From: an uncultured Granulosicoccaceae bacterium | GTDB taxonomy: Bacteria > Pseudomonadota > Gammaproteobacteria > Granulosicoccales > Granulosicoccaceae | Direction: 5' to 3' | Length of the DNA stretch: 64,000 bases | Assembly: GCA_937951345.1 (NCBI GenBank) | Contig: CALFCF010000023.1 | Location: forward strand, 1 to 64,000 | Part shown: positions 1 to 64,000 of the stretch, piece by piece | Position numbering within the stretch: position 1 is the first letter of the stretch | How the letters are laid out: every line of letters begins with the position of its first letter | Program-made: the position numbers and the translations under genes | Notes under the pieces: model-generated | What the model was told of the DNA's origin: nothing | What the model saw: the letters and a program-made list of their open reading frames with translations, nothing else | Databases searched by the model: none

Positions 1-170
1 TACCTGCTGCACCACTGGTACCTGCTGCACCACCGGTACCTGCTGCACCACCGGTACCTGCTGCACCACCGGTACCTGCTGCACCACCGGTACGTGCTGC
101 ACCACCGGTACCTGCTGCCCCACCGGTACCTGCTGCACCACCGGTACCTGCTGCACCACCACTGCTGGAA
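1..170. repeat. 18-bp tandem repeat encoding GGAAGT
   Basis: Near-identical 18-bp units (plus-strand sense ggtacctgctgcaccacc) repeat head to tail from the window edge to about position 165, with single-base variants such as tgctgcccc. They lie in frame inside the truncated minus-strand membrane protein gene, and the array probably continues to the left of the window. Confidence 0.9.
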
Positions 171-433
171 GTGCGAGCGGTACCCGATGCACTACTGGTA
201 CCTGACGAGTTGCCAGTATTTGATGTCTGTGGAGTACCGGATGTTCTGCCTGTGCTACTTCTGGCATACGAAGGCTGACCACTGAGTGAGTCACGTGCAG
301 AAGATGATCTTTGAGAGCTGCCAGACGCTTTAGCTAGTGCCGACTCTCCGAGACGCTCACGCTGCCAATCGCGATAGGCTAAAAATAGAAAATAGGCAGC
401 AACTAACAATAAAAAGAGGGTTACCAGGAACAT
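1..433 (-). CDS. Membrane-anchored Gly/Ala/Thr-repeat protein, C-terminus cut by window edge
   Basis: An open minus-strand frame begins at an ATG at 433, about 280 bp downstream of ppsR, and runs without a stop to the left edge, so the C-terminus is missing. The first ~20 residues (starting MFLVTLFLLLVAAYFLF) form one hydrophobic membrane segment, followed by a charged stretch (RDWQRERLGES). A Ser/Thr/Gly-rich linker comes next, then at least seven tandem copies of a Gly-Gly-Ala-Ala-Gly-Thr hexapeptide encoded by an 18-bp DNA repeat. I do not recognise the family; a single N-terminal anchor followed by a low-complexity extracytoplasmic tail is the simplest reading. A DNA-repeat array this regular can change copy number by slippage without shifting the frame. 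Its link to the photosynthesis regulators upstream is unknown. Confidence 0.6.
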   Translation of the reverse strand, partial: MFLVTLFLLLVAAYFLFLAYRDWQRERLGESALAKASGSSQRSSSARDSLSGQPSYARSSTGRTSGTPQTSNTGNSSGTSSASGTARTSSSGGAAGTGGAAGTGGAAGTGGAARTGGAAGTGGAAGTGGAAGTGGAAGTSGAAG

Positions 434-699
434 GGGGCTCTCCTGTTCGGCCAGGCTACCAGCGCCTGACATCCTGAGAAAATGGGTGCAGTTGGGATTG
501 CGTTATACTGCGACATGTATTGCAACAGATACTATATCGCAAAATTTGTTCGCGGAATGCTCATCTGGCACCTGCAGCGCCGGATGGAATAAATGTTTAC
601 AAACTGGCGTGCGTTCTACACACGGTGGGATACATATTGGCGTGTTAACTCAAGCTTAATAGTTCATAAGCCATCAATTTATCGATGAGCGTTAACTAA

Positions 700-722
700 A
701 AGCACTTCGGACTATAGTGCTT
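700..722 (-). terminator. Hairpin at the ppsR stop codon, possible weak terminator
   Basis: On the minus strand AAGCACT and AGTGCTT form a perfect 7-bp stem around a 9-nt loop that contains the ppsR stop codon, followed by a short run of T residues. The U tract is short, so termination is probably partial at best. Confidence 0.4.
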
Positions 723-2178
723 CTGAAGATTTCGACTCGCTCTGGATGTAGTCTTCTGATTCAGTAGACGAGGCCAAACCTAGCCGCCGGAGTTTTACAT
801 AAAGGCTTTGACGACTGACGCCGAGTACTTCAGCGGCCGATGCTCGATTCCCGTTAGTCAGTTCAAGTGCAGCCTCGATACACATTTTCTCAACTATATC
901 CGTAGATTCCCGTACCACTTCTTTCAGAGATACTCGGCCAACCATATCTTTGACTGAAGCTACCCGTTTCGGATCCAGTCCTGCTTCTGCATGCTGATTA
1001 TTTCTGGAAACCACTCTTGATGCCACATTTCGTACTATCAGGACCATCAAAGAATTTTCTTCTGAAGACAACAACCCGGCAGAAAGCTCAACTTCGGTGA
1101 CAACTCCAAGTTTGCCGACAACAACTGTCATAAATTTTGCAATTTTTCCGTTAGATCGAAGAGTTTTACAAATCAATCGTTGGTCGAGTGCGTTTCTTCC
1201 TAGCCATGATTCGAGTGAGTGGCCCTTGAACACTGATTCGGTTTCCACCTGCGCCATAGTAGCGAAGGCAGCATTGGCGGAGACTATAGTGCCATCGGCC
1301 TGGCAAACGACGATACCATCCGGACAGTCATTCATTAAGCGAATAAGGTCTTGCGCCTCCAGTGTCAGATAGTTGATTCGCTCGTTTTGATCCATTTCAA
1401 CGCAGCGGACAAGAAAAAAATCGTTTGTCTGACCACGTACATAGTTGGCAGACACCAGCAGTTCAGTTGTGTTGTCCTGCAAACTGACACCTACGTTTCC
1501 ACTGGCTCCATTGCGACGTGCGGCTTCGAGCATGCTATTGAGTGCCGGATGATTCAATTCGCTGAACCCGGCGGGGAATTCTGTATCGATCAGGTTCACA
1601 TCGGCAGATTGGAATAATCGTTCGGCTGCGCGGTTTTGTGCAAACACACGCGGCTTGTCAGCTGAAATTTTCAGGAATGCGTCAGTTGTGCTTTCGAACA
1701 CTACTTCGAGCGTCGTAAGATTGTCCGACAATTTAGCGAAATCATTTTCTCTGGCAACTTGTGTTTCGATTAACGATTGCTGTGACCGAGCGAGATCTGT
1801 CATCGATTGCGCAGCACATAAAAACTCGTTATCAATATGCGAGTAAACGAATAATGTGACAGGCAGATCGTCTTCTGATGGAATTGTGAGATTTAATTGC
1901 GTGCTGCCTGGATAACCAGAAGTGTTCGATAACAAAGATTCGAGCTTGGGGTAACTCTCTTTGGTCAGCATCTTAAACAATGAATCGCCGGCATCCAGAC
2001 AGGCTGTTTGTCGTTCGAATTGCTCAGATTTGTACCATTGCTTTAGAAACTGGCCGCTACTGTCAATACTAAAAACCCAATCGTTACTGGCAAAAAGTAG
2101 TGCGGCGAGTGGTGTCGAGTTGCCCGATGCGGGTGTCTGAAAGTCACATTCAGATAAATTTTTGTATTGTTGTTGCAT
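712..2178 (-). CDS. ppsR: PpsR/CrtJ-family photosynthesis gene repressor
   Basis: The protein has 488 residues, close to the usual PpsR/CrtJ length of about 465-480. It has PAS-like sensory segments through most of its length and a C-terminal Fis-type helix-turn-helix at about residues 431-468 (GNRASAAEVLGVSRQSLYVK), the hallmark of PpsR/CrtJ. In the known family this is an aerobic, redox-responsive repressor of bacteriochlorophyll, carotenoid and light-harvesting genes that binds TGT-N12-ACA repeats. A cysteine at about residue 433, at the start of the DNA-binding domain, corresponds in position to the redox-active cysteine described near residues 420-424 in Rhodobacter proteins. The gene lies 100 bp downstream of the AerR/PpaA-like gene on the same strand, so regulator and antirepressor are probably co-transcribed. 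I saw no clear TGT-N12-ACA site in its own upstream region. Confidence 0.88.
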   Translation of the reverse strand: MQQQYKNLSECDFQTPASGNSTPLAALLFASNDWVFSIDSSGQFLKQWYKSEQFERQTACLDAGDSLFKMLTKESYPKLESLLSNTSGYPGSTQLNLTIPSEDDLPVTLFVYSHIDNEFLCAAQSMTDLARSQQSLIETQVARENDFAKLSDNLTTLEVVFESTTDAFLKISADKPRVFAQNRAAERLFQSADVNLIDTEFPAGFSELNHPALNSMLEAARRNGASGNVGVSLQDNTTELLVSANYVRGQTNDFFLVRCVEMDQNERINYLTLEAQDLIRLMNDCPDGIVVCQADGTIVSANAAFATMAQVETESVFKGHSLESWLGRNALDQRLICKTLRSNGKIAKFMTVVVGKLGVVTEVELSAGLLSSEENSLMVLIVRNVASRVVSRNNQHAEAGLDPKRVASVKDMVGRVSLKEVVRESTDIVEKMCIEAALELTNGNRASAAEVLGVSRQSLYVKLRRLGLASSTESEDYIQSESKSSEAL

Positions 2179-2278
2179 TTCTGAAATTTATCGTCGTTAG
2201 TCGATGATCATTTAAACGTCAGAATATACCTAATGTTCTGTTGTTTATTAATATTGGATTACGGCGAGCTTAATCAGT

Positions 2279-3319
2279 TCAATGCACCAGCTCTTTTCCA
2301 GCGATCACTGATTCCACAATGGATACTAAATCTCTGGCATCGCTGCAGGAGCCGTCAGCACCGCAATAACTAGTTGAAATCATATTCTGATCCACCGCAT
2401 ACCCGCCAATGTATATTTGACATGGAGATGAGGAGTTTTTTCGCAACCGTCTTATAAGGTCTTTGACTGCTACATTATTCCTTTCGCAACCTACTGACAG
2501 AACGATAAATTTGTACTCATTAGTCGATACTGCTAGTGCAAGTTCTTCGGCACTTCCGTTGAGTATCATATCGCTTATCAAGCCTTTTGCCCGGAGCATG
2601 AAATTTATAATTTGCAGGCCAAAAACATGTTGCTCGCCAGGAACTGTTGCGAGCAACACCTTGCCACCGAGTGATGGATAGTTAATTTGTTTTTCTTTTA
2701 ATTCGCTTTTGGCACGATCGACAATTTGCCTGTTATTGTGATCAAGACCGAACTGTCTTACAAAATCAATCAAGTGTGCTGTAGCGATTGTAACGTCTGT
2801 GAAAGAGCAACGATCCTCGACCCATCGCTCTCCCAGTTCGCGGGCAGATCCACCAAGAAAATCACACATCAATGCATCTGTCTCGATACCCTTTGCATGA
2901 ATATTTTTAACAAGCTGTTCTGCCTGCGTTGTGTTGCCGGAAAGAAGCATGTCATTCAACGCTGAAATATCTGTACTCTGAAAATAATCATTAGATCGCC
3001 CACCGGTTGTATCATTTCCCGATACAGTTCCGATTGCATGTGATTTTGTTAGATCAGAGTCATCAGGAGAGGCTGCAACCTCATTTGCAAAAACATTTTT
3101 GCTGCTTGCATCTGTCAGGTTGGGTTGATCGACTTTTTGGCTTCTTCGAACGCCGGTGGAGATTTGATCGGAAAGGTCTTCGAGAATTCGCGGGATTATG
3201 TCGCTGAGCAGACGCTTTACAGGATCGGTCTGGTTGCTTGTGTCAGCTTCGTTGCCGGGCATGACCTGCGACTGCGCAGTGGACGTGTCCGATCTCTGGC
3301 TTGAGGGTTTCTTGTTCAC
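2279..3319 (-). CDS. aerR: AerR/PpaA-type cobalamin-binding antirepressor
   Basis: This 346-residue protein has a disordered Ser/Asp-rich N-terminal extension (about residues 1-130), a helical segment (about 130-190) and a C-terminal Rossmann-type B12-binding domain (about 218-340). The motif GEQHVFG at 228-234 supplies His231, the expected lower ligand of cobalamin in the AerR/PpaA family. A Trp at 166 matches the Trp of the CarH-type W-x9-EH motif, but the following EH pair reads Val-Thr here. Family members bind B12 and counteract PpsR/CrtJ in response to light and redox state. Position directly upstream of ppsR on the same strand strongly supports that role. The long N-terminal extension is unusual. 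The symbol ppaA would serve equally well. Confidence 0.82.
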   Translation of the reverse strand: MNKKPSSQRSDTSTAQSQVMPGNEADTSNQTDPVKRLLSDIIPRILEDLSDQISTGVRRSQKVDQPNLTDASSKNVFANEVAASPDDSDLTKSHAIGTVSGNDTTGGRSNDYFQSTDISALNDMLLSGNTTQAEQLVKNIHAKGIETDALMCDFLGGSARELGERWVEDRCSFTDVTIATAHLIDFVRQFGLDHNNRQIVDRAKSELKEKQINYPSLGGKVLLATVPGEQHVFGLQIINFMLRAKGLISDMILNGSAEELALAVSTNEYKFIVLSVGCERNNVAVKDLIRRLRKNSSSPCQIYIGGYAVDQNMISTSYCGADGSCSDARDLVSIVESVIAGKELVH

Positions 3320-3388
3320 ATGCCTTCTGTGGTTGTCTTCCGGCTGAACTATAATTCCCGGATCCGGCGGACCTGGGTTACTGTTTTA

Positions 3389-3419
3389 TGTACCGCTAAT
3401 CAAGCGCTCGATCGGTACA
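3389..3419. promoter_or_regulatory. Inverted repeat upstream of aerR
   Basis: TGTACCG at 3389-3395 and CGGTACA at 3413-3419 are perfect inverted repeats with a 17-nt spacer, 70-100 bp upstream of the aerR start. The arms carry the TGT/ACA ends of PpsR half sites, but the spacing is much wider than TGT-N12-ACA. It is a plausible operator for an unidentified dimeric regulator. Confidence 0.4.
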
Positions 3420-3506
3420 GATCTGCTGATGCGATGATGTCTGCTTAATATTTTACAACACCTGCGTTTAATAAGTGCACGGCAAGTAAACATTAGTTCC
3501 AATGTA

Positions 3507-5465
3507 TTATTCTAATGGTACGGGGTGGCCAGAACGTCGCTGGTTGTTTACGGATTCGATGATTCCATCTGCATCCAGTCCCAATAAAGATAACAGCTCT
3601 TCCTGGCTACCATGAGGCACAAATTGATCGGGTAGTCCGAGAGAGAGTAATGCCGTGGTCAATCCGTGTTGGTGTAGGCATTGGCTGACAGCACTTCCTG
3701 CTCCACCAATAAGCGCATTGTCCTCAATTGTTACTAGCAAATCATGACTTGCCGCTAATTGTCGAATCAGATCAACGTCGAGCGGTTTGATAAATCGCAT
3801 ATTAACCAACGTCGCGTCCAACACTTCAGCAGCTTTTCGGGCTTCTGAGAACAAAGGACCAAATGCCAGAAGAGCAACGTTGTGACCCCGGCGCTCGAGC
3901 AATGCTTTACCTATGCGCACAGTTTTCAGGTCTTCGTTGTTTGGTTCGACAGAGGCCCTTATTCCACTACTGCCGCGCGGATAGCGAACCAAAGATGGTC
4001 CGTCAAAATTCAAACCGGTTTGCAGCAACTTTCGACATTCCTGTTCGTCTGATGGCGCCATCACAATAAGGTTTGGCACACAGCGCGCATAGCTCAAGTC
4101 AAAACTACCATGATGTGTTGGGCCATCAGCGCCAACAAGCCCGCCACGGTCAACGGCGAACAGAACATCGAGATTCTGTAGCGCGATATCGTGAATTAAT
4201 TGATCGTATCCTCTCTGCAGGAATGTCGAGTAGATCGCAACGACCGGCTTGAATCCTTCACACGCCATGCCGCCCGCCATTGTGACGGCATGTTGTTCGG
4301 CTATACCTACGTCAAAATACCTGTCAGGAAAACGTTGCTCAAATTCAACAAGGCCGGAGCCTTCACGCATGGCAGGTGTAATGGCTACAACCCGATCATC
4401 AGTATTCGCGCTGTCGCAAATCCAACGCGAGAATATACTGGTGTAAGTATCAGATGATTTGCCACCACTCGGCATTCCAGCATCTGCATTGAAAGGTGAG
4501 ACTGCGTGGTATTTAATCGCGTCTTTCTCTGCCGGTTCGTAACCCTTGCCTTTGATGGTCTTTACGTGGAGTACACGCACACCGCTGCGTTTTGACTCGC
4601 GTTGTAATGCTTCCAGTAAACCGGGTACATCATGCCCATCAACAGGGCCAGAGTAGTCACAACCCAGTGCGTGGAAAAAGCCCGGTAATTTTTCACTGCC
4701 GGCCTGTGAGTCGGCATTGAGAGAGCCAACGTTTGGGGAAATTGACATATTGTTATCGTTGTAAACGATCAGCAAATCTATATCCAGTGTGCCCGCATGA
4801 TTGAGTGCTTCAAAAGCCATTCCTTCTGTCAGTGCGCCATCGCCAATGACCGCCACCACCCGCTGTCCGGTTTCACGCTGACTGGCGGCGATGGCCATCC
4901 CGATACCCGCGCTGACGGATGTGCCTGCATGGGCAACGCCAAAAGCATCGTAGTGCGACTCGGAACGCGTTGGGAATCCTGATATACCGTCCAGTTTGCG
5001 AATGGATGCCATGCGTTGTCGACGGCCAGTAATAATTTTGTGGGGGTACGCCTGATGCCCTATATCCCAGATAACGCGATCGACCGGAGAGTTAAATACG
5101 TAGTGAAGTGCAATCGTTAATTCGATCACACCGAGGCTGGCGCCGAAATGTCCACCACTTTGCGCGATGGTATCAATCAATTCCTGCCTTAGTTGTCTGG
5201 CCGCTTCAGGTAATTGAGCCACGTCGAGTTTGCGCAGGTCTCCCGGATGATTGATAGATCTTATAAGCGGTAGCTTTTCATCCAGATTATCATGAGGTCT
5301 GTCAGCTTGCGGCTCTGCTAGATCTGCAACGCATGTTGCTATGTCGTTGCCCGCAAGGCTTGTATCAACATCAATGTTCTGTTCATCGTCGGACAGGCTC
5401 TCCGCATCATTCGAATCTGTGCCCATGTCGTTATTGGCGGTGATGTTGTTCGGAAGGTTACTCAT
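3507..5465 (-). CDS. dxs: 1-deoxy-D-xylulose-5-phosphate synthase
   Basis: The enzyme condenses pyruvate and glyceraldehyde-3-phosphate with thiamine diphosphate, the first step of the MEP isoprenoid pathway that feeds carotenoid and bacteriochlorophyll side-chain synthesis. Recognisable DXS features include GHQAYPHKIITGR, the thiamine-binding GDGALTEGMAFEAL, the pyrimidine-domain DRGGLVGADGPTHHG, and a C-terminal transketolase domain. An upstream GTG at 5507 would add 14 residues, but the ATG at 5465 is preceded by a good ribosome-binding site (AGGTGA, 5-nt spacing) and is preferred. That gives about 652 residues, slightly long because of an acidic, poorly conserved N-terminal extension of ~55 residues. 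It lies 187 bp upstream of aerR on the same strand, consistent with a photosynthesis-linked DXS. Confidence 0.95.
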   Translation of the reverse strand: MSNLPNNITANNDMGTDSNDAESLSDDEQNIDVDTSLAGNDIATCVADLAEPQADRPHDNLDEKLPLIRSINHPGDLRKLDVAQLPEAARQLRQELIDTIAQSGGHFGASLGVIELTIALHYVFNSPVDRVIWDIGHQAYPHKIITGRRQRMASIRKLDGISGFPTRSESHYDAFGVAHAGTSVSAGIGMAIAASQRETGQRVVAVIGDGALTEGMAFEALNHAGTLDIDLLIVYNDNNMSISPNVGSLNADSQAGSEKLPGFFHALGCDYSGPVDGHDVPGLLEALQRESKRSGVRVLHVKTIKGKGYEPAEKDAIKYHAVSPFNADAGMPSGGKSSDTYTSIFSRWICDSANTDDRVVAITPAMREGSGLVEFEQRFPDRYFDVGIAEQHAVTMAGGMACEGFKPVVAIYSTFLQRGYDQLIHDIALQNLDVLFAVDRGGLVGADGPTHHGSFDLSYARCVPNLIVMAPSDEQECRKLLQTGLNFDGPSLVRYPRGSSGIRASVEPNNEDLKTVRIGKALLERRGHNVALLAFGPLFSEARKAAEVLDATLVNMRFIKPLDVDLIRQLAASHDLLVTIEDNALIGGAGSAVSQCLHQHGLTTALLSLGLPDQFVPHGSQEELLSLLGLDADGIIESVNNQRRSGHPVPLE

Positions 5466-5604
5466 TGATGTCACCTGACTCAGGGCGGTTCGCCTGCAGG
5501 CACTCAAAATTCAGGATTCGACACTTGTTACGATCAATTCTGGTCATCCGATTCAAAATAGTGGTGTTCTAACCGAAGCCCGTTATTGTCGCGTGTTTTG
5601 GAGT

Positions 5605-5672
5605 GTTTGTCCTGCTGATTCGCACAAACTTTGTTTCTAGAGGTAAATCGTGGGCTTAAGTTTGATTCAAAC
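5605..5672. promoter_or_regulatory. Two palindromes upstream of dxs
   Basis: GTTTGT (5605-5610) and ACAAAC (5624-5629) are inverted repeats with a 13-nt spacer. GTTTGATTCAAAC (5660-5672) is a perfect palindrome around a central T. Both lie 140-210 bp upstream of the preferred dxs start. The first resembles a TGT-N12-ACA PpsR site with one extra spacer base (TGT-N13-ACA), so it is only a candidate operator. Confidence 0.35.
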
Positions 5673-5816
5673 AACCACATACCGGGCGCGATTATTTCAG
5701 CTAACGTCGTATCCTGATTCCGCTAACGATGGCTTATTGACGCTTTAGTTTCAGCCGAAATAGACACCATTGATTGTTGTCGGCAACCAGCTGACGCAAA
5801 AGAACGGGTACGGAGC

Positions 5817-5881
5817 AATCAAAATCTGAACAGCAGTTACATACAGTCATGTTACTGATCGCTCAGGTTCTGATTTTCGTT
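5817..5881. repeat. Long imperfect inverted repeat
   Basis: Outer arms (CAAAATCTGAAC and GTTCTGATTTTCG) and inner arms (AGTTACAT and ATGTTACT) pair with single mismatches, so about 65 nt can fold into one long interrupted hairpin. It is far from both neighbouring starts. No T tract marks it as a terminator. Confidence 0.45.
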
Positions 5882-6328
5882 GTGGTGCGCTATTTCAGTC
5901 TAGTTCATGAGTTAGCAGCGCGCTCTGATTCCAGTCTATCGACAGATGAAATAGCTTCAGTAATAACTAATTAGTACTTTTCTTCGTAATTTCAGTAGTT
6001 TAGATGATGTAAATAGTTGACAATAGGTAGTGTACATATAAAATGACATTTGGTGCTCAAATTGATTTTCAGGCTGTATCTATTCGCACCAAAAAATAGC
6101 CAGTTGCGGGCACAACCGCCCCTAAATAAACGAACCCAATAGCCTGATCATATGCGTCGCTGAATTCGACGCGAGCGGGCAGGTATCGATCTCAAAGATC
6201 TCTCCTGTTGCCTCTGTCGCCCCGGAGCCCTCTGGCAAGCGACAGGGGAACCTTTTTATCATCCTGGGGGCGATGCTATCGACATGGCTACCTCTGGCCA
6301 AACAACGGCCCATGGCATGACAGCCGTT

Positions 6329-7258
6329 TCAGCTATGAAGTAACGTCAGGATTTCATCGCGCCGGGGCATAGCGTTGGATGCACCTTCACGTGTGATAGA
6401 TAAAGCGGCTGCGGCGCATGCGAATTGGGCACCATTGTCTGGATATTCCCCTGCTGAAAGCGCTGCGGCGAAAGCCGCGTTAAACGCATCACCTGCACCC
6501 GTGGTATCAACGACGTTATCAACCGAAAAGGCCGGGATGTGATTGCTGCATTTGTTGTTATGCAGTAACGCGCCCTGATCACCCAGTGTGATCAGAGCAG
6601 TCCCAACACCTTTGGAAAGTAGTGCGTCCCCTGCCGCACGTGCATCATTCACGGTCTCGACTTTGATGCCTGTGTAAGCCGTTGTTTCGGTTTGGTTAGG
6701 TGTAATGTAGTCGCATAGTTGGAATGTGCTGTCTGGAAGTACCTGAGCTGGCGCTGGATTAAGGATCGTCGTAACACCTGCCGAACGAGCGATTTGCAGC
6801 GCGTGCTCGGCGGCCTCAACCGATTGTTCAAGTTGAGTGATAAATACGGAGGCACTTTCAATTGTGCTCGCTGCCCGGTTGATCAACGCGTGGTCGATCG
6901 TCGTCGCAGCACCGGGAGCAACAACAATTGCATTGTCACCGGTATTTTGATTCACGTGAACAAATGCCACTCCGGTAGGCAGATTTTCGGAATGTTCGAT
7001 AACTGTTTTAACACCCGTCACGCTGTAAAGCTCGATCGCCATTGATGCAAATGCGTCGCTCCCTAACTTAGTTATGAAGAACGTTTCTGCACCCGCTCGC
7101 GCAGCCGCGACTGCCTGATTGGAGCCTTTGCCTCCCGGACCCAGATTGAATTGATTGCAAAGCAGTGTTTCGCCGATTTCCGGTAGCCGCGCTGTCTGAA
7201 AAACTGCGTCAGCCACGAAAATACCCATAACGACAACTCTTCCGGAGCTAGTATGCAT
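6329..7258 (-). CDS. rbsK: Ribokinase (PfkB family)
   Basis: This 309-residue PfkB-family sugar kinase begins with a substrate-binding strand (VVVMGIFVADAVFQTARLP) and a glycine-rich GPGGKGSNQAVAAARAGA, the ribokinase signature 1. The C-terminal signature DTTGAGDAFNAAFAAAL contains the catalytic Asp (about residue 254) and the anion hole. Length matches ribokinases (~305). It would phosphorylate ribose or a related pentose with ATP in the cytoplasm. No ribose transporter or regulator is adjacent, so the substrate could be another sugar or nucleoside. It stands alone, with non-coding DNA on both sides. Confidence 0.85.
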   Translation of the reverse strand: MHTSSGRVVVMGIFVADAVFQTARLPEIGETLLCNQFNLGPGGKGSNQAVAAARAGAETFFITKLGSDAFASMAIELYSVTGVKTVIEHSENLPTGVAFVHVNQNTGDNAIVVAPGAATTIDHALINRAASTIESASVFITQLEQSVEAAEHALQIARSAGVTTILNPAPAQVLPDSTFQLCDYITPNQTETTAYTGIKVETVNDARAAGDALLSKGVGTALITLGDQGALLHNNKCSNHIPAFSVDNVVDTTGAGDAFNAAFAAALSAGEYPDNGAQFACAAAALSITREGASNAMPRRDEILTLLHS

Positions 7259-7869
7259 AATTGAATTAAATGCGATAAATGACGGGGCTGTCTAACAAAA
7301 CCTGCCTATCAGTCGGTATCAGAGGGTACTCGCATATGCTGATCCGTCGTTTTGAGCAAATTACCCGCATTGTTCAGCAGTTAATCCATGGCACCCGGTC
7401 GATGGCAAAATAGTAATGGGAATTTTCTGCATATTTTGCGGTCTACGGTATCAGTATTTCAGACAAAACACGGCAAAATAGTGTAATTCAGCATACGTTC
7501 AGACCAGGTTCATGTGACTGTGGCAAATTCAGTTCCTGGGGTGGATGCCGTTATATTTGCGGTATGTAATTGCAAGTAATCTGCACTTTGCCTATCAGAG
7601 TATAAAATACTATATGCCATGCTGCTGACAAGGGTGGTATCGATTAATCTGTATTTTAAATGTCCGTCCGCGGATGCGGCTCTACCATCGATTGAAGCTG
7701 GTATCTTTGAGCAAACAGAAAGTAGTTTGAACGGTTGAAAGGAATGTGAATCGAGAAGGAAGTTGAAGCAGAAAAGAGTGTTATTTTAAAGCTGTTGCTA
7801 TCGTGAAGTGTTGCAGACAGCAGCTGTTTTGTTTAATCCAGATGCAATATATTCGATAAGGTAAATCTT
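7259..7869. other. Non-coding region upstream of the HiPIP gene
   Basis: No supportable reading frame is present in these 611 bp. ACAGCAGCTGT at 7817-7827, about 45 bp upstream of the HiPIP start, is a perfect 5-bp palindrome around one base and may be a leader hairpin or operator. The region must hold the divergent ribokinase and HiPIP promoters, but I cannot place -35/-10 boxes with confidence. Confidence 0.5.
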
Positions 7870-8172
7870 ATGACTGATATGAACCGAAGAAAATTTAACA
7901 AGTTGCTGTGTGGTGGTGTAGCCAGTGTGCCTCTGGCTGCCCTGGTTGCTCAGCTGCCATCACATGCAGCTGATACTGTTACTGTTGATCCTGATTCTGC
8001 CCAGGCGAAAGCACTACAGTACATGGCCGAATCGGACAAAGACGGCAAACAATGCGTTAGCTGCTCTTTGTACCAGGGGGCTGGTGATTCTAAAACCGGA
8101 CCTTGTCCTCTGTTTCCGGGTGTGAGCGTTCATGCTAACGGTTGGTGCAGTGCATACGTACCAAAAGCCTGA
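7870..8172 (+). CDS. hip: High-potential iron-sulfur protein (HiPIP), Tat-exported
   Basis: The 100-residue precursor has a Tat signal peptide (NRRKFNK twin-arginine motif at residues 5-11, hydrophobic core, cleavage near SHA-A at 33/34). The mature domain is about 67 residues. Four cysteines at 62, 65, 79 and 93 match the HiPIP C-x2-C-x13-C-x13-C pattern that binds a [4Fe-4S] cluster. HiPIPs are periplasmic one-electron carriers that in many purple bacteria reduce the photosynthetic reaction-centre cytochrome. With PpsR, AerR and DXS in the same 8 kb, a photosynthetic electron-transfer role is likely, although HiPIPs also serve respiratory oxidases. It appears monocistronic and is followed by hairpins. 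Confidence 0.93.
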   Translation: MTDMNRRKFNKLLCGGVASVPLAALVAQLPSHAADTVTVDPDSAQAKALQYMAESDKDGKQCVSCSLYQGAGDSKTGPCPLFPGVSVHANGWCSAYVPKA

Positions 8173-8180
8173 TAGTTTTA

Positions 8181-8259
8181 CTGCCTGATCGTATAACACG
8201 AGCGGGCAGGCTAATGTGTACCGGCATTCGTGTACCGGCATTCGATTTCGAGTGCCGGT
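8181..8259 (+). terminator. HiPIP 3' hairpins with a 14-bp direct repeat
   Basis: Just after the HiPIP stop, CTGCC...GGCAG (8181-8209) can form an interrupted stem. The 14-mer TGTACCGGCATTCG then occurs twice in tandem (8217-8230, 8231-8244), and its second copy pairs with CGAGTGCCGGT to make an 11-bp stem (one G-U) with an ATTT loop at 8234-8259. There is no strong T tract, so this may stabilise the mRNA end rather than terminate efficiently. Confidence 0.45.
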
Positions 8260-8448
8260 CTTCCTCATCCTCTGCATACCCTCAACCTATCTAAATCCAA
8301 GTTTCCTTCGGGTGACGAACGTTTCAAGACCACGGAGTGACAACGAATCGATCCCCACCGTAAATCTCGCTCCAGACATTTTTTTCTATCTGACTGCGCA
8401 TAACTCTGCATCGATCGGATCACTGGCTTATCATGGCTGAGTATCGGT

Positions 8449-8697
8449 CTAGCCTGCTCTATTCATGAAGGGTTCGCCACCAGAGTCTGGCTACCTAAGC
8501 AGGTCGCTCGATTGAGCGAAATTCGTAGAAATCTACGGGTTGAGCTCAATCGAGTGAGCTGCAACGGTAGACGGGCACTGGGGGTGAATAGAAAACAGTG
8601 TGCGAATACCCGCAGCGACGCTAAAACTACTTTTCTAACTGGAAATGGCTTAGTTTTCATTGTCACTGTTTTCGACTTCGTGAATAGAGCAGGCTAG
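8449..8697. mobile_element. MITE-like element A with terminal inverted repeats flanked by CTAG
   Basis: Terminal inverted repeats at 8449-8470 and 8676-8697 (starting CTAGCCTGCTCTATTCA) match over 22 bp with one mismatch. The core is flanked by CTAG on both sides, as expected of a 4-bp target duplication. Inside, CTCGATTGAGC pairs with GCTCAATCGAG and CGTAGA with TCTACG, giving a nested hairpin near 8510-8560. It encodes no transposase, so it would be a non-autonomous element of ~241 bp plus flanks. The family is not recognised. Confidence 0.65.
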
Positions 8698-8836
8698 GGA
8701 ACCTCTGATTTATCGCCTGCGTTGCCAGGGCTGCGTTGAAAATCGGCTCAAAATGCTCATGTATTCGCATATACACTCCGCTTTCTCGCCAAATTTTGCC
8801 CTGCCTGCCTCGCCTAATAAATCAGAGGTTCCCTAG
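8694..8836. mobile_element. MITE-like element B with perfect 20-bp terminal inverted repeats
   Basis: CTAGGGAACCTCTGATTTAT at 8694-8713 is exactly mirrored at 8817-8836. The ~135-bp core is bounded by CTAG on each side, and its left CTAG is the right CTAG of element A. The interior has no coding capacity. A GGAACCTCTGA-type end with a CTAG duplication fits a non-autonomous relative of an IS5-like element, but that family assignment is from memory and not verified. Confidence 0.75.
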
Positions 8837-9018
8837 CGCAATCTCCGACATTGGTTTGTCAATGCTGGACGCTGAAATTGCTCCAAAGACATTTGCTTAG
8901 CTTTCTTTTCTCATTTGAATCGGGATCGCTCTGCCGTCGAGTCTTATTTTATATTCTCGTATCCTTACACTATTCACCGTAGACTCGTTCTACCGCGCTG
9001 TTGGCTAATGTGCCTCTG
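8837..9018. other. Short AT-rich stretch upstream of the MATE gene
   Basis: This segment separates element B from the MATE start and presumably holds its promoter; no clear Shine-Dalgarno or -35/-10 pair is visible. Confidence 0.4.
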
Positions 9019-10368
9019 ATGAAACAACAATCCGGAAAAGTAATAACCGGGCTTACGACTGGTTCGGTTTCGGGTCATCTTTTGCGTCTATCAATACCAG
9101 CGGCCCTGGGTATGTTGTTCAACACAATGTACAACCTGACCGATCTTTGGTTCGCTGGTTTGCTATCAACAGAATCTTTGGGTGCCGTTTCGATTGCCGG
9201 TACGGTGTTCTTTTTAATGCTGTCGCTGGGTTTTGGTTTGCAAGCAGGTATTGCAGCTGTTGTGGCTAATGCTCTGGGCCGGAACGATCAAAGGCAGGCG
9301 ACTATGCTATGCGACAGTGCGATCACGTTGGGAGTAATCATCTCATTGCTTGTGATGGTTGCCGGTTTGACGGCTGGTAGCGGGTTAGTCGCAATACTTG
9401 GAGCAAAAGACGGTGTTTATGAACTTGCCGATTCCTATTTGAGCATTATCTTTTGGGGTGCGCCAGCACTGATAATCAGTTTTGCAGCTGCTGGAGCATT
9501 GATCGGTTATGGCAATACCAGCGCAAACAGGAACGCATTGATTGTAGGGTTCTTCTGCAATCTTGTTTTAAACCCGTTGTTTATCTTTTCGTTGCAACTT
9601 GGTGTCGGCGGATTAGCGTTGGCAACGGTTGTTATAAAGTCAGCAGCAACTATTTATCTGTTGTGGGTGCTCAAAAGATATACAGGCAAGCTTGTGAGTC
9701 CAAAATTCTCGGTGGCGAGCCAGTTGACATTGTTGCGACAAGTCGTCCCCGCCAGCGCCACAATGATGAGTATCGTTATTGGTAGTTTCGTCACAGTTTA
9801 TTTTATTGGGCAATTTGGCAGTACTCATGTCGCCGGTTACATGGTTGGACTCAGGTTGGAACAAATATTATTGTTACCAGCGCTTGGACTAAATTCAGCC
9901 GTTATCGCAATTACCGGACAAAATTTTGGAGCAGGGCTACATCACCGTGTTCGAGAGACCTATCTCGTTAGTCTGAAAATGGGTGCGTTTATCGCAGTGG
10001 TTGCGATGCCAGTCATGATTTTTTTGTCTCCCTTTTTACTGAAGTTGTTTTCATCTGACAGCGATGTGATCAATACGGGTACGTTATACTTGCGTATTGA
10101 CGCGCTGGTTTTCTTTGCTTATGTAGTACTGTTTCAAAGTACAGCCTCTCTGCAAGGAATTCAGCAGCCGATATTTCCAATGGTGATGGGCGTCGTAAGA
10201 CATTTGATAGCGCCGGTTTCGCTATATATTTTGTTTATAAATATATACGGTTTTTCGTTTGTCGCTGTATTTTGGTCTTTGTTTACAATCGTATTGCTTA
10301 GCGCTGTCATATCGCATTTGTATGTTCAAGCGCGACTTAAGGTTTTAGTTAACGAACAAGGATTGTAA
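9019..10368 (+). CDS. MATE-family multidrug/Na+ antiporter
   Basis: A polytopic protein of ~449 residues with about 12 membrane segments in two homologous halves. The N-terminal helix 1 motif (SIPAALGMLFNTMYNLTDLWFAG) is typical of MATE exporters, which expel cationic drugs or metabolites in exchange for Na+ or H+ across the inner membrane. A TTG at 9001 would add six residues; I chose the ATG at 9019, although neither has a clear ribosome-binding site. The two MITE-like elements lie just upstream and may supply or disturb its promoter. The gene converges on the ion-channel gene, with only 7 bp between stops. Confidence 0.85.
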   Translation: MKQQSGKVITGLTTGSVSGHLLRLSIPAALGMLFNTMYNLTDLWFAGLLSTESLGAVSIAGTVFFLMLSLGFGLQAGIAAVVANALGRNDQRQATMLCDSAITLGVIISLLVMVAGLTAGSGLVAILGAKDGVYELADSYLSIIFWGAPALIISFAAAGALIGYGNTSANRNALIVGFFCNLVLNPLFIFSLQLGVGGLALATVVIKSAATIYLLWVLKRYTGKLVSPKFSVASQLTLLRQVVPASATMMSIVIGSFVTVYFIGQFGSTHVAGYMVGLRLEQILLLPALGLNSAVIAITGQNFGAGLHHRVRETYLVSLKMGAFIAVVAMPVMIFLSPFLLKLFSSDSDVINTGTLYLRIDALVFFAYVVLFQSTASLQGIQQPIFPMVMGVVRHLIAPVSLYILFINIYGFSFVAVFWSLFTIVLLSAVISHLYVQARLKVLVNEQGL

Positions 10369-10375
10369 TAAGAGG

Positions 10376-11170
10376 CTACCCTTTTTTTAACTCGCTCACC
10401 TCGCGCCGTAGTGCGTGCAATTCGGAAAGTAAAGCATTCAATTTTTCGTTTGTTAACTTAATCTGATCAGACGTGCCGGCCCCGGCGTCAGGCTGTGTAT
10501 CGTCGGCCGCCTGCATGGCTGCGACAATAACCCCTATAAATAGATTCAACACTGTAAACGTTGTACAAAGAATAAATGGGAGAAAAAATGCCCAGGCGTA
10601 GGGGAATTCTGTCATTACCGGTCGCACAATGCCCATTGACCAACTCTCAAGCGTCATGATTTGAAACAGTGTGTATGCAGATGCACCAAGATCGCCGAAC
10701 CATTCGGGAAAAACCTGACCGAATAGATTGGTTGCCATTACCGAGAAGACGTAGAAAACCAGAAACATCAATACTGTGATCGACCCCATACCGGGTAGTG
10801 CGCTGATCAAACCACCAACAACTCGTCGCAATGAAGGCACAACGCTTACAAGCCGTAGGATTCGCAAAGCTCGTAAAGCACGTAGAACCGATAAACCGCC
10901 ACTGGATGGTATCCATGAGATTGCGACTACAATAAAATCGAAGCAACGCCATGGGTCATGGAAAAACCGCTGGCGATACACAATGAAACGAGCAGAAAGC
11001 TCTATTGTAAAAATATATAATAAAACAGAGTCAATAATATGCAGGGAAGTGCTTAACTGATTATTAATGACAGGTACTGTTTCCAAGCCAAGCACAATGG
11101 CATTGATAATTATGAAGAACATAATTATCCAATCGAAACGGTTTGATTCTATTAGTTGCTTCAAGCGCAT
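10376..11170 (-). CDS. Bacterial voltage-gated sodium channel (NaChBac/NavAb type)
   Basis: A 264-residue, six-helix ion-transport protein. The S4 voltage sensor at about 94-117 has Arg at every third position (LRALRALRILRLVSVVPSLRR). The pore loop carries TLESWSM at 173-179, the signature Na+ selectivity filter of the NaChBac/NavAb family. After S6 there is an acidic linker and a short heptad-like coiled coil at the C-terminus (KLNALLSELHALRREVSELKK), which in this family holds the tetramer together. In marine and alkaliphilic bacteria such channels are linked to Na+ homeostasis, motility and pH response. That fits the Mrp Na+/H+ antiporter elsewhere in this window. Confidence 0.93.
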   Translation of the reverse strand: MRLKQLIESNRFDWIIMFFIIINAIVLGLETVPVINNQLSTSLHIIDSVLLYIFTIELSARFIVYRQRFFHDPWRCFDFIVVAISWIPSSGGLSVLRALRALRILRLVSVVPSLRRVVGGLISALPGMGSITVLMFLVFYVFSVMATNLFGQVFPEWFGDLGASAYTLFQIMTLESWSMGIVRPVMTEFPYAWAFFLPFILCTTFTVLNLFIGVIVAAMQAADDTQPDAGAGTSDQIKLTNEKLNALLSELHALRREVSELKKG

Positions 11171-11237
11171 TTTGATATGAATTCAAAAGCTTTGCGAACG
11201 ATGCGGATTAATCGAAAAAGCGGAACGTTTATAGCAC

Positions 11238-12431
11238 TTATTGGTAAACGGGTTCTGTTGCCCATTTGCCAAGCTGAGAAAGAAACTGGTTACACTGCGC
11301 CAATTGACTTTCTTCAATAAATTCATCAGGTAAGTGGGCCTGCTCGATGCTTCCCGGCCCGTATATTACGCCCGGTATGCCTGCTTGTTGAAACAAGCCA
11401 GCTTCAGTTCCATAGCTTACGCGGCCGGATTCGTTGAGTTGGCTTAAATGTCGTACCAATTGCTCTGCTGTGGAATTTTCATCAGGCTGCAAAGGAGGCA
11501 CGTCGCTTCTGACTGTCGTCGTAACAAAGGTATCACTGGATACTGCTTGCATTTCCGGGACTATTTCTTCGTCGATATAATTTCGAATTGTATTTTCGAG
11601 ACTGTCCATATCTTGCTCTGGTAGTCCGCGGAATCCCCAGATGAGATCGCAACGTGCCGGAATAATGTTGGCGGCCGTACCTCCTTTAATAATGCCAACA
11701 TCAAGCGTAGTGTAGGGTGGGTTAAAGCCGTTATTCGGGTCAGCTTCATGAATAAGTTGAGTTTGCATTTCGTCCAGTTTGGATAGAATCCTGTTGGCTA
11801 CCAGAATCGAGTTAACACCTAGTTGCGGTAAACTCGAATGGCCGTCTGTGCCGCAGATATGCGTCTCAAACGTGCGTCCGCCCTTGTTACCACCGATAAT
11901 TTTCATGCTCGTTGGCTCGCCGACGATTACGGCTACGGGAAGCGGAAGATTGTCCTGAACGTCTTTTATCAGCCCGCCAACCCCTGTACAACCAACTTCT
12001 TCATCATAGGAGAAGGCAAAGTGAATTGGCACTTTCAGCGGAAGTGACATGAAAAAATCAGTATGAGATAAAACGCTAGCCAGAAAGCCTTTCATATCGG
12101 CTGTACCGCGACCATAGAGTTTGCCATCGCGTTGGCTTAGTTGAAATGGATCGCTGCTCCATTTTTGACCTGCAACAGGCACTACGTCCGTGTGACCTGA
12201 CAGCACGATTCCGCCTTCGGATTCCGGGCCGATAGTAACCCACAGATTTGATTTATTCCCTTCTGTGTTAGAAGTGAGCCGAGGCGATAAACCGCGTTGT
12301 TCCAAATATTGAGATACAAATTCAATTAGTTGTAAATTAGATAGCGAAGAGGTGGTGTCAAAAGCGATTAGACTTTCGAGTAAACCAAGAGTGTGGTTCA
12401 AGGACGGCTGTTTCGTGGAGTCGGTTTTCAT
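11238..12431 (-). CDS. argE: Acetylornithine deacetylase / M20 metallopeptidase
   Basis: An M20-family zinc hydrolase of about 397 residues. Metal-binding motifs are visible: SGHTDVVPV (first His and catalytic Asp), GRGTADMKGF (bridging Asp) and EEVGCTG (catalytic Glu and metal Glu), with a later dimerisation domain (GGNKGGRTFETHICGTDGHSS) and a C-terminal metal His (IEQAHLPDE). Overall pattern and length resemble proteobacterial ArgE, which releases ornithine from N-acetylornithine in arginine synthesis. No other arginine gene is adjacent, so a related N-acyl-amino-acid substrate is possible. An in-frame TTG at 12476 would add 15 residues; the ATG at 12431 is preferred. Confidence 0.85.
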   Translation of the reverse strand: MKTDSTKQPSLNHTLGLLESLIAFDTTSSLSNLQLIEFVSQYLEQRGLSPRLTSNTEGNKSNLWVTIGPESEGGIVLSGHTDVVPVAGQKWSSDPFQLSQRDGKLYGRGTADMKGFLASVLSHTDFFMSLPLKVPIHFAFSYDEEVGCTGVGGLIKDVQDNLPLPVAVIVGEPTSMKIIGGNKGGRTFETHICGTDGHSSLPQLGVNSILVANRILSKLDEMQTQLIHEADPNNGFNPPYTTLDVGIIKGGTAANIIPARCDLIWGFRGLPEQDMDSLENTIRNYIDEEIVPEMQAVSSDTFVTTTVRSDVPPLQPDENSTAEQLVRHLSQLNESGRVSYGTEAGLFQQAGIPGVIYGPGSIEQAHLPDEFIEESQLAQCNQFLSQLGKWATEPVYQ

Positions 12432-12495
12432 TGTTTTTCGGGTAGAGAGCTGTATGTATTGTGAATTTGTTATCAATGGCGTGCGACAACAGATA

Positions 12496-13398
12496 TCAGT
12501 TGTTTCTTGTTTCCGCTTTTTGCGATGGGGTTTCTAGCATCACGACTGCAACACCCGCGATGCACATAACCGTTCCAACTAAAATGCTTACAGAGAATTT
12601 TTCATCAAACAAAACCCAAGCCTCCAAAGCGACTACTGGCGGCACTAGATAGAACAAGGTAGCTACACGTCCTGCCTCTCCTTGTTGGATCAACCACATC
12701 AAAATAAATACAGCACCAAGTGATAGAACAAGAACCAGCCAGACGAGGGTGAAAATAAATACAGGCGCCCAGTTAAATTGTAGCGTTTCAAATCGTAAAG
12801 CCAATGGCAGTAGAAAGACGACACTCGCGATATATTGTATGGTGACGGAGGGCAACAACGGAATACCGGAGCAGAACCGTTTTTGGTAAACCGAGCCAAT
12901 TGTGATGGCCAGCAAAGACGCAACACATAAAAGCAAACCAACCGAGGTTACAGTGCCGTCAAGGTGACCTCTTTCCACGATAACCAGTGTTACACCTGCC
13001 AAACCAAGCATAATGCCGCTTAGTTTTTTAACTGTAATAGATTCTTTCAGCCAAAGATTTGCAATCACCACAGTCAGCAATGGCTGCAATCCGACTATCA
13101 ACGCGCTCAGCCCCGCGCTGGTGCCCAGAGCAATGCTACTGAACACGCCACCAAGATATATTGCTTGCAACAGGACCCCAGCTATTGCTGAATGGCCGAC
13201 ATCCTTCCAGCTTAGAGCCCACCCGTTTTTCCCGTTGGCCCTGATAAAAGATATAAGCAGGACTAACAAAATCGCGGCAATCGAGAACCTGAGCGCCAGA
13301 AAACTCAGCGGTTCGGCGTAGGGTAGCCCAAGCTTGGAAAAAATAAATCCTGTGCTCCACAAGAACACAAAAAGGAGTGGAATGATAAATCGGATCAT
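12496..13398 (-). CDS. EamA-family (DMT) transporter
   Basis: A 300-residue protein with about ten hydrophobic helices and two EamA repeats, beginning MIRFIIPLLFVFLWSTGFIFSKLGLPYAEPLSFLALRF, which is typical of RhaT/EamA drug-metabolite exporters. The substrate cannot be read from sequence. It is on the same strand as the ArgE-like gene, 64 bp upstream of the preferred ArgE start, so the two may be co-transcribed. Confidence 0.85.
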   Translation of the reverse strand: MIRFIIPLLFVFLWSTGFIFSKLGLPYAEPLSFLALRFSIAAILLVLLISFIRANGKNGWALSWKDVGHSAIAGVLLQAIYLGGVFSSIALGTSAGLSALIVGLQPLLTVVIANLWLKESITVKKLSGIMLGLAGVTLVIVERGHLDGTVTSVGLLLCVASLLAITIGSVYQKRFCSGIPLLPSVTIQYIASVVFLLPLALRFETLQFNWAPVFIFTLVWLVLVLSLGAVFILMWLIQQGEAGRVATLFYLVPPVVALEAWVLFDEKFSVSILVGTVMCIAGVAVVMLETPSQKAETRNN

Positions 13399-13718
13399 GA
13401 CTGATCAGCAGGGTATTCCCAGTTAGCCAGGTAATTTCTATCAGATTGTCTTGTAAGTCTACAGCGCATCGGAGGTGGCTTGATCGCTAATGCGCCTCGA
13501 CGCCGATAGCTGGCATTCTTAAATTGTACGAGCGACTGTAGAGCTATGGTGTCGTTCCATTCGCAGACAGACTGAAAGTCTCCCACACAGGGCTCTGTGT
13601 TACCAACGCTAAAACAGGCGATTAATCTAATATGGAGGAAATGCAGAAATAAACAGGGAATTAAATACTGATAAGATTTCGCATCCGAAAACCTAGTAAC
13701 CAAACTAAAGGAATTGTT

Positions 13719-14474
13719 ATGAAGCAAGTAGCCCTCGTCACAGGTGGAGGCGCCGGTATCGGTAAAGCGTGTAGCCTGGCTCTTGCAGCGGCTGGCTTTC
13801 AGGTCGTTGTCTGCGGCCGCGGGTTAAAAGCACTACAAGCGACAGCGCAAGAGTGCAATCAAACTGCCGCCGGTTCATCGGTTAAAGCTTGCAGTTGTGA
13901 TGTATCTGATGCGGAAGCTGTTGATAACTTGTACGGTGAAATCATTGAGGAATTTGGGCGTATTGATGTTGTTTTTAATAATGCCGGTAACAATGTGCCC
14001 CCGATGACCATTGACGAATTGTCTGTTGAACAATGGCGATCGGTTCTTGACGTGAACCTGCACGGTGCATTTCTTATTGCGAGAGGTGCCTTTAGGGAGA
14101 TGCGAAAACAGGATCCACAAGGTGGCAGAATAATCAACAACGGGTCAATTTCGGCACACGTGCCCAGACCGGGGTCAGCTCCGTACACGACAACCAAGCA
14201 TGCGATTACCGGGCTTACACGAACGCTATCGCTGGATGGTCGTCCGTTTAACATAGCCTGCGGGCAGATAGACATCGGCAACGCAGCATCTGCGATGACT
14301 GAGAAAATGCTAACCGGGGTACCGCAAGCCGATGGTAGTGACAAACCTGAAGTCGTCATGGATGTCAGGCATGTGGCTGATGCGGTAGTGCACATGGCTT
14401 CACTGCCGCTAGAGGCGAATGTTCAGTTCATGACGATAATGGCATCCAGTATGCCGTACATTGGGCGAGGTTGA
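13719..14474 (+). CDS. SDR-family oxidoreductase
   Basis: A classical short-chain dehydrogenase of 251 residues. The NAD(P)-binding motif TGGGAGIGKA starts at residue 8, NNAGN follows in the middle, and the catalytic Ser (NNGSIS), Tyr and Lys (PYTTTKHAI) are all present. The start ATG has an upstream AAAGGA ribosome-binding site. The C-terminal segment reads VQFMTIMASSMPYIGRG, as in SDRs annotated as 3-oxoacyl-ACP reductase-like. Substrate unknown. It stands alone between the divergent EamA gene and topB. Confidence 0.85.
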   Translation: MKQVALVTGGGAGIGKACSLALAAAGFQVVVCGRGLKALQATAQECNQTAAGSSVKACSCDVSDAEAVDNLYGEIIEEFGRIDVVFNNAGNNVPPMTIDELSVEQWRSVLDVNLHGAFLIARGAFREMRKQDPQGGRIINNGSISAHVPRPGSAPYTTTKHAITGLTRTLSLDGRPFNIACGQIDIGNAASAMTEKMLTGVPQADGSDKPEVVMDVRHVADAVVHMASLPLEANVQFMTIMASSMPYIGRG

Positions 14475-14957
14475 TCACAGCAGCTTTGCAATCGCGCGCA
14501 ACGTCAGATAATTGGATAAGACAGCGACGTTACTCGGCCATGCAAAATCAAATTATTGATATATATTGCATTTATAAAAATATGTTATCTATTATGTGTA
14601 TATCCATAACTATTTAGAATGCGTTGATTAGTTATGTGATTTGCGTAACCTTGAGTCAGAAAATCGTCATGGCTGTAATTTAACATCATGTAAAATCACA
14701 AGAATCAACTCTAACCTATTGTATTTAAACATATTAATGTATTATCAACTTCTAGATATAAACCACTAATCTCTTTGAATACGGTGTTAACAGCGTGGCA
14801 GAGTGCTTGCTGACAACGCTCTCATCTGAGTAAACTCCGCGCGTCCGGCAGATCCATTTGTAAGACATGGTGAGCGGCCGCCCGGTAGACCCTTGCCGTT
14901 GTGCAGAACTTTTGCACCCGAATTTGTTTTGAAGACTCTGATGAAACTGGCTCTTGT
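14475..14957. other. AT-rich region upstream of topB
   Basis: About 480 bp, clearly AT-rich between 14540 and 14760, with no credible gene. An in-frame upstream start for topB at 14901 exists but would add residues with no resemblance to topoisomerase. It likely contains the topB promoter. Confidence 0.5.
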
Positions 14958-17612
14958 ATGTCGACATCCCTGATCATTGCTGAAAAACCCAGCGTAGCTA
15001 ACGATTTGCAGCGTGTGTTGGCTAAGCCATTGGGAAAGTTTGAAAAGAAAGGTAAAGACCGTAATACCTGGTTTGAAAACGAAAATGCGCTGATTTGTTC
15101 GGCTGTCGGGCATCTGGTCCAGCTCAAAATGCCCGAAGGTCCCAACGGTAAAAAACTTCCCTGGGGTATTGATCATTTACCGGCCATACCCGGCAAGTTT
15201 GAGTTGCAGCCGATTGACAAAAGTGAAAGCCGGCTGAAATTGTTGCACCGTCTGATAAAACGAAAAGACGTAACAAACATTATTAACGCCTGCGATGCCG
15301 GTCGTGAAGGTGAGTTGATATTCCGTTACGTTATGCAGCTCTCGGGCACGGAAAAACCCGTTGAACGGATGTGGATGCAGTCTATGACAAATAGTGCAAT
15401 CCTTGAAGCATTTGACGATTTGCGTGATGACCAGCAAATGCTGCCATTGGCGGACGCCGCAATGTGCCGCTCTGAAAGTGATTGGCTGGTCGGATTGAAC
15501 GGCACGCGCGCGCTGACAGCCTACAACTCGCGTCACGGCGGGTTTAATGTGACTTCTGCTGGTCGTGTACAGACTCCTACACTCTCAATACTAGCCAAAA
15601 GAGAACTTGAAATTCGTAACTTTATAGCGCGCGACTACTGGGAAGTACACGCGGAGTTTCAAGTTGCCGCAGGCTCTTACGAATCGCGTTGGTTCAAAGA
15701 AAATTTCAAAAAAGACGAGACTGATGCGCATGCCAGAGCAGAGCGGCTGTGGTCTGAAGCGGAGGCGCAAGCGGTGCTTTCGCGTTGTGAAGGGAAGCAC
15801 GGCGTAGTTGATGAAACTCGCAAGCCCAGCAAAGAATCCGCACCCATGCTTTTCGATTTAACGAGCCTGCAAAGAGAGGCATCCAGTCGATTCGGATTTA
15901 GTGCACGAAATACTCTTGCGATAGCACAAGCATTGTACGAGCGTCACAAACTGCTTACTTATCCGCGTACAGACTCGAAATTCCTGCCAGAAGATTACAT
16001 TAGTACCATTCGGGAAAATCTGGCGGGTTTTGGTAAATCTTCCGCAAGTGATTTGCTTCCCGGTGTTGTCGTTGATGCAGCTGCCAAAGTTGTCAAAAAC
16101 GATTGGATTAAACCTAACAAGCGCATTTTTAACAACGCCAAAATTAGCGATCACTTTGCAATTGTACCAACCGGCAAACTACCAACAGGATCACTTAAAG
16201 AACAAGAGCAAAAAATATTTGACCTGGTTACGCGTCGTCTGATTGCTATTTTCTTTCCTCCGGCTGAGTATGAGAATACAACGCGAATAACGAGAATCGA
16301 TCAGGATGCGTTCCTTACCCGCGGCAAAGTTTTAATGACCAGTGGGTATCTGGAAGTCTATGGCCGAAAACCGGGTGTTGCCGCTGACAAAGACGAGCTT
16401 GTTATTGCCGAGCAAGGCGAGAAAGCAGAGGTGGATTCGATGGAGTCGGTCAAAAAGGAAACCCGACCACCTGCCCGTTATACCGAAGCGACACTGCTAT
16501 CAGCGATGGAAACTGCAGGCAAACTGGTTGACGATGATGCGTTACGGGATGCGATGAGTGAGCGTGGACTGGGCACGCCGGCAACGCGTGCACAAATTAT
16601 TGAAGGTCTGATTTCATCGAAATATGTTTTCAGGCACGAGTTGCAAAAGCGCGATCTGGTTGTATCCAACAAAGGGCTTGCGCTAATGGATGATATCAAC
16701 GGCATAGGGATTGACGAATTAAGGTCGCCTGAATTGACGGGTAATTGGGAATACAAGCTCAAGCAGATCGAAAGCGGTGAGTTAAGTCGAGATGAATTCA
16801 TGGAGGGCATTAAGTTATTGACCCGCGATATCGTCTCAAAGACCAAAATTAAAATCGATGAAGAAGAAAGCCAGGTATTTGACGATATCCGTGCGGTGTG
16901 TCCATTGTGTGAACATGCTGGAGGTGAATTCAAACAAACCTCTAGCACCTACAGCTGCAAGAACCTCGAGTGCAAGTTCAAGCTCAATAAATACATCGCC
17001 AGTCATGAGCTAACGCCGGAAGAGGCGATCGGGTTATTGGACACCAAGAGAATCGGTCCCTTTGATGATTTCAAAAATCGGTTCGGTCAACCATTTGAAG
17101 CCGACTTGATTCTGGTTAAAACAGCGCGTACCTGGAAGGTTGATTTCCGTTCGGAAGCGGATGATTTGCGTGAAGAGGAAGTCAAAAATCTATCTGACGA
17201 TCAGCTGCTCTGCACGGTTGAAAACGACGGCAAGACACTTAAAGTCTACGAGACGGCAAGTGCCTATCTGTGTCCTGAAATGGCTGCTGAGAAACAATCG
17301 GGTGGAACCCGCATTGCGAAAACCATCCTTCAAAACGAAGTGACAACCGAGCAGGCTCGAAAACTATTCGCAGACGGTAAAACTGACGTAATCGAAGGGT
17401 TTATTTCCAGAAAAACCAAGCGCCCGTTTTCTGCGCATTTATTACTTGATTCTTCGACGGGCAAGCTAACATTCGAATTTCCACCAAGACCGGCGTCGAA
17501 AAAGAAAGGTGGCAAAAAGAAAGCTGCTAAAAAAAGCACGTCTAAAAAGAAATCCACGGCTAAGCGAGCCGCTAAAAAGAAAGCAGACAGTTCAAGCGAT
17601 TCCACTGACTGA
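14958..17612 (+). CDS. topB: DNA topoisomerase III
   Basis: A type IA topoisomerase of about 884 residues. The TOPRIM domain starts at [13 protein letters not shown] and includes [15 protein letters not shown] (DxD-type metal site). [13 protein letters not shown] and the active-site Tyr at about residue 335 in [12 protein letters not shown] are characteristic of TopB. Near residues 647-675 there is a four-cysteine zinc ribbon (CPLC...CKNLEC), followed by a C-terminal topoisomerase accessory domain and a ~40-residue Lys/Ala-rich tail ([12 protein letters not shown]...), likely DNA-binding. It decatenates DNA and works with RecQ-type helicases; a recQ lies at 31-33 kb here. It is longer than E. 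coli TopB (653) because of the zinc and tail regions. An upstream in-frame start at 14901 is less likely. Confidence 0.95.
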
Positions 17613-17708
17613 TCATGTTTGGTCAGTTGAGCAGGTTATCAGGGTGTGATTCTTGTGCAGATGCATTTGCATTTACATATACGAAAGGCATCGTGTGCAC
17701 ATCCTTTC

Positions 17709-18575
17709 TCAGCGCCTTCGATCAATAAGGTCAATGATTGCCTGTGGGTTCTCGTGCTGTATGAAATGACCTGTGTCTTCGATAATTTCGAAAACGGCAC
17801 GACCGACATACTTTCGCAGTAATGTCAGGTAGTCATAATCATCTGACACTCGAAGTGTTCGTCGTTCCATCGCGCCATCGACTTTCGTACTTTGAATAAT
17901 TTTGAATCTTGTTCGTGTAGCGGCATTCAATCGCTGTAAAGACGACTGCATAAATGCTGTGTCCCATGCCCGCATATCAGCCAAAACGTCGGTTAACACA
18001 TTTTTTTCCATCGCCAATGCACGAACTACTATCGCATCACTCCAGTCGTGCGATTCTTCACTAAAGAACATGTCACGAAACATCCGTCCGAGAAAATTTC
18101 GATAGACCGCATCATCTGCGAAAAGATCATAGACGGCTTGCCTGGCAAGCTCAGGATTATCGCTAGCCTGGCAGCTGCCATCAACAAAAACTATCTGGCT
18201 GATTGCCTCACCACAGTGATCACGTACTGCCAAGGCTACGCGGGTACCCATACTGTGACCCACAAGAATCACGTTGCGCAGATTTTGCTCGCTTAGCAGG
18301 TGTGCAACATCTTCAGCGAGTCGTTCAATGGTGTAGGGGCCGGGTAAATGCGCCGATCTTCCGTGGCCACGTAAGTCAACTGTTAGGTAGGATTGTTTGC
18401 GTTCACGTAAGAGGTTCGTGACCAGCTTCCAGTCAGTTCCATCACAAGCAAGTCCGTGTATAAGAACTACCGTAGTATCTTCATCACGAGATGAAGCAGG
18501 GTTCAATGGTAGCTCGTCACCAGGCGCTATGATCCCGGTTTTTGATGTTTGCTCAGGGCCATCGCATTTGTGCAA
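17709..18575 (-). CDS. Alpha/beta-hydrolase
   Basis: A 288-residue alpha/beta-hydrolase fold protein. The oxyanion-hole HG (LIHGLACDGTDW), the nucleophile elbow GHSMGTRVAL with its catalytic Ser, and a C-terminal catalytic His in DTGHFIQHENP are all visible. No signal peptide is apparent. The likely start is a TTG without an obvious ribosome-binding site, so the N-terminus is uncertain. Esterase, lactonase or C-C hydrolase function cannot be separated from sequence. It converges with topB. Confidence 0.82.
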   Translation of the reverse strand: MHKCDGPEQTSKTGIIAPGDELPLNPASSRDEDTTVVLIHGLACDGTDWKLVTNLLRERKQSYLTVDLRGHGRSAHLPGPYTIERLAEDVAHLLSEQNLRNVILVGHSMGTRVALAVRDHCGEAISQIVFVDGSCQASDNPELARQAVYDLFADDAVYRNFLGRMFRDMFFSEESHDWSDAIVVRALAMEKNVLTDVLADMRAWDTAFMQSSLQRLNAATRTRFKIIQSTKVDGAMERRTLRVSDDYDYLTLLRKYVGRAVFEIIEDTGHFIQHENPQAIIDLIDRRR

Positions 18576-18727
18576 TGAGAAATGTATCAGTTTATGTTCC
18601 CTCTCTGGCTATGATTGATCCTTACCTTTCCCTACAATCGGCATCACTATAACAGCAGTTGCTTTATCCACCACATTTATCTTGCTTTTTGCTGCGTGAT
18701 AGTGCTAGAGAGCCATAGCAGAAATAT

Positions 18728-19420
18728 ATGACATTTAATGATTTCGGGCAGGCTCTGGTTCTGCTGATAATTCTCTATGCGGTGTGGCAGACAGCCGGGT
18801 TGTGGCTGCGATTGCCGGCGTGGTTTCGGCAGGACGGTTTTATACGCTGGCGCAGCACACAGGATACAACCGCACTCTATCTACGCGACCCTAACGGTGA
18901 TTCTGTACTGTTGCAGCGGTTATCTAATTGGCGTGAAGACAGGGCTCAACCTGCATCCTGCTGGTATGGTCAATCCGGTTCGTATGCGTGCTGGCAGTAC
19001 CTGTCCGGCGTGCGTCGGTCGCATAGTTTTCTTCGCCGCAAGAGTCTCAAGCGTACGCGTTATAATGTCACCATCGTTCACTTGGGTAAGTTTTCTCATC
19101 CTGATCTGTATTTCTGCGTCAGGCCACGGCAAAGCCTGGATTCAGTGGATTACCTGTATGCGGAATCCGAATTTTCGCCACAGGCAGACAGTGATTTCAG
19201 CCGTATGTTTTTTATTGAAACCAATCGGCCCGAAGAATTTGAGCATGTGTTAAGCGAGCCGATCCGTCAATTGATGCTGAACACAGAGGAAGTATCCCTT
19301 GAGCTAATCAATGGCTATTTGGTTCTGGTCAGAGTAACGCACATACTGGATTTGCGTGAACACTTACGCACCGAACGTGATACAGCAACATCATTGGCAG
19401 AATATCTGGAACGGAAATAA
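18728..19420 (+). CDS. Membrane-anchored protein of unknown function
   Basis: This 230-residue protein has one N-terminal membrane helix (about residues 8-27) followed by a soluble domain rich in Arg, Trp and Tyr. I recognise no family. It ends 17 bp before the epimerase gene on the same strand and is probably co-transcribed with it. The coding frame is supported by its length and a downstream gene in tight spacing; a competing overlapping frame at 18777-19253 is less protein-like. Confidence 0.65.
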   Translation: MTFNDFGQALVLLIILYAVWQTAGLWLRLPAWFRQDGFIRWRSTQDTTALYLRDPNGDSVLLQRLSNWREDRAQPASCWYGQSGSYACWQYLSGVRRSHSFLRRKSLKRTRYNVTIVHLGKFSHPDLYFCVRPRQSLDSVDYLYAESEFSPQADSDFSRMFFIETNRPEEFEHVLSEPIRQLMLNTEEVSLELINGYLVLVRVTHILDLREHLRTERDTATSLAEYLERK

Positions 19421-19437
19421 GCGGAGTCAGTAAACTC

Positions 19438-20379
19438 ATGCATTTTGAAAAAGCTCTTATTACCGGTGGAAACGGTAACCTCGGCCGGTTGCTTGCCAAA
19501 AGCCTGCGTGATTCTGGTGTGGCGACGGTTCAATTTGATATACCCGGCAGTGAACCACCGGATCCGATGGACGAAGAAATAATTGTTATCGGTGATGTCA
19601 GAGACCAGGCACTTTTATCTGATACTTTCGACAAACATAAACTGGATGCTGTCTTTCATCTTGCATCTTTATTATCCGGAAGCTCGGAAGCCAATCCTGA
19701 TGAAGCCTGGGATATCAATGCTACGTCATCCTATCGACTGTTAAAACGATCCGTCGATGCACAAGTCAAATGCTTCTTTTTTGCAAGCACGCTCGCAACC
19801 TATGGTGCCGGTGTCACCGATCCGCTACCTGAACAGGAACAACAATGGCCGGATCTACTCTATGGCGTCACGAAAGTTGCGGTTGAACGACTCGGTGTTT
19901 ATTACAAGCTCAAACACGGCCTGGATTTTCGTTGTTTGCGGTTCCCGCTGGTATTGTCACCTTTTGCGCCACCGGGAGCGCTGACAGCCTATCCGTCCCA
20001 TGCGATGAAATCGGCGTGTGATGGCGGAAATCAATTTACATTTCCAGTTAGTGGACACATCGGTACATCGACGTTGTTTCTGGATGATGTGATTCAATCA
20101 ATAGTCAGTCTGGCCAAAGCGGACCAAAAGCGTTTAAAACAACATGTCTACTCGCTACACAGCTTTGTGCTTACCGGCGATATGATCGAACAGGCTATTA
20201 AAAAACGCTATCCGGAATTTCATGTTGACTACGCTCCACAGCCTGCAGCAGAACATATGCTCGGTGGCCTGCCGGATGTTGTCGAAGATCAGGCGGCGCG
20301 CGATGACTGGGATTGGCAACCTCAATTCGACTTTGATAGAACAGTAGATGCGATGTTTGAGCTATTTAGTGGTAGGTGA
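19438..20379 (+). CDS. NAD-dependent epimerase/dehydratase (extended SDR)
   Basis: A 313-residue extended SDR with the nucleotide-binding motif ALITGGNGNLGRLLAKSL at the N-terminus, a conserved acidic residue before the adenine pocket (GDVRD), and catalytic Tyr-Lys in YGVTKVAVERL. The pattern resembles the UDP-sugar epimerase / L-threonine dehydrogenase / D-erythronate dehydrogenase branch, so the substrate is uncertain. It follows the unknown membrane-anchored protein closely. Confidence 0.85.
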   Translation: MHFEKALITGGNGNLGRLLAKSLRDSGVATVQFDIPGSEPPDPMDEEIIVIGDVRDQALLSDTFDKHKLDAVFHLASLLSGSSEANPDEAWDINATSSYRLLKRSVDAQVKCFFFASTLATYGAGVTDPLPEQEQQWPDLLYGVTKVAVERLGVYYKLKHGLDFRCLRFPLVLSPFAPPGALTAYPSHAMKSACDGGNQFTFPVSGHIGTSTLFLDDVIQSIVSLAKADQKRLKQHVYSLHSFVLTGDMIEQAIKKRYPEFHVDYAPQPAAEHMLGGLPDVVEDQAARDDWDWQPQFDFDRTVDAMFELFSGR

Positions 20380-20450
20380 GCAGATTCTTGAAATTGTAAT
20401 TACGTTTAAGTGAGACACCGGAGATACAAGCCGGGCACTGCTATTGAAGA

Positions 20451-20930
20451 CTAGGCCCAGTCGTGCCACGGAACCGGTACCCAGACCGTCCCGGAAGATG
20501 TCATGACAACTGCGATCCAGACAAGTTGATCATTGCCAAAATCTCGTTTGGTTACCGAAGCTACCTGGTGTGTTCGGGCTGTTTGTAGCAACTCGCATCC
20601 ATCGAGGAAGAAACCGGTCAGGGCCATCGTTATCGCCAACTGTTCTGATAGGCACGTGACAAGATGAGCTTGTGGCTGAAGCCAGGCACCCTTGCGCGGA
20701 GGGTTACGGTAGGTAAGTTCTGCAGTCGAAAACCTATTGTGGAAACTGCTGCTCAGCGTTGCCCACGGATCACCGTTCGTGCCCCGGTTAGCGCACCCCA
20801 TCATTAAGCCTGACAATACTGATATCAATACGATTGGCTTTCGCAATTGTAGTAAAATTATAATATTGCACCATATCGACATGGTTATGCCGGATAGGGT
20901 CTTTCTATCGTAATGTTGGAATTTACGCAT
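20451..20930 (-). CDS. Putative small lipoprotein
   Basis: A ~159-residue frame with a hydrophobic signal segment ending in the lipobox-like LMMGCAN, so a lipid-modified cysteine near residue 46 is likely. The rest has no recognised domain. An ATG 48 bp further in (at 20882) gives a more typical lipoprotein signal length. It converges with the epimerase gene. Support is modest. Confidence 0.45.
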   Translation of the reverse strand: MRKFQHYDRKTLSGITMSIWCNIIILLQLRKPIVLISVLSGLMMGCANRGTNGDPWATLSSSFHNRFSTAELTYRNPPRKGAWLQPQAHLVTCLSEQLAITMALTGFFLDGCELLQTARTHQVASVTKRDFGNDQLVWIAVVMTSSGTVWVPVPWHDWA

Positions 20931-21361
20931 CAATGTACTGTCGCAACTAAAGACCGCATTTAGCGTTTGGCTCCGTTTAGAGAAGAAATTTACAGATTTG
21001 TTGCTCGATTGATTGTATTTATTTTAGTAAGGCGCATTGCATACGAATACAAGTATCCGGAATTACAGAAACTCCACTGGTAACGTCGCGGCCATAAAAT
21101 CTGTATAATTCCTCGGGGAGATAACGTGCGAAACCGGCGCATTGGAACGCTGTCGTGCCAGGCGTTCCGCGGCAGATATGAAACATATGAATAATATGCG
21201 CATATCAGGCAGATGAATTTGATGCTACATTTATAAAGATAAATAAAGATAACCGCGAGATTAAGAACCGAAGGTAATCACCAAAGCGGTAACGTAACAA
21301 ACCGGAATCGTTTAAGAAACGTGCGTTAGATGCGCCAACAACTTGGATTTTAAATAGGATT
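20931..21361. other. Non-coding region upstream of the P460-like lipoprotein
   Basis: About 430 bp between divergent genes. No additional reading frame or strong hairpin stands out; presumably both promoters lie here. Confidence 0.4.
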
Positions 21362-21844
21362 ATGAAGAACAAACTATTGAATTTGGCCGTCGCTGGCGGC
21401 CTGGCTGCGCTTGTATCAGGTTGTGCTGCGGTTGGTATTGGTGGCACTGTGGATACGCGTTGGGCGGATTTCAAGAGTTGGACCAAGGTCGTCGACGGTG
21501 AGACTGGAGATCCGACCAAATTCATCGGTAATGTACACCGTGGCCCAACCGGCTATCGTAACACCTATGTAAATGCCGAAGGCCTGGCTACTATCGAAGA
21601 CGATTCTGAAGGTCGAGTATTCCCGGCGGGATCTATCATTATCAAAGAGCAGTTTAAAGACAAAGCTGCCTGGGAAGCAGGTAAGGGTGCTGGCTATACT
21701 GTTGCAGTCAAGCAGGAAGATGGCACCTGGGGCTGGACCGCAAAGCTGACCGGCAAAGCGGGTGCTAATGCTTTTTGTGCTGGATGCCACGGTATTGCTG
21801 CCAAGCACGATTCCATGTTCACCGGCGGTGGTTACGCAAACTAG
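21362..21844 (+). CDS. Cytochrome P460-family c-heme lipoprotein
   Basis: A 160-residue lipoprotein precursor: signal peptide MKNKLLNLAVAGGLAALVSG with the acylated Cys at residue 21. The mature domain ends with the c-heme motif CAGCH (residues 139-143) followed by GIAAKHDSMF, the arrangement seen in cytochrome P460 and cytochrome c'-beta proteins. Those place the heme site at the extreme C-terminus and act on hydroxylamine or NO. I cannot identify the Lys cross-link residue of true P460 with certainty, so either NO/hydroxylamine chemistry or a plain electron carrier is possible. It is monocistronic with a structured 3' region. Confidence 0.75.
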   Translation: MKNKLLNLAVAGGLAALVSGCAAVGIGGTVDTRWADFKSWTKVVDGETGDPTKFIGNVHRGPTGYRNTYVNAEGLATIEDDSEGRVFPAGSIIIKEQFKDKAAWEAGKGAGYTVAVKQEDGTWGWTAKLTGKAGANAFCAGCHGIAAKHDSMFTGGGYAN

Positions 21845-21906
21845 CATTTACTCAGGCGTTGTCCGGTTATGTAGGTTCTGCGAGCCATACGACCTGATTG
21901 GGTAGT

Positions 21907-21954
21907 TGTTCGGTAGCAGATCGGTACTTGTTAAGTAGTTGCAACTACCGAACA
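21907..21954 (+). repeat. 10-bp inverted repeat in the P460 gene 3' region
   Basis: TGTTCGGTAG (21907-21916) and CTACCGAACA (21945-21954) pair perfectly around a 28-nt loop that itself contains ACTT/AAGT. With the downstream terminator this makes the 200-nt 3' region strongly structured. Confidence 0.55.
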
Positions 21955-22015
21955 GAGCCATTTGACAAGTACGCCGGGTACTTCAACCTAAGTGACAAGT
22001 GATAAAACGGTATAG

Positions 22016-22050
22016 AAAAAGCAGGTGCAATAGTGCACCTGCTTTTTTTT
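22016..22050 (+). terminator. Strong Rho-independent terminator
   Basis: GCAGGTGCA (22021-22029) and TGCACCTGC (22034-22042) form a perfect 9-bp stem with an ATAG loop followed by eight T residues; A residues upstream extend the pairing with the T tract. It ends the P460-like transcript. Confidence 0.93.
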
Positions 22051-22220
22051 GCTCAAAATTCCTGTACTGGTGGGATTTCCTGCTCGCAACAACTTATCGA
22101 GCGAACCGTTGAGTAAGATTCTCCGTTACAGTTCGTAACTGCACCCTATTAGGTTTTAAGTTCCGATTCGTCAGGGCCGCTAGTTCAGAATCGTTTAATA
22201 AATTCACCTGATAGGACATC

Positions 22221-22421
22221 ATGAAAAAAATTGCCTTCCCATTCTTACTGTTTTTCGGAATGTTGCTTTCATCTGGTTGCGTTGCTGTTAAAGTTGTTGA
22301 TACTGCAGCTTCGGCGACCGTGGGCGCTGCGGTTGGCGCAACTAAACTTGCAGTCAAAGGTACAAAAGCTGTCGTTGGCGCCGCTTTACCTGACGATGAC
22401 AAGAAAAAGAAAAAGCAATAA
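22221..22421 (+). CDS. Small lipoprotein (NF038104-like)
   Basis: A 66-residue lipoprotein: signal MKKIAFPFLLFFGMLLSSG with the lipid-modified Cys at about residue 20. A short Val/Ala/Gly/Thr-rich region (VKVVDTAASATVGAAVGATKLAVKG) and a charged tail DDDKKKKKQ follow. It resembles small lipoproteins common in marine gammaproteobacteria, which I recall as the NF038104 family. Function unknown. A GATAGGA ribosome-binding site precedes the ATG. Confidence 0.7.
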   Translation: MKKIAFPFLLFFGMLLSSGCVAVKVVDTAASATVGAAVGATKLAVKGTKAVVGAALPDDDKKKKKQ

Positions 22422-22552
22422 CGCTGTAAGCAACTGGTAAGCAAGCCGTTTTAGATGTTGTCCGGTATCACAGATCAATAAAGTATTGTTTTGAACGAAA
22501 ATACGCTGTGCGTGCCTGGCTCAGAATCAATAACCTTAATGATAAAACTGCA

Positions 22553-23005
22553 ATGAAGCCTCAAATTGCTAATCGTATTTCTGGAACGCTTGTTCTGCTG
22601 GTAACAGTTTTCAGCCTTGTTGCGTGCGCCAGTAATGAGTTCGAGTCCGGTGTATTAGTCGAAACTGAACCGTGTGCCAACAACATCGGTCCATGGAACG
22701 GTTTAAATGAGTTTAAAGTTCAAAACGATGATGGCAGCCTGACGGTGTACCGTTGTCACTTTAAGCAAGCGGTGGCTGATGACGCACCGTGCCCGGGTAT
22801 TGGTGATCCTCTTTGTGATAGCAATTGGGCGGCAATAACAATTGGTAGCTCCTCAGGAGAGGTTAGGCGGCTTCTGGGAGCTCCTATCGATGTCAGTGGG
22901 ATTCGCTGGCAATATCCCAACAACAATTCCATAAGTATCGATAACGGAGTTGTAAGCAATATTTTCCAGCGTAGTGCGTCGCTGTATAAAGCACCACCGC
23001 TTTAG
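22553..23005 (+). CDS. BamE/SmpA-like lipoprotein
   Basis: Starting at the ATG at 22553, a 150-residue protein with a signal peptide and lipobox LVACAS. A C-terminal segment (ITIGSSSGEVRRLLGAPIDVSGIRWQYPN...) has the turn pattern of BamE/SmpA-OmlA domains: a threshold 'G.....V...LG.P', then an aromatic-Tyr strand. Four cysteines in the middle may form disulfides. An upstream GTG at 22508 would bury the signal peptide and is unlikely. Probably an outer-membrane-anchored accessory protein; I do not claim it is the true Bam complex subunit. Confidence 0.6.
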   Translation: MKPQIANRISGTLVLLVTVFSLVACASNEFESGVLVETEPCANNIGPWNGLNEFKVQNDDGSLTVYRCHFKQAVADDAPCPGIGDPLCDSNWAAITIGSSSGEVRRLLGAPIDVSGIRWQYPNNNSISIDNGVVSNIFQRSASLYKAPPL

Positions 23006-23042
23006 TTCGAACAAATTTCCCGCTAAAGGTTTTTATCTCGGC

Positions 23043-23540
23043 ATGGGACGTTATCGCCCTCCGGCACCAGCCTCGTCTCCTTACATAACCCCCTCTGGTT
23101 ACCAGCAGATTCGAAAGGAGTTGCAGGACATCTGGCGTTTCCGCCGGGAAGTAACTGAAGCAGTGCGAGTGGCTGCAGCAGAGGGCGACCGTTCAGAAAA
23201 CGCCGAATACATTTATCGAAAAAAACAGCTTCGCGAAATTGACCGAAGGGTTCGATACCTGCAAAAACGAATACCTTCATTGAAAGTTGTTGACCGTGTA
23301 TCAAATACGGATCAGATATTTTTCGGAGCATCCGTTTCTCTTCTTGTAGGCGACGGAGATGAATGTATCTACCGTATTGTGGGTGCGGACGAAGTAGAGC
23401 CTGGAAACGGCACAATTAGTATTGACTCACCAGTCGCTCGAGCGCTGATAAAAATGCGAGTCGGGGAGTGCTGCGACGTCCAGATTGGTGAGCAGACCCT
23501 CCGCTACGAGGTGCTTGAAATCACCTATCCGACGGAATAA
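23043..23540 (+). CDS. greB: Transcription elongation factor GreB
   Basis: A 165-residue Gre factor. The N-terminal coiled coil carries the acidic tip (GDRSENAEYIYRKKQLREIDRRVRYL), whose Asp and Glu residues enter the RNA polymerase channel and stimulate cleavage of backtracked RNA. The C-terminal FKBP-like domain follows. The REIDRRVRYLQKR sequence is the GreB rather than GreA form. The start at 23043 (MGRYRPP) was chosen over a longer in-frame possibility that overlaps the previous gene. It converges on the amine-oxidase-like operon, 11 bp from its last stop. Confidence 0.92.
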   Translation: MGRYRPPAPASSPYITPSGYQQIRKELQDIWRFRREVTEAVRVAAAEGDRSENAEYIYRKKQLREIDRRVRYLQKRIPSLKVVDRVSNTDQIFFGASVSLLVGDGDECIYRIVGADEVEPGNGTISIDSPVARALIKMRVGECCDVQIGEQTLRYEVLEITYPTE

Positions 23541-23551
23541 ATAAACCTCAA

Positions 23552-25129
23552 CTAACGGCTGGTCAACGTTGATTCTCGTATTCGCCACGTGGCTGGTATC
23601 AGTATTAACAACCAGAACCACAACGGGTCAGCACCACTTCCTCCACTTACAGATGAACCGGAGTCAGAGGCTAAATCGGTACTTGATGTAACCGTCCAGT
23701 CGACAGCCAGAGTATCCTCACTTTGCTCATCAGCAACTGTAAGCCGAGCACTGAATACGCCGTTTCTCGCCGGTGTCCCGGTTATTCTACCTGCGGAATT
23801 TATCTGCAAACCCGGCGGTAGGCCGTCGGCTGAAAACCTTAACGGATCTTCTTCGCTGTCTGTTGCCTGTAATTGAATATCTACGGGAATGCCAATGGTA
23901 TTAATGAAAGTTCTGTCAGAAACCAGACGAGGGGGGAGGTTAGCGAGAAGGCCACTATGTCCGGGTGTCAGCGCAGCCATATTACTGGCTTTAAGTACAA
24001 AGCCATCCCAGTGAGAGTGCATTATGCGCAAATCCTCGTTGCGCGGTACGTGATGAAAAGCGACGCGATGCCAAACCGCTATGTCCTGTCCAGCCAATGG
24101 TTCGTCATTCACGAACTGCAGGATATTCTCGTAACAGTCCGGATTGAAACGGGCATTGTCATTGATAAAGCGCTCGCAATCATCCTGACGTGTAACGAAA
24201 AAATCGAATCCGGAGAACGGCTCAATTTGCTCACGGATAAAACGATGACCGTAATGTAGCGGTTGCATGCTGTACCCGGGTGAGCTTTGCGGATCCTGAT
24301 CATTGTCGGCGATACGCCATTGCAGCATCAGATGAGGCTGGACGACACGTGATGATTCGATATTCAATGTCCTTGATTCACGTATCCGACGTCCATCCTC
24401 GGCAAGCTGAAACGTGGTTTCAGATACGATATCGTCATTCGCACTATTACCCAGATCAAAATCCATATACCAGTAGTAGGTATGCGTGTGTGACAACCAT
24501 GATTTGTCGGCGGAATCCGACAGCTGCCGACCAAATTGAGACTGCACTTCATCACTGCTGCGCTGCAAGGCTCCGGCGGCGCCGACACTCGGTTCAATAG
24601 AGCCATCAGCATAAAACTTCCACGTGACTATATAAGCGTAGGTGCCCACCTGTGAGACCGAGTAAAGCGTCACGCTCTCCGATAAATGCGTTTCAGCGGT
24701 TGTTCTGTATGCATCATCGCCGACGGAACGTGTCTTACAGATTCCGGCTCGTCCTTCGACGGTTATCAATTCACCGCCTGGGCAGTTCTCCGGTACCAGC
24801 GTCAATCGAAAACCAGCGCCCAGGCCAAATTGCGTGACATCGTTAAATGTCACTTCGCTGTCATCATAAGCAACGTGTAACTGCGCTAACCGTAATTCTG
24901 AGAGCACTGGGAAGAGCGCACCACCCGGAGGCGTGTAACTGATTTCACTGAGAACGATATTCTCGCGCTGTCGTGCCTCCCAGCACATTTCCCAGCTTGC
25001 ACCGTTATCGAAGGTTTCTGTTATCTGGAAATCAACAGGACAGCTCAACGCCGCTGTTGCCTGCGGCAACACGAAGACGGTAGCAACCAGAACCATTACT
25101 GATGTTAAGAGCTGAATTAACCGTTTCAT
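23552..25129 (-). CDS. Copper amine oxidase catalytic-domain protein (exported)
   Basis: A 525-residue exported protein with a Sec signal (cleavage near ATA-ALS). Residues ~45-390 align by eye with the C-terminal catalytic domain of copper amine oxidases. FGLGA, preceded by Asp97, matches the catalytic-base segment. Cys116/Cys131 sit where the family disulfide is (GIC...). VGTYAYIVTWKF places Tyr164 at the topaquinone precursor position (family N-Y-D/E-Y, here T-Y-A-Y). SHTHTYYWYMDFD gives His214/His216, and FHHVPRNEDLRIM gives His360 as the third copper ligand. The N-terminal D2/D3 domains are absent. A He_PIG Ig-like domain (GLPPGLQINSAGRITGTP) and a C-terminal GlyGly-CTERM-like anchor (GGSGADPLWFWLLILI + basic tail) follow. 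Its start overlaps the upstream stop by ATGA. Confidence 0.72.
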   Translation of the reverse strand: MKRLIQLLTSVMVLVATVFVLPQATAALSCPVDFQITETFDNGASWEMCWEARQRENIVLSEISYTPPGGALFPVLSELRLAQLHVAYDDSEVTFNDVTQFGLGAGFRLTLVPENCPGGELITVEGRAGICKTRSVGDDAYRTTAETHLSESVTLYSVSQVGTYAYIVTWKFYADGSIEPSVGAAGALQRSSDEVQSQFGRQLSDSADKSWLSHTHTYYWYMDFDLGNSANDDIVSETTFQLAEDGRRIRESRTLNIESSRVVQPHLMLQWRIADNDQDPQSSPGYSMQPLHYGHRFIREQIEPFSGFDFFVTRQDDCERFINDNARFNPDCYENILQFVNDEPLAGQDIAVWHRVAFHHVPRNEDLRIMHSHWDGFVLKASNMAALTPGHSGLLANLPPRLVSDRTFINTIGIPVDIQLQATDSEEDPLRFSADGLPPGLQINSAGRITGTPARNGVFSARLTVADEQSEDTLAVDWTVTSSTDLASDSGSSVSGGSGADPLWFWLLILIPATWRIRESTLTSR

Positions 25130-26523
25130 TGCTGCTCTCGAACGGTGTCGAACCGGGTGTAGGGAGACCAGTCAAAAGGCTGAAGTCTGAATGCCGCCCG
25201 TCTGACTGAAAGTGCCGGGATATCCTCACTGCCGGGTGTCAGATGACGGGCTATGCTGTACCAAAACACAATATCTTCATCAGCCAGTGACTCACCGTCT
25301 ACGTAACCATCCAGGCTGGTTGCACAGCCATTCAGGCCGTCGTTGGTACTGGTGCTACCTCGCAATGTGTTACCGGAGGCCAACTGTTCACATTCGTTAG
25401 CGCGTGTTATTGCGAGGTCAAAAACAGACCAATCGTTGGTTCCGCTTAGATAGTCGAAACCGGATGGTTGAGGATCGAGAAAGTAGCTGAGATTGTTAAT
25501 AGGGCTACCGCTTTCATCGAGCAAACTCGTCGCAGTTGCTGCTGTATCCCGAACGATCCAACCACGGAACTGTTCGCGGTCGACGTGGCGGAAAGCTTCT
25601 GTCGGCACTTGCCGGGTATCGATCGGGCGACGTACAACATCAGTGATATTAAACGGGAATTGCACTTCGTCGACAGCATCCGGTGCGTTATCACCGTCGA
25701 TAGCGAATTGCAGTCGCCAGGTGGATAGCCAGGTTGCATTGGCCGCCAGACGTGAAGCGTCACCTATCGGGCTTCCGAAGCGGGGATCGCTGGTAAAGCG
25801 CGATAGCTGACCTGTCAGCTCGATAGCCGGTGCCACCTCGCCATCTTCGCTAAGGCGCCATATGGTTTGATAAATAAAGTTATCGATACGCGACCAACTG
25901 TGCAGGGATACCTGGTGCCGTCTGGTCGGCAGTTCATTGCGCACCTGGGTCATCAGGTTAATGTCGCGCTCTTTGATGCAAATCGATGAAAGCGCTAGCG
26001 ATGAACCCAGCGATTGACCGTCGGTGCATAGCGCCGGTCCGCTACGCAGAATTCTGGAGCCGCCAAGACCTATTTCAGACAGCAACGGTGTGGGGCTGGT
26101 GTCTTCATCGTACTGCAACAGTATCTGTGCTACTGAGGCTTGCCTGAGCACCATTCGACTCGGCTCTCCGGGCGCGCCATAGCTAACGTTAGTCAATGTC
26201 AGGCCCGCTTGCGCATCCACGTGCCAACACAGTGACCATCGCGCGCCCGATGCAAACTGGTGTACGAAGGGCGTTTGGTCCTGCGCTGCTGTCTGATCCG
26301 CAGAGGTGTTGCCGGCGACATCACATACAACATTTTGCTGTTGCGACAGTACAGGGAAAGGCATTAGATACAAACAGATGCAAAACCCGAAAGCCGCTAC
26401 GAACCGCGCAGATCTCTTGTGCATAGCAATCAGTACGGACGGGCATCCGGCTACGATTGTTGATAAATGCGTGCACATAAACACAAATGCGTACATTCGG
26501 GACTTAGAAGCTATTACCGTCAC
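25126..26523 (-). CDS. Inactivated copper amine oxidase catalytic-domain paralogue (exported)
   Basis: A 465-residue paralogue of the downstream catalytic-domain protein, with the same framework (GARWSLCW, VAQILLQYDED, LSSICIKERDINL, FIYQTIWRLSEDGEVAPAIELTG, RHLTPGSEDIPAL). Active-site positions are lost. The catalytic-base segment reads TPLLSEIGLG with no Asp in place. The topaquinone Tyr is Phe (N-F-I-Y, about residue 216 from the longest start). The His-x-His copper pair is missing within a short deletion (WLSTWRLQFAIDG). The GTG at 26523 overlaps the upstream stop (GTGA), but the ATG at 26424 gives a cleaner signal peptide (MHKRSARFVAAFGFCICLYLMPFPVLSQ). It has no C-terminal anchor. It is probably a structural partner rather than an enzyme. 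Confidence 0.65.
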   Translation of the reverse strand: MTVIASKSRMYAFVFMCTHLSTIVAGCPSVLIAMHKRSARFVAAFGFCICLYLMPFPVLSQQQNVVCDVAGNTSADQTAAQDQTPFVHQFASGARWSLCWHVDAQAGLTLTNVSYGAPGEPSRMVLRQASVAQILLQYDEDTSPTPLLSEIGLGGSRILRSGPALCTDGQSLGSSLALSSICIKERDINLMTQVRNELPTRRHQVSLHSWSRIDNFIYQTIWRLSEDGEVAPAIELTGQLSRFTSDPRFGSPIGDASRLAANATWLSTWRLQFAIDGDNAPDAVDEVQFPFNITDVVRRPIDTRQVPTEAFRHVDREQFRGWIVRDTAATATSLLDESGSPINNLSYFLDPQPSGFDYLSGTNDWSVFDLAITRANECEQLASGNTLRGSTSTNDGLNGCATSLDGYVDGESLADEDIVFWYSIARHLTPGSEDIPALSVRRAAFRLQPFDWSPYTRFDTVREQQ

Positions 26524-27275
26524 TTTGCTTCAGACCGAAGATAAATTTTACGTTGCATCAAATTGACAACAGGTTCAACTGAAAGGCTTAGACTGTCACT
26601 AGTGAACAACGAAACCCAGGCGCAACGCTGTTGCCGGCACTCATCAGCCAACCGGCTTTTATCGCCCGGAGGTGGCTGCCAGATAAATGTTTTCGTTTCA
26701 ATGTCGATGTCGAACTGCGGCTCTTTACCGTATTCGCGCAGAAATTCTGTACTTACAGATGCCGCTACGGACGCATTGTCTATTGCAAGCTTTGCCGCCA
26801 GATCCTGCTCCCGCTGATTGAGTGGAAGATGGATACTATCAACTGCCTGCTGGTCAATAATACGGTTTGAGGCAACGTCAAGCAGGTAGCGAGTGGTTTG
26901 GCCGGATGCATAGTCAAATACAAAGGCTTCAGCGAGTCTTGTAACCGTATTACCTGTATTGACGTCGCTTTGGCCTTTGCTGGTTGATTTCTTTCGATAA
27001 AGCGTTTCTACCAATAAGACTTCTTTGCCTAGTACCTCAGGGCTCTGGCGGACTTCTGAAGGCGTCGAAACTGACGCCGAGCGAGACTGTGGTTTATTAG
27101 CGTCGATAACGAGTTGGGTCGCTAGCTGCAATTCGATTGCCGACAGCGGCGACTGCCAACCAGCTTGCGCATGCCCGGCAATACCAAACATCGATAAGAG
27201 AACAACGCTCTTCAGGAGTCTGACAAATTTCGAGCTAACGGCTCGACAAACCAAAATTGTTAATAACTTATGCAA
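26520..27275 (-). CDS. Stand-alone copper amine oxidase N2/N3-like domain protein (exported)
   Basis: First gene of the three-gene operon: 251 residues with an N-terminal signal ending AGHAQA. Residues ~43-200 resemble the N2 and N3 domains of copper amine oxidases. An initial LSAIELQLATQLV helix is followed by a beta-strand pair (EVLLVETLYRKK; RLAEAFVFDYASGQTTRYLLDVASNRIID), as in 'AxVvlyDxxxxxtyeavVDLxxxxV'. Then QREQDLAAKLAIDNASVAASVSTEFLREYG matches the N3 helix 'EExxxaexlvxxdpxVxxaLxxxG'. Normally these domains are fused upstream of the catalytic domain. The longest frame starts at a TTG and the true start is uncertain. A C-terminal part with Cys residues (ADECRQQRCAWV) is unassigned. 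Confidence 0.58.
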   Translation of the reverse strand: MHKLLTILVCRAVSSKFVRLLKSVVLLSMFGIAGHAQAGWQSPLSAIELQLATQLVIDANKPQSRSASVSTPSEVRQSPEVLGKEVLLVETLYRKKSTSKGQSDVNTGNTVTRLAEAFVFDYASGQTTRYLLDVASNRIIDQQAVDSIHLPLNQREQDLAAKLAIDNASVAASVSTEFLREYGKEPQFDIDIETKTFIWQPPPGDKSRLADECRQQRCAWVSLFTSDSLSLSVEPVVNLMQRKIYLRSEAK

Positions 27276-27762
27276 ACTATCATTTCGTCTTATTAGAGCT
27301 AAAACAGCAAAACTAGTGGAACAGCGTACCGATTATGCGTTAGCTGATTATCTTCGGTTATCAAAATACGGCATTTTATCGCAAGTTAGCTATCAATTAA
27401 TCCAATAGGTAAAGCTGGGTTATTTGTCTCCCGCACTTAGAGACTTTATGCTGCAGGAAGTTTGCCTCAGCAGAGTATTAATGCAGCAAAATCTCTAAAA
27501 TCCGTTACCCGTCACGACTTGCGGCAGAAGCATCCGCTAAACGTGTCAGTATCTGTTTCACCGATGGTACTTTTTCTCCGTGTGCGATCCCATTGCACAC
27601 CGATCATTTACGAGACTTATACGTTATAGTAGCCCCAAGCCAAGGTATCCCATTGTAAATTCAGTAATAAAACGTGATCTGCCTCAGTCCACATTCACAA
27701 TTATTTGTTACATATTCGATCAGTTTGGCGGATTTACCGTCGATGACGGGCAATTGCTCATA
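27276..27762. other. Divergent intergenic region with a long hairpin
   Basis: About 490 bp between the minus-strand amine-oxidase operon and the plus-strand cyclotransferase. It must hold the promoters of both. A long imperfect inverted repeat lies at 27437-27498. An upstream extension of the cyclotransferase frame to 27580 is open but not protein-like. Confidence 0.45.
27437..27498. repeat. Imperfect inverted repeat (hairpin)
   Basis: TTAGAGACTTTATGCTGCA pairs with TGCAGCAAAATCTCTAA (27482-27498) with one mismatch and a 2-nt bulge, around a ~26-nt loop. No T tract on either strand makes it a clear terminator. Confidence 0.5.
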
Positions 27763-28443
27763 ATGGCCGGGCGATTGGTGTGTTACTTCGGGTACGGGTC
27801 GCTGGTCAATGCTGCTACCCGCCCGAATCATTCGAATGCAGTACCAGCCTGCCTTCAAGGATGGCGACGATGCTGGGGCCATCGTGCAGTGACCAAGGCG
27901 CATACCAAACCACATACCCACGATAATCTCTCGAGTGAATCAAACGCCCGCTTCAAGGGGTGGACTGTCCTGTCGGTAGAGCAAGCCGCTGGGACCGAAA
28001 TTGAAGGAATGTTGGTGACAATCAGTCCGGATGAGTTACCAGCTCTGGATGAACGCGAAATGGGTTATAAGCGCCTAACACTACCACTGGACAACTTTAC
28101 TGTTGGCCACTGTAAAAACTCGTTAACGACGGGTATTGTGCCGCAAGTATCCAAGGAATTGGCACAGGACATAAGCGCGGTGTATATGTACGCTTCAGAA
28201 ACACAACAGGCGTTCGATGCGACGGAGGAGTTTCCGTTGTTGCAAAGCTACGTTGATTGCGTGATGGCAGGTTATGAAGCAGAGTTCGGCGCATCGGGAT
28301 TAAGTCGCTTCATGGCAACTACACGTGGCTGGCAAGCACCGATGATCAAGGAAAGAACGGAGCCTCGTTATGTACGTTCTGTGCAACTGACTGACAGTCA
28401 GGCTGCTCGTTACGACAGGTTGATCGAAAAAACTTGCAGGTAG
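27763..28443 (+). CDS. Gamma-glutamylcyclotransferase family protein
   Basis: From the ATG at 27763, a 226-residue GGCT/ChaC-like fold protein. The glycine-rich loop YFGYGSLVN is near residue 8 and the catalytic-Glu region ELPALDEREMGYKRL near residue 90 fits the 'LDxRE' pattern. Family members release 5-oxoproline from gamma-glutamyl peptides, and some act in glutathione turnover. The start was placed at the M of MAGRLVCYFGYGS because upstream sequence shows no domain character. Substrate is uncertain. Confidence 0.8.
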   Translation: MAGRLVCYFGYGSLVNAATRPNHSNAVPACLQGWRRCWGHRAVTKAHTKPHTHDNLSSESNARFKGWTVLSVEQAAGTEIEGMLVTISPDELPALDEREMGYKRLTLPLDNFTVGHCKNSLTTGIVPQVSKELAQDISAVYMYASETQQAFDATEEFPLLQSYVDCVMAGYEAEFGASGLSRFMATTRGWQAPMIKERTEPRYVRSVQLTDSQAARYDRLIEKTCR

Positions 28444-28544
28444 TCTAAGTTGCATATAGAGATCGACGCACGTTTGTTACCATTTCTTTAACGCATAGAA
28501 TCCTGTTTGTAATTAATTCGACATTCTGTCACCGGGGCCGGCTA

Positions 28545-29303
28545 GTGAATCTTGACACCTATCGAACAATCGCGGCTAACCGGTTGTCATTTACACGCGA
28601 ACAATCCAGTTTTTTTGCAAAAGAGATGGCAGGGGATTTCAATCCATTGCACGATGTAACTGCAAAACGTTTCTGCGTGCCCGGGGATTTACTGTTCGTT
28701 TGCCTGGTTGAACGTTTCGGTCTGAGTCGAAAGACACATATAGAGTTCAACAGTATGGTTGATGAATCTGCCATGTTTGAACTGCCAGAATCTTTTGTAG
28801 ACCAATTCATTCTATCCAGCTCACAAGATACAGAGTGTCTGACGCTATCACATAAGGGCGAAGTTGCAGCTTACAATGATCGCATTGCAGCGATGGTTAC
28901 ACGCTACGTGAAATTTTCGGGCTTGACTTTCCCTGATGTACTCGTGCCGTTGATGCAGCAACATGACGTCATGATTCATCCGTCGCGACCATTGGTAATT
29001 TACCGCAGTATGACGATTGAACTGAACGAAGCAGGAATCAGTTTTGTTGGGCCCAGTAACAGCCAAGATGACATTGAGGTCACTGTTGACGCTATAGAGC
29101 TAAAGCTAATTGATTCAAGTCTTGATGTGAGCGGAAAAAAAGCCGAAGCCAGACTGCAATTTGAATTTTCAGCCAACAACATTGCTATCGGAAGCGGCTG
29201 CAAACAGATGCTACTCGGTGGACTCAGACCCTACGAGCAAGCAACTATAGATGATATTGTCTTACGCTATAACAGCTGGCGAGACAATTATCACGCACAA
29301 TAA
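28545..29303 (+). CDS. DUF3581-family protein with a MaoC-type hotdog motif
   Basis: A 252-residue protein (GTG start) that I recognise as DUF3581, found in marine gammaproteobacteria. Its N-terminal part FFAKEMAGDFNPLHDVTAKRFCVPGDLLF closely matches the MaoC/(R)-hydratase motif 'A-x-x-x-GD-x-NP-x-H', with Asp31 and His36 at the catalytic positions. A second, hotdog-like half may follow at about 130-250. A CoA- or ACP-thioester hydratase role is an inference from that motif and from the neighbours: a 3-hydroxyacyl-CoA-dehydrogenase-like SDR 32 bp downstream, then a CoA-transferase. Confidence 0.7.
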   Translation: MNLDTYRTIAANRLSFTREQSSFFAKEMAGDFNPLHDVTAKRFCVPGDLLFVCLVERFGLSRKTHIEFNSMVDESAMFELPESFVDQFILSSSQDTECLTLSHKGEVAAYNDRIAAMVTRYVKFSGLTFPDVLVPLMQQHDVMIHPSRPLVIYRSMTIELNEAGISFVGPSNSQDDIEVTVDAIELKLIDSSLDVSGKKAEARLQFEFSANNIAIGSGCKQMLLGGLRPYEQATIDDIVLRYNSWRDNYHAQ

Positions 29304-29335
29304 AGAACAATAAATTCATTGCGGACACATAGACT

Positions 29336-30100
29336 ATGCATTTCGAGAACTCTGTTGTTTGGGTAACCGGTGGCGCATCCGGTCTGGGTGCTGCCTGCGC
29401 AGAGCATGCAGCATCAAATGGCGCGAGTGTCGTTGTATTTGATCTGGCAAAAGATCAACCGGAAACACTCGACTCCATGCAAGGTCGAATCAGCTACCTC
29501 AGTTGCGATGTTTCCGATGCTGACCAAGTCACTAGTGTCGCTAATGCTGCGCAAAAAGCTGTCGGTACACCCCGTATCCTGGTTAATTGCGCAGGCATCG
29601 CACCAGCCTGTCGAACAGTTTCACGCAAGGGTGCACACGATCCCGGGTTATTTCGCAAAGCCATTGAAGTTAATTTGATGGGGTCTTTTTTTATGGCCAG
29701 TGCGGCTGCGACGATGATGGCTGAAAACGATCCGCTGGAAAATGGCGAGCGTGGGGTCATTGTTAACACGGCCTCAGTTGCTGCGTTTGACGGGCAGATT
29801 GGCCAATGTGCATACGCTGCTTCAAAAGCCGGCGTTGCCGGCATGACGCTGCCTCTAGCACGCGACCTTGCATCCTTGGGGGTTAGGGCCTGTGCAATTG
29901 CGCCAGGAATTTTCTTAACACCTATGCTTTCTGGCATGCCTGAGGACGTGCAGTCAAGTCTGGCAGCGCAGGTTCCGTTCCCGTCAAGACTTGGCCAACC
30001 GCAAGAGTTCGCGCGTTTGGTAGAACACATCGTTAACAACGAAATGCTTAACGGTGAGGTGATAAGACTTGACGGTGCGATTCGGATGGGACCACGATGA
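29336..30100 (+). CDS. 3-hydroxyacyl-CoA dehydrogenase-like SDR
   Basis: A 254-residue SDR with TGGASGLGAACAEH at the N-terminus, Asp in VVVFDLAK indicating NAD+ preference, NCAGIAPA, and catalytic Ser-Tyr-Lys (NTASVAAFDGQIGQCAYAASKAGV). The AFDGQIGQ-AYAASK and ARDLA...RACAIAPGIFLTPML segments are those of type II 3-hydroxyacyl-CoA dehydrogenases (HSD17B10-like). It overlaps the next gene by 4 bp (ATGA), so the two are translationally coupled. Confidence 0.82.
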   Translation: MHFENSVVWVTGGASGLGAACAEHAASNGASVVVFDLAKDQPETLDSMQGRISYLSCDVSDADQVTSVANAAQKAVGTPRILVNCAGIAPACRTVSRKGAHDPGLFRKAIEVNLMGSFFMASAAATMMAENDPLENGERGVIVNTASVAAFDGQIGQCAYAASKAGVAGMTLPLARDLASLGVRACAIAPGIFLTPMLSGMPEDVQSSLAAQVPFPSRLGQPQEFARLVEHIVNNEMLNGEVIRLDGAIRMGPR

Positions 30101-31317
30101 CTACCGTACCTGCGCCTCTTGACAGATACCGGATTCTGGATTTAACCCACGTTTTGGCAGGACCGTTTGCCACCCATCAACTGGGTATGCTGGGTGCTGA
30201 AGTCATAAAGATTGAGTCGCCTTGCAAGCCCGACATGATGAGAGGTGAAGGGCCTGTCTACGAACTTGCACAGGCAGGTATGGGCTTACACTATCAAGCA
30301 CAGGCTACCGGCAAAAAATCCATTACGCTCGACCTGACACAAGCCACTGGTCAGTCCTTGTTTAAATCACTTGTCAAAACCAGCGATGTCGTAGTTTCAA
30401 ATTACCGGGTGAGCAGCCAACGCAAACTCGGGCTGAGCACTGTATCGCTGCGTGAAAGTAATCCGACTGTTATCGTCTGTTCCATTACCGGCTTCGGTCA
30501 GACAGGACCAAAATCTGAACATCCAGCGTACGACAACGTAATTCAGGCATTTTCCGGCTTAATGGCAGCCACTGGGCATCCAGGACAGGATGCTTGTAAA
30601 GTCGGTCCTCCGGTACTCGACTATGGCACGGGTGCGCAGGCCGCTCTGGCAATAACAGCGGCTTTGCTTCAGCGTGAAAAATATGGCGTTGCCGCAGAAC
30701 TCGATATTGCGATGCTTGATGCTGCCTTGATGTTGATGACTGCAACCGTCACAGAAACAGCGGCCAATGGGGTGGCGCCACAACCGCACGGAAATAGTAG
30801 TCCGGTTAAACCCGGCTACGGTTGTTACAAAACAAAAAGTGGTCTGTTAATGATCGGCGCGTTCACGGTTGCACAACTGACGTCTCTATTTACTGCACTG
30901 GATCGGTCGGATCTTGCCGAGTCGATAGCGCAAAAGACACCGCATGAGATCGACAACGCTTGTCAGGAATATCGCAACTTAATACAGGAATATTTTCTAG
31001 ATAAAGATGCAGATTACTGGGAAGAGAAGCTAAACGAGGCCAACGTACCTGCAGCCAGGGTACGGACACTGGAGGAATCTCTTGGTCACCCACAGGTGCA
31101 GAGCCGAGACGTGTTGCAAGGTGTGGAAGCTGACTGCCGGTGGAACGGTAGTCATGCTTCGCCTTTATACCCGGTGAACGCATGGCGCAGTGATGTAGCG
31201 GGCGGTAACTTGATATCGCCTGCACCGGAACCTGGACGGGACAACGCCGAAATATTCAAAAGCCTCGGTGTGACGTCCGACGGACTGCAAACATTACGGC
31301 AGGAAGCTGTAATTTGA
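30097..31317 (+). CDS. Class III CoA-transferase (CaiB/BaiF family)
   Basis: A 406-residue family III CoA-transferase: N-terminal RILDLTHVLAGPFATHQLGMLGAEVIKIE, then KSITLDLTQATGQ, VVVSNYR, and SITGFGQTGPKSEHPAYDNVIQAFSGLM. The conserved Asp of VLDYGTGAQAA sits at the position of the catalytic aspartate. It moves CoA between carboxylic acids and would activate an acid for the preceding dehydrogenase and hydratase-like protein. The start overlaps the SDR stop (ATGA), and its stop overlaps the recQ start (TTGA). Confidence 0.88.
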   Translation: MTTVPAPLDRYRILDLTHVLAGPFATHQLGMLGAEVIKIESPCKPDMMRGEGPVYELAQAGMGLHYQAQATGKKSITLDLTQATGQSLFKSLVKTSDVVVSNYRVSSQRKLGLSTVSLRESNPTVIVCSITGFGQTGPKSEHPAYDNVIQAFSGLMAATGHPGQDACKVGPPVLDYGTGAQAALAITAALLQREKYGVAAELDIAMLDAALMLMTATVTETAANGVAPQPHGNSSPVKPGYGCYKTKSGLLMIGAFTVAQLTSLFTALDRSDLAESIAQKTPHEIDNACQEYRNLIQEYFLDKDADYWEEKLNEANVPAARVRTLEESLGHPQVQSRDVLQGVEADCRWNGSHASPLYPVNAWRSDVAGGNLISPAPEPGRDNAEIFKSLGVTSDGLQTLRQEAVI

Positions 31318-33215
31318 CAACTTTATCGCCGCATACCGACGCTAATCAGAGTGAATCAACCGGTTCCATGACAACCGTTAACGATCCGTTCGAGGTGCTG
31401 CAACGTGTATTCGGTTACTCTTCATTCAGAGGGCACCAACTCGACGTAATAGAAACAGTACTGTCGGATAAAAACGCTTTTGTTCTGATGCCAACCGGCG
31501 GTGGTAAATCGCTGTGTTATCAAGTTCCCGCTCTGTGTGGACAGGCACCGGTTATTGTGATTTCCCCGTTAATTGCGTTAATGGAAAATCAGGTTGCAGC
31601 GTTGAATACCCTAGGAGTAGCGGCCGCGTACCTTAATTCGTCACTCTCTCCATCAGAAGCCACTGTCGTATGCGAGAACTATACGAGCGGGAAACTCGCT
31701 TTGCTCTACCTGGCACCTGAACGCCTTGTACTTGAGGGCACGCAAAGGTTATTTGAAATAAGAACACCCAAACTGTTTGCAATTGATGAAGCCCACTGCC
31801 TGTCACAATGGGGACACGACTTTCGTGAAGACTATCTGGCATTGTCGATGCTCGCTGCCAGGTACCCGGAAGTTCCACGCATTGCACTAACGGCAACCGC
31901 GGATGGTCGAACACGTGATGAAATCGCATCCTATCTCGAAATTACACAATCCAATGGAAAATCCTTTGTAGAGAGTTTCGATCGTCCAAATATTTTCTAC
32001 GATATCGCAGCATCGACCGACAGACGGCAGGAATTACTTCAATTCATCCGTGAAGAACACAGTGGCGAAACCGGTATTGTGTATTGCCTGACTCGCAAGA
32101 CCGTTGATGAAGTGGCAGATTTTCTTAAACAGCAAGAAATAAATGCCTATCCGTATCACGCGGGTATGGATGCACCTGAAAGGCTACAGAACCAGAAACG
32201 GTTTCTTCAGAACGAGGGCGTTGTGATAGTCGCTACAATCGCTTTCGGTATGGGCATTGACAAGCCCGATGTTCGATTTGTAGCACACCTTAATTTGCCC
32301 AAAAACATTGAAGCTTACTCTCAGGAAACAGGCAGAGCAGGGCGTGACGGGAAACCCGCTGTCGCGTGGATGCGATATTCACTAAAAGACATAATCAGTC
32401 TTCGTCACATGATGCGGGAGAGTAACTCTTCCGATCTGCACAAAAACGTTGTCTCCAACAAACTCGAGTCCATGCTGGGTTTTGCAGAGATGACGGAATG
32501 CCGTAGACACTGCATTCTCGCGTACTTTGGTGAGCATTCGCCGTCAGATTGCAATAATTGCGACAATTGCTGCAATCCACCTGAAACCTATGATGCGACA
32601 GAAATTGTACAGAAAGCGTTATCGTGTGTTTACCGAACCGGTCAGCGGTATGGTGTGCGCTATGTCATCGATGTTCTAACAGGTCAGAACAATGAACGTA
32701 TATTGCGCGCAGAGCACGATCAAATTTCGACTTTCGGAATTGGTGCTGAGGTTTCTGTTAACGAATGGCAAAGTGTGTTTCGTCAGATTATCAGTCGAGG
32801 ATTATTGTATGCAAATCTTGAAAGCTACGGTACGTTACAACTGACTGAAAAAGCACGGCCCGTGCTGCGTGGCGAGCAGAATATCAGTTTGCGTATACCA
32901 CCGGCGCGTAAAAGTAAGTCCAGGAAAAATTCCAAACACATTTCAGGTAAAAAAGTGGATTCACATCTGGATCAAACTCAGCAAGCACTGTTTGATATTC
33001 TTAAAGAAACACGCAGGCGTATTGCCAGCGAAGAGAGCATTCCACCTTATCTTGTTTGCCATGACACAACGCTACTGGAAATATGCGTGAAGAAACCGAC
33101 CAGTATCAATGCCTTATTGCAAATAAATGGAATAGGAGAAAAAAAAGCTGAACGTTTTGGTGAGGCGTTGCTGACAGCGATCGTTCAATCAGAAAGATCT
33201 TCGGAGAACGTATGA
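31314..33215 (+). CDS. recQ: ATP-dependent DNA helicase RecQ
   Basis: A 633-residue RecQ helicase (usual length ~600-610). Motif I PTGGGKSLCYQVPAL is near residue 60, the DEAH box is in AIDEAHCLSQWGHDFREDY, and motif VI is in QETGRAGRDGKP. Zinc-binding cysteines are in ECRRHCILAYFGEHSPSDCNNCDNC, then a winged-helix RQC region and a C-terminal HRDC domain (IPPYLVCHDTTLLEICVKKPTSINALLQINGIGEKKAERFG). It unwinds recombination intermediates, often with topoisomerase III (topB in this window). The TTG at 31314 overlaps the CoA-transferase stop; an ATG at 31368 is an alternative. Confidence 0.95.
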   Translation: MTTLSPHTDANQSESTGSMTTVNDPFEVLQRVFGYSSFRGHQLDVIETVLSDKNAFVLMPTGGGKSLCYQVPALCGQAPVIVISPLIALMENQVAALNTLGVAAAYLNSSLSPSEATVVCENYTSGKLALLYLAPERLVLEGTQRLFEIRTPKLFAIDEAHCLSQWGHDFREDYLALSMLAARYPEVPRIALTATADGRTRDEIASYLEITQSNGKSFVESFDRPNIFYDIAASTDRRQELLQFIREEHSGETGIVYCLTRKTVDEVADFLKQQEINAYPYHAGMDAPERLQNQKRFLQNEGVVIVATIAFGMGIDKPDVRFVAHLNLPKNIEAYSQETGRAGRDGKPAVAWMRYSLKDIISLRHMMRESNSSDLHKNVVSNKLESMLGFAEMTECRRHCILAYFGEHSPSDCNNCDNCCNPPETYDATEIVQKALSCVYRTGQRYGVRYVIDVLTGQNNERILRAEHDQISTFGIGAEVSVNEWQSVFRQIISRGLLYANLESYGTLQLTEKARPVLRGEQNISLRIPPARKSKSRKNSKHISGKKVDSHLDQTQQALFDILKETRRRIASEESIPPYLVCHDTTLLEICVKKPTSINALLQINGIGEKKAERFGEALLTAIVQSERSSENV

Positions 33216-33225
33216 AACCACCCGG

Positions 33226-33657
33226 TTATTGCAAACGGTGTTCGCAATACCTGACTTCTCGATCCTGCAATTCGCCTTTCACTGAGAATTTCTCAAAACC
33301 GGCTTGTGTTCGTGCAACCTTACGATTCTGGCAGGCCGTCCACACACGGTAATGTGCCACGACACGGTCAGAGCTGTCCCTCTCTTTGTAGAATTGACTA
33401 GTACGGTAACCAGAATTTACACGCCGTTCGCGTGAGTCGCACAATTCCACGTTGTTGCTCTCGGCAATAGCAAATATCTCACGCAGCATACCGATTCCGT
33501 TTATCAGGGGATCATTCTTCGAAATGTCCATCGCATCAGTTGCGATTGCTGCGTTTTCAACCAGTGTATTCGTCTGGAATATCGAGTTGTTTTCTATATC
33601 TGTCATAGAAACCATTGTCCGGACTGTTGTGAAAATATTCTGCAAACCATTTGGCAA
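33226..33657 (-). CDS. Hypothetical protein, uncertain
   Basis: A 143-residue frame converging on recQ. Its sequence (MPNGLQNIFTTVRTMVSMTDIENN...) has no domain I recognise, two Cys in the C-terminal half, and ordinary composition without membrane segments. The true start may be one of several internal Met codons. Kept because no other gene accounts for the interval and it ends neatly against recQ; support is weak. Confidence 0.4.
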   Translation of the reverse strand: MPNGLQNIFTTVRTMVSMTDIENNSIFQTNTLVENAAIATDAMDISKNDPLINGIGMLREIFAIAESNNVELCDSRERRVNSGYRTSQFYKERDSSDRVVAHYRVWTACQNRKVARTQAGFEKFSVKGELQDREVRYCEHRLQ

Positions 33658-33722
33658 AGTACTGTTAATGTAGACCGGTGATAATACCGAATAGCGCTGC
33701 GGTAGCTGCTAAAGCAAAGCTG

Positions 33723-34754
33723 TTACGCCGAAGTCTTCATGTTTTGATTACGCCCGATCAGAATTCTTTTTATTTGTGTAAGCCGCTCATTTTTCAGCAG
33801 CCATTCATCGATCAGGTAGTGAACAAATATGCCACTGACAATGCAAATCAATGTGGCGATTACAGCAAATAGAACGGCTGCCATTGCATCGCCACCAAGA
33901 AAAGCGGGAAGAATTTTTCGACAAAGACCTAATGTGAAAATATGACAGATGTATAGCGAATAGGACGTGTCGCCTAACATAACAAAGAATTTGCTATGTG
34001 CAATGCGGATATAAAGTGTACCTAGAACAATCATCAAAGCTGGAATTCCGTACTGCACAATGCGCGGTAGTGACGATTCAGGAAGCAGCATCAGTGCAAA
34101 TCCAAGCAGCAGTAGTACCCAGGCCACGCCGTTCGAAACCTTCAAACCCTTTCGAAACAATAGCGCCAGCACCATACCAAATACAAACTCAAATACTATC
34201 GAACTACTGTAGAAATTGCTGATTGGCCCGTCAGATCCAAAAATGTTTGCAAGCAGAAATACAATGGTGATTGCAATACTAATGATCCAAACGCGAAATT
34301 TTAACGGTGCAAGCAAAGCCAGAGCGAAAAGCGCATAGAAATACATTTCATAATTAAGCGACCAGCCCGGTGCAAGTATCGGCCATACGTGCTGCGGATG
34401 GGAAATGCTGGTTTCAGGAATAAAAAAAAGACTTTTTAACGTTGCAGCAAGACTAAAGCTGGAATTTTTAAAAAGTGCTGGCATGAATAACAAGATGGCT
34501 GCCATTAAGAGCGTGAAGAACCAGTAGAGAGGTACCACTCTGCGCACACGATTCTTGAAAAATCTGGCGGGCGTGTCGTTTTCCCGCGCGATATAAACCA
34601 TTATGAATCCAGAGATGACAAAGAAGATGTCAACACCGAACGCACCGGTTTCGCGCAGAAATGGCTTGTAGCTTTCGACTTGAATGGCTGCATGACTCCA
34701 GACAACCGCTATCGCTGCGATGGCACGTAGGTATTGCAGTGAATGGAGTTTCAT
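33723..34754 (-). CDS. Acyltransferase 3 family membrane protein
   Basis: A 343-residue polytopic protein with about ten membrane helices. The N-terminal SLQYLRAIAAIAVVWSHAA contains the conserved His of the acyltransferase 3 (OafA/OatA/NodX) family, followed by GVDIFFVISGFIMVYIA and the RRVVPLYWFFT motif. These enzymes transfer acetyl or other acyl groups across the membrane to exopolysaccharide, LPS or peptidoglycan sugars. Two acetylesterase-like lipoproteins lie immediately upstream on the same strand, suggesting opposing activities on the same surface glycan. Confidence 0.88.
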   Translation of the reverse strand: MKLHSLQYLRAIAAIAVVWSHAAIQVESYKPFLRETGAFGVDIFFVISGFIMVYIARENDTPARFFKNRVRRVVPLYWFFTLLMAAILLFMPALFKNSSFSLAATLKSLFFIPETSISHPQHVWPILAPGWSLNYEMYFYALFALALLAPLKFRVWIISIAITIVFLLANIFGSDGPISNFYSSSIVFEFVFGMVLALLFRKGLKVSNGVAWVLLLLGFALMLLPESSLPRIVQYGIPALMIVLGTLYIRIAHSKFFVMLGDTSYSLYICHIFTLGLCRKILPAFLGGDAMAAVLFAVIATLICIVSGIFVHYLIDEWLLKNERLTQIKRILIGRNQNMKTSA

Positions 34755-34833
34755 GGCGTCAAGTCACATGATGAGGATTAGCATCCCGAGAGTGTATTAA
34801 CACCAAGACGGTGTTGTTCTTCAGCAACACAAG

Positions 34834-36216
34834 TTAGTTACCAGCTGCTTCCAGCATTGCCCGGTAATAGCGCCGTCCCATTTCTCGTAGTGCTCGTGTA
34901 CCAAAATGTATGCAAGACGTGTTGCCACAGGGAAACCCATTAGCCGGCGTCAAATCATCGTGAATTGAAACCGCACTGTGCCTGACACGGTTTCTTATGT
35001 TTCTGTGAGCTTCGTCGACCAAAGTCTTCTCCGGGGAGAAGTCACTTAAATCACCGCGTGCATCTGCACCACGAGACATTGTTCCAACAACAAACGGTAC
35101 ATTTGCATCGGCAGCTCGCGCGGCAGTGCCACGAATGTCGGGTATGATGCGGGTGCGCAATTGTTCAGCAAGTAGCTGTAGATTGTCAGCGTATCGGCCG
35201 GAGCACTCACTATTAGCATCTGACTCACCTTGATGCCAGAGTATGCCGCGTAAAACACCACCGGAAAATTCCAGTGCGTGGTTTATGCGCGTTAATGCTC
35301 TGTCAAACATCAACGTATTGCCATGGAATGGTTCGTTTGTGGGTAACGGGTTCCACTGACCGGGGGCGATAGTGGTATTGCAAAACGCAGTACCCGACCA
35401 GGCAGCCGGAACCAAAATTATGTTACGGCTTGTTGCCGGCAAAGCTTCTTTGGCAAAGGTCAGTCCCAGACCAATAAAGTCCTCTTCCTTGTCGAGCGTT
35501 GACGGTTCTACAGGAATATGCAGCGGATCTATCGCATTGGTCATCCGCGGCTCAATGAAGTTTACGTCAACGCTGGTGTAATCATCTGTCGATAGAAACA
35601 CGGTAAATTCGTCGTTGCGAGACACATTGAACTGCTTGATACGGTCGTTTGCTTCATCGGGGCCACCCGGGCCGGCATCCTTGGTTCCGTCACCACCGAA
35701 GCCCACCATATTACTTTGACCGATCAGCAGGTAAACGTCATCCCGCTCCACCGGCAACACATCAACATTCACGATAATAGTATCTGTCTGGTCACCGTCA
35801 CTAGCAGTTATTCTAAAACTCCGTTGCTGGGGCAGTATCGGCATCACGCCTACATTCAGTTTAAGATTGACATTGGTTTGATTAACGGAAGGCGTCAGTG
35901 TGTCGCTTCCAAACACAGTGCTGATAAATGCGGAGTCCTGTGCCTGAACACCGGCAATAGTCAGTATCACAGGGTCTTCATGTCCGTCTTCGCGGGTCAA
36001 ATCCAGTGGTATATCCAATCCGGCGCTGTCGCCTTCCTGTAAAACCAGAGCAACAGGTAGAGACCGCAATGAAAACGGTGCTGAATCACTGCCACTTCCG
36101 GATGAGCATGCACTCAGCAGCCCAATAATCGATGCGAAGACGCAAATCCTGAGCAAACGTGAGCACTTGTCTCCACTTCTGCACAGTCGAATAAATATGT
36201 ATTTTTTCAGATTCAT
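34834..36216 (-). CDS. SASA-family sialate O-acetylesterase-like lipoprotein (copy 1)
   Basis: About 460 residues from the ATG at 36216. The lipobox is in FASIIGLLSACSS, then comes a beta-rich Calx-beta/cadherin-like domain (about 45-150), then a SGNH-type carbohydrate acetylesterase domain. The nucleophile block is VYLLIGQSNMVGFGGDGT, the conserved block is GILWHQGESDANSE, and the catalytic-His region is CIHFGTRALREMGRRY. The domain family (SASA) removes O-acetyl groups from sugars. An in-frame start nine codons upstream (36243) is possible. It is a paralogue of the next gene and of the gene at 62.2 kb. Periplasmic or outer-membrane lipid anchorage is predicted. Confidence 0.8.
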   Translation of the reverse strand: MNLKKYIFIRLCRSGDKCSRLLRICVFASIIGLLSACSSGSGSDSAPFSLRSLPVALVLQEGDSAGLDIPLDLTREDGHEDPVILTIAGVQAQDSAFISTVFGSDTLTPSVNQTNVNLKLNVGVMPILPQQRSFRITASDGDQTDTIIVNVDVLPVERDDVYLLIGQSNMVGFGGDGTKDAGPGGPDEANDRIKQFNVSRNDEFTVFLSTDDYTSVDVNFIEPRMTNAIDPLHIPVEPSTLDKEEDFIGLGLTFAKEALPATSRNIILVPAAWSGTAFCNTTIAPGQWNPLPTNEPFHGNTLMFDRALTRINHALEFSGGVLRGILWHQGESDANSECSGRYADNLQLLAEQLRTRIIPDIRGTAARAADANVPFVVGTMSRGADARGDLSDFSPEKTLVDEAHRNIRNRVRHSAVSIHDDLTPANGFPCGNTSCIHFGTRALREMGRRYYRAMLEAAGN

Positions 36217-36549
36217 TATGGCTGGATACGCCGAAATGACCATTGGGCCGTGGTACTGGGATTAACGTTCACCGATGCCACCTTATCGGCACTAACGTTC
36301 CTCTGCTTCTTATCGGGCTCTGAAAATTTGAATTGTTACTAGAAAATTTTCGAAACGGTGCACACTAGTGAAATGTAGTTCATACGCAGCAAGGGTGCCG
36401 CTATTTGTGAATCTCAGCAGATGTACAGAAGTGCTGAGAATCTGAGGTGGATTTTCATCCTGCAACCACCTCGAACCTTGTAGATGCTATCCATCTACAA
36501 GTATCAGGTCGCTTGCACGAATAACAGAAAAATAGCGCTTACTTAGATA
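36217..36549. other. Intergenic region between the two SASA genes
   Basis: About 330 bp without a gene. It includes CTACAAGGTT...-type short inverted matches around 36470-36500 (TTGTAGATG / CATCTACAA), possibly the terminator region of the upstream copy, but without a clear T tract. Confidence 0.4.
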
Positions 36550-37992
36550 CTATTGTGCCGCGCTCAACACCGATTGCAGCGCTTGAAAATAGCGTACGCC
36601 CATTTCGCGATACGCCGCGGATCCAAAGTGGACACAAGAACCTTCACCACAGGGAAAGCCGTTTGATGGCACCAGATCATCAAAATTTGCGAAACCGTAG
36701 TGCGTAATCAATCCCTGAGAGCCTGCTGTTCTGTGTATGTTGTCGACTTGGTTTTTTGTCGTTGAAAACTGGGCGAAATCACCACGGCTATCGTTACCCC
36801 GCGACATGGTGCCGGCAACAAAGGGCACATCCGAGAACTGTCCGCGCGCTGCTGGCCCACGCGCATCGGTGATAATATTTGTGCGGAATTCACTGACTAA
36901 TGTCGCTAGGTTGGATGCATATTCTTGAGCGCATTCGGCGTTTTCACTGTCTGCTTCACCCTGATGCCAGAGTATGCCGCGCAGAATCCCACCGGATCGT
37001 TGAATAGCCAGATTTGCACGAACAACCGCACGCCTGAACAGTGTGGTACCACCAAACACCGGTGAGGTTGGTTCAAAAGCATTCCAGCCCAGGTCGCCTT
37101 CAATTACAAAATCCGGCGTGTCCGGCAACGTCGCAAAGAATCCGCCGGTGTTACAGAATCCGGTAGCAGACCAGGCTGCCGGCACCAGCACGATGCGATG
37201 TTCTGAATCAGTGCGCAAAGCCTGCTTCGCGAATGTCAAACCGAGGCCTATCCGAGTACCTGGTTTACCGGACATGTTTGGATCGCGGCTTTCATGCAAG
37301 GGGTCCTCGGCCTCAACGAAATCCGGGAAAGCGACTTGCGCAGCCGGATTTCCGAACTGATCTACTGAAAAGAACCTGACCGTGTCATTAGCCGTCACGT
37401 TCAATTGCTGAATAGCTGCGACCGGCTCATCCGGCTCTCCGGGATCTGCCTGTTTAGCGAAATCTTCACTGAAACCAGACATGTTGCTCTGACCAACGAG
37501 TAGATAGATATCGGGCAACGAAGTAGGGCGTATATTAAATAGCATTGTCACGCTTTCAGTCGACGTACCATCGCTGGCAGTCACAACCACTGATCGTTGC
37601 TGTTCGGTCGCACGACTTACACCGTGAGCGAAGAATGCGGTTAATGATGTCTGGTTATTACCAGCAGGCAATTGTTCTCCGGCTAATGACACGCTAAGTC
37701 GTGAATCACCCGGGTTTCCATCAACGGACAAACTCAGAACAATGGTCGCGTCGTGAGAGGCGCCACGAGCAATAGAAACCGGGACGGTTATCGCTTCACC
37801 TTCAATCAGATCAAAACCATTGTTGTTGGACAATAACCTAAACCCGTTATCTGTCGCAGGTGCAGGGTTGCCCGCGGTATCGACCATCGGAGTAACGGGC
37901 CCGCCAACAGGAAACGCCCGATCTGATCCACCACAGGCACTTAAAAACGCACAGGCTAAGCCCAGCCATAAAACGTGATATTGCACATTCAT
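36550..37992 (-). CDS. SASA-family sialate O-acetylesterase-like lipoprotein (copy 2)
   Basis: About 480 residues from the ATG at 37992 (MNVQYHVLWLGLACAFLSACGG, signal plus lipobox); a longer frame to 38076 would hide this signal. A beta-rich domain with a LIEGEAITVPVSIARG segment precedes the esterase domain with LLVGQSNMSGFSED, GILWHQGEADSE and CVHFGSAAYREMGVRYF. It is clearly paralogous to copy 1 and copy 3, and likely acts on an O-acetylated glycan outside the cytoplasm. Confidence 0.8.
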   Translation of the reverse strand: MNVQYHVLWLGLACAFLSACGGSDRAFPVGGPVTPMVDTAGNPAPATDNGFRLLSNNNGFDLIEGEAITVPVSIARGASHDATIVLSLSVDGNPGDSRLSVSLAGEQLPAGNNQTSLTAFFAHGVSRATEQQRSVVVTASDGTSTESVTMLFNIRPTSLPDIYLLVGQSNMSGFSEDFAKQADPGEPDEPVAAIQQLNVTANDTVRFFSVDQFGNPAAQVAFPDFVEAEDPLHESRDPNMSGKPGTRIGLGLTFAKQALRTDSEHRIVLVPAAWSATGFCNTGGFFATLPDTPDFVIEGDLGWNAFEPTSPVFGGTTLFRRAVVRANLAIQRSGGILRGILWHQGEADSENAECAQEYASNLATLVSEFRTNIITDARGPAARGQFSDVPFVAGTMSRGNDSRGDFAQFSTTKNQVDNIHRTAGSQGLITHYGFANFDDLVPSNGFPCGEGSCVHFGSAAYREMGVRYFQALQSVLSAAQ

Positions 37993-38870
37993 TCTGCCAG
38001 TCAAATCACCGCTATTATGTCGTAATAATATACTACGTACAATCATTGCGACAGCTGTAAGTAAGGATGTGGTCATGGCGCGTTGTTTAATACACAGACA
38101 ATTGGGTTTCCACCGACATATTCGCCTGCGTGGGTTATCAAATGTGTACTCTGTGGCTAGCGAATAAAGGGTTGAGTTTTGGCAAAAATAAAGGACTCAG
38201 ACCGCGCTCTGACGCGACCGAACCAACAAAATGGTTTGTTACGCTTTAGAACGTCTTTTGTCTGAACGGGCCTATTGTTTGCCGATGAATAATGAACAGA
38301 TGGATGCTTTTTTTTGCGTGTGGATTTTGTACGTATTCTGCATTGCAAACCTGCATTGCAAATCGAGCAAAAGTGCGGTTATTCGAGCCGCTTATCAGGC
38401 ATTAGTTTAGCAGAATCGCCACTTTGTAAGCTTGCGATTAGGCAAGCTGTCTATCCCCATGCTTTTTGTCACATTCTAGTGTGTTCGCACAATAGACGCT
38501 CTAGGCGAAATTCACTGAAAGTGCGCGCCACGCACGCTACGAATAGGCAGGCTAGTAACGGACTCCTTCCCGTTACGGCAACGAATTGAGCCACTGGTTC
38601 GTTCACATTTACGTGCTTTTGGGCCTGATCAGCCGATTTTGGAGGCAATCACTGGTAAACTAGTCGCCAGATCGGCGATTCTGCGCTATCGCGAACCAGC
38701 ATTAACCGGCGCATATAAAGCGGAATGCGTCCGTAAACGGACTGCCAGAGCGGCGCAGGCGCTTTTATAATTGTGCCACGCTGTAAATCGCTAAATCTAA
38801 ACAAACTACATAGATCGCACGCAGATCTTACAAACGAAACTAAGTTCGTATCATTAAGCCGGAGGAATCC
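37993..38870. other. Non-coding region upstream of the ABC importer
   Basis: Roughly 880 bp with no convincing gene. It contains a tandem copy of CTGCATTGCAAA (38339-38362), a GTAACGG/CCGTTAC hairpin (38555-38576) and a perfect GTCCGT-AA-ACGGAC hairpin (38729-38742). The substrate-binding-protein gene has a strong GGAGG ribosome-binding site at 38861-38865. Confidence 0.55.
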
Positions 38871-40550
38871 ATGGTATTCAGAAAAATCAACGGCGAGGAA
38901 ATGCCAAAGCACATCGCCGAGATGGCAGAGGTTGTAAAACAGAGCGACGATGGCGTTACGCGTCGCGAATTCCTTGCTCTCGCCAGTGTTTTCGGTGCCA
39001 GCACAGCAACTGCCTACGGCATGCTGGGTCTGGTGGCACCTGAGCAGGCGCATGCCGCGGGTGAGGCGAAGCAGGGTGGAACTCTGCGTTTTCAAACCGA
39101 AGTCAGAGCGCTTAAAGATCCTCGCACTTACGATTGGTCTCAAATAGCCAACTTTTCAAGAGGCTGGCTGGAGTATCTCGTTGAGTACAACAACGATGCA
39201 ACCTTCAGCGGAAAACTGCTTGAAGGCTGGGGTGTCAGTGATGATGCTACATCGTATGTCCTTAAGGTCCGCAAAGGCGTCAAATGGAACAACGGTGACG
39301 ATTTCACCGCTGAAGACGTAGCGCGCAACATTGAAGGCTGGTGTGATAAATCTGTCGAAGGCAATTCCATGGCGGGTCGTTTCGCTACACTGATCGACGA
39401 AGATTCCGGCAAGGCAATCGAGGGTGCGATCGAAATCGTCGATTCCCATACCGTCAAGTTGAACCTGCCAGCACCTGATATTTCCTTGATTGCAGGTATG
39501 GCTGATTATCCGGCTGCTATCGTCCACAAAGACTATAACGCGGAAACAGCACTTGATAAGCCGCTCGGTACCGGAGCTTATCTACCTGAATCACTGAAAG
39601 TTGGTGAGAAAGCTGTACTGGTGCGTAACACCGATCACAAATGGTGGAACGAGGGTAACGGTGCATGGCTCGATCGCGTCGAGTACATTGACTACGGCAC
39701 TGAGCCTGCTGCGCACTTTGCGGCTGCAGAGAGTGATGAAGTTGATGCTATCTACAGCACCGAGGGCGTAGAGAGTCTTGAATTATTCGCAACACTCGAT
39801 GGCTGGCAGCAAAACGACGTTGTTACTGCCGCTACCATCGTCATCCGTACCAATCAGGAAGCTGAAGTTGACGGCAAGAAGATCTATGCCGACAAGCGTG
39901 TACGCCAGGCACTCGCAAAAGCTGTCGATAACAGCGTTTGTCTTGAATTGGGTATTGGCGGTCTCGGTATCGTCGCAGAGAACCATCACGTCGGTCCGAT
40001 GCACCCTGAGTACGCCAAACTTGATCCTTTAACTGTTGATCCTGCCGGTGCCAAGGCACTGATGGAAGAAGCAGGCATGGGTGACTTCGAACACGAATTG
40101 ATTTCACTTGACGCCGGTTACCGCAAAGATACAACCGATGCAGTAGCTGACATGCTACGTAAGGCTGGTATCAACGTTAAGCGAACTGTTCTGCCAGGCT
40201 CTACCTTCTGGAATGACTGGGCGAAATATCCGTACTCATCCACTAACTGGAACCACCGACCACTCGGTGTACAGGTACTGGCTCTGGCGTATCGCTCCGG
40301 TGAAGCGTGGAACGAAGCTGGTTTTAACAACGCTGATTTCGATGCGGGGTTGAAAGAAGCACTGGCAACACCTGACGTTGAAGCGCGGCGCAAAGTCATG
40401 GCCAAGATCGAGAAGATCATGCAGGATGAAGGCGTGATTGTTCAGCCTTACTGGCGTAGTTTGTCGAACTTCACCCGCGAAAATGTCGGTGGCTGTGAAC
40501 ACCACATTACCTTTGAGTACCGTCCTCAGGATATGTATCTCAAGGCCTGA
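38871..40550 (+). CDS. ABC transporter substrate-binding protein, family 5 (Tat-exported)
   Basis: A 559-residue periplasmic binding protein of the peptide/nickel (SBP_bac_5) family. A Tat signal lies unusually deep, after a ~25-residue charged N-terminus ([15 protein letters not shown]...AHAA). The mature part has the family segments [19 protein letters not shown] and [23 protein letters not shown]. It has a strong GGAGG ribosome-binding site. It is the first gene of a complete importer; a hairpin directly downstream probably limits read-through so that binding protein exceeds permease. The ligand (peptide, opine or other) is not evident. Confidence 0.9.
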
Positions 40551-40860
40551 TAAGGGTCCGGCGCGCAATAGGGCAATTACACAGGTGGCAGTCTTTACTC
40601 GTCACTTGTGTAATAACCGTTTTCGCTGCTGAAAGGGAATTGTTCTCGAAGTGATTTGCTATGGGTGCGGTTTTTCTGCAACCGGAAATTGCTGAAACAG
40701 AATTACAGTTAATGTTATTCAAAATGCTGCAATCTCCAAGACTGCAATATCAAATAATGCATCATCGAACAAAGGCAGGCGTTAGGCCTGCCTTTGTCAT
40801 TGTTAATCACCAACACTGCAGTATTCCCTTGGTTTACCAACAAATCGATCATCCAAAGTC
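40551..40860. other. Gap between binding protein and permease genes
   Basis: 310 bp with no gene; its notable content is the attenuator-like hairpin at 40771-40795. Confidence 0.5.
40771..40795 (+). terminator. Intercistronic terminator/attenuator in the ABC operon
   Basis: AAAGGCAGGC and GCCTGCCTTT are perfect 10-bp arms around a GTTAG loop. The short T run makes partial termination likely, which would lower expression of the downstream permease genes relative to the binding protein. Confidence 0.75.
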
Positions 40861-41907
40861 ATGATCAGTTTTTTAATAAAGCGCTCGGGCGTAATGCTGC
40901 TGACGGCTCTATGCCTGACATTTGTCGTCTTCTTTCTAACCAACCTCGAGCCCAATCTCGAAAAACTCACCAAGAGTGAGGGAAATATGCGCATGACTGA
41001 CGAACAGGTTCAGTCATGGTTGCAAAACAACGGATACAGACAACCCCTGTTAAAGCGCTATGGAGAATGGCTGGGAGTAGCGCCAGGGTGGACGCGCACT
41101 GCTGACGACGGTAAAGAATTCGGCCGCTGCGTCAAACCCGACGAAAGCATTGCACAATCACCCAGATTTTGTGGGCTCGTGCAGGGTGAGTGGGGTCGTT
41201 CGCTTGTCTTTCGCACTGACATTTCCGGCATCATCAAAGAAAAACTTACGCTTACAGGCAAGCTGATGCTCGGTGTATTGCTGGTGATGGCGCCAGCTGC
41301 GCTTATCATTGGTGTGATCGCCGGTATGCGCGAAGGTACTAAAACAGACCGCACATTATCGGCGTTTTCGATACTGACCACCTCGACACCCGAATATGTT
41401 TCCGGGGTCATTTTTATCGTACTGTTTTCTAGCAAGCTGGTCGGGTTGCGCTGGTTCAAAGGCACAGCCACATCAGCTATGGAAAATATCACTTTCGAGA
41501 ATTTCACACTGCCTGTGATGGCTCTAGCGCTTTACGGCGTCGGATATATCGCACGAATGACGCGAGCCTCAATGGCGGAAGTTATGACAGAGCAATACAT
41601 AAGAACTGCGCGCCTGAAAGGATTAAGTTTTGGTTCTGTAGTTATCAAACACGCATTACGCAATGCATTGATAGCTCCTTTTACAGTAATCATGTTGCAA
41701 ATTCCCTGGCTGCTGACAGGGGTTGTCATTATTGAAACGCTGTTTAACTATAAAGGTTTTGGCTGGACGTTAGTTGCTGCTGTTGGTAACAACGACATTG
41801 AGCTGCTGCTCGCGTGTTCTGTTGTTGCCGTGTTTGTCGTACTTATTACGCAATTGATTTCTGATATATCGTACGTGTATCTCAACCCTCGAATCCGCGT
41901 AAGTTGA
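40861..41907 (+). CDS. ABC transporter permease (DppB/YejB-like)
   Basis: A 348-residue inner-membrane permease with the binding-protein-dependent transport domain. The N-terminal helix MISFLIKRSGVMLLTALCLTFVVFFLTNLEPN and the EAA loop (YIRTARLKGLSFGSVVIKHALRNALI) are typical. A ~120-residue periplasmic loop with two Cys (GRCVKPDESIAQSPRFCGLV) lies after helix 1. It pairs with the next permease and the fused ATPase. Confidence 0.9.
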   Translation: MISFLIKRSGVMLLTALCLTFVVFFLTNLEPNLEKLTKSEGNMRMTDEQVQSWLQNNGYRQPLLKRYGEWLGVAPGWTRTADDGKEFGRCVKPDESIAQSPRFCGLVQGEWGRSLVFRTDISGIIKEKLTLTGKLMLGVLLVMAPAALIIGVIAGMREGTKTDRTLSAFSILTTSTPEYVSGVIFIVLFSSKLVGLRWFKGTATSAMENITFENFTLPVMALALYGVGYIARMTRASMAEVMTEQYIRTARLKGLSFGSVVIKHALRNALIAPFTVIMLQIPWLLTGVVIIETLFNYKGFGWTLVAAVGNNDIELLLACSVVAVFVVLITQLISDISYVYLNPRIRVS

Positions 41908-41914
41908 GATCATC

Positions 41915-43069
41915 ATGGAACGTTTAACCGGTACAGAAATATTTGTTCGTATCCTGCAGCAGTTCACCCCGGTGTGGATCGGACTAGCAGTCATACTTTT
42001 TATCTCATGGATATTCAGACGCAAGCTTGGTCTGTACGGCCGGCTGTTTTCCAGTCCAATCGGTATTGTCGGCTTGATACTGATCTTGTTCTGGGCGCTT
42101 ACTGCCCTTTTTGCAGATTCAATAGTCACTGCTGATCATCTGTCGCAGATCTCCGGTATGAAAAACAAATTGCCGGGATGGCCGGTTAAAGGTCAGGAAG
42201 GTGCGTATTACCTGCTCGGCGGTGACAATCTGGCACGCGATGTTTTTAGTCGTATGGTCATGGGTAGTCGCATCGTACTTGCTATTGCGCCGGCGGCCAC
42301 ATTGTTTGCCTTTATGGTCGGTATTACGCTGGGTCTGCCTGCTGGTTTTTACGGCGGTAAACTGGATACGGGTTTAAGTTTTCTTGCCAATCTGGTTCTG
42401 GCCTTCCCGGTTATTTTGCTGTTCTTCCTGCTAGTTACACCGGAAATTCGTTCAACAGGTGTTCCACTGGCTTTGGCAGGTGTCCTGTTTTTATTCCCGA
42501 TTATCTTTTTTATTATGCTGTTCTCTTCACGTTATCGTGAAAGACCGGCATTACTTGCCGTGTTACTGACAATAACAATTGTTCTTGGTGGATGGGCCTA
42601 TACAGGGCTTGCTTTCAATGCTGATCCACTGAATGTTTTCTATATGGACCCGAATCTACTAAACATTTTTGTGTCAGTGGTATTCGTTAACTCACCCACT
42701 GTTTTCAGGATAGTTCGGGGACTGACCATTGACATAAAAACCCGCGACTATGTGGCAGCAGCGCAAACCCGGGGTGAGCGTCCGTGGTACATCATGTTGT
42801 GGGAGGTACTACCCAATGCACGTGGCCCGTTGATTGTCGATTTCTGTCTGCGTATCGGTTACACCACCATTCTGCTCGGAACGCTGGGATTTTTCGGACT
42901 GGGTCTGACACCGGAAAGCCCCGACTGGGGTAACACCATAAATGAGGGCCGTAAGCTTCTGCAGGTTTATCCGCACCCGGCTTTGCCGCCTACGATAGCG
43001 CTAATGACGCTGGTTCTTGGACTTAATCTGTTGGCCGACGGGTTACGCGAAGAGTCGCTAAAGGACTAA
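41915..43069 (+). CDS. ABC transporter permease (DppC/YejE-like)
   Basis: A 384-residue second permease, starting 8 bp after the first. The cytoplasmic EAA loop RDYVAAAQTRGERPWYIMLWEVLPNARGPLIV is clear. It has an additional pair of membrane helices in the middle (about residues 175-225), making it longer than the ~300-residue DppC standard. Confidence 0.9.
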   Translation: MERLTGTEIFVRILQQFTPVWIGLAVILFISWIFRRKLGLYGRLFSSPIGIVGLILILFWALTALFADSIVTADHLSQISGMKNKLPGWPVKGQEGAYYLLGGDNLARDVFSRMVMGSRIVLAIAPAATLFAFMVGITLGLPAGFYGGKLDTGLSFLANLVLAFPVILLFFLLVTPEIRSTGVPLALAGVLFLFPIIFFIMLFSSRYRERPALLAVLLTITIVLGGWAYTGLAFNADPLNVFYMDPNLLNIFVSVVFVNSPTVFRIVRGLTIDIKTRDYVAAAQTRGERPWYIMLWEVLPNARGPLIVDFCLRIGYTTILLGTLGFFGLGLTPESPDWGNTINEGRKLLQVYPHPALPPTIALMTLVLGLNLLADGLREESLKD

Positions 43070-43125
43070 CGAAATACAACAATGCATACACTGACTTTCA
43101 GCCTGTCTCTTCGGAATAAAGCACT

Positions 43126-45270
43126 ATGAATACAGTTGCCGAAAACCGATCTGATTCGGTGTCGTCTGATCCTGTCGACTCCAGTACCGGCATACAGCCC
43201 ATTCTGGAAATAGAAAAACTGAATATTTCCTTTTTTGTTAGAGCAGGTGAAATTCCTGCTGTGATGGATTTCTCGTGCAAAGTCATGCCGGGTGAGGCGA
43301 TGGGGCTTGTTGGCGAGTCCGGTTGCGGAAAATCAACCGTTGCGCTTGGCATCATGCGGGACATGGGAAATCGCGGCAAGATTGTCGGCGGTAAAATAAA
43401 GTTCCGTGGGCGCGACATGGGAGAGATGTCGGAGCAGGAATTGCGCGATCTGCGTGGTTCGAAAATTTCAATGATCTATCAGGAACCGATGGCGTCATTG
43501 AACCCGGCAATGAAGATCGGTAAGCAGCTGATTGAAGTTCCGATGATCCACGAAGGTATCAGTAAAGCGGATGCCTATAAACGCAGTGTTGAATTACTCG
43601 ATGCCGTCAAATTGCCAGATCCCGCGCGAGTCATGGGCGCTTTTCCGCATCAGATTTCCGGTGGTCAGCAACAGCGTATCGTTATTGCCATGGCTTTGCT
43701 TTCTAAGCCTGATTTATTGTTACTGGATGAGCCGACAACAGCACTCGACGTTACGGTCGAAGCCGGGATCGTGCAACTAGTTAAAGAACTAGCACGAGAG
43801 ACGGGCACGTCGATGCTTTTCATCTCACACAATCTGGGTCTCATTCTCGAGACCTGTGATCGAATTACCGTGATGTATTCCGGAGAGGCTGTTGAAACCG
43901 GTACGGTGCATGAAGTATTTGATCGTATGCGCCATCCCTACACGCAGGGTCTGTTCAATTCAATCCCGCTGCCGGGTGCAGATAAGAACACACGACCGTT
44001 GGTTGCGATCCCCGGCCAATTGCCACTACCGATGGAGCGCCCGCACGGCTGTAATTTTGGACCTCGTTGCCCGCATTTTACCGATACCTGTGATCAGGAA
44101 GCGGTGCGTATGACACCCGTAGCCGACGAACCTGATCATATGTCACGTTGTGTTCGTATCGATGAGATCGACTGGCATGCAGAGCCGGAAAGACCGCTGG
44201 TCGCCGATCCGACAGAACCCGGTGATGTTGTGCTCGATGTACGTGACCTGAAAAAATATTACAGCGTTGCTGCAAATCAGATGTTTGGTGGTGGGGACAA
44301 ACGAACAGTTAAAGCTAATGAGTCTATTTCCCTGACAGCGCGCGAATCTGAAACTGTAGCGATCGTCGGCGAATCCGGTTGTGGTAAATCAACACTCGCT
44401 AAAGTGTTGCTGGGGCTTGAGACAGCCACTGACGGAGACGTGGTACTCGGCAATGTTATGATCGGCGATACCGACGTAACTGATCGCGATACGAAAACCG
44501 TTGCATCTGTTCAGATGGTCTTTCAGAACCCGTTCGACACGCTAAACCCCAGTCATTCAGTTGGTTCGCAAATTATACGAACACTTGAGAAATTTGGCAT
44601 TGGCACCACACCTGCTGATCGCCAGCGTCGCATGCTTGAATTACTCGATCTGGTTAAATTGCCACGCGCGTTTGCGGATCGTATGCCACGACAACTTTCC
44701 GGTGGTCAAAAACAACGCATCGGCGTCGCACGTGCATTTGCCGGCCAGCCGCGTCTTGTCGTTGCAGACGAGCCGGTATCGGCACTCGATGTGTCTGTGC
44801 AAGCGGCAGTAACCGAACTATTGATGGAAATACAGCGTGAAGCGAAAACCACCATGCTGTTCATCAGTCACGACTTATCGGTTGTTCGTTACATCGCGGA
44901 TCGCGTCGTCGTGATGTACCTTGGACATATAGTTGAGCAGGGTACAACCGACCAGATATTCACACCCCCGTACCATCCCTACACAGAGGCATTACTGTCT
45001 GCGATACCTATCGCGGATACCAGCGTCAAAAAGAAACAGATCGTTTTGGAAGGCGATATACCCTCGGCGATGAATCCACCCAGTGGATGCCCGTTTCAGA
45101 CTCGTTGCGGACACAAAAAAGACGTGCCGGACGCCCTGTGCGAGCGTGAACTGCCGCAGGTCCGGGAGTTGGCATCAGGGCACCAGGTGAAGTGTCACCT
45201 CAGTGATGAGAAATTCAATGCCATGGAAGCAGTTATCAGCTTTACTAAAAAGTCCGACCTCTCGCGCTGA
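43126..45270 (+). CDS. Fused dual ABC ATPase (DppD-DppF type)
   Basis: A 714-residue protein with two complete nucleotide-binding domains. Walker A GESGCGKST occurs twice (about residues 64 and 420), with signatures SGGQQQR and SGGQKQR and Walker B LLLLDEP and LVVADEP. Each half is followed by an oligopeptide-transporter C-terminal segment with cysteines (CNFGPRCPHFTDTCD; CPFQTRCGHKKDVPDALC) as in peptide ABC importers, some of which bind an Fe-S cluster there. It energises the two permeases upstream. Confidence 0.93.
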   Translation: MNTVAENRSDSVSSDPVDSSTGIQPILEIEKLNISFFVRAGEIPAVMDFSCKVMPGEAMGLVGESGCGKSTVALGIMRDMGNRGKIVGGKIKFRGRDMGEMSEQELRDLRGSKISMIYQEPMASLNPAMKIGKQLIEVPMIHEGISKADAYKRSVELLDAVKLPDPARVMGAFPHQISGGQQQRIVIAMALLSKPDLLLLDEPTTALDVTVEAGIVQLVKELARETGTSMLFISHNLGLILETCDRITVMYSGEAVETGTVHEVFDRMRHPYTQGLFNSIPLPGADKNTRPLVAIPGQLPLPMERPHGCNFGPRCPHFTDTCDQEAVRMTPVADEPDHMSRCVRIDEIDWHAEPERPLVADPTEPGDVVLDVRDLKKYYSVAANQMFGGGDKRTVKANESISLTARESETVAIVGESGCGKSTLAKVLLGLETATDGDVVLGNVMIGDTDVTDRDTKTVASVQMVFQNPFDTLNPSHSVGSQIIRTLEKFGIGTTPADRQRRMLELLDLVKLPRAFADRMPRQLSGGQKQRIGVARAFAGQPRLVVADEPVSALDVSVQAAVTELLMEIQREAKTTMLFISHDLSVVRYIADRVVVMYLGHIVEQGTTDQIFTPPYHPYTEALLSAIPIADTSVKKKQIVLEGDIPSAMNPPSGCPFQTRCGHKKDVPDALCERELPQVRELASGHQVKCHLSDEKFNAMEAVISFTKKSDLSR

Positions 45271-45664
45271 GACATCCTGGCACTATTCGCATGCCTCTCT
45301 CACACCTCTCTCTCACCTCTCTCTCACCTCTCTCTCACCTCTCGCATACCACAGAGGTTTCAACTCCCGTGCGGCCGGATAAGAGTCGAAAAAGACTACA
45401 GGACAAATTGTCCGCTCCGATGGACTTAAATCCGCATAGTCCACGTATCAACACGCCAACCACCTAAGGAGCTTCTTGCAGGCTCAACGAATGTCAACGC
45501 TATCCGGGCAGACGCGTGACTTTTGGTGCGATATACTATCTGCCTGCTGGTTCAAAGTTACAAAATTCCCGCAAGACATGGGATACTGGAGACTGATAAC
45601 TAAACGCGGCTACCTCCAATATCCGGTTAACACCAGCATCGAATAACATGAATATCTCTATTTA
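45271..45664. other. Region between ABC and Mrp operons
   Basis: About 390 bp with no gene. It holds an 11-bp CT-rich tandem repeat (45304-45345), a GGACAAATTGTCC palindrome (45401-45413), and presumably the Mrp promoter. Confidence 0.5.
45304..45345. repeat. 11-bp tandem repeat ACCTCTCTCTC
   Basis: Three exact head-to-tail copies (45304-45314, 45315-45325, 45326-45336) followed by a partial copy, about 35 bp after the ABC ATPase stop. Confidence 0.9.
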
Positions 45665-46174
45665 ATGTTGGGCATGAATCCCGTATTAATCAGATTGACG
45701 ATCACACTTGCCATAACATGGCTTTTTCTATCAGGGCTGTTTAAAACGCAACTGCTGATTCTTGGTGTGCTGTCGATTGCACTTGTCGTTTGGCTTTCGC
45801 ATCGTATGGGTGTAACTCATCATCGTGGGCAGGCGGTTTTTGTAAGAGTCTTTGAAATACTGCGCTACTGGTCTTATCTGATCGTAGAAATATTCAAAAG
45901 TAACATCGCTGTTACCCGTATGCTGATGCATCGTGATCTGCCGATCAAACCCGTGCTTCGCACCGTCAGCGCGACACCGGACACGGAAATGGGGCGCGTC
46001 GTTTATGCAAATTCAATAACACTGACACCCGGCACGACAGCTATAAATTTTACGCGAAACGGCGACATTTTGGTGCATGCGTTACACGAAGACAGTCTGC
46101 ACGAGCTTGAAGACGATGTAATGGCAGAGCATGTCAGGCACATTGAGCGCAAACAGGATTGGCAGGACAACTAG
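45665..46174 (+). CDS. mrpE: Mrp/Mnh Na+/H+ antiporter subunit E
   Basis: 169 residues with two or three N-terminal membrane helices and a soluble tail containing the MnhE pattern RTVSATPDTEMGRVVYANSITLTPGTTAINF. First gene of the antiporter operon. MrpE is a small accessory membrane subunit of the multisubunit cation/proton antiporter. Confidence 0.9.
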   Translation: MLGMNPVLIRLTITLAITWLFLSGLFKTQLLILGVLSIALVVWLSHRMGVTHHRGQAVFVRVFEILRYWSYLIVEIFKSNIAVTRMLMHRDLPIKPVLRTVSATPDTEMGRVVYANSITLTPGTTAINFTRNGDILVHALHEDSLHELEDDVMAEHVRHIERKQDWQDN

Positions 46175-46218
46175 TTGAACCAACGTGGCCAATTAAAACA
46201 ACAGATGAGTGATCTAGC

Positions 46219-46500
46219 GTGTTTGGTGTAGTTATTATTGCTTTACTGATCACCATGGCTATGGCCATCTCCCGCGCCTTGCTGGGGCCGACCATTTACG
46301 ATCGAATTCTTGGCGTAAATTCCTTTGGTACAAAAACCGTATTGTTGATTGCCGCCTACGGGTTTTTAACTGGTCGCCCGGAATTTCTCGACATTGCAAT
46401 AGTGTATGCGCTTATCAATTTCATCGGCACCGTTGCGGTATTGAAGTTTTTCGAATACCACGATCTCGGATCCGGTGCCTATCAGGAGGATGACTACTGA
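46219..46500 (+). CDS. mrpF: Mrp/Mnh antiporter subunit F
   Basis: 93 residues, three predicted membrane helices, GTG start. RALLGPTIYDRILGVNSFGTKTV is the MrpF signature region. Its stop overlaps the mrpG start by one base (TGATG). Confidence 0.9.
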   Translation: MFGVVIIALLITMAMAISRALLGPTIYDRILGVNSFGTKTVLLIAAYGFLTGRPEFLDIAIVYALINFIGTVAVLKFFEYHDLGSGAYQEDDY

Positions 46501-46886
46501 TGATTTGGCTGGTACACATTATCAGCCTTGCATTTATTATCCCCGGCTGCGTATTTCTGTTGGCTGGCGGGTATGGACTGATCCGTATGCCGGATCTTTA
46601 TACCCGTTTGCATGCTGCCAGTATGACTGATACCGGAGCAACCATTCTGTTGATCATCGGTATGAGTATCGAAGCCATCTTTGTCTTCAACAGCTTTAGT
46701 GCGTTTGTAAAGCTGATCCTGATCATGCTTTTCGCATTGTTTACAACACCAACAGCGTCCCATGCATTAGCTAAAACTGCATTGATGGGTGGTTTGATAC
46801 CGACAAATCGTGAAGGTGATCCGATGTTTGACTCCATCGAGGACGTAGAACGGCTCGCCGATCGAGTGGGTGATCACGATGATTGA
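46500..46886 (+). CDS. mrpG: Mrp/Mnh antiporter subunit G
   Basis: 128 residues with three membrane helices. GGYGLIRMPDLYTRLHAASMTDTGAT is the PhaG/MnhG signature. Translationally coupled to mrpF, and its 3' end overlaps the next gene. Confidence 0.9.
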   Translation: MIWLVHIISLAFIIPGCVFLLAGGYGLIRMPDLYTRLHAASMTDTGATILLIIGMSIEAIFVFNSFSAFVKLILIMLFALFTTPTASHALAKTALMGGLIPTNREGDPMFDSIEDVERLADRVGDHDD

Positions 46887-47502
46887 ACAACTGCTGATCG
46901 TTGTATTACTGACCTTTTTAGTTGTCTGCACAATCGGCATCATTTACCTGCGGGATTTGCTGGCTGCTGTTATTTTACTCGGTATTTACAGTCTTACCGC
47001 TGCTGGTATTTTTGTAGTTATGGACGCCGTTGATGTAGCGTTCACCGAGGCTGCGGTTGGAGCAGGAATCTCAACCATTTTACTGCTTGGTTGTCTGTCT
47101 CATACCGAGCACGTGCAAAAACCGCAACGACACAATAATTATTGGGCACTGGGCATGGTAAGCGTTACAGGCATATTGCTCATATATGGCACGCTGGATA
47201 TGCCTCGTTACGGTGAGGCCCTCTCACCAGCAAATAGCCATCCCGATCTGGCGCAACGGTTTATCAACGAGAGCGCCGGAGAAACAGGTGTGCCGAACAT
47301 TGTAACTTCCGTCCTAGCCAGCTATCGAGGTTACGATACATTGGGTGAAACCGTAGTTGTTTTCAGCGCTGGGATAGCGGTTTTAGCACTGCTGGGACGT
47401 AAACGACGACGCGTTGATGATGACGAAAACGAAGACGTAACAAACCCTGAGTTGGCTTCTAGCGCCAGTGATAAAAGTGATGACCGGGGTACGAACGTAT
47501 GA
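46879..47502 (+). CDS. DUF4040/MrpA-C-terminal-like antiporter subunit
   Basis: About 207 residues from the ATG at 46879 (GTG at 46870 is an alternative), overlapping mrpG. It contains DUF4040 helices (YLRDLLAAVILLGIYSLTAAGIFVVMDAVDVAFTEAAVGAGISTILLLG), which in classical Mrp systems are the C-terminal part of the large MrpA. Here they stand as a separate subunit with one more membrane helix near residue 170 and a charged tail. Confidence 0.82.
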   Translation: MIEQLLIVVLLTFLVVCTIGIIYLRDLLAAVILLGIYSLTAAGIFVVMDAVDVAFTEAAVGAGISTILLLGCLSHTEHVQKPQRHNNYWALGMVSVTGILLIYGTLDMPRYGEALSPANSHPDLAQRFINESAGETGVPNIVTSVLASYRGYDTLGETVVVFSAGIAVLALLGRKRRRVDDDENEDVTNPELASSASDKSDDRGTNV

Positions 47503-47933
47503 TGCGCAAGTATCAGCGGCAACGACATCGTGTCCTACAGATCGTTACCAAGTTATTGACTCCGTTTGTATTATTGTTTGCGCTATATGTGCAGTTTCAC
47601 GGTGATTATGGCCCAGGCGGCGGTTTCCAGGCAGGGGTTATATTTGCCGCTGCCTTTATTATTCACGGACTGATTTTCGGTGTCGACAAAACCCGGCTTG
47701 TGCTCTCACCCGGCGTAATACGGGTACTAATGGCTTTTGGCGTTCTGTTGTATGCGTTAACGGGCGTAGCCGGAATGCTGTTGGGGGGGAATTTCCTAGA
47801 CTACAACGTTCTGGCACCCAGCGCGCTAAGCGGTCAACATTGGGGGATATTTGCGGTGGAGTTGGGTGTCGGTATTACCGTCACGTCTGTGATGATCAGT
47901 TTGTTTTACAGCTTCGCGAGTTCGAGAAGGTGA
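47499..47933 (+). CDS. mrpB: Mrp/Mnh antiporter subunit B
   Basis: 144 residues, four membrane helices. The MnhB motif LFALYVQFHGDYGPGGGFQAGVIFAAAFI is present. Starts within the preceding stop (ATGA overlap). Confidence 0.9.
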   Translation: MMRKYQRQRHRVLQIVTKLLTPFVLLFALYVQFHGDYGPGGGFQAGVIFAAAFIIHGLIFGVDKTRLVLSPGVIRVLMAFGVLLYALTGVAGMLLGGNFLDYNVLAPSALSGQHWGIFAVELGVGITVTSVMISLFYSFASSRR

Positions 47934-47985
47934 AGTGTAACTATTTCATGATGAGGTATTGCGTAAACAGCACCGGCGACCGCAT

Positions 47986-48408
47986 ATGCTGAATTTCCTC
48001 GCACTCTATAACTACTGGGTGGTGATAGTACTTATGATGGCGGGTTTGTACATCATGATTGCGCGTCACAATCTGGTGAAAAAACTCATTGGCTTAAGCA
48101 TTTTTCAAACATCGATCTTCTATTTGTACATCAGCATGGGAAAGGTCAGTGGTGGAACAGCGCCAATTTTGATTGGCAAAATCTCTCATGAAAAAGAGAA
48201 GGCCGGTTCAGCAACTTCAGCTGCGGCCGAGCAAATCACAACTGTCGTCTATTCAAACCCGCTTCCGCATGTACTGATACTGACAGCCATTGTTGTCGGT
48301 GTAGCGACTACTGCCGTTGGCCTTGCACTGATCGTAAGAATTAACGAAGAGTACGGCAGCATAGAAGAGGATGATATCCGTGCAATGGAGCAAAGGGACC
48401 CGGTGTGA
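47986..48408 (+). CDS. mrpC: Mrp/Mnh antiporter subunit C (NuoK-like)
   Basis: About 140 residues from the ATG at 47986; an upstream TTG would add nine basic residues. The NuoK/MrpC pattern LYIMIARHNLVKKLIGLSIFQTSIFYLYISMG is followed by two further helices. It overlaps the next gene by 4 bp (GTGA). Confidence 0.88.
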   Translation: MLNFLALYNYWVVIVLMMAGLYIMIARHNLVKKLIGLSIFQTSIFYLYISMGKVSGGTAPILIGKISHEKEKAGSATSAAAEQITTVVYSNPLPHVLILTAIVVGVATTAVGLALIVRINEEYGSIEEDDIRAMEQRDPV

Positions 48409-49946
48409 ACTTTTTTGACCAGGTACCTGCACTGCAAATAGCTGTCCCGTTGATCGGGGCACCGGTATGTGTGCTTTTACGTAATGGCCGGGCAGCTTGG
48501 GCCGTTACGCAATTCTGCAGCGTCATATGCACATTGCTGTCCTGTATGTTGGTGGCGGCAACGCGTGACGGCACGGTGATTCGTTATGAACTCGGCAGCT
48601 GGAGTGCCCCCAGCGGCATCGAGTATTACGTCGACATTGTAAATGCCTCTGTACTGCTTGTCGTATCGTTTATCAGCGCAATAGTCTGTTTATATGCCTA
48701 TCGTGGTGCAGAGAAAGAAATCCAGCAGGACAAACATTATCTGTTCTACACAGGCTGGTTGCTATGTATCACAGGCTTACTTGGTATCGTAATCACGGGC
48801 GATGCATTTAACGCCTTTGTCTTTCTTGAAATCTCGTCTTTGGCCACTTATCTGCTGATATCACTGGGGCCGGATCGTAACTCTCTCACAGCAGCATTCC
48901 GCTACCTGATTATGGGCAGCATTGGTGCTTCGTTTATTTTGATCGGAGTAGGATTTTTATTTGCAGCTACAGGCTCGCTGAATATGGCGGACATCAGCGC
49001 AAGGATACCTATCGCCGATAGTCCACGTACGGTGCTTGTAGCATTTAGTTTCCTGACAGTCGGACTAATGATAAAAGCAGCAATCTTTCCGTTGCATGCC
49101 TGGCTAGCCAATGCCTATCACTATGCGCCAGTTACCGTTACCGCATTGTTATCAGGTACCGCGACTAAAGTGTCTCTGTATTTGCTATTGCGTTTCTTTT
49201 TCAATGTGTTCGGCATTCAATTCAGCTTCGGACAGATGTTGCTCAACTACGTTTTACTGCCAGCAGCAATAGCCGGATTTGTTCTAATGTCAGTCGTGGC
49301 ACTCTATCAAAGCGATTTACGGCGCATGCTGGCTTATTCCAGTGTTGCGCAGATAGGTTACATTGTTGCCGGAATTTGCCTTGTCAGCCCGCTTGGAATC
49401 AGTGCAGGTATTGTCCACATCATAAATCATGCGCTGATAAAGTCAGCATTATTCATGGCAACAGGCTGCATTGTTTATAGGCTAGGGCATGCGCATATTC
49501 AAAGTCTCGGTGGCATGGCTAAACAGATGCCGATCACAACCGCAGCGTTTATTGCCAGTGGTCTGAGTTTGATTGGTGTGCCGTTAACTGCCGGCTTCAT
49601 CAGCAAGTTCAATTTAATAGCTGCAATGCTCGAACAAGGATGGTGGATAGGAGCGGCCTTGATTCTGGCTAGTTCATTGATGGCAACACTGTATATCGGG
49701 CGAGTGGTGGAAATCATGATCTTCCGCAAACCCCGAACGTCCACGGGTACGCTTGAAGTCAATGAAGCCCCCATGCAAATGCTCATACCTCTGTGGCTTC
49801 TGATAGCGCTAAGTATCGTATTTGGTATTTTTGGCAATGAGACGTTGTCAATTGCCAGCGCCGGCGCTGAGCGACTACTCACTGGGCCACTCGCTCCTGC
49901 GCTTGTGCCGGAATCTGCTTACCTGAGCACAGGAGCAGGGCAATGA
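48405..49946 (+). CDS. mrpD: Mrp antiporter subunit D (NuoN/M-like), first copy
   Basis: 513 residues with about 14 membrane helices. Conserved proton-channel features include the Glu of FVFLEISSLATYLLISLG and the Lys of MIKAAIFPLHAWLANAYHYAPVTVTALLSGTATKVSLY. GTG start overlapping mrpC. Closest in pattern to MrpD. Confidence 0.9.
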   Translation: MNFFDQVPALQIAVPLIGAPVCVLLRNGRAAWAVTQFCSVICTLLSCMLVAATRDGTVIRYELGSWSAPSGIEYYVDIVNASVLLVVSFISAIVCLYAYRGAEKEIQQDKHYLFYTGWLLCITGLLGIVITGDAFNAFVFLEISSLATYLLISLGPDRNSLTAAFRYLIMGSIGASFILIGVGFLFAATGSLNMADISARIPIADSPRTVLVAFSFLTVGLMIKAAIFPLHAWLANAYHYAPVTVTALLSGTATKVSLYLLLRFFFNVFGIQFSFGQMLLNYVLLPAAIAGFVLMSVVALYQSDLRRMLAYSSVAQIGYIVAGICLVSPLGISAGIVHIINHALIKSALFMATGCIVYRLGHAHIQSLGGMAKQMPITTAAFIASGLSLIGVPLTAGFISKFNLIAAMLEQGWWIGAALILASSLMATLYIGRVVEIMIFRKPRTSTGTLEVNEAPMQMLIPLWLLIALSIVFGIFGNETLSIASAGAERLLTGPLAPALVPESAYLSTGAGQ

Positions 49947-51475
49947 ATCCACTCTGGACGTTGTTGCCACCGCTGGCGGTAATCCCGTTCATATTGTTCT
50001 TTGGCGAGAAGCGACGCAATCTTCGTGAGCTCAGTATCATCGTCGCCGGTTTTGTCTTGCTTTTTATAAACAACAGGATTTACAACGATGTTGTTCAAGG
50101 TGCTTCGCCTGAGAGCGGATCGCTTGCCATGATGGGCGAGCTGTCAATGAAGCTCTCTGCGGAGCCAATAGGCAATCTGTTTGCTCTGTTAGCCAGTTTC
50201 TTATGGGTCATTACGACTGTTTACAGTATCGGCTACATGAGAAGTCATAAAGAAATCAATCAAACACGTTTCTATATTTGTTTCGCCATTGCAATAGCCG
50301 CTGTTATGTCGGCAGCGTATGCAGATAACCTGCTGACACTCTTTATTGCCTATGAAGCGTTAACGCTATCGACGTTACCGCTGGTCACACATGCGGGTAC
50401 CGACGCGGCCCGTCAGGGTGGAAAAACCTATATCCGGCTATTGATGGGTACATCTATAGGGTTGCTGATGCCAGCTGTGATCTGGACATTTGTATTGACC
50501 GGCACGACGGATTTTGAAGCCGGTGGTATTCTTGGTCCTGAAATTGGAACCACCACGCTCGCCATATTAGCTGGTTTATACGTTTTCGGTATTGGCAAGG
50601 CGGCGATCATGCCATTCCATCGCTGGCTTCCTGCTGCGATGGTCGCTCCTACGCCAGTCAGCGCGCTCCTGCATGCGGTAGCTGTCGTTAAAACCGGTGT
50701 ATTCGCACTGTTGAAAATAGCGACCTATACCTTCGGTGTAGACACGCTGGCTGCCAGTGGCGCAGGCGAGTGGATTCTATGGATTGCCACCTTTACGGTT
50801 TTAGCTTCATCACTGATCGCTTTTACTAAGGATAACCTGAAGGCAAGACTTGCATACTCCACTGTTAGTCAACTGTCATACATCATCATTGCAGCATTAC
50901 TTGCCAGCAGTACTGCCATAACCGGTGGGGCCATGCACATTGTGATGCATGGTTTTGCCAAAATTACCCTGTTCTTTTGCGCCGGGGCAATATTGGTAGC
51001 CGCTCACAAAACCCTAATCAGTGAGCTTGACGGTCTTGGCAAGACAATGCCCATAACCATGGTAGCGTTTACGATAGGTAGTCTTGGCATCATTGGTTTG
51101 CCACCGGCAAGCGGTCTTTGGAGCAAACTGATGATTGCGCAAGGAACACTTGATAACGGGTACATTTGGATTATCGCTGTATTAATGCTGAGCACATTGC
51201 TAAATATAGGTTATTTATTGGTCATCCCATTGCGCGCTTTTTTTAAGCCGCTGCCAGCCCCGCAGTCGGAGGATAACCATCACTCACATGATTCAACGCA
51301 CGCATCCGACGAATCATATGATTTGTTAAGCTCAAATTCCATGCAAGCCGCTGGCTGGCAGGAAGCACCGGCGCCGTCGTTGTGGGCGATAGTAATGACA
51401 TCCTCTGTTGTCATACTGTTGTTTTTCTATCCCGCACCACTGGTTGAATTGTTGGAGCAGGTGCAGTGGCGTTGA
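49943..51475 (+). CDS. NuoL/M-like antiporter subunit, second copy
   Basis: 510 residues, polytopic. FIAYEALTLSTLPLVTHAG holds the helix-5 Glu, and IGKAAIMPFHRWLPAAMVAPTPVSALLHAVAVVKTGVF carries the helix-7 Lys and a conserved His region. It overlaps the previous gene by ATGA. It may take the place of the N-terminal part of MrpA. A His/Asp/Ser-rich loop lies near residues 438-465. Confidence 0.88.
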   Translation: MNPLWTLLPPLAVIPFILFFGEKRRNLRELSIIVAGFVLLFINNRIYNDVVQGASPESGSLAMMGELSMKLSAEPIGNLFALLASFLWVITTVYSIGYMRSHKEINQTRFYICFAIAIAAVMSAAYADNLLTLFIAYEALTLSTLPLVTHAGTDAARQGGKTYIRLLMGTSIGLLMPAVIWTFVLTGTTDFEAGGILGPEIGTTTLAILAGLYVFGIGKAAIMPFHRWLPAAMVAPTPVSALLHAVAVVKTGVFALLKIATYTFGVDTLAASGAGEWILWIATFTVLASSLIAFTKDNLKARLAYSTVSQLSYIIIAALLASSTAITGGAMHIVMHGFAKITLFFCAGAILVAAHKTLISELDGLGKTMPITMVAFTIGSLGIIGLPPASGLWSKLMIAQGTLDNGYIWIIAVLMLSTLLNIGYLLVIPLRAFFKPLPAPQSEDNHHSHDSTHASDESYDLLSSNSMQAAGWQEAPAPSLWAIVMTSSVVILLFFYPAPLVELLEQVQWR

Positions 51476-51571
51476 GTTATAACGTTTACACAGTTATAAA
51501 CCTACGGTCACAGGTGCGCGTGAGTTGAATGTTCATACCGGATTAAGTATTGGGTAAAACGATCGATTAAT

Positions 51572-51988
51572 ATGCCAAGCAAAAGTAACAAGCCTTACGA
51601 CTTCGCTGCCTGGTTTACCTGGGTAGACAACCCTGTCCGGGTACGAAGAGTCGTGCGCGCATTACTTATTTTCTGTGCAGTCCTCTTTGTCATAGATTTG
51701 TTGTACCACCGACATGCCTATTTCGGTTTCGAACAAAGCAGAGGGTTCTATGCCATTAGCGGATTTGTTGCGTTTGCCGGCATCGTTATCCTCGCCGGGC
51801 AACTTCGACGTCTGATTCGGCGTGAAGAGAATTACTATTCACCCGAATCAATCGACGGTGAGAAGTATCCGCCAAACGAGCTATCGATAATTGACAACAA
51901 ACAACGGTCTGAGTTTACGGACAGCCAACAGAACGAGTCGATAACAAGCCGCTCAACCGCGCACATGGATCAGGGGGGCGACAAGTGA
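51572..51988 (+). CDS. Small membrane protein of the Mrp operon
   Basis: 138 residues with two membrane helices (about 25-45 and 57-78) and a hydrophilic Ser/Glu/Asn-rich tail. I do not recognise the family. Its stop overlaps the start of the next antiporter gene (GTGA), so it is translationally coupled and likely an accessory subunit. Confidence 0.72.
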   Translation: MPSKSNKPYDFAAWFTWVDNPVRVRRVVRALLIFCAVLFVIDLLYHRHAYFGFEQSRGFYAISGFVAFAGIVILAGQLRRLIRREENYYSPESIDGEKYPPNELSIIDNKQRSEFTDSQQNESITSRSTAHMDQGGDK

Positions 51989-53682
51989 CGCTGGCACAAC
52001 CTGCTTTTCTGTTCCTTGCAGCTGCTGCCGGCTGTGCGTTTATCAGAAACGCAAAATTGCGCGCCTTATTGCTGTTGGCTGTTCCTTGTATCTCATTGCT
52101 GTGGGTAGCATTGCTCGATTCTGGTACACACGCAACAGTTCAATATGCCGGCCTTACTCTCGAAATGATGCGCGTAGACGGGTTGTCGCGCATCTTCGCT
52201 ATCATTTTTTCTATCGCGGCGGGTTTATCAGCATTGTACGCATGGCACGTACGTGACTTGATGCAGCAAATCGCCACACTGGCTTACGCTGGAGCCGCAA
52301 TCGGTGGCGTCTTTGCGGGTGACTTACTGACACTGTTCCTTTACTGGGAAGTTACCGCCGTAGCATCGGTTTTCCTGATCTGGGCACGACGTACGCACGG
52401 TGCATTCAGTACCGGTATGCGCTATCTGCTGATTCAAGTTCTGTCGGGCGTACTGCTGCTGATGGGTTTGCTGCTGCACTACCAGGACAGCGGCAGCATG
52501 GCGTTTACATCTATGACACTGGGTTCTATCGGAACCTGGTGCATCTTTATCGCTTTCGGCATCAAGTGCGCGTTTCCATTGCTGCACAACTGGCTACAGG
52601 ACTCATATCCGGCAGCAACCGTAACAGGCACCGTCGTTCTGTCTGCGTTCACCACTAAAATGGCAGTTTACGCACTGGCGCGCGGGTTTCCTGGCACAGA
52701 AATACTGGTTTACATAGGCGCTGTAATGACGCTATTTCCGATTTTCTTTGCTGAAATCGAGAATGATTTAAGACGGGTACTGGCTTACAGCCTGAACAAC
52801 CAACTCGGTTTTATGGTTGTTGGTGTTGGTATCGGCACGCCGTTAGCGATAAACGGTACAGCGGCACACGCCTTTTGCCATATCCTGTACAAAGCACTGT
52901 TATTCATGAGTATTGGAGCTGTACTTTTTCGAACTGGTACCAGCAAAGCATCGGAACTCGGCGGTCTCTATCGCACGATGCCTAAAACAGCAATATTCTG
53001 TCTGATAGGTGCAGCGTCGATATCCGCCGTGCCTTTGTTCAGTGGGTTTGTTTCGAAATCTCTGATTCTATCCGCCGCAGGCAAGGAAGGTTACTGGCTT
53101 ATCTGGATCGCGTTGCTGATCGCGTCAGCAGGCGTATTAAGTCATTCAGGTATCAAAATTCCGTACGCTGCTTTTTTTGCCAAAGATTGTGGTAAGCGAC
53201 CAGCTGAAGCTCCGCGCCATATGCTTTGGGCCATGGGTATAACGGCAAGTTTGTGTGTGCTTATTGGCATTTTCCCGGGCGTGCTCTACAGCTTGCTACC
53301 CAACGATGTGCCTTATCATCCTTATACATTCGGCCATATATTGACCCAATTGCAGTTACTCGGATTTGCGCTGCTGGCGTTTGTCTTTGTTATGAAAACC
53401 GGACTACACCCTCACGAGATTCGTGCGGTTAATGTGGATAGTGATTGGATTTACCGGAAGTTTTTACCGAAACAAATCAAGCGTATCTCACCAACAATAG
53501 GCATTCTGGTCAGCCTGCCGGGTAAATGGTTGGCCAACGCCGTTGCTCATTCGACAGCGCAATTAGCAAAATTGAGCGAGCCACGAGGGGTTCTTGCCAG
53601 AGGTTGGAGTATCAACAGCATGGTATTCATACTGACAGTAGTTATGGGTCTGGTACTGATTTTTAATTTCGGCAAGGTTTGA
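51985..53682 (+). CDS. NuoM/MrpD-like antiporter subunit, third copy
   Basis: 565 residues with about 14 helices. FLYWEVTAVASVFLIWARRTHGAFSTGMRYL has the helix-5 Glu; FGIKCAFPLLHNWLQDSYPAATVTGTVVLSAFTTKMAVY has the key Lys residues. A ~90-residue C-terminal extension ends in a further membrane helix (VFILTVVMGLVLIF). Last gene of the operon. Confidence 0.88.
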   Translation: MTLAQPAFLFLAAAAGCAFIRNAKLRALLLLAVPCISLLWVALLDSGTHATVQYAGLTLEMMRVDGLSRIFAIIFSIAAGLSALYAWHVRDLMQQIATLAYAGAAIGGVFAGDLLTLFLYWEVTAVASVFLIWARRTHGAFSTGMRYLLIQVLSGVLLLMGLLLHYQDSGSMAFTSMTLGSIGTWCIFIAFGIKCAFPLLHNWLQDSYPAATVTGTVVLSAFTTKMAVYALARGFPGTEILVYIGAVMTLFPIFFAEIENDLRRVLAYSLNNQLGFMVVGVGIGTPLAINGTAAHAFCHILYKALLFMSIGAVLFRTGTSKASELGGLYRTMPKTAIFCLIGAASISAVPLFSGFVSKSLILSAAGKEGYWLIWIALLIASAGVLSHSGIKIPYAAFFAKDCGKRPAEAPRHMLWAMGITASLCVLIGIFPGVLYSLLPNDVPYHPYTFGHILTQLQLLGFALLAFVFVMKTGLHPHEIRAVNVDSDWIYRKFLPKQIKRISPTIGILVSLPGKWLANAVAHSTAQLAKLSEPRGVLARGWSINSMVFILTVVMGLVLIFNFGKV

Positions 53683-53803
53683 TTTTCGGATGTAACGCGG
53701 TTGTGTTTATGTTTGCGACGGGCGAAGAGATTGCAACATTGCTATTGCGTCGGTAATGCAATGGCAAGGCATGCAATTACACGGATTGATTTGCAAAGAT
53801 TGG

Positions 53804-54136
53804 TTACTCAATAAGTTCAGGATTCTCGAAGCCGGGTAGTTTTTCACACAACAACCGTAAAGCGTCTTCTTTGCCATCGCGTATTAGCGCCGACAGATCG
53901 AATCGCTCAATCACTCCCAGATCACCGGGCAGAATTCCCTTGTGAATGTTGTAGCCATAGGAAAACGATGCAGCCCCAAGTGTACCGAGTAATACCCAGA
54001 AGAGGAGCTTCAGGCTGCTACGAATTATCTTTAGCGCGGCAATAATGAATAACAGCACACCGATGCCCATCATTAATTCATTGGCATATTCGAAACCGAG
54101 AAACTCTTGCCAGTACCGTTGCAGATCTTCAATCAT
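53804..54136 (-). CDS. Small membrane protein of unknown function
   Basis: 110 residues with two adjacent membrane helices (about 21-38 and 43-61) and an acidic soluble C-terminus. No family recognised. It converges with the Mrp operon. Confidence 0.6.
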   Translation of the reverse strand: MIEDLQRYWQEFLGFEYANELMMGIGVLLFIIAALKIIRSSLKLLFWVLLGTLGAASFSYGYNIHKGILPGDLGVIERFDLSALIRDGKEDALRLLCEKLPGFENPELIE

Positions 54137-54331
54137 TTTTGCTTCCGATTTTTACCCTTATTTATCCTTCCGCTTTTGCTTGCCGGGTGTGTAGGACGCT
54201 ATGCACTTGACACGACAAGCGCTATCATAGCGAAAATACCCTGTGTCAGCTGATCTACCTGCTGCAGGCTATCTTAATTAACAAGCTGTCATCGTCTTGA
54301 CAGCCAAATTCTAGAGTTTAGAGGCGCTAAC

Positions 54332-55048
54332 ATGGATATTGCAGGAAAAAAGGCCGTTGTATTCGGTGGTACGTCGGGTATCGGGCTGGCAGCGGTAAAG
54401 CAACTTGTTGCCAAAGGAGCTGAAGTCATCGCCATCAGTCGCGATCCGGATAAAGCGAAATCCAACGGCGACTTGCCGTCTGATGTAACACTAAAAGCAT
54501 GCGACTCCACTGATGAGTCAGCCGTCGAAGCTGTGCTTAGCGACTGTGCGCCCTACGATATTCTGGTGAGTTCCGCTACCGGCGGCCAGCGCGCTGTTGG
54601 TCCTTTTCTGGAAATGGACCTGGAGGGTTATAAAAATTCGTTTGCGAAGCTATGGGGCTACGCGGCCGTGGTGCGGCATGGCACCCGGCATCTGTCGGAT
54701 AATGGCGCCATTGTTCTCGTCAGCGGTGCACCCGCCAGACGCTGTAAGCCGGGACAGGTGGCCATTTCGTCGGTTGGCGGTGCAGTCGAGGCACTGGTTA
54801 GAGCGACAGCGCCTGAAATAGCGCCAAAGCGTATCAACGTTATGTCCCCCGGACAAATCGACACACCCATGGTCGCGCTGCAAGGTGACGAGCGCTCAGC
54901 GTTCTATCAGAAAATGACTGACGGACATGTGATACCCCGGGCCGGTACGCCGGATGAATGTGCGCACGGTATAGTTTTCCTGATAGAAAATGACTTTGTT
55001 ACTGGCACCACCATCGATGTGGATGGTGGCTGGATACTCACCTCTTAA
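54332..55048 (+). CDS. Atypical SDR lacking the Tyr-x3-Lys catalytic pair
   Basis: 238 residues with a clear nucleotide-binding motif (VFGGTSGIGLAAVKQL) and the SDR C-terminal pattern (RINVMSPGQIDTPM; DFVTGTTIDVDGGWILTS). At the catalytic helix, where SDRs read Y-x3-K, this protein reads GQVAISSVGGAVEAL, so Tyr is Ile and Lys is Gly. It may be a non-catalytic or mechanistically distinct SDR. It stands alone. Confidence 0.82.
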   Translation: MDIAGKKAVVFGGTSGIGLAAVKQLVAKGAEVIAISRDPDKAKSNGDLPSDVTLKACDSTDESAVEAVLSDCAPYDILVSSATGGQRAVGPFLEMDLEGYKNSFAKLWGYAAVVRHGTRHLSDNGAIVLVSGAPARRCKPGQVAISSVGGAVEALVRATAPEIAPKRINVMSPGQIDTPMVALQGDERSAFYQKMTDGHVIPRAGTPDECAHGIVFLIENDFVTGTTIDVDGGWILTS

Positions 55049-55159
55049 CACGGCGGCAAAAGACAAAGGTTTTCCTGTCACGGAAAACTTTTGTCGGTAA
55101 ATCGGGATTTTAGTGACAATATTGCTGTTGATAGCGACTTTGCAGCGTTGTCTGCACCT

Positions 55160-56323
55160 CTAAGGTCCTGCTGGCTTTATACGGTATATTGCACCGTCTT
55201 TCGAGTCAGTCAAAAAATAGATAAAGCCATCAGGCCCCTGGCGCACATCCCTGATGCGACCGTACTCTTTACTGAACATGCGCTCTTCGTCAATCACCTT
55301 TCCGTTCTCGATTTCAAGTCTGACCAATTGACGAAATTTCAGAGCACCCACCAGCAAATTATTGCGCCACTGCGGAAATTGTTCACTGTTAACAAGGCTC
55401 AATCCTGACGGTGCGATAGACGGCACCCAATAGGTAACAGGTTGTTGAAAGCCCGGAGCCTCAGTCCCTTCACCGATCGCTGTACCTATTCCATAATTCA
55501 CACCATAAGTGATGACTGGCCAACCGTAATTTTCCCCCGCAACTACGCGATTTAACTCGTCACCGCCTTTCGGTCCATGTTCGTGCGCCCATAAAATGCG
55601 ATTGCGTTTATCGAACGCCATCCCCTGTATATTGCGGTGGCCGACGCTGAATATTTCGTCGCGAATATGCGGGTTTCCGACGTAAGGGTTGTCAGCCGGG
55701 ACACGGCCATCATCATGCAGCCGAATCACCGATCCCGCATGATAGTCACCATTCTGGGACAAATCTTTGTCTCCACGATCTCCCAACGATATAAACAAAT
55801 AACCCCGATCATCGAACACTAGCCGTGAACCAAAATGTCTGCCGCCACGCTGCTTTGGCAGCGCCTTGAATATGATTTGGGCCTCGGTGAGCTGATTATC
55901 TTCGAGCTTGCCGCGCATTACTTGAGTACCGGAGTCCCCTCCATCACGCGCAGCGTACGATAGGTAGACCCAGCGATTTGAATTGAAATCAGGGTGAATT
56001 GCGACATCAAGCAGCCCTCCCTGACCACCCGAGTCTACATCAGGCACACCCTGAACAGGCTGATCGACCAGTACACCATTGACCACCAGACGGAGTCGAC
56101 CTTGCTTCTCTGTGACTAGCCAGTTGTTCTTGTCGATAAAATCAACCGACCAGGGCTGTACCAACCCGGTAACGATCTTTTCCACCTGAACTGTATGGAG
56201 CCTGGTTTGATGCAGCGTCTTTGCAGTAGCTAAATTACCGAACGCAAATACTGCAATGGAGATAAGCCAGGTGTTGATCAGCACCCGGCTGTGACCACTG
56301 GATCGATGCGGTTGTCTGATCAT
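55160..56323 (-). CDS. PQQ-dependent sugar dehydrogenase (Asd/YliI-like), exported
   Basis: 387 residues with a signal peptide (ISIAVFAFGNLATA). The six-bladed soluble glucose/aldose dehydrogenase fold is indicated by VTGLVQPWSVDFID, GGQGGLLDVAIHPDF, GHRNIQGMAFDKRNRILWAHEHGPKGGDELN, NYGWPVITYGVNY and the C-terminal RIRDVRQGPDGFIYFLTD. A periplasmic quinoprotein oxidising aldoses or other sugars is expected. No PQQ biosynthesis genes are nearby. Confidence 0.9.
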   Translation of the reverse strand: MIRQPHRSSGHSRVLINTWLISIAVFAFGNLATAKTLHQTRLHTVQVEKIVTGLVQPWSVDFIDKNNWLVTEKQGRLRLVVNGVLVDQPVQGVPDVDSGGQGGLLDVAIHPDFNSNRWVYLSYAARDGGDSGTQVMRGKLEDNQLTEAQIIFKALPKQRGGRHFGSRLVFDDRGYLFISLGDRGDKDLSQNGDYHAGSVIRLHDDGRVPADNPYVGNPHIRDEIFSVGHRNIQGMAFDKRNRILWAHEHGPKGGDELNRVVAGENYGWPVITYGVNYGIGTAIGEGTEAPGFQQPVTYWVPSIAPSGLSLVNSEQFPQWRNNLLVGALKFRQLVRLEIENGKVIDEERMFSKEYGRIRDVRQGPDGFIYFLTDSKDGAIYRIKPAGP

Positions 56324-56477
56324 TTGATTCTTGCTCCTTGTCAGCTAGAACACTTAAGAACTTTACGAATACTGACTGTGACTCGATTACTGCAGAGACA
56401 GATACTGACGTTTGGCCAGATCGCAGGAATCTATTGTGCCGTTTGGAGGGAAGGGTGGGAAGTGACGACAGGAACAT

Positions 56478-56512
56478 AAAAAAACCGGCGCCACCTGTCA
56501 GGTAACGCCGGT
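56478..56512 (-). terminator. Rho-independent terminator of the repeat lipoprotein gene
   Basis: On the minus strand ACCGGCG...CGCCGGT forms a 7-bp stem, extended by an inner ACCTG/AGGT pairing, followed by seven T residues. It lies ~50 bp downstream of the Ala-rich lipoprotein stop. Confidence 0.9.
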
Positions 56513-56563
56513 CGTTGTAGATTTAAAACTGTAAGTAGTACTTACTGGTACTGCGCTGGTCTA

Positions 56564-57646
56564 TCAGTTCACCATCGATTTCAACGTTTCGATGATTGGG
56601 CCTACTGCAGGTTTGAGGATATCTGCAACTCCATCCATTTCCATAACAGAGCCGGCTGCATCTTCAAGCTTTCCTATATCGCGACCAACAACCCGTGCAA
56701 TGGCTGCTTTAGGTATGGCAGGTGCATCTGCCAGACTTTCTGATACGCCCTTAAGCATCTCACCCGCTTCGCCAAGCTTCGGCAGTGCCGCAGTCGCGCT
56801 ATCCGCATCGGTAATTCCGGCGAGAGATGATGTTGTCATCCCCAATGCCTTGCCCAGACTTTGACTCACGCCTTTAGCGTCGAAAGAACTTTCAGCGGCG
56901 GCATCACCTTCAGCGGCAGCATCACCTTCAGCGGCGGCATCACCTTCAGCGGCAGCATCACCTTCAGCGGCAGCATCACCTTCAGCGGCAGCATCACCTT
57001 CAGCGGCAGCATCACCTTCAGCGGCAGCATCACCTTCAGCAGCATCACCTTCAGCAGCATCACCTTCAGCAGCATCACCTTCAGCAGCATCACCTTCAGC
57101 AGCATCACCTTCAGCAGCATCACCTTCAGCGGCATCACCTTCAGCGGCATCACCTTCAGCGGCATCACCTTCAGCGGCATCACCTTCAGCGGTGGAGCTT
57201 GCGGCATCCGATGCAGCATCAGTAACGGAACTTGCAGCTTCCGATGCAGCATCAGTAGCGGAGCTTGCGGCGTCCGATGCAGCATCAGCAGCGGAGCTTG
57301 CGGCGTCCGACGCAGCATCAGTAGCGGAGCTTGCAGCGTCCGATGCAGCATCAGTAGCGGAGCTTGCGGCGTCCGATGCAGCATCAGTAGCGGAGCTTGC
57401 AGCGTCCGACGCAGCATCAGTAGCGGAGCTGACGGCGTCCGATGCAGCATCAGCAGCAGAGCTTGCAGCGTCCGATGCAGCATCAGCAGCAGAGCTTGCG
57501 GCGTCCGATGCAGCATCAGTAGCGGAGCTTGCAGCGTCCGATGCGACATCCTTGGCATTACTAACCTCTTCTCCGCATGCACTGAGGCCTGCCACACTGG
57601 CAGTCAGAACAAAAATAGCGGCATAACGAAATTTTCTAACAAACAT
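56564..57646 (-). CDS. Ala/Asp/Ser-rich lipoprotein with 11-residue and 5-6-residue repeats
   Basis: 360 residues. The signal peptide ends in LSACGEE, so Cys24 is probably lipidated. Residues ~36-150 are ten to eleven hendecads of the form TDAASDAASSA (first position Thr or Ala). Residues ~150-250 are 11 copies of AEGDA and about seven of AAEGDA. The C-terminal ~100 residues are non-repetitive and helical in character. The hendecad part is compatible with a long amphipathic helix, as in LEA-type or alanine-rich antifreeze proteins. It has its own terminator. The opposite strand is also open through the repeats, an artefact of repeat composition. Confidence 0.82.
   Translation of the reverse strand: MFVRKFRYAAIFVLTASVAGLSACGEEVSNAKDVASDAASSATDAASDAASSAADAASDAASSAADAASDAVSSATDAASDAASSATDAASDAASSATDAASDAASSATDAASDAASSAADAASDAASSATDAASEAASSVTDAASDAASSTAEGDAAEGDAAEGDAAEGDAAEGDAAEGDAAEGDAAEGDAAEGDAAEGDAAEGDAAAEGDAAAEGDAAAEGDAAAEGDAAAEGDAAAEGDAAAEGDAAAESSFDAKGVSQSLGKALGMTTSSLAGITDADSATAALPKLGEAGEMLKGVSESLADAPAIPKAAIARVVGRDIGKLEDAAGSVMEMDGVADILKPAVGPIIETLKSMVN
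56893..57188. repeat. 15/18-bp tandem repeat encoding AEGDA/AAEGDA
   Basis: Units of the form gcatcaccttcagcg (plus sense) repeat about 18 times, first in 18-bp and then in 15-bp versions, in frame within the lipoprotein gene. Confidence 0.92.
57190..57555. repeat. 33-bp tandem repeat encoding the hendecads
   Basis: About eleven 33-bp units such as gcatcagtagcggagcttgcg plus tccgatgca, with synonymous variation between units, in frame within the lipoprotein gene. Confidence 0.9.
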
Positions 57647-58503
57647 AATTGCTCTCTATTGCATGAATAAAAAACGGATACGAAACTTTTCCGTGTATCG
57701 TAATATCCCTTGAAATCGGAAAACTGGCCTGAACGATGGATTCTCGATCCGAACACAAGCACCTTAAGACCTGAACTGGTTGCTTTCAAGCGGCTAATAA
57801 TCAGCAACTTTGCAGGCCCGTTTCAGGTAGACCCGGTACCCTGAGCGGCGTTTCTCGCTAGTCAGACACCGGATGCTACGGGGTGTGATGCGCCCGGGTG
57901 GTGCCAAGCTCCTTCAGTTTACATGCCAGCTTTCTGCCCTTGGCCCGATTGGCAACTTCGGACTTCCCAGCCTAATTTCCCGGCCTGATAACGATGTTGC
58001 CTGGATCGTAAATAGACAACCATTTTCGCGTCTGGTCATTTTAAACGCAGATCCATCAAAAAACACATCAATCGATAAATGTGTCAACTGATAGAAATCG
58101 GAAAATTTCTCGACTCACATTAAGGTAACACATCAACATAATGCAACACCGTGAAGCTTTGTAGAACATGTATTCACCCAGGGGAGAGTTTTTCCGGGAA
58201 AGTAAAATTTTGATTCGAATCTACGCAAGAGGATTTCGGAGCATAAATTCGTGATTTGCACCCCCAATCGGTCTAGTCTGTAGACTGCTGGCAACCGTCA
58301 AATCAAGGCAGTGGCAGACGTTACTCGCCAAACAGACCACGAAGCGCGGTACTTTTCGGTCGTATCGTAGCTGGCCTGATTGCAAGGGCATAAATTGAAT
58401 ATGCAATATATCACACTACTTATTTGATCCAAAGCACATTATTCTGCGTTCCGAGAGCGACCAGGGTGGTTGAGAGCTATAGCAGTAAAGGTAAAAGTTA
58501 ACC
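57647..58503. other. Non-coding region upstream of the peroxiredoxin
   Basis: About 860 bp between divergent genes, with small frames that look unconvincing and no strong hairpin. Both promoters must lie here. Confidence 0.45.
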
Positions 58504-58989
58504 GTGAGTAAAAAATCAATAGACATAGGTACACAAGCTCCAGCGTTTTCTCTGTCAGCCGTATTGCCTGACGGAAGCGAGTCAACTATTCAACTCTCCG
58601 ACTTTAACGGGCGGGGACTTGTGGTATTTTTCTATCCACGGGACAACACACCGGGATGCACCACGGAGGCGGGCGATTTCTCAGATGCCTACAGCGAATT
58701 CCAAACGAGCGGGTATGATGTGGTCGGGATGTCAACGGATTCGTTAGAGAGCCACCGAAAGTTCGTCGCCAAACTGAATCTGCCATTCGCTCTGTTGACA
58801 GATGACAATGGTGTGGTTGCAACTCAATATGGCTGCTATGGCTTAAAAAAAATGTACGGCAAAGAGTTTATGGGAGTAACTCGCAGCACGTTTCTCATTG
58901 ACGAGCAAGGTAAAATCTCGGAAATCTGGCGTAAAGTAAAAGTACCCGGGCACGTGCAGGAGGTAATGCAAAGGATCAAGCAGCTTTAG
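58504..58989 (+). CDS. bcp: Peroxiredoxin, BCP/PrxQ family
   Basis: 161 residues, GTG start. The peroxidatic Cys52 is in FFYPRDNTPGCTTEAGDF. The resolving Cys usually found five residues later is Gly57 here. The only other cysteine is Cys111 in QYGCYGLKKMYG, so the enzyme is a 1-Cys form or uses Cys111. It reduces peroxides with thioredoxin or another thiol. Its 3' end overlaps the convergent Amt-GGDEF-EAL gene by 14 bp. Confidence 0.92.
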   Translation: MSKKSIDIGTQAPAFSLSAVLPDGSESTIQLSDFNGRGLVVFFYPRDNTPGCTTEAGDFSDAYSEFQTSGYDVVGMSTDSLESHRKFVAKLNLPFALLTDDNGVVATQYGCYGLKKMYGKEFMGVTRSTFLIDEQGKISEIWRKVKVPGHVQEVMQRIKQL

Positions 58990-61900
58990 CGCCAGGCTCT
59001 AGTTTACCGTCAGTCTGGTCAATCCATTCCAACAACTGACCGAACTCCATGGGACGGGCGATGTGATACCCCTGGGCTTTATCACATCCCATCTTTTTGA
59101 CAAGTTCGAACTGTCGTTCACTCTCAACACCACTGGCGCAAACACTAATACCTTCATTTTTACAAATATCAACCAGTGTTGAGACAACTGCCAATGTACG
59201 CTCATTCTTGTCCAGTTGATTAATGAGATTGCGGTTGATTTTTACCTTGCCCACTGCACAAGATATCAATTTTTCAATAGGCAGATTTCCACTTCCAAAA
59301 TCATCAACCACCAGCATGTAGCCTCTTGTCCAGAGTTCGTGCAGTACCGGAGAAGCAGATTCTATAACCGAAGACAAGCTCTTACTGGTGACTTCAATTT
59401 CGACATTCTCTGCAAGCAACCCAGCCCCTTCGACATACTCCTCAAGCAACGCAACAAAATTCTGTCTGAGCAGTTGAGATGTGGACACGTTGATCGCCAT
59501 CTTATGTTGGATCTGTTTACCTTTCTCACCAGCGTACAATCCAATATCTACAGCAACCGTGCAGGATACAGTCATCAAATACGTAAATATTTCGTCAGAA
59601 AAATTCAGCTTCTCTGCCAATGGAATAAACCCACTCGGTAGAATGTTTCCTCGCTCCGGATGAAGCCATCTAATCAGTGTTTCAGTTCCGTGCAACTTAC
59701 CGGTTTTTACATCAATGATAGGCTGATATTCGAAATAGAACTCGTCATTTTCAATCGCGTTAATCAATTCAGACCGCATGTTATCTTGCAGAATCTTATC
59801 CTTGTCCATGCTGGGTTGGTATACGGCAACTTGTCCTTTACCTTTTTCCTTAGCAGCGTAAAGAGCGAAGTCCGCCATTCGAGTCAGGTCATTGCCACTC
59901 ACATTGTGCGCCGGGTAAAAAGAAACACCGAAGCTGGCACCAATCTCAATAGCCAGTGTGTCTATCAAATAAGGTTTAGAAATTCGTTCACGCAACCGCT
60001 CGCACATATCCACCGCATAGCCCGGTCCTTCGTCTCTTGGCATATTTGCCATAAGAAAAATAAATTCATCTCCACCTGTTCGATAGACTGAACAATTATT
60101 CCCCAGATTGTGGGTTAGACGCTGCGCCACTCGTTTCAACAAATGGTCCCCAACCTCATGGCCGTACGTATCATTTACCGGTTTAAATCCGTCCAAATCG
60201 ATACCAGCCAATGCCACACACGCTGAATTCTCATCCGCAGCGTCCATTACGCACGGTAAACATTCTTTTAACGCGCGCCTACTGGGCAGACGGGTTAATT
60301 CATCATGCATCGCCAAAAAATATGCGCGTGCTTCTGCAGCTTTTCGGGGAGTGACATCAACGACAGAGCCTCGATACCCACTCAAGCGTCCGTTCTTGTC
60401 AAAATAGGGTTGACCACGCAACTCGACATGCAACGTTACCCGCTCTTCTTCCTGCAAAGAAATCTCTGCTGACAAAAAGTCAAACGCTTCATGCGTTAGT
60501 AACGCTTTGCGCAACTTTTTCGCCATTCCTCCTTGCATGACAAAAACATCTTCAAAGCGTTTACCAACTGCAGCTGAATTCAGCAAAGTTTTCGGTCCTG
60601 AAGCTGTTAACGATATATAGGTAAAGACAAGAGTCTCATCAGTTTCCCACAGCCAGTCTGATGCGACATCGGCGAATTGCGTAAATCGGTTAACAGACTC
60701 CTCAAGCTGTACATTGGTTTCCCTTTGCTGCGCGAGAAGCAGGTTAACAATTTGAGCCAAATCAGCCTGTTCGTCATTTGCATCGATATTCAAATTGGCA
60801 ATTTCGTCGCTCCCACTCTTGAGTTGCAGCAACAAAGAGTGCTTCAGGGCATCGCCGGCTATTGCCGCACCGTGTTCAGTAATATTTAGGCCTAAGTACT
60901 CTTCTTCGGGGGAAACACGCATTCGCACAAATCGACCCATTAATTTTACAAATACATAACTTATCGTTGTAATCAAAACCATCAAAGCAATCGAAACACC
61001 CAGCTGCATTAAGGTTTGTGCGATTCGCGAGCCTGCAACAAGTAGCGATTCAGGTAATACAAATGCCACTGCAACCGTACCGATTACGCCAGCGACTCCG
61101 TGAGCAGATACCACTTCGAGCGGATCATCAAGCTTGAATTTTCGTAGTAATATCTCTCCAGCGAGAACAGCTGTGAAGCCACCGATTGAACCGATGACTA
61201 TGGCATCAATGCCTTTCATCCAGAACGCAGACGCGGAACTTGCAACCAACCCACCTATTAAGGCTGTTTTCAACCTGTCAGGATTAGCGATGCCATTGTC
61301 CAGCCATATACCCAGCAGCATGCCGGCAAGGGATCCAAACGCGCCACATACGAGCGTATTCATCAATACAAATTGCATGGCAACATCATTGGCAGGAACC
61401 AATCCGGCATTGAAACCAAGCCAGCCGAAGATCAACAGCAGTGCACCCGATAACGAAATAACAGTGTTAAAACCGGACAATGCTCGGGGAGTGCCGTCTT
61501 CCAGAAAGCGATCGCGTCGCGGGCCAATCGCCAGAATTGCACCTAATGCAACCCAGGCCCCCAAAGCGTGAACAACAGTTGCACCCGCAAAATCTTTAAA
61601 ACCGATAGCGGCAAGACCAGCCCAGACATCGCTATTGTGCAAATCACCCCAGACAAGACGCCCTAATAACGGATAGAAAAGACCGGAGGTAAGAACGACA
61701 ATAGTCAGATAACCGCGAAAGGTGATGCGCTCGGCAACACCACCTGAAACGATAGAAGCAGCCGTGGCCGAAAGAGCGAGTTGAAACAGAAAATTTATTG
61801 GATCAACGTGAGAGGACGAGGTCAGAGGCGCGCTGACACCGAACATTATCCAAAAGCCGAACGAAAGGAATAGAATCGTCGTTACCATCCAGTCGACAAG

Positions 61901-62038
61901 ATTCTTTTGAGCGACGTTGATCGAATTTTTCGATCGCACATGGCCGCCTTCGAGAAGCAGAAAACCATTCTGCATCCCGTAAACCAGGATGGTTGCAACG
62001 ACAAGCCACAAGGTGTTTAACGCGTTTGCGTCACCCAT
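58976..62038 (-). CDS. Ammonium transporter fused to PAS-GGDEF-EAL domains
   Basis: 1020 residues. Residues ~1-400 are an Amt/MEP/Rh channel with the conserved LEGGHVRSKNSINVAQKNL, the pore His near 155 (FAGATVVHALGAWVALGA) and the second pore His near 312 (VVSAHGVAGVIGT). A short linker and PAS domain (~430-575) follow, then a GGDEF domain with intact YRTGGDEFIFL (~655), then an EAL domain. The EAL motif reads ETL (~785). DDFG is kept (~910), but the TES-type Glu (EVTSKS) and the KID Asp (KINRN) are changed, so phosphodiesterase activity is doubtful. Likely an ammonium-responsive c-di-GMP sensor at the inner membrane. Confidence 0.92.
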   Translation of the reverse strand: MGDANALNTLWLVVATILVYGMQNGFLLLEGGHVRSKNSINVAQKNLVDWMVTTILFLSFGFWIMFGVSAPLTSSSHVDPINFLFQLALSATAASIVSGGVAERITFRGYLTIVVLTSGLFYPLLGRLVWGDLHNSDVWAGLAAIGFKDFAGATVVHALGAWVALGAILAIGPRRDRFLEDGTPRALSGFNTVISLSGALLLIFGWLGFNAGLVPANDVAMQFVLMNTLVCGAFGSLAGMLLGIWLDNGIANPDRLKTALIGGLVASSASAFWMKGIDAIVIGSIGGFTAVLAGEILLRKFKLDDPLEVVSAHGVAGVIGTVAVAFVLPESLLVAGSRIAQTLMQLGVSIALMVLITTISYVFVKLMGRFVRMRVSPEEEYLGLNITEHGAAIAGDALKHSLLLQLKSGSDEIANLNIDANDEQADLAQIVNLLLAQQRETNVQLEESVNRFTQFADVASDWLWETDETLVFTYISLTASGPKTLLNSAAVGKRFEDVFVMQGGMAKKLRKALLTHEAFDFLSAEISLQEEERVTLHVELRGQPYFDKNGRLSGYRGSVVDVTPRKAAEARAYFLAMHDELTRLPSRRALKECLPCVMDAADENSACVALAGIDLDGFKPVNDTYGHEVGDHLLKRVAQRLTHNLGNNCSVYRTGGDEFIFLMANMPRDEGPGYAVDMCERLRERISKPYLIDTLAIEIGASFGVSFYPAHNVSGNDLTRMADFALYAAKEKGKGQVAVYQPSMDKDKILQDNMRSELINAIENDEFYFEYQPIIDVKTGKLHGTETLIRWLHPERGNILPSGFIPLAEKLNFSDEIFTYLMTVSCTVAVDIGLYAGEKGKQIQHKMAINVSTSQLLRQNFVALLEEYVEGAGLLAENVEIEVTSKSLSSVIESASPVLHELWTRGYMLVVDDFGSGNLPIEKLISCAVGKVKINRNLINQLDKNERTLAVVSTLVDICKNEGISVCASGVESERQFELVKKMGCDKAQGYHIARPMEFGQLLEWIDQTDGKLEPGAKAA

Positions 62039-62236
62039 AAAATACCACTGCTTTGCTTTACCAATAATGCTACTGGAATATATAGCGTCTTATATCAGGT
62101 AAACATGGGGAAGGGCACACGAAAAACGCATGATAATTCTGCGCTATTTATTAAGATTGCGAAGCAACTGACGGAGATATTTTGCGTGAGGTGTTTATTT
62201 GCTTTTAAAACTATTTTGCATTAATTCGTGCCGACA

Positions 62237-63793
62237 TTACTGTTGTTGCAATGAGCGCATACCGAGATGATATCGAAACCCTAATTCGCGTAATGCCGTG
62301 GCACCGAAATGAACGCACGAGCTCGCACCGCATGGAAAGGCTGGAGGAACCAGATCATCCGCATTGACATGTGTGGAAAAAGGAACGTGTGTAGTGATAG
62401 TCCTGTGCACGTTATCTACAACAATCTTGTCACTACCGAACAGAGAAAATTCACCTCTTGGGTCATCACCCCGCGACATAGTACCGACAATAAACGGTAT
62501 AGTCGCAGAGTTACCACGTGCTTGCGGTCCACGTCTGTCAACAACAGCATTGTTTCGTATATGGGCCACCATCCCGGCGATATTTTCACCATATCCTGCG
62601 GCGCATGCAGCATCGTTAGAATCAGCTTCACCCTGGTGCCAGAGAATTCCCCTGAAAATACCTCCCGATTCACGCAATGCCAGATTTAAGCGCGTCATAG
62701 CGCGATCAAGAAGTAGTGTAGAGCCAAATGCAGATCCGGGGCGTTGACTAACATTCCAGCTAAGCCCCGAATTTGCGCCACGACAAAAACCACTACTTGA
62801 CCATGCTGCCGGCACCAGAACGATATTCTGAGTTGTATGATCAAGCATTCCCTTAGCGAACGATAACCCCAGTCCTATGTGAGAACCTTCTTTGCGGTTC
62901 TGACCCGGAAAATGCGGTTCATGCAATGGATCTTCTGCAATTACAAACGCAGGTTCGAGTACATTGAACGAAGCATCTGAAAATGTTTCGGGCGTTGAGA
63001 ATAAGCTATCGGAGTTTTGCCGGACATTAAGCTGGCGGATTCTTGCATTCAGTTCATCACTGCCACCCGCACTGGTATCCCGTGCGCCCGGGAAACTGCT
63101 TCCCACCATATTGCTTTGACCAATCAATAAATAGACATCGGGCGCTGGCACAGGTTGTATAGAGATGTTTATCGACTGACTACGTTCGATGATTCCGTCA
63201 CTGGCAAAAATCCGAATCGATGTTGTGTGAGGTTGTATTGGTGCGACTGCAACCGGTAGATTGACCGTGAGCTCGCTGGTGTTCTGGTTAGCGGTTAATG
63301 CCGTTTGTGAAAATACTGATACAAGGTCGCTACTTTGTGCAGAAAGATTATTTTCAACCCGTAAATCAACTGTTCGACTATGATTGCTATTGCGTGAAAG
63401 CCCCACTGTGAAGACGAGACCGTTCGCATCGCCTTCAATCAACCGGTTGTCAGCATAAGACACTTGCACGTTGAAATCAGGTTCAGGTATTGGGGCTGTA
63501 ATTGGAGCAGGTTGCACTACAGGCGCTGGAGCAGGTTGCACTACAGGCGCTGGAGCAGGCTGCACTACAGGCGCTGGAGCAGGCTGCACTACAGGTGCTG
63601 GAGCAGGCTGCACTACGGGTGCTGGAGCAGGCGGCGATACGGTTGTCGGGGCAGATCCTGGCGTCCTGTCTGTTGAAGCCGTGTTCAGCACTGCCGTTTC
63701 AGCAAGTGATGGTTGGCTATCAGAACAGCTGACCAGCATCAATGCCAAGCACACGAATACAGCAACCAATCGAGATTTTTGGCAGTCAATCAA
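62237..63793 (-). CDS. SASA-family sialate O-acetylesterase-like lipoprotein (copy 3)
   Basis: 518 residues, probable TTG start, lipobox in ALMLVSCSDS. A proline-rich linker follows with five tandem PAPAPVVQ units (about 55-100), then a beta-rich domain (LIEGDANGLVFTVGLSRNSNHSRTVDL), then the esterase domain with LLIGQSNMVGSSFPG, GILWHQGEADSND and CVHFGATALRELGFRYH. Same family as the two copies at 34.8-38 kb but with the extra linker, which would hold the enzyme away from the membrane. Confidence 0.8.
   Translation of the reverse strand: MIDCQKSRLVAVFVCLALMLVSCSDSQPSLAETAVLNTASTDRTPGSAPTTVSPPAPAPVVQPAPAPVVQPAPAPVVQPAPAPVVQPAPAPVVQPAPITAPIPEPDFNVQVSYADNRLIEGDANGLVFTVGLSRNSNHSRTVDLRVENNLSAQSSDLVSVFSQTALTANQNTSELTVNLPVAVAPIQPHTTSIRIFASDGIIERSQSINISIQPVPAPDVYLLIGQSNMVGSSFPGARDTSAGGSDELNARIRQLNVRQNSDSLFSTPETFSDASFNVLEPAFVIAEDPLHEPHFPGQNRKEGSHIGLGLSFAKGMLDHTTQNIVLVPAAWSSSGFCRGANSGLSWNVSQRPGSAFGSTLLLDRAMTRLNLALRESGGIFRGILWHQGEADSNDAACAAGYGENIAGMVAHIRNNAVVDRRGPQARGNSATIPFIVGTMSRGDDPRGEFSLFGSDKIVVDNVHRTITTHVPFSTHVNADDLVPPAFPCGASSCVHFGATALRELGFRYHLGMRSLQQQ
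63499..63640. repeat. 24-bp tandem repeat encoding PAPAPVVQ
   Basis: Five near-identical 24-bp units of the form ggcgctggagcaggctgcac + taca, in frame in the third SASA gene. Confidence 0.9.
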
Positions 63794-64000
63794 TTGAGGA
63801 AACCTTCGAATTCATGCGTTGCATTAGTTTCAGTCTTTCTACAGATCCACGCACAGATTTCACTCACGCTGATCATTAAGAGGTATAAAGCAGGAAAAGC
63901 ACCACCATTCACTTCTGCCGCTATCATCACGTACCTTTTTGTATCAAACAGCGCGCAAACGCAATTTATCACCGTGTACGTGGCGATTCCCAGTGTCGAT
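63794..64000. other. Right-edge region
   Basis: About 200 bp upstream of the SASA copy 3 gene; a 60-residue minus frame (63790-63972) is open but not recognisable. Nothing else seen. Confidence 0.3.

Follow-up and report, generated by a model that had tools for sequence, protein, structure and literature searches.

Ordinary copper amine oxidases (CAOs) consist of two identical chains, each with the N2-N3 domains followed by the catalytic domain in a single polypeptide. CAOs are obligate dimers, and according to a 2012 review every structurally characterised CAO is a homodimer (PMC3382800). Whether the two sites of a dimer depend on each other has been studied with an engineered dimer of the Arthrobacter globiformis enzyme (AGAO) that contains one active and one Y382F chain; because this dimer is stable and its active half works normally (PMC4497604), one dead subunit can be tolerated. 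In the literature that we searched, which covered few subscription journals, we found no report of split, heteromeric or pseudoenzyme CAOs. Here we describe a locus in a window of 64,000 nucleotides (the whole stretch of DNA analysed; contig CALFCF010000023.1) from an uncultured Granulosicoccaceae bacterium. As a comparison, AGAO and the Escherichia coli enzyme (ECAO, TynA) are each one chain, whereas the system encoded here has three chains, with a second catalytic (D4) domain that is predicted to be dead. The source organism of these genes is a marine bacterium.

The preliminary description of this DNA had reported three minus-strand genes with 4-bp stop/start overlaps and export signals on all three, and both features were confirmed. 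The genes are P0003 (26520..27275, minus strand, TTG start, 251 aa), encoding a putative exported N2/N3 (D2+D3) protein; P0002 (25126..26523, minus strand, GTG start, 465 aa), encoding the predicted D4 pseudo-subunit; and P0001 (23552..25129, minus strand, ATG start, 525 aa), encoding a D4 protein with a complete copper/cofactor site. As read in the sequence, the P0003 stop and P0002 start overlap by 4 nt (GTGA, 26520..26523, minus strand), as do the P0002 stop and P0001 start (ATGA, 25126..25129, minus strand). In homologous Granulosicoccaceae loci, 28 of 45 junctions show a -4 overlap (ATGA, GTGA or TTGA); the count takes the start codon nearest the upstream stop, which biases it towards short distances without singling out -4. 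All 22 complete loci of this family have the order N2N3, inactive D4, active D4. Because of this common order and these overlaps, the three-gene arrangement is not due to chance. Genes adjacent to the operon (27580-33215; GGACT-like, DUF3581 and RecQ-like) recur at 16 loci. We considered them as functional partners in Granulosicoccaceae and rejected this, since their recurrence looks like chromosomal position and not function.

P0003, P0002 and P0001 each begin with a hydrophobic export-type segment (11-residue hydropathy of 2.3, 2.6 and 3.1, respectively). Values of at least 1.9 were seen at the N-terminus of 17/23, 23/24 and 23/23 of their homologues, and the lower count for P0003 is probably an effect of start-codon choices. 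GTG may not be the true start of P0002: from an in-frame ATG at 26424, the signal peptide (MHKRSARFVAAFGFCICLYLMPFPVLSQ) would look more ordinary, though the N-terminus of the counterpart in the nearest relative (L033) is similarly long.

P0003 by itself matched no Pfam family, and a search of Pfam plus NCBIfam gave one weak CAO match (E 0.0037); its assignment thus required fold and profile comparisons. An AlphaFold2 model (pLDDT 85.7) was compared with known structures using Foldseek, and CAOs made up all of the best 50 matches listed (best E 4.9e-7). The part of the CAOs covered by these matches is exactly the D2+D3 residues. Alignment of the model with residues 24-209 of HPAO (VIA-align) gave a Z of 11.1 and an rmsd of 3.6 over 174 residues. 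The P0003 family profile matched the N-termini of ordinary CAOs in profile-profile comparison (E 8e-6), and up to E 10 it matched only CAO N-terminal domains in the PDB. The AGAO-like_N2 family was matched by 2/23 homologues (best E 5.5e-4). The model thus indicates that P0003 folds as the D2+D3 domains of CAOs, with a D2-like part at about residues 40-147 and a D3-like part at about 148-249 that holds the invariant Cys213 and Cys218. By predicted fold and profile comparison, the D2 and D3 domains are therefore present at the locus on a protein of their own, as had been proposed.

P0002 and P0001 both exceed the curated cut-off of 27 bits for PF01179 (76 bits, E 3.7e-21, and 102.6 bits, E 2.9e-29, respectively), and the P0002 model aligns with the D4 domain of AGAO over 348 residues (Z 33.4, rmsd 2.8). 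These results bear out the earlier suggestion of a duplicated catalytic domain. The outcome named there as refuting the proposal did not occur: the 251-aa protein matches N2/N3 structures and the two larger ones match the CAO catalytic fold. The claim that one copy keeps and the other loses the active-site residues held in every locus. All 24 family copies of P0002 lack the equivalents of ECAO Tyr466 (cofactor tyrosine), Asp383 (catalytic base) and His524, His526 and His689 (the three copper ligands), and at the TPQ tyrosine position the window's P0002 has Phe216 (25876..25878, minus strand). Sequence and model together indicate that P0002 retains the D4 fold and is catalytically dead.

By contrast, P0001 has the full set. 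Alignment with TynA and eight ordinary CAOs places Tyr164 (24638..24640) at the TPQ tyrosine, Asp97 (24839..24841) at the catalytic base (ECAO D383, AGAO D298), His214-Thr-His216 (24482..24490) at two copper ligands (ECAO H524 and H526) and His360 (24050..24052) at the third (ECAO H689), all on the minus strand. Y88, D97, Y164, H214, H216 and H360 are invariant in 23/23 family homologues. The three copper histidines, the catalytic aspartate, the cofactor tyrosine and the conserved Tyr369 are present in 23/23 active copies from Granulosicoccaceae and in 27/27 from a second gammaproteobacterial family.

The flanks of the cofactor tyrosine were overlooked in the first reading of the sequence. In P0001 they read Q-V-G-T-Y-A, which departs from the TPQ consensus T-x-x-N-Y-D/E. 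The "strictly conserved" Asn is replaced in all 50 active copies (23 + 27), the changes being Thr to Gln, Asn to Ala/Ser/Thr and Asp/Glu to Ala/Thr/Ser. In eight ordinary CAOs from the same bacterial family, Asn was present in 8/8 and the other two consensus positions were variable. In AGAO, the N381A mutation slows cofactor formation 180-fold and lowers kcat 160-fold, yet TPQ is still formed (PMC9491219); in HPAO, N404A leaves TPQ at 5-10% (PMC3382800). Because of the changed flanks and the impairment of these mutants, P0001 may not have amine oxidase activity of the ordinary type. In the reading favoured here, P0001 would be an active TPQ enzyme with its quinone on Tyr164.

It is also conceivable, if rather improbable, that this is a CAO-fold enzyme without an ordinary self-made TPQ, using another oxidised tyrosine or a TPQ made or reoxidised with a partner such as a MauG/MbnH-like di-haem enzyme. 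Loss of the consensus in every active copy would fit this, as would the YtkA-like and MauG/MbnH-like genes that come immediately after the catalytic gene in most second-family operons (12-13 loci) and a close YtkA-like/MauG-like pair elsewhere in the window's genome (C19). However, the copper ligands, base and tyrosine are all kept and, as noted, the AGAO mutant still makes TPQ. The di-haem-like protein falls well short of the curated cut-offs for TIGR03791 and TIGR04039. Moreover, several Granulosicoccaceae genomes that carry the operon have no close MauG/YtkA copy, and several that do not carry it have one; a general partnership is ruled out for this family because presence of the pair does not track the operon. 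Assisted cofactor maturation in the second family is possible. A broader proposal, which we hold to be very doubtful, is a natural heteromeric CAO-fold quinoenzyme that has given up cofactor self-processing, in which the di-haem and YtkA-like proteins would mature or reoxidise the site and the pseudo-subunit and N2N3 protein would form a platform for interchangeable catalytic chains.

A search for the gene order in other genomes, suggested in the preliminary description, found it in the second family at 15 or more loci, besides the 22 complete Granulosicoccaceae loci. The active site is gone in 24 Granulosicoccaceae and 19 second-family partner copies. In a tree of D4 copies, one branch (97/91) sets all pseudo copies of both families apart, and each of the four groups is supported at 100. 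The complete separation of inactive from active copies in this tree indicates that one old duplication gave rise to both. Beyond the two families, a search of 369 genomes from the class and 398 from the phylum, both thin samples, found no split oxidase except for one weak partial match. The three proteins diverge alike (pairwise-identity correlations of 0.80-0.93); these correlations carry no weight for a complex because shared descent alone yields them.

The order of the first two genes, N2N3 then D4, is the domain order of a normal CAO, as would be seen if an ordinary gene had been broken by a frameshift or stop beside a tandem copy, that is, a pseudogene or an assembly artefact. The chance of this is negligible: the same gene borders and separate signal-type N-termini recur in about 40 loci across the two families, which rules it out, and cysteines are invariant (six per D4 protein and two in P0003), the fold is conserved and the parts are fused in no locus. 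All complete loci have three separate genes and none encodes a single D2-D3-D4 chain. The sequences indicate that the trio is a conserved system.

The window's genome has exactly one P0001, one P0002 and one P0003, and no ordinary CAO was found in it; P0001 therefore has no source of D2/D3 domains beyond P0003 and, apart from itself, no D4 partner other than P0002. P0001 could act alone as a homodimer, with P0002 and P0003 forming a separate non-catalytic complex (an amine or copper sensor, a folding or cofactor chaperone, or a substrate-feeding binding protein). We consider this unlikely. Some second-family catalytic genes do lack adjacent partners (L159, L179, L182, L183, L189 and L190), but they occur only in genomes that also have a full operon, and no genome examined in the two families had a full-length catalytic chain without a pseudo chain. 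In addition, the D4 fold persists in P0002, and P0003 contains domains absent from P0001. In one second-family genome the N2N3-pseudo pair and the catalytic gene lie on different contigs; assembly of the chains in trans would account for this and for the lone copies in genomes with full operons.

The C-terminus of P0001 holds an Ig-like He_PIG domain (residues 400-481; 23687..23932, minus strand; PF05345, E 2.8e-10) and a Gly/Ser-rich, hydrophobic and basic tail (23555..23668, minus strand). The GlyGly-CTERM-like character proposed for this tail is plausible. By simple rules the three-part tail is present in 22/23 homologues, and the window's genome encodes a rhombosortase (TIGR03902, 152.6 bits; cut-off 84), an enzyme near-universal among the family genomes searched and not specific to the split-oxidase operon. 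However, TIGR03501 did not match P0001 and matched one of 23 homologues weakly (E 0.023). With these features, P0001 may be anchored at the surface.

Together, these data make it likely that the three genes encode one exported, surface-anchored heteromeric CAO. P0001 would be the sole catalytic chain, with copper bound by three histidines and the quinone formed on Tyr164. P0002 would take the second place of the CAO dimer, giving the dimer interface and hairpin arms without an active site, and P0003 would provide the missing D2/D3 domains, which in ordinary CAOs belong to the same chain and contribute to the lining of the substrate entrance. Held at the cell surface by the Ig domain and tail of P0001, the complex would act as an oxidase of primary amines, either free or polymer-bound. 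We infer the physical complex, including the obligate one proposed earlier, its stoichiometry and its amine oxidase activity; the invariant cysteines fit an exported complex.

P0001 shares with AGAO, ECAO and PF01179 the D4 fold, copper histidines, catalytic aspartate, cofactor tyrosine and Tyr369, and P0003 shares the D2/D3 fold of AGAO and ECAO. The split system differs from these enzymes in that P0001 has a changed TPQ consensus, a shortened base-to-cofactor segment, a C-terminal Ig domain and a sorting-type tail. Another CAO, Pichia pastoris lysyl oxidase (PPLO; 1rky/1n9e), whose substrate is peptidyl lysine, gave one of the better sequence matches to both P0001 and P0002; unlike the split system it is a single-chain homodimer with a canonical TPQ site. 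In the second family a relative of the di-haem enzymes MauG and MbnH is encoded beside the split oxidase; in Granulosicoccaceae there is no such link. The AGAO WT/Y382F dimer likewise has one active and one Tyr-to-Phe D4, as the split-system dimer would, but it is man-made from one gene with D2/D3 in each chain (PMC4497604), whereas P0002 is natural, old and also without copper site and base.

The natural loss of an Asn whose mutation costs about 160-fold in activity provides a direct test case for how TPQ is made and steered. The half-dead CAO dimer, so far engineered (PMC4497604), seems to have a natural counterpart here, whose dead half has been free to diverge. Because the chains of this natural dimer would come from separate genes, the role of the dimer, half-site behaviour and the job of D2/D3 could be tested by omitting or swapping single genes.

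On the minus strand of the window, three consecutive ORFs of 251, 465 and 525 codons encode P0003 (26520-27275), P0002 (25126-26523) and P0001 (23552-25129). As the preliminary description claimed, they overlap by 4 nt at both junctions (GTGA at 26523-26520 for P0003/P0002 and ATGA at 25129-25126 for P0002/P0001), and each product has the claimed export signal, an N-terminal hydrophobic export-type segment. The least certain point of the operon annotation is the start of P0002, where initiation at the GTG at 26523 implies a long n-region, whereas an alternative ATG at 26424 would yield a more ordinary signal peptide. Divergent beside the operon are a GGACT-like gene and a DUF3581 gene, with a gene for a RecQ-like helicase beyond them (27580-33215, plus strand). 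Relatives of these genes flank the split-oxidase operon at 15-16 other loci, so this is a conserved chromosomal position. The window also encodes a cytochrome P460 family protein with CxxCH and a lipoprotein-like start (21362-21844, plus; PF16694, E 3.8e-9). On the minus strand are three paralogous secreted proteins (34834-36243, 36550-38076 and 62237-63793) with a LIGQSNM-type motif, presumably as in sialate O-acetylesterase/SGNH-type hydrolases, and a lipoprotein-like protein (56564-57646) in which DAASSATDAASDAASS and EGDAA(A)EGDAA repeats make up most of the sequence.

The suggestion that the copper amine oxidase (CAO) catalytic domain, D4, is duplicated was borne out. Both P0001 and P0002 score above the curated PF01179 cut-off (E 2.9e-29 and 3.7e-21), and their PDB sequence matches are to CAO D4 domains only, save one that P0001 makes with its C-terminal Ig-like region (He_PIG domain, residues 400-481). 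The AlphaFold2 model of P0002 (pLDDT 79) aligns with Arthrobacter AGAO over 348 residues (Z 33.4, rmsd 2.8) and has a Foldseek CAO match at E about 1e-21. P0003, proposed to be the N2/N3-like part as its own protein, matched no Pfam family, but its model (pLDDT 86) found CAOs in all 50 of the best 50 Foldseek rows listed. With VIA-align, its residues 40-249 lie on residues 24-209 of HPAO, 95-281 of E. coli ECAO and 11-192 of AGAO, that is, on D2 and D3 (main rows, Z about 9 to 11.1, rmsd 3.1-3.9). By the tool's own note, the best Z is just modestly over the 7-8 that unrelated models can reach. We nevertheless assign P0003 to D2 and D3 because the top rows are without exception CAOs, each aligned across these two domains, and the sequence comparisons point the same way: against ordinary CAO N-termini, profile-profile comparison gave E 8e-6 in register; CAO N-terminal domains were the sole PDB matches of the family profile up to E 10 (E about 0.8); 2 of 23 homologues matched AGAO-like_N2 (best E 5.5e-4); and one homologue (L158) from a second gammaproteobacterial family was a direct match to the profile of ordinary CAOs (E 3.5e-5 for the whole sequence).

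Active sites were compared by aligning E. coli TynA and eight ordinary Granulosicoccaceae CAOs with 23 homologues of P0001 and 24 of P0002, counting the window's own copies. The claim that one catalytic copy keeps and the other loses active-site residues agreed with this alignment throughout. P0001 and all its homologues (23/23) keep Tyr369, the base Asp383, the cofactor Tyr466, the copper ligands His524, His526 and His689, and likewise the second metal site Asp533/Asp535/Asp678 (ECAO numbering). None of the 24 P0002 homologues, by contrast, retains the cofactor Tyr, the base or any of the three copper His. A new observation is that neither P0001 nor any of its homologues keeps the TPQ consensus beside the cofactor tyrosine, T-x-x-N-Y-D/E (PMC3382800): Thr is replaced by Gln in 21/23, Asn by Ala (14), Ser (8) or Thr (1), and the following Asp/Glu by Ala, Thr or Ser. 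Second-family active copies also lack the Asn (Ala, Ser, Glu or Gln instead), which all eight ordinary Granulosicoccaceae CAOs have. Three ordinary single-chain CAOs of Granulosicoccaceae (L057, L058, L026) have N-Y-V in place of N-Y-D/E. The N381A change in AGAO slows TPQ formation 180-fold and cuts kcat 160-fold, yet TPQ is still made (PMC9491219); HPAO N404A has 5-10% TPQ (PMC3382800).

Among 57 relatives searched, real orthologues were confined to the window's own GTDB family. Two peptide patterns, run against about 85,000 species genomes, hit 36 loci, 35 labelled Granulosicoccaceae or Granulosicoccus and one a 'Chromatiales bacterium' MAG. A profile search of 369 genomes of the class added one carrier family, the second family, with matches at 1e-10 in 35 of 63 genomes, some resting on the Ig-like domain alone. 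The search for the three-gene order elsewhere found N2N3 - inactive D4 - active D4 in 22 complete Granulosicoccaceae loci (a further one is cut by a contig end) and in 15 second-family loci. Two other second-family loci (L160 5283-10704 and L186 4806-10275) have five genes, the one for N2N3 being flanked on either side by an inactive/active D4 pair (inactive-active-N2N3-inactive-active), and two have a tandem second active D4 gene. In one genome there, G450, the active gene is on a different contig from N2N3 and inactive D4, which lie together. Six active D4 genes are neighbourless (L159, L179, L182, L183, L189, L190), always in genomes that also hold the operon; all six products have a GlyGly-CTERM-like end. 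By contrast, many second-family operon copies have MAM, Big_9 or cadherin-like modules instead, or lack a tail of this kind. The window's genome has one gene of each type, and no ordinary CAO was found in it. In a tree of 102 D4 domains, each of four groups was supported at 100, and the active copies of both families grouped at 93/73. Because the inactive copies of both families also came together (97/91), duplication and second-site loss most likely occurred as a single event before the operon's two lineages parted.

Enzymes of the MauG type act on partner proteins, whose amino-acid side chains they oxidise. At 13 second-family loci the active gene is directly followed by one for a YtkA-like protein (PF13115, motif GGMPAHGHGLPT), and at 12 by one for a di-haem enzyme (PF03150 CCP_MauG); both counts include G450, although the genes there follow the inactive gene. 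The best NCBIfam relatives of the di-haem enzyme are MbnH (TIGR04039) and MauG (TIGR03791), with scores well under their cut-offs. The pair lies directly downstream of the split oxidase at L158 (3366-5113), L172 (1536-3157), L175, L177, L180, L184, L187, L188, L191 and L193. It was also seen without an oxidase, including in the window's genome (C19, about 32360-34120). Since the TPQ consensus is lost, assisted cofactor maturation is an attractive possibility. However, the pair cannot be required in Granulosicoccaceae, where close copies occur whether or not the split oxidase is present.

CAOs form obligate dimers, and the hairpin arms of each D4 help to build the active site of its partner (PMC3382800). 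One catalytically dead D4 in the dimer is tolerated: the heterodimer of WT and Y382F AGAO is stable, with a normal active half (PMC4497604). For these reasons, P0001 and P0002 would pair as a natural heterodimer with a single active site, and P0003 would join in trans as the D2/D3 part. In both D4 proteins, the arm I segment ahead of the cofactor is shortened and lacks the KH-type motif of ordinary CAOs; as arm I normally extends to the partner subunit's active site (PMC4497604), this change would fit a single-site dimer. We infer the complex, its cofactor and its amine oxidase activity. A cell-surface location is likely, judging from the export segments, the Gly/Ser-rich, hydrophobic, basic C-terminal tail in 22/23 P0001 homologues and the rhombosortase encoded in the window's genome. 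No description of such a split CAO was found in the literature searched, coverage of which was incomplete. Together, these data indicate that the split CAO is a real and conserved variant, probably heteromeric, within a well-known enzyme family.
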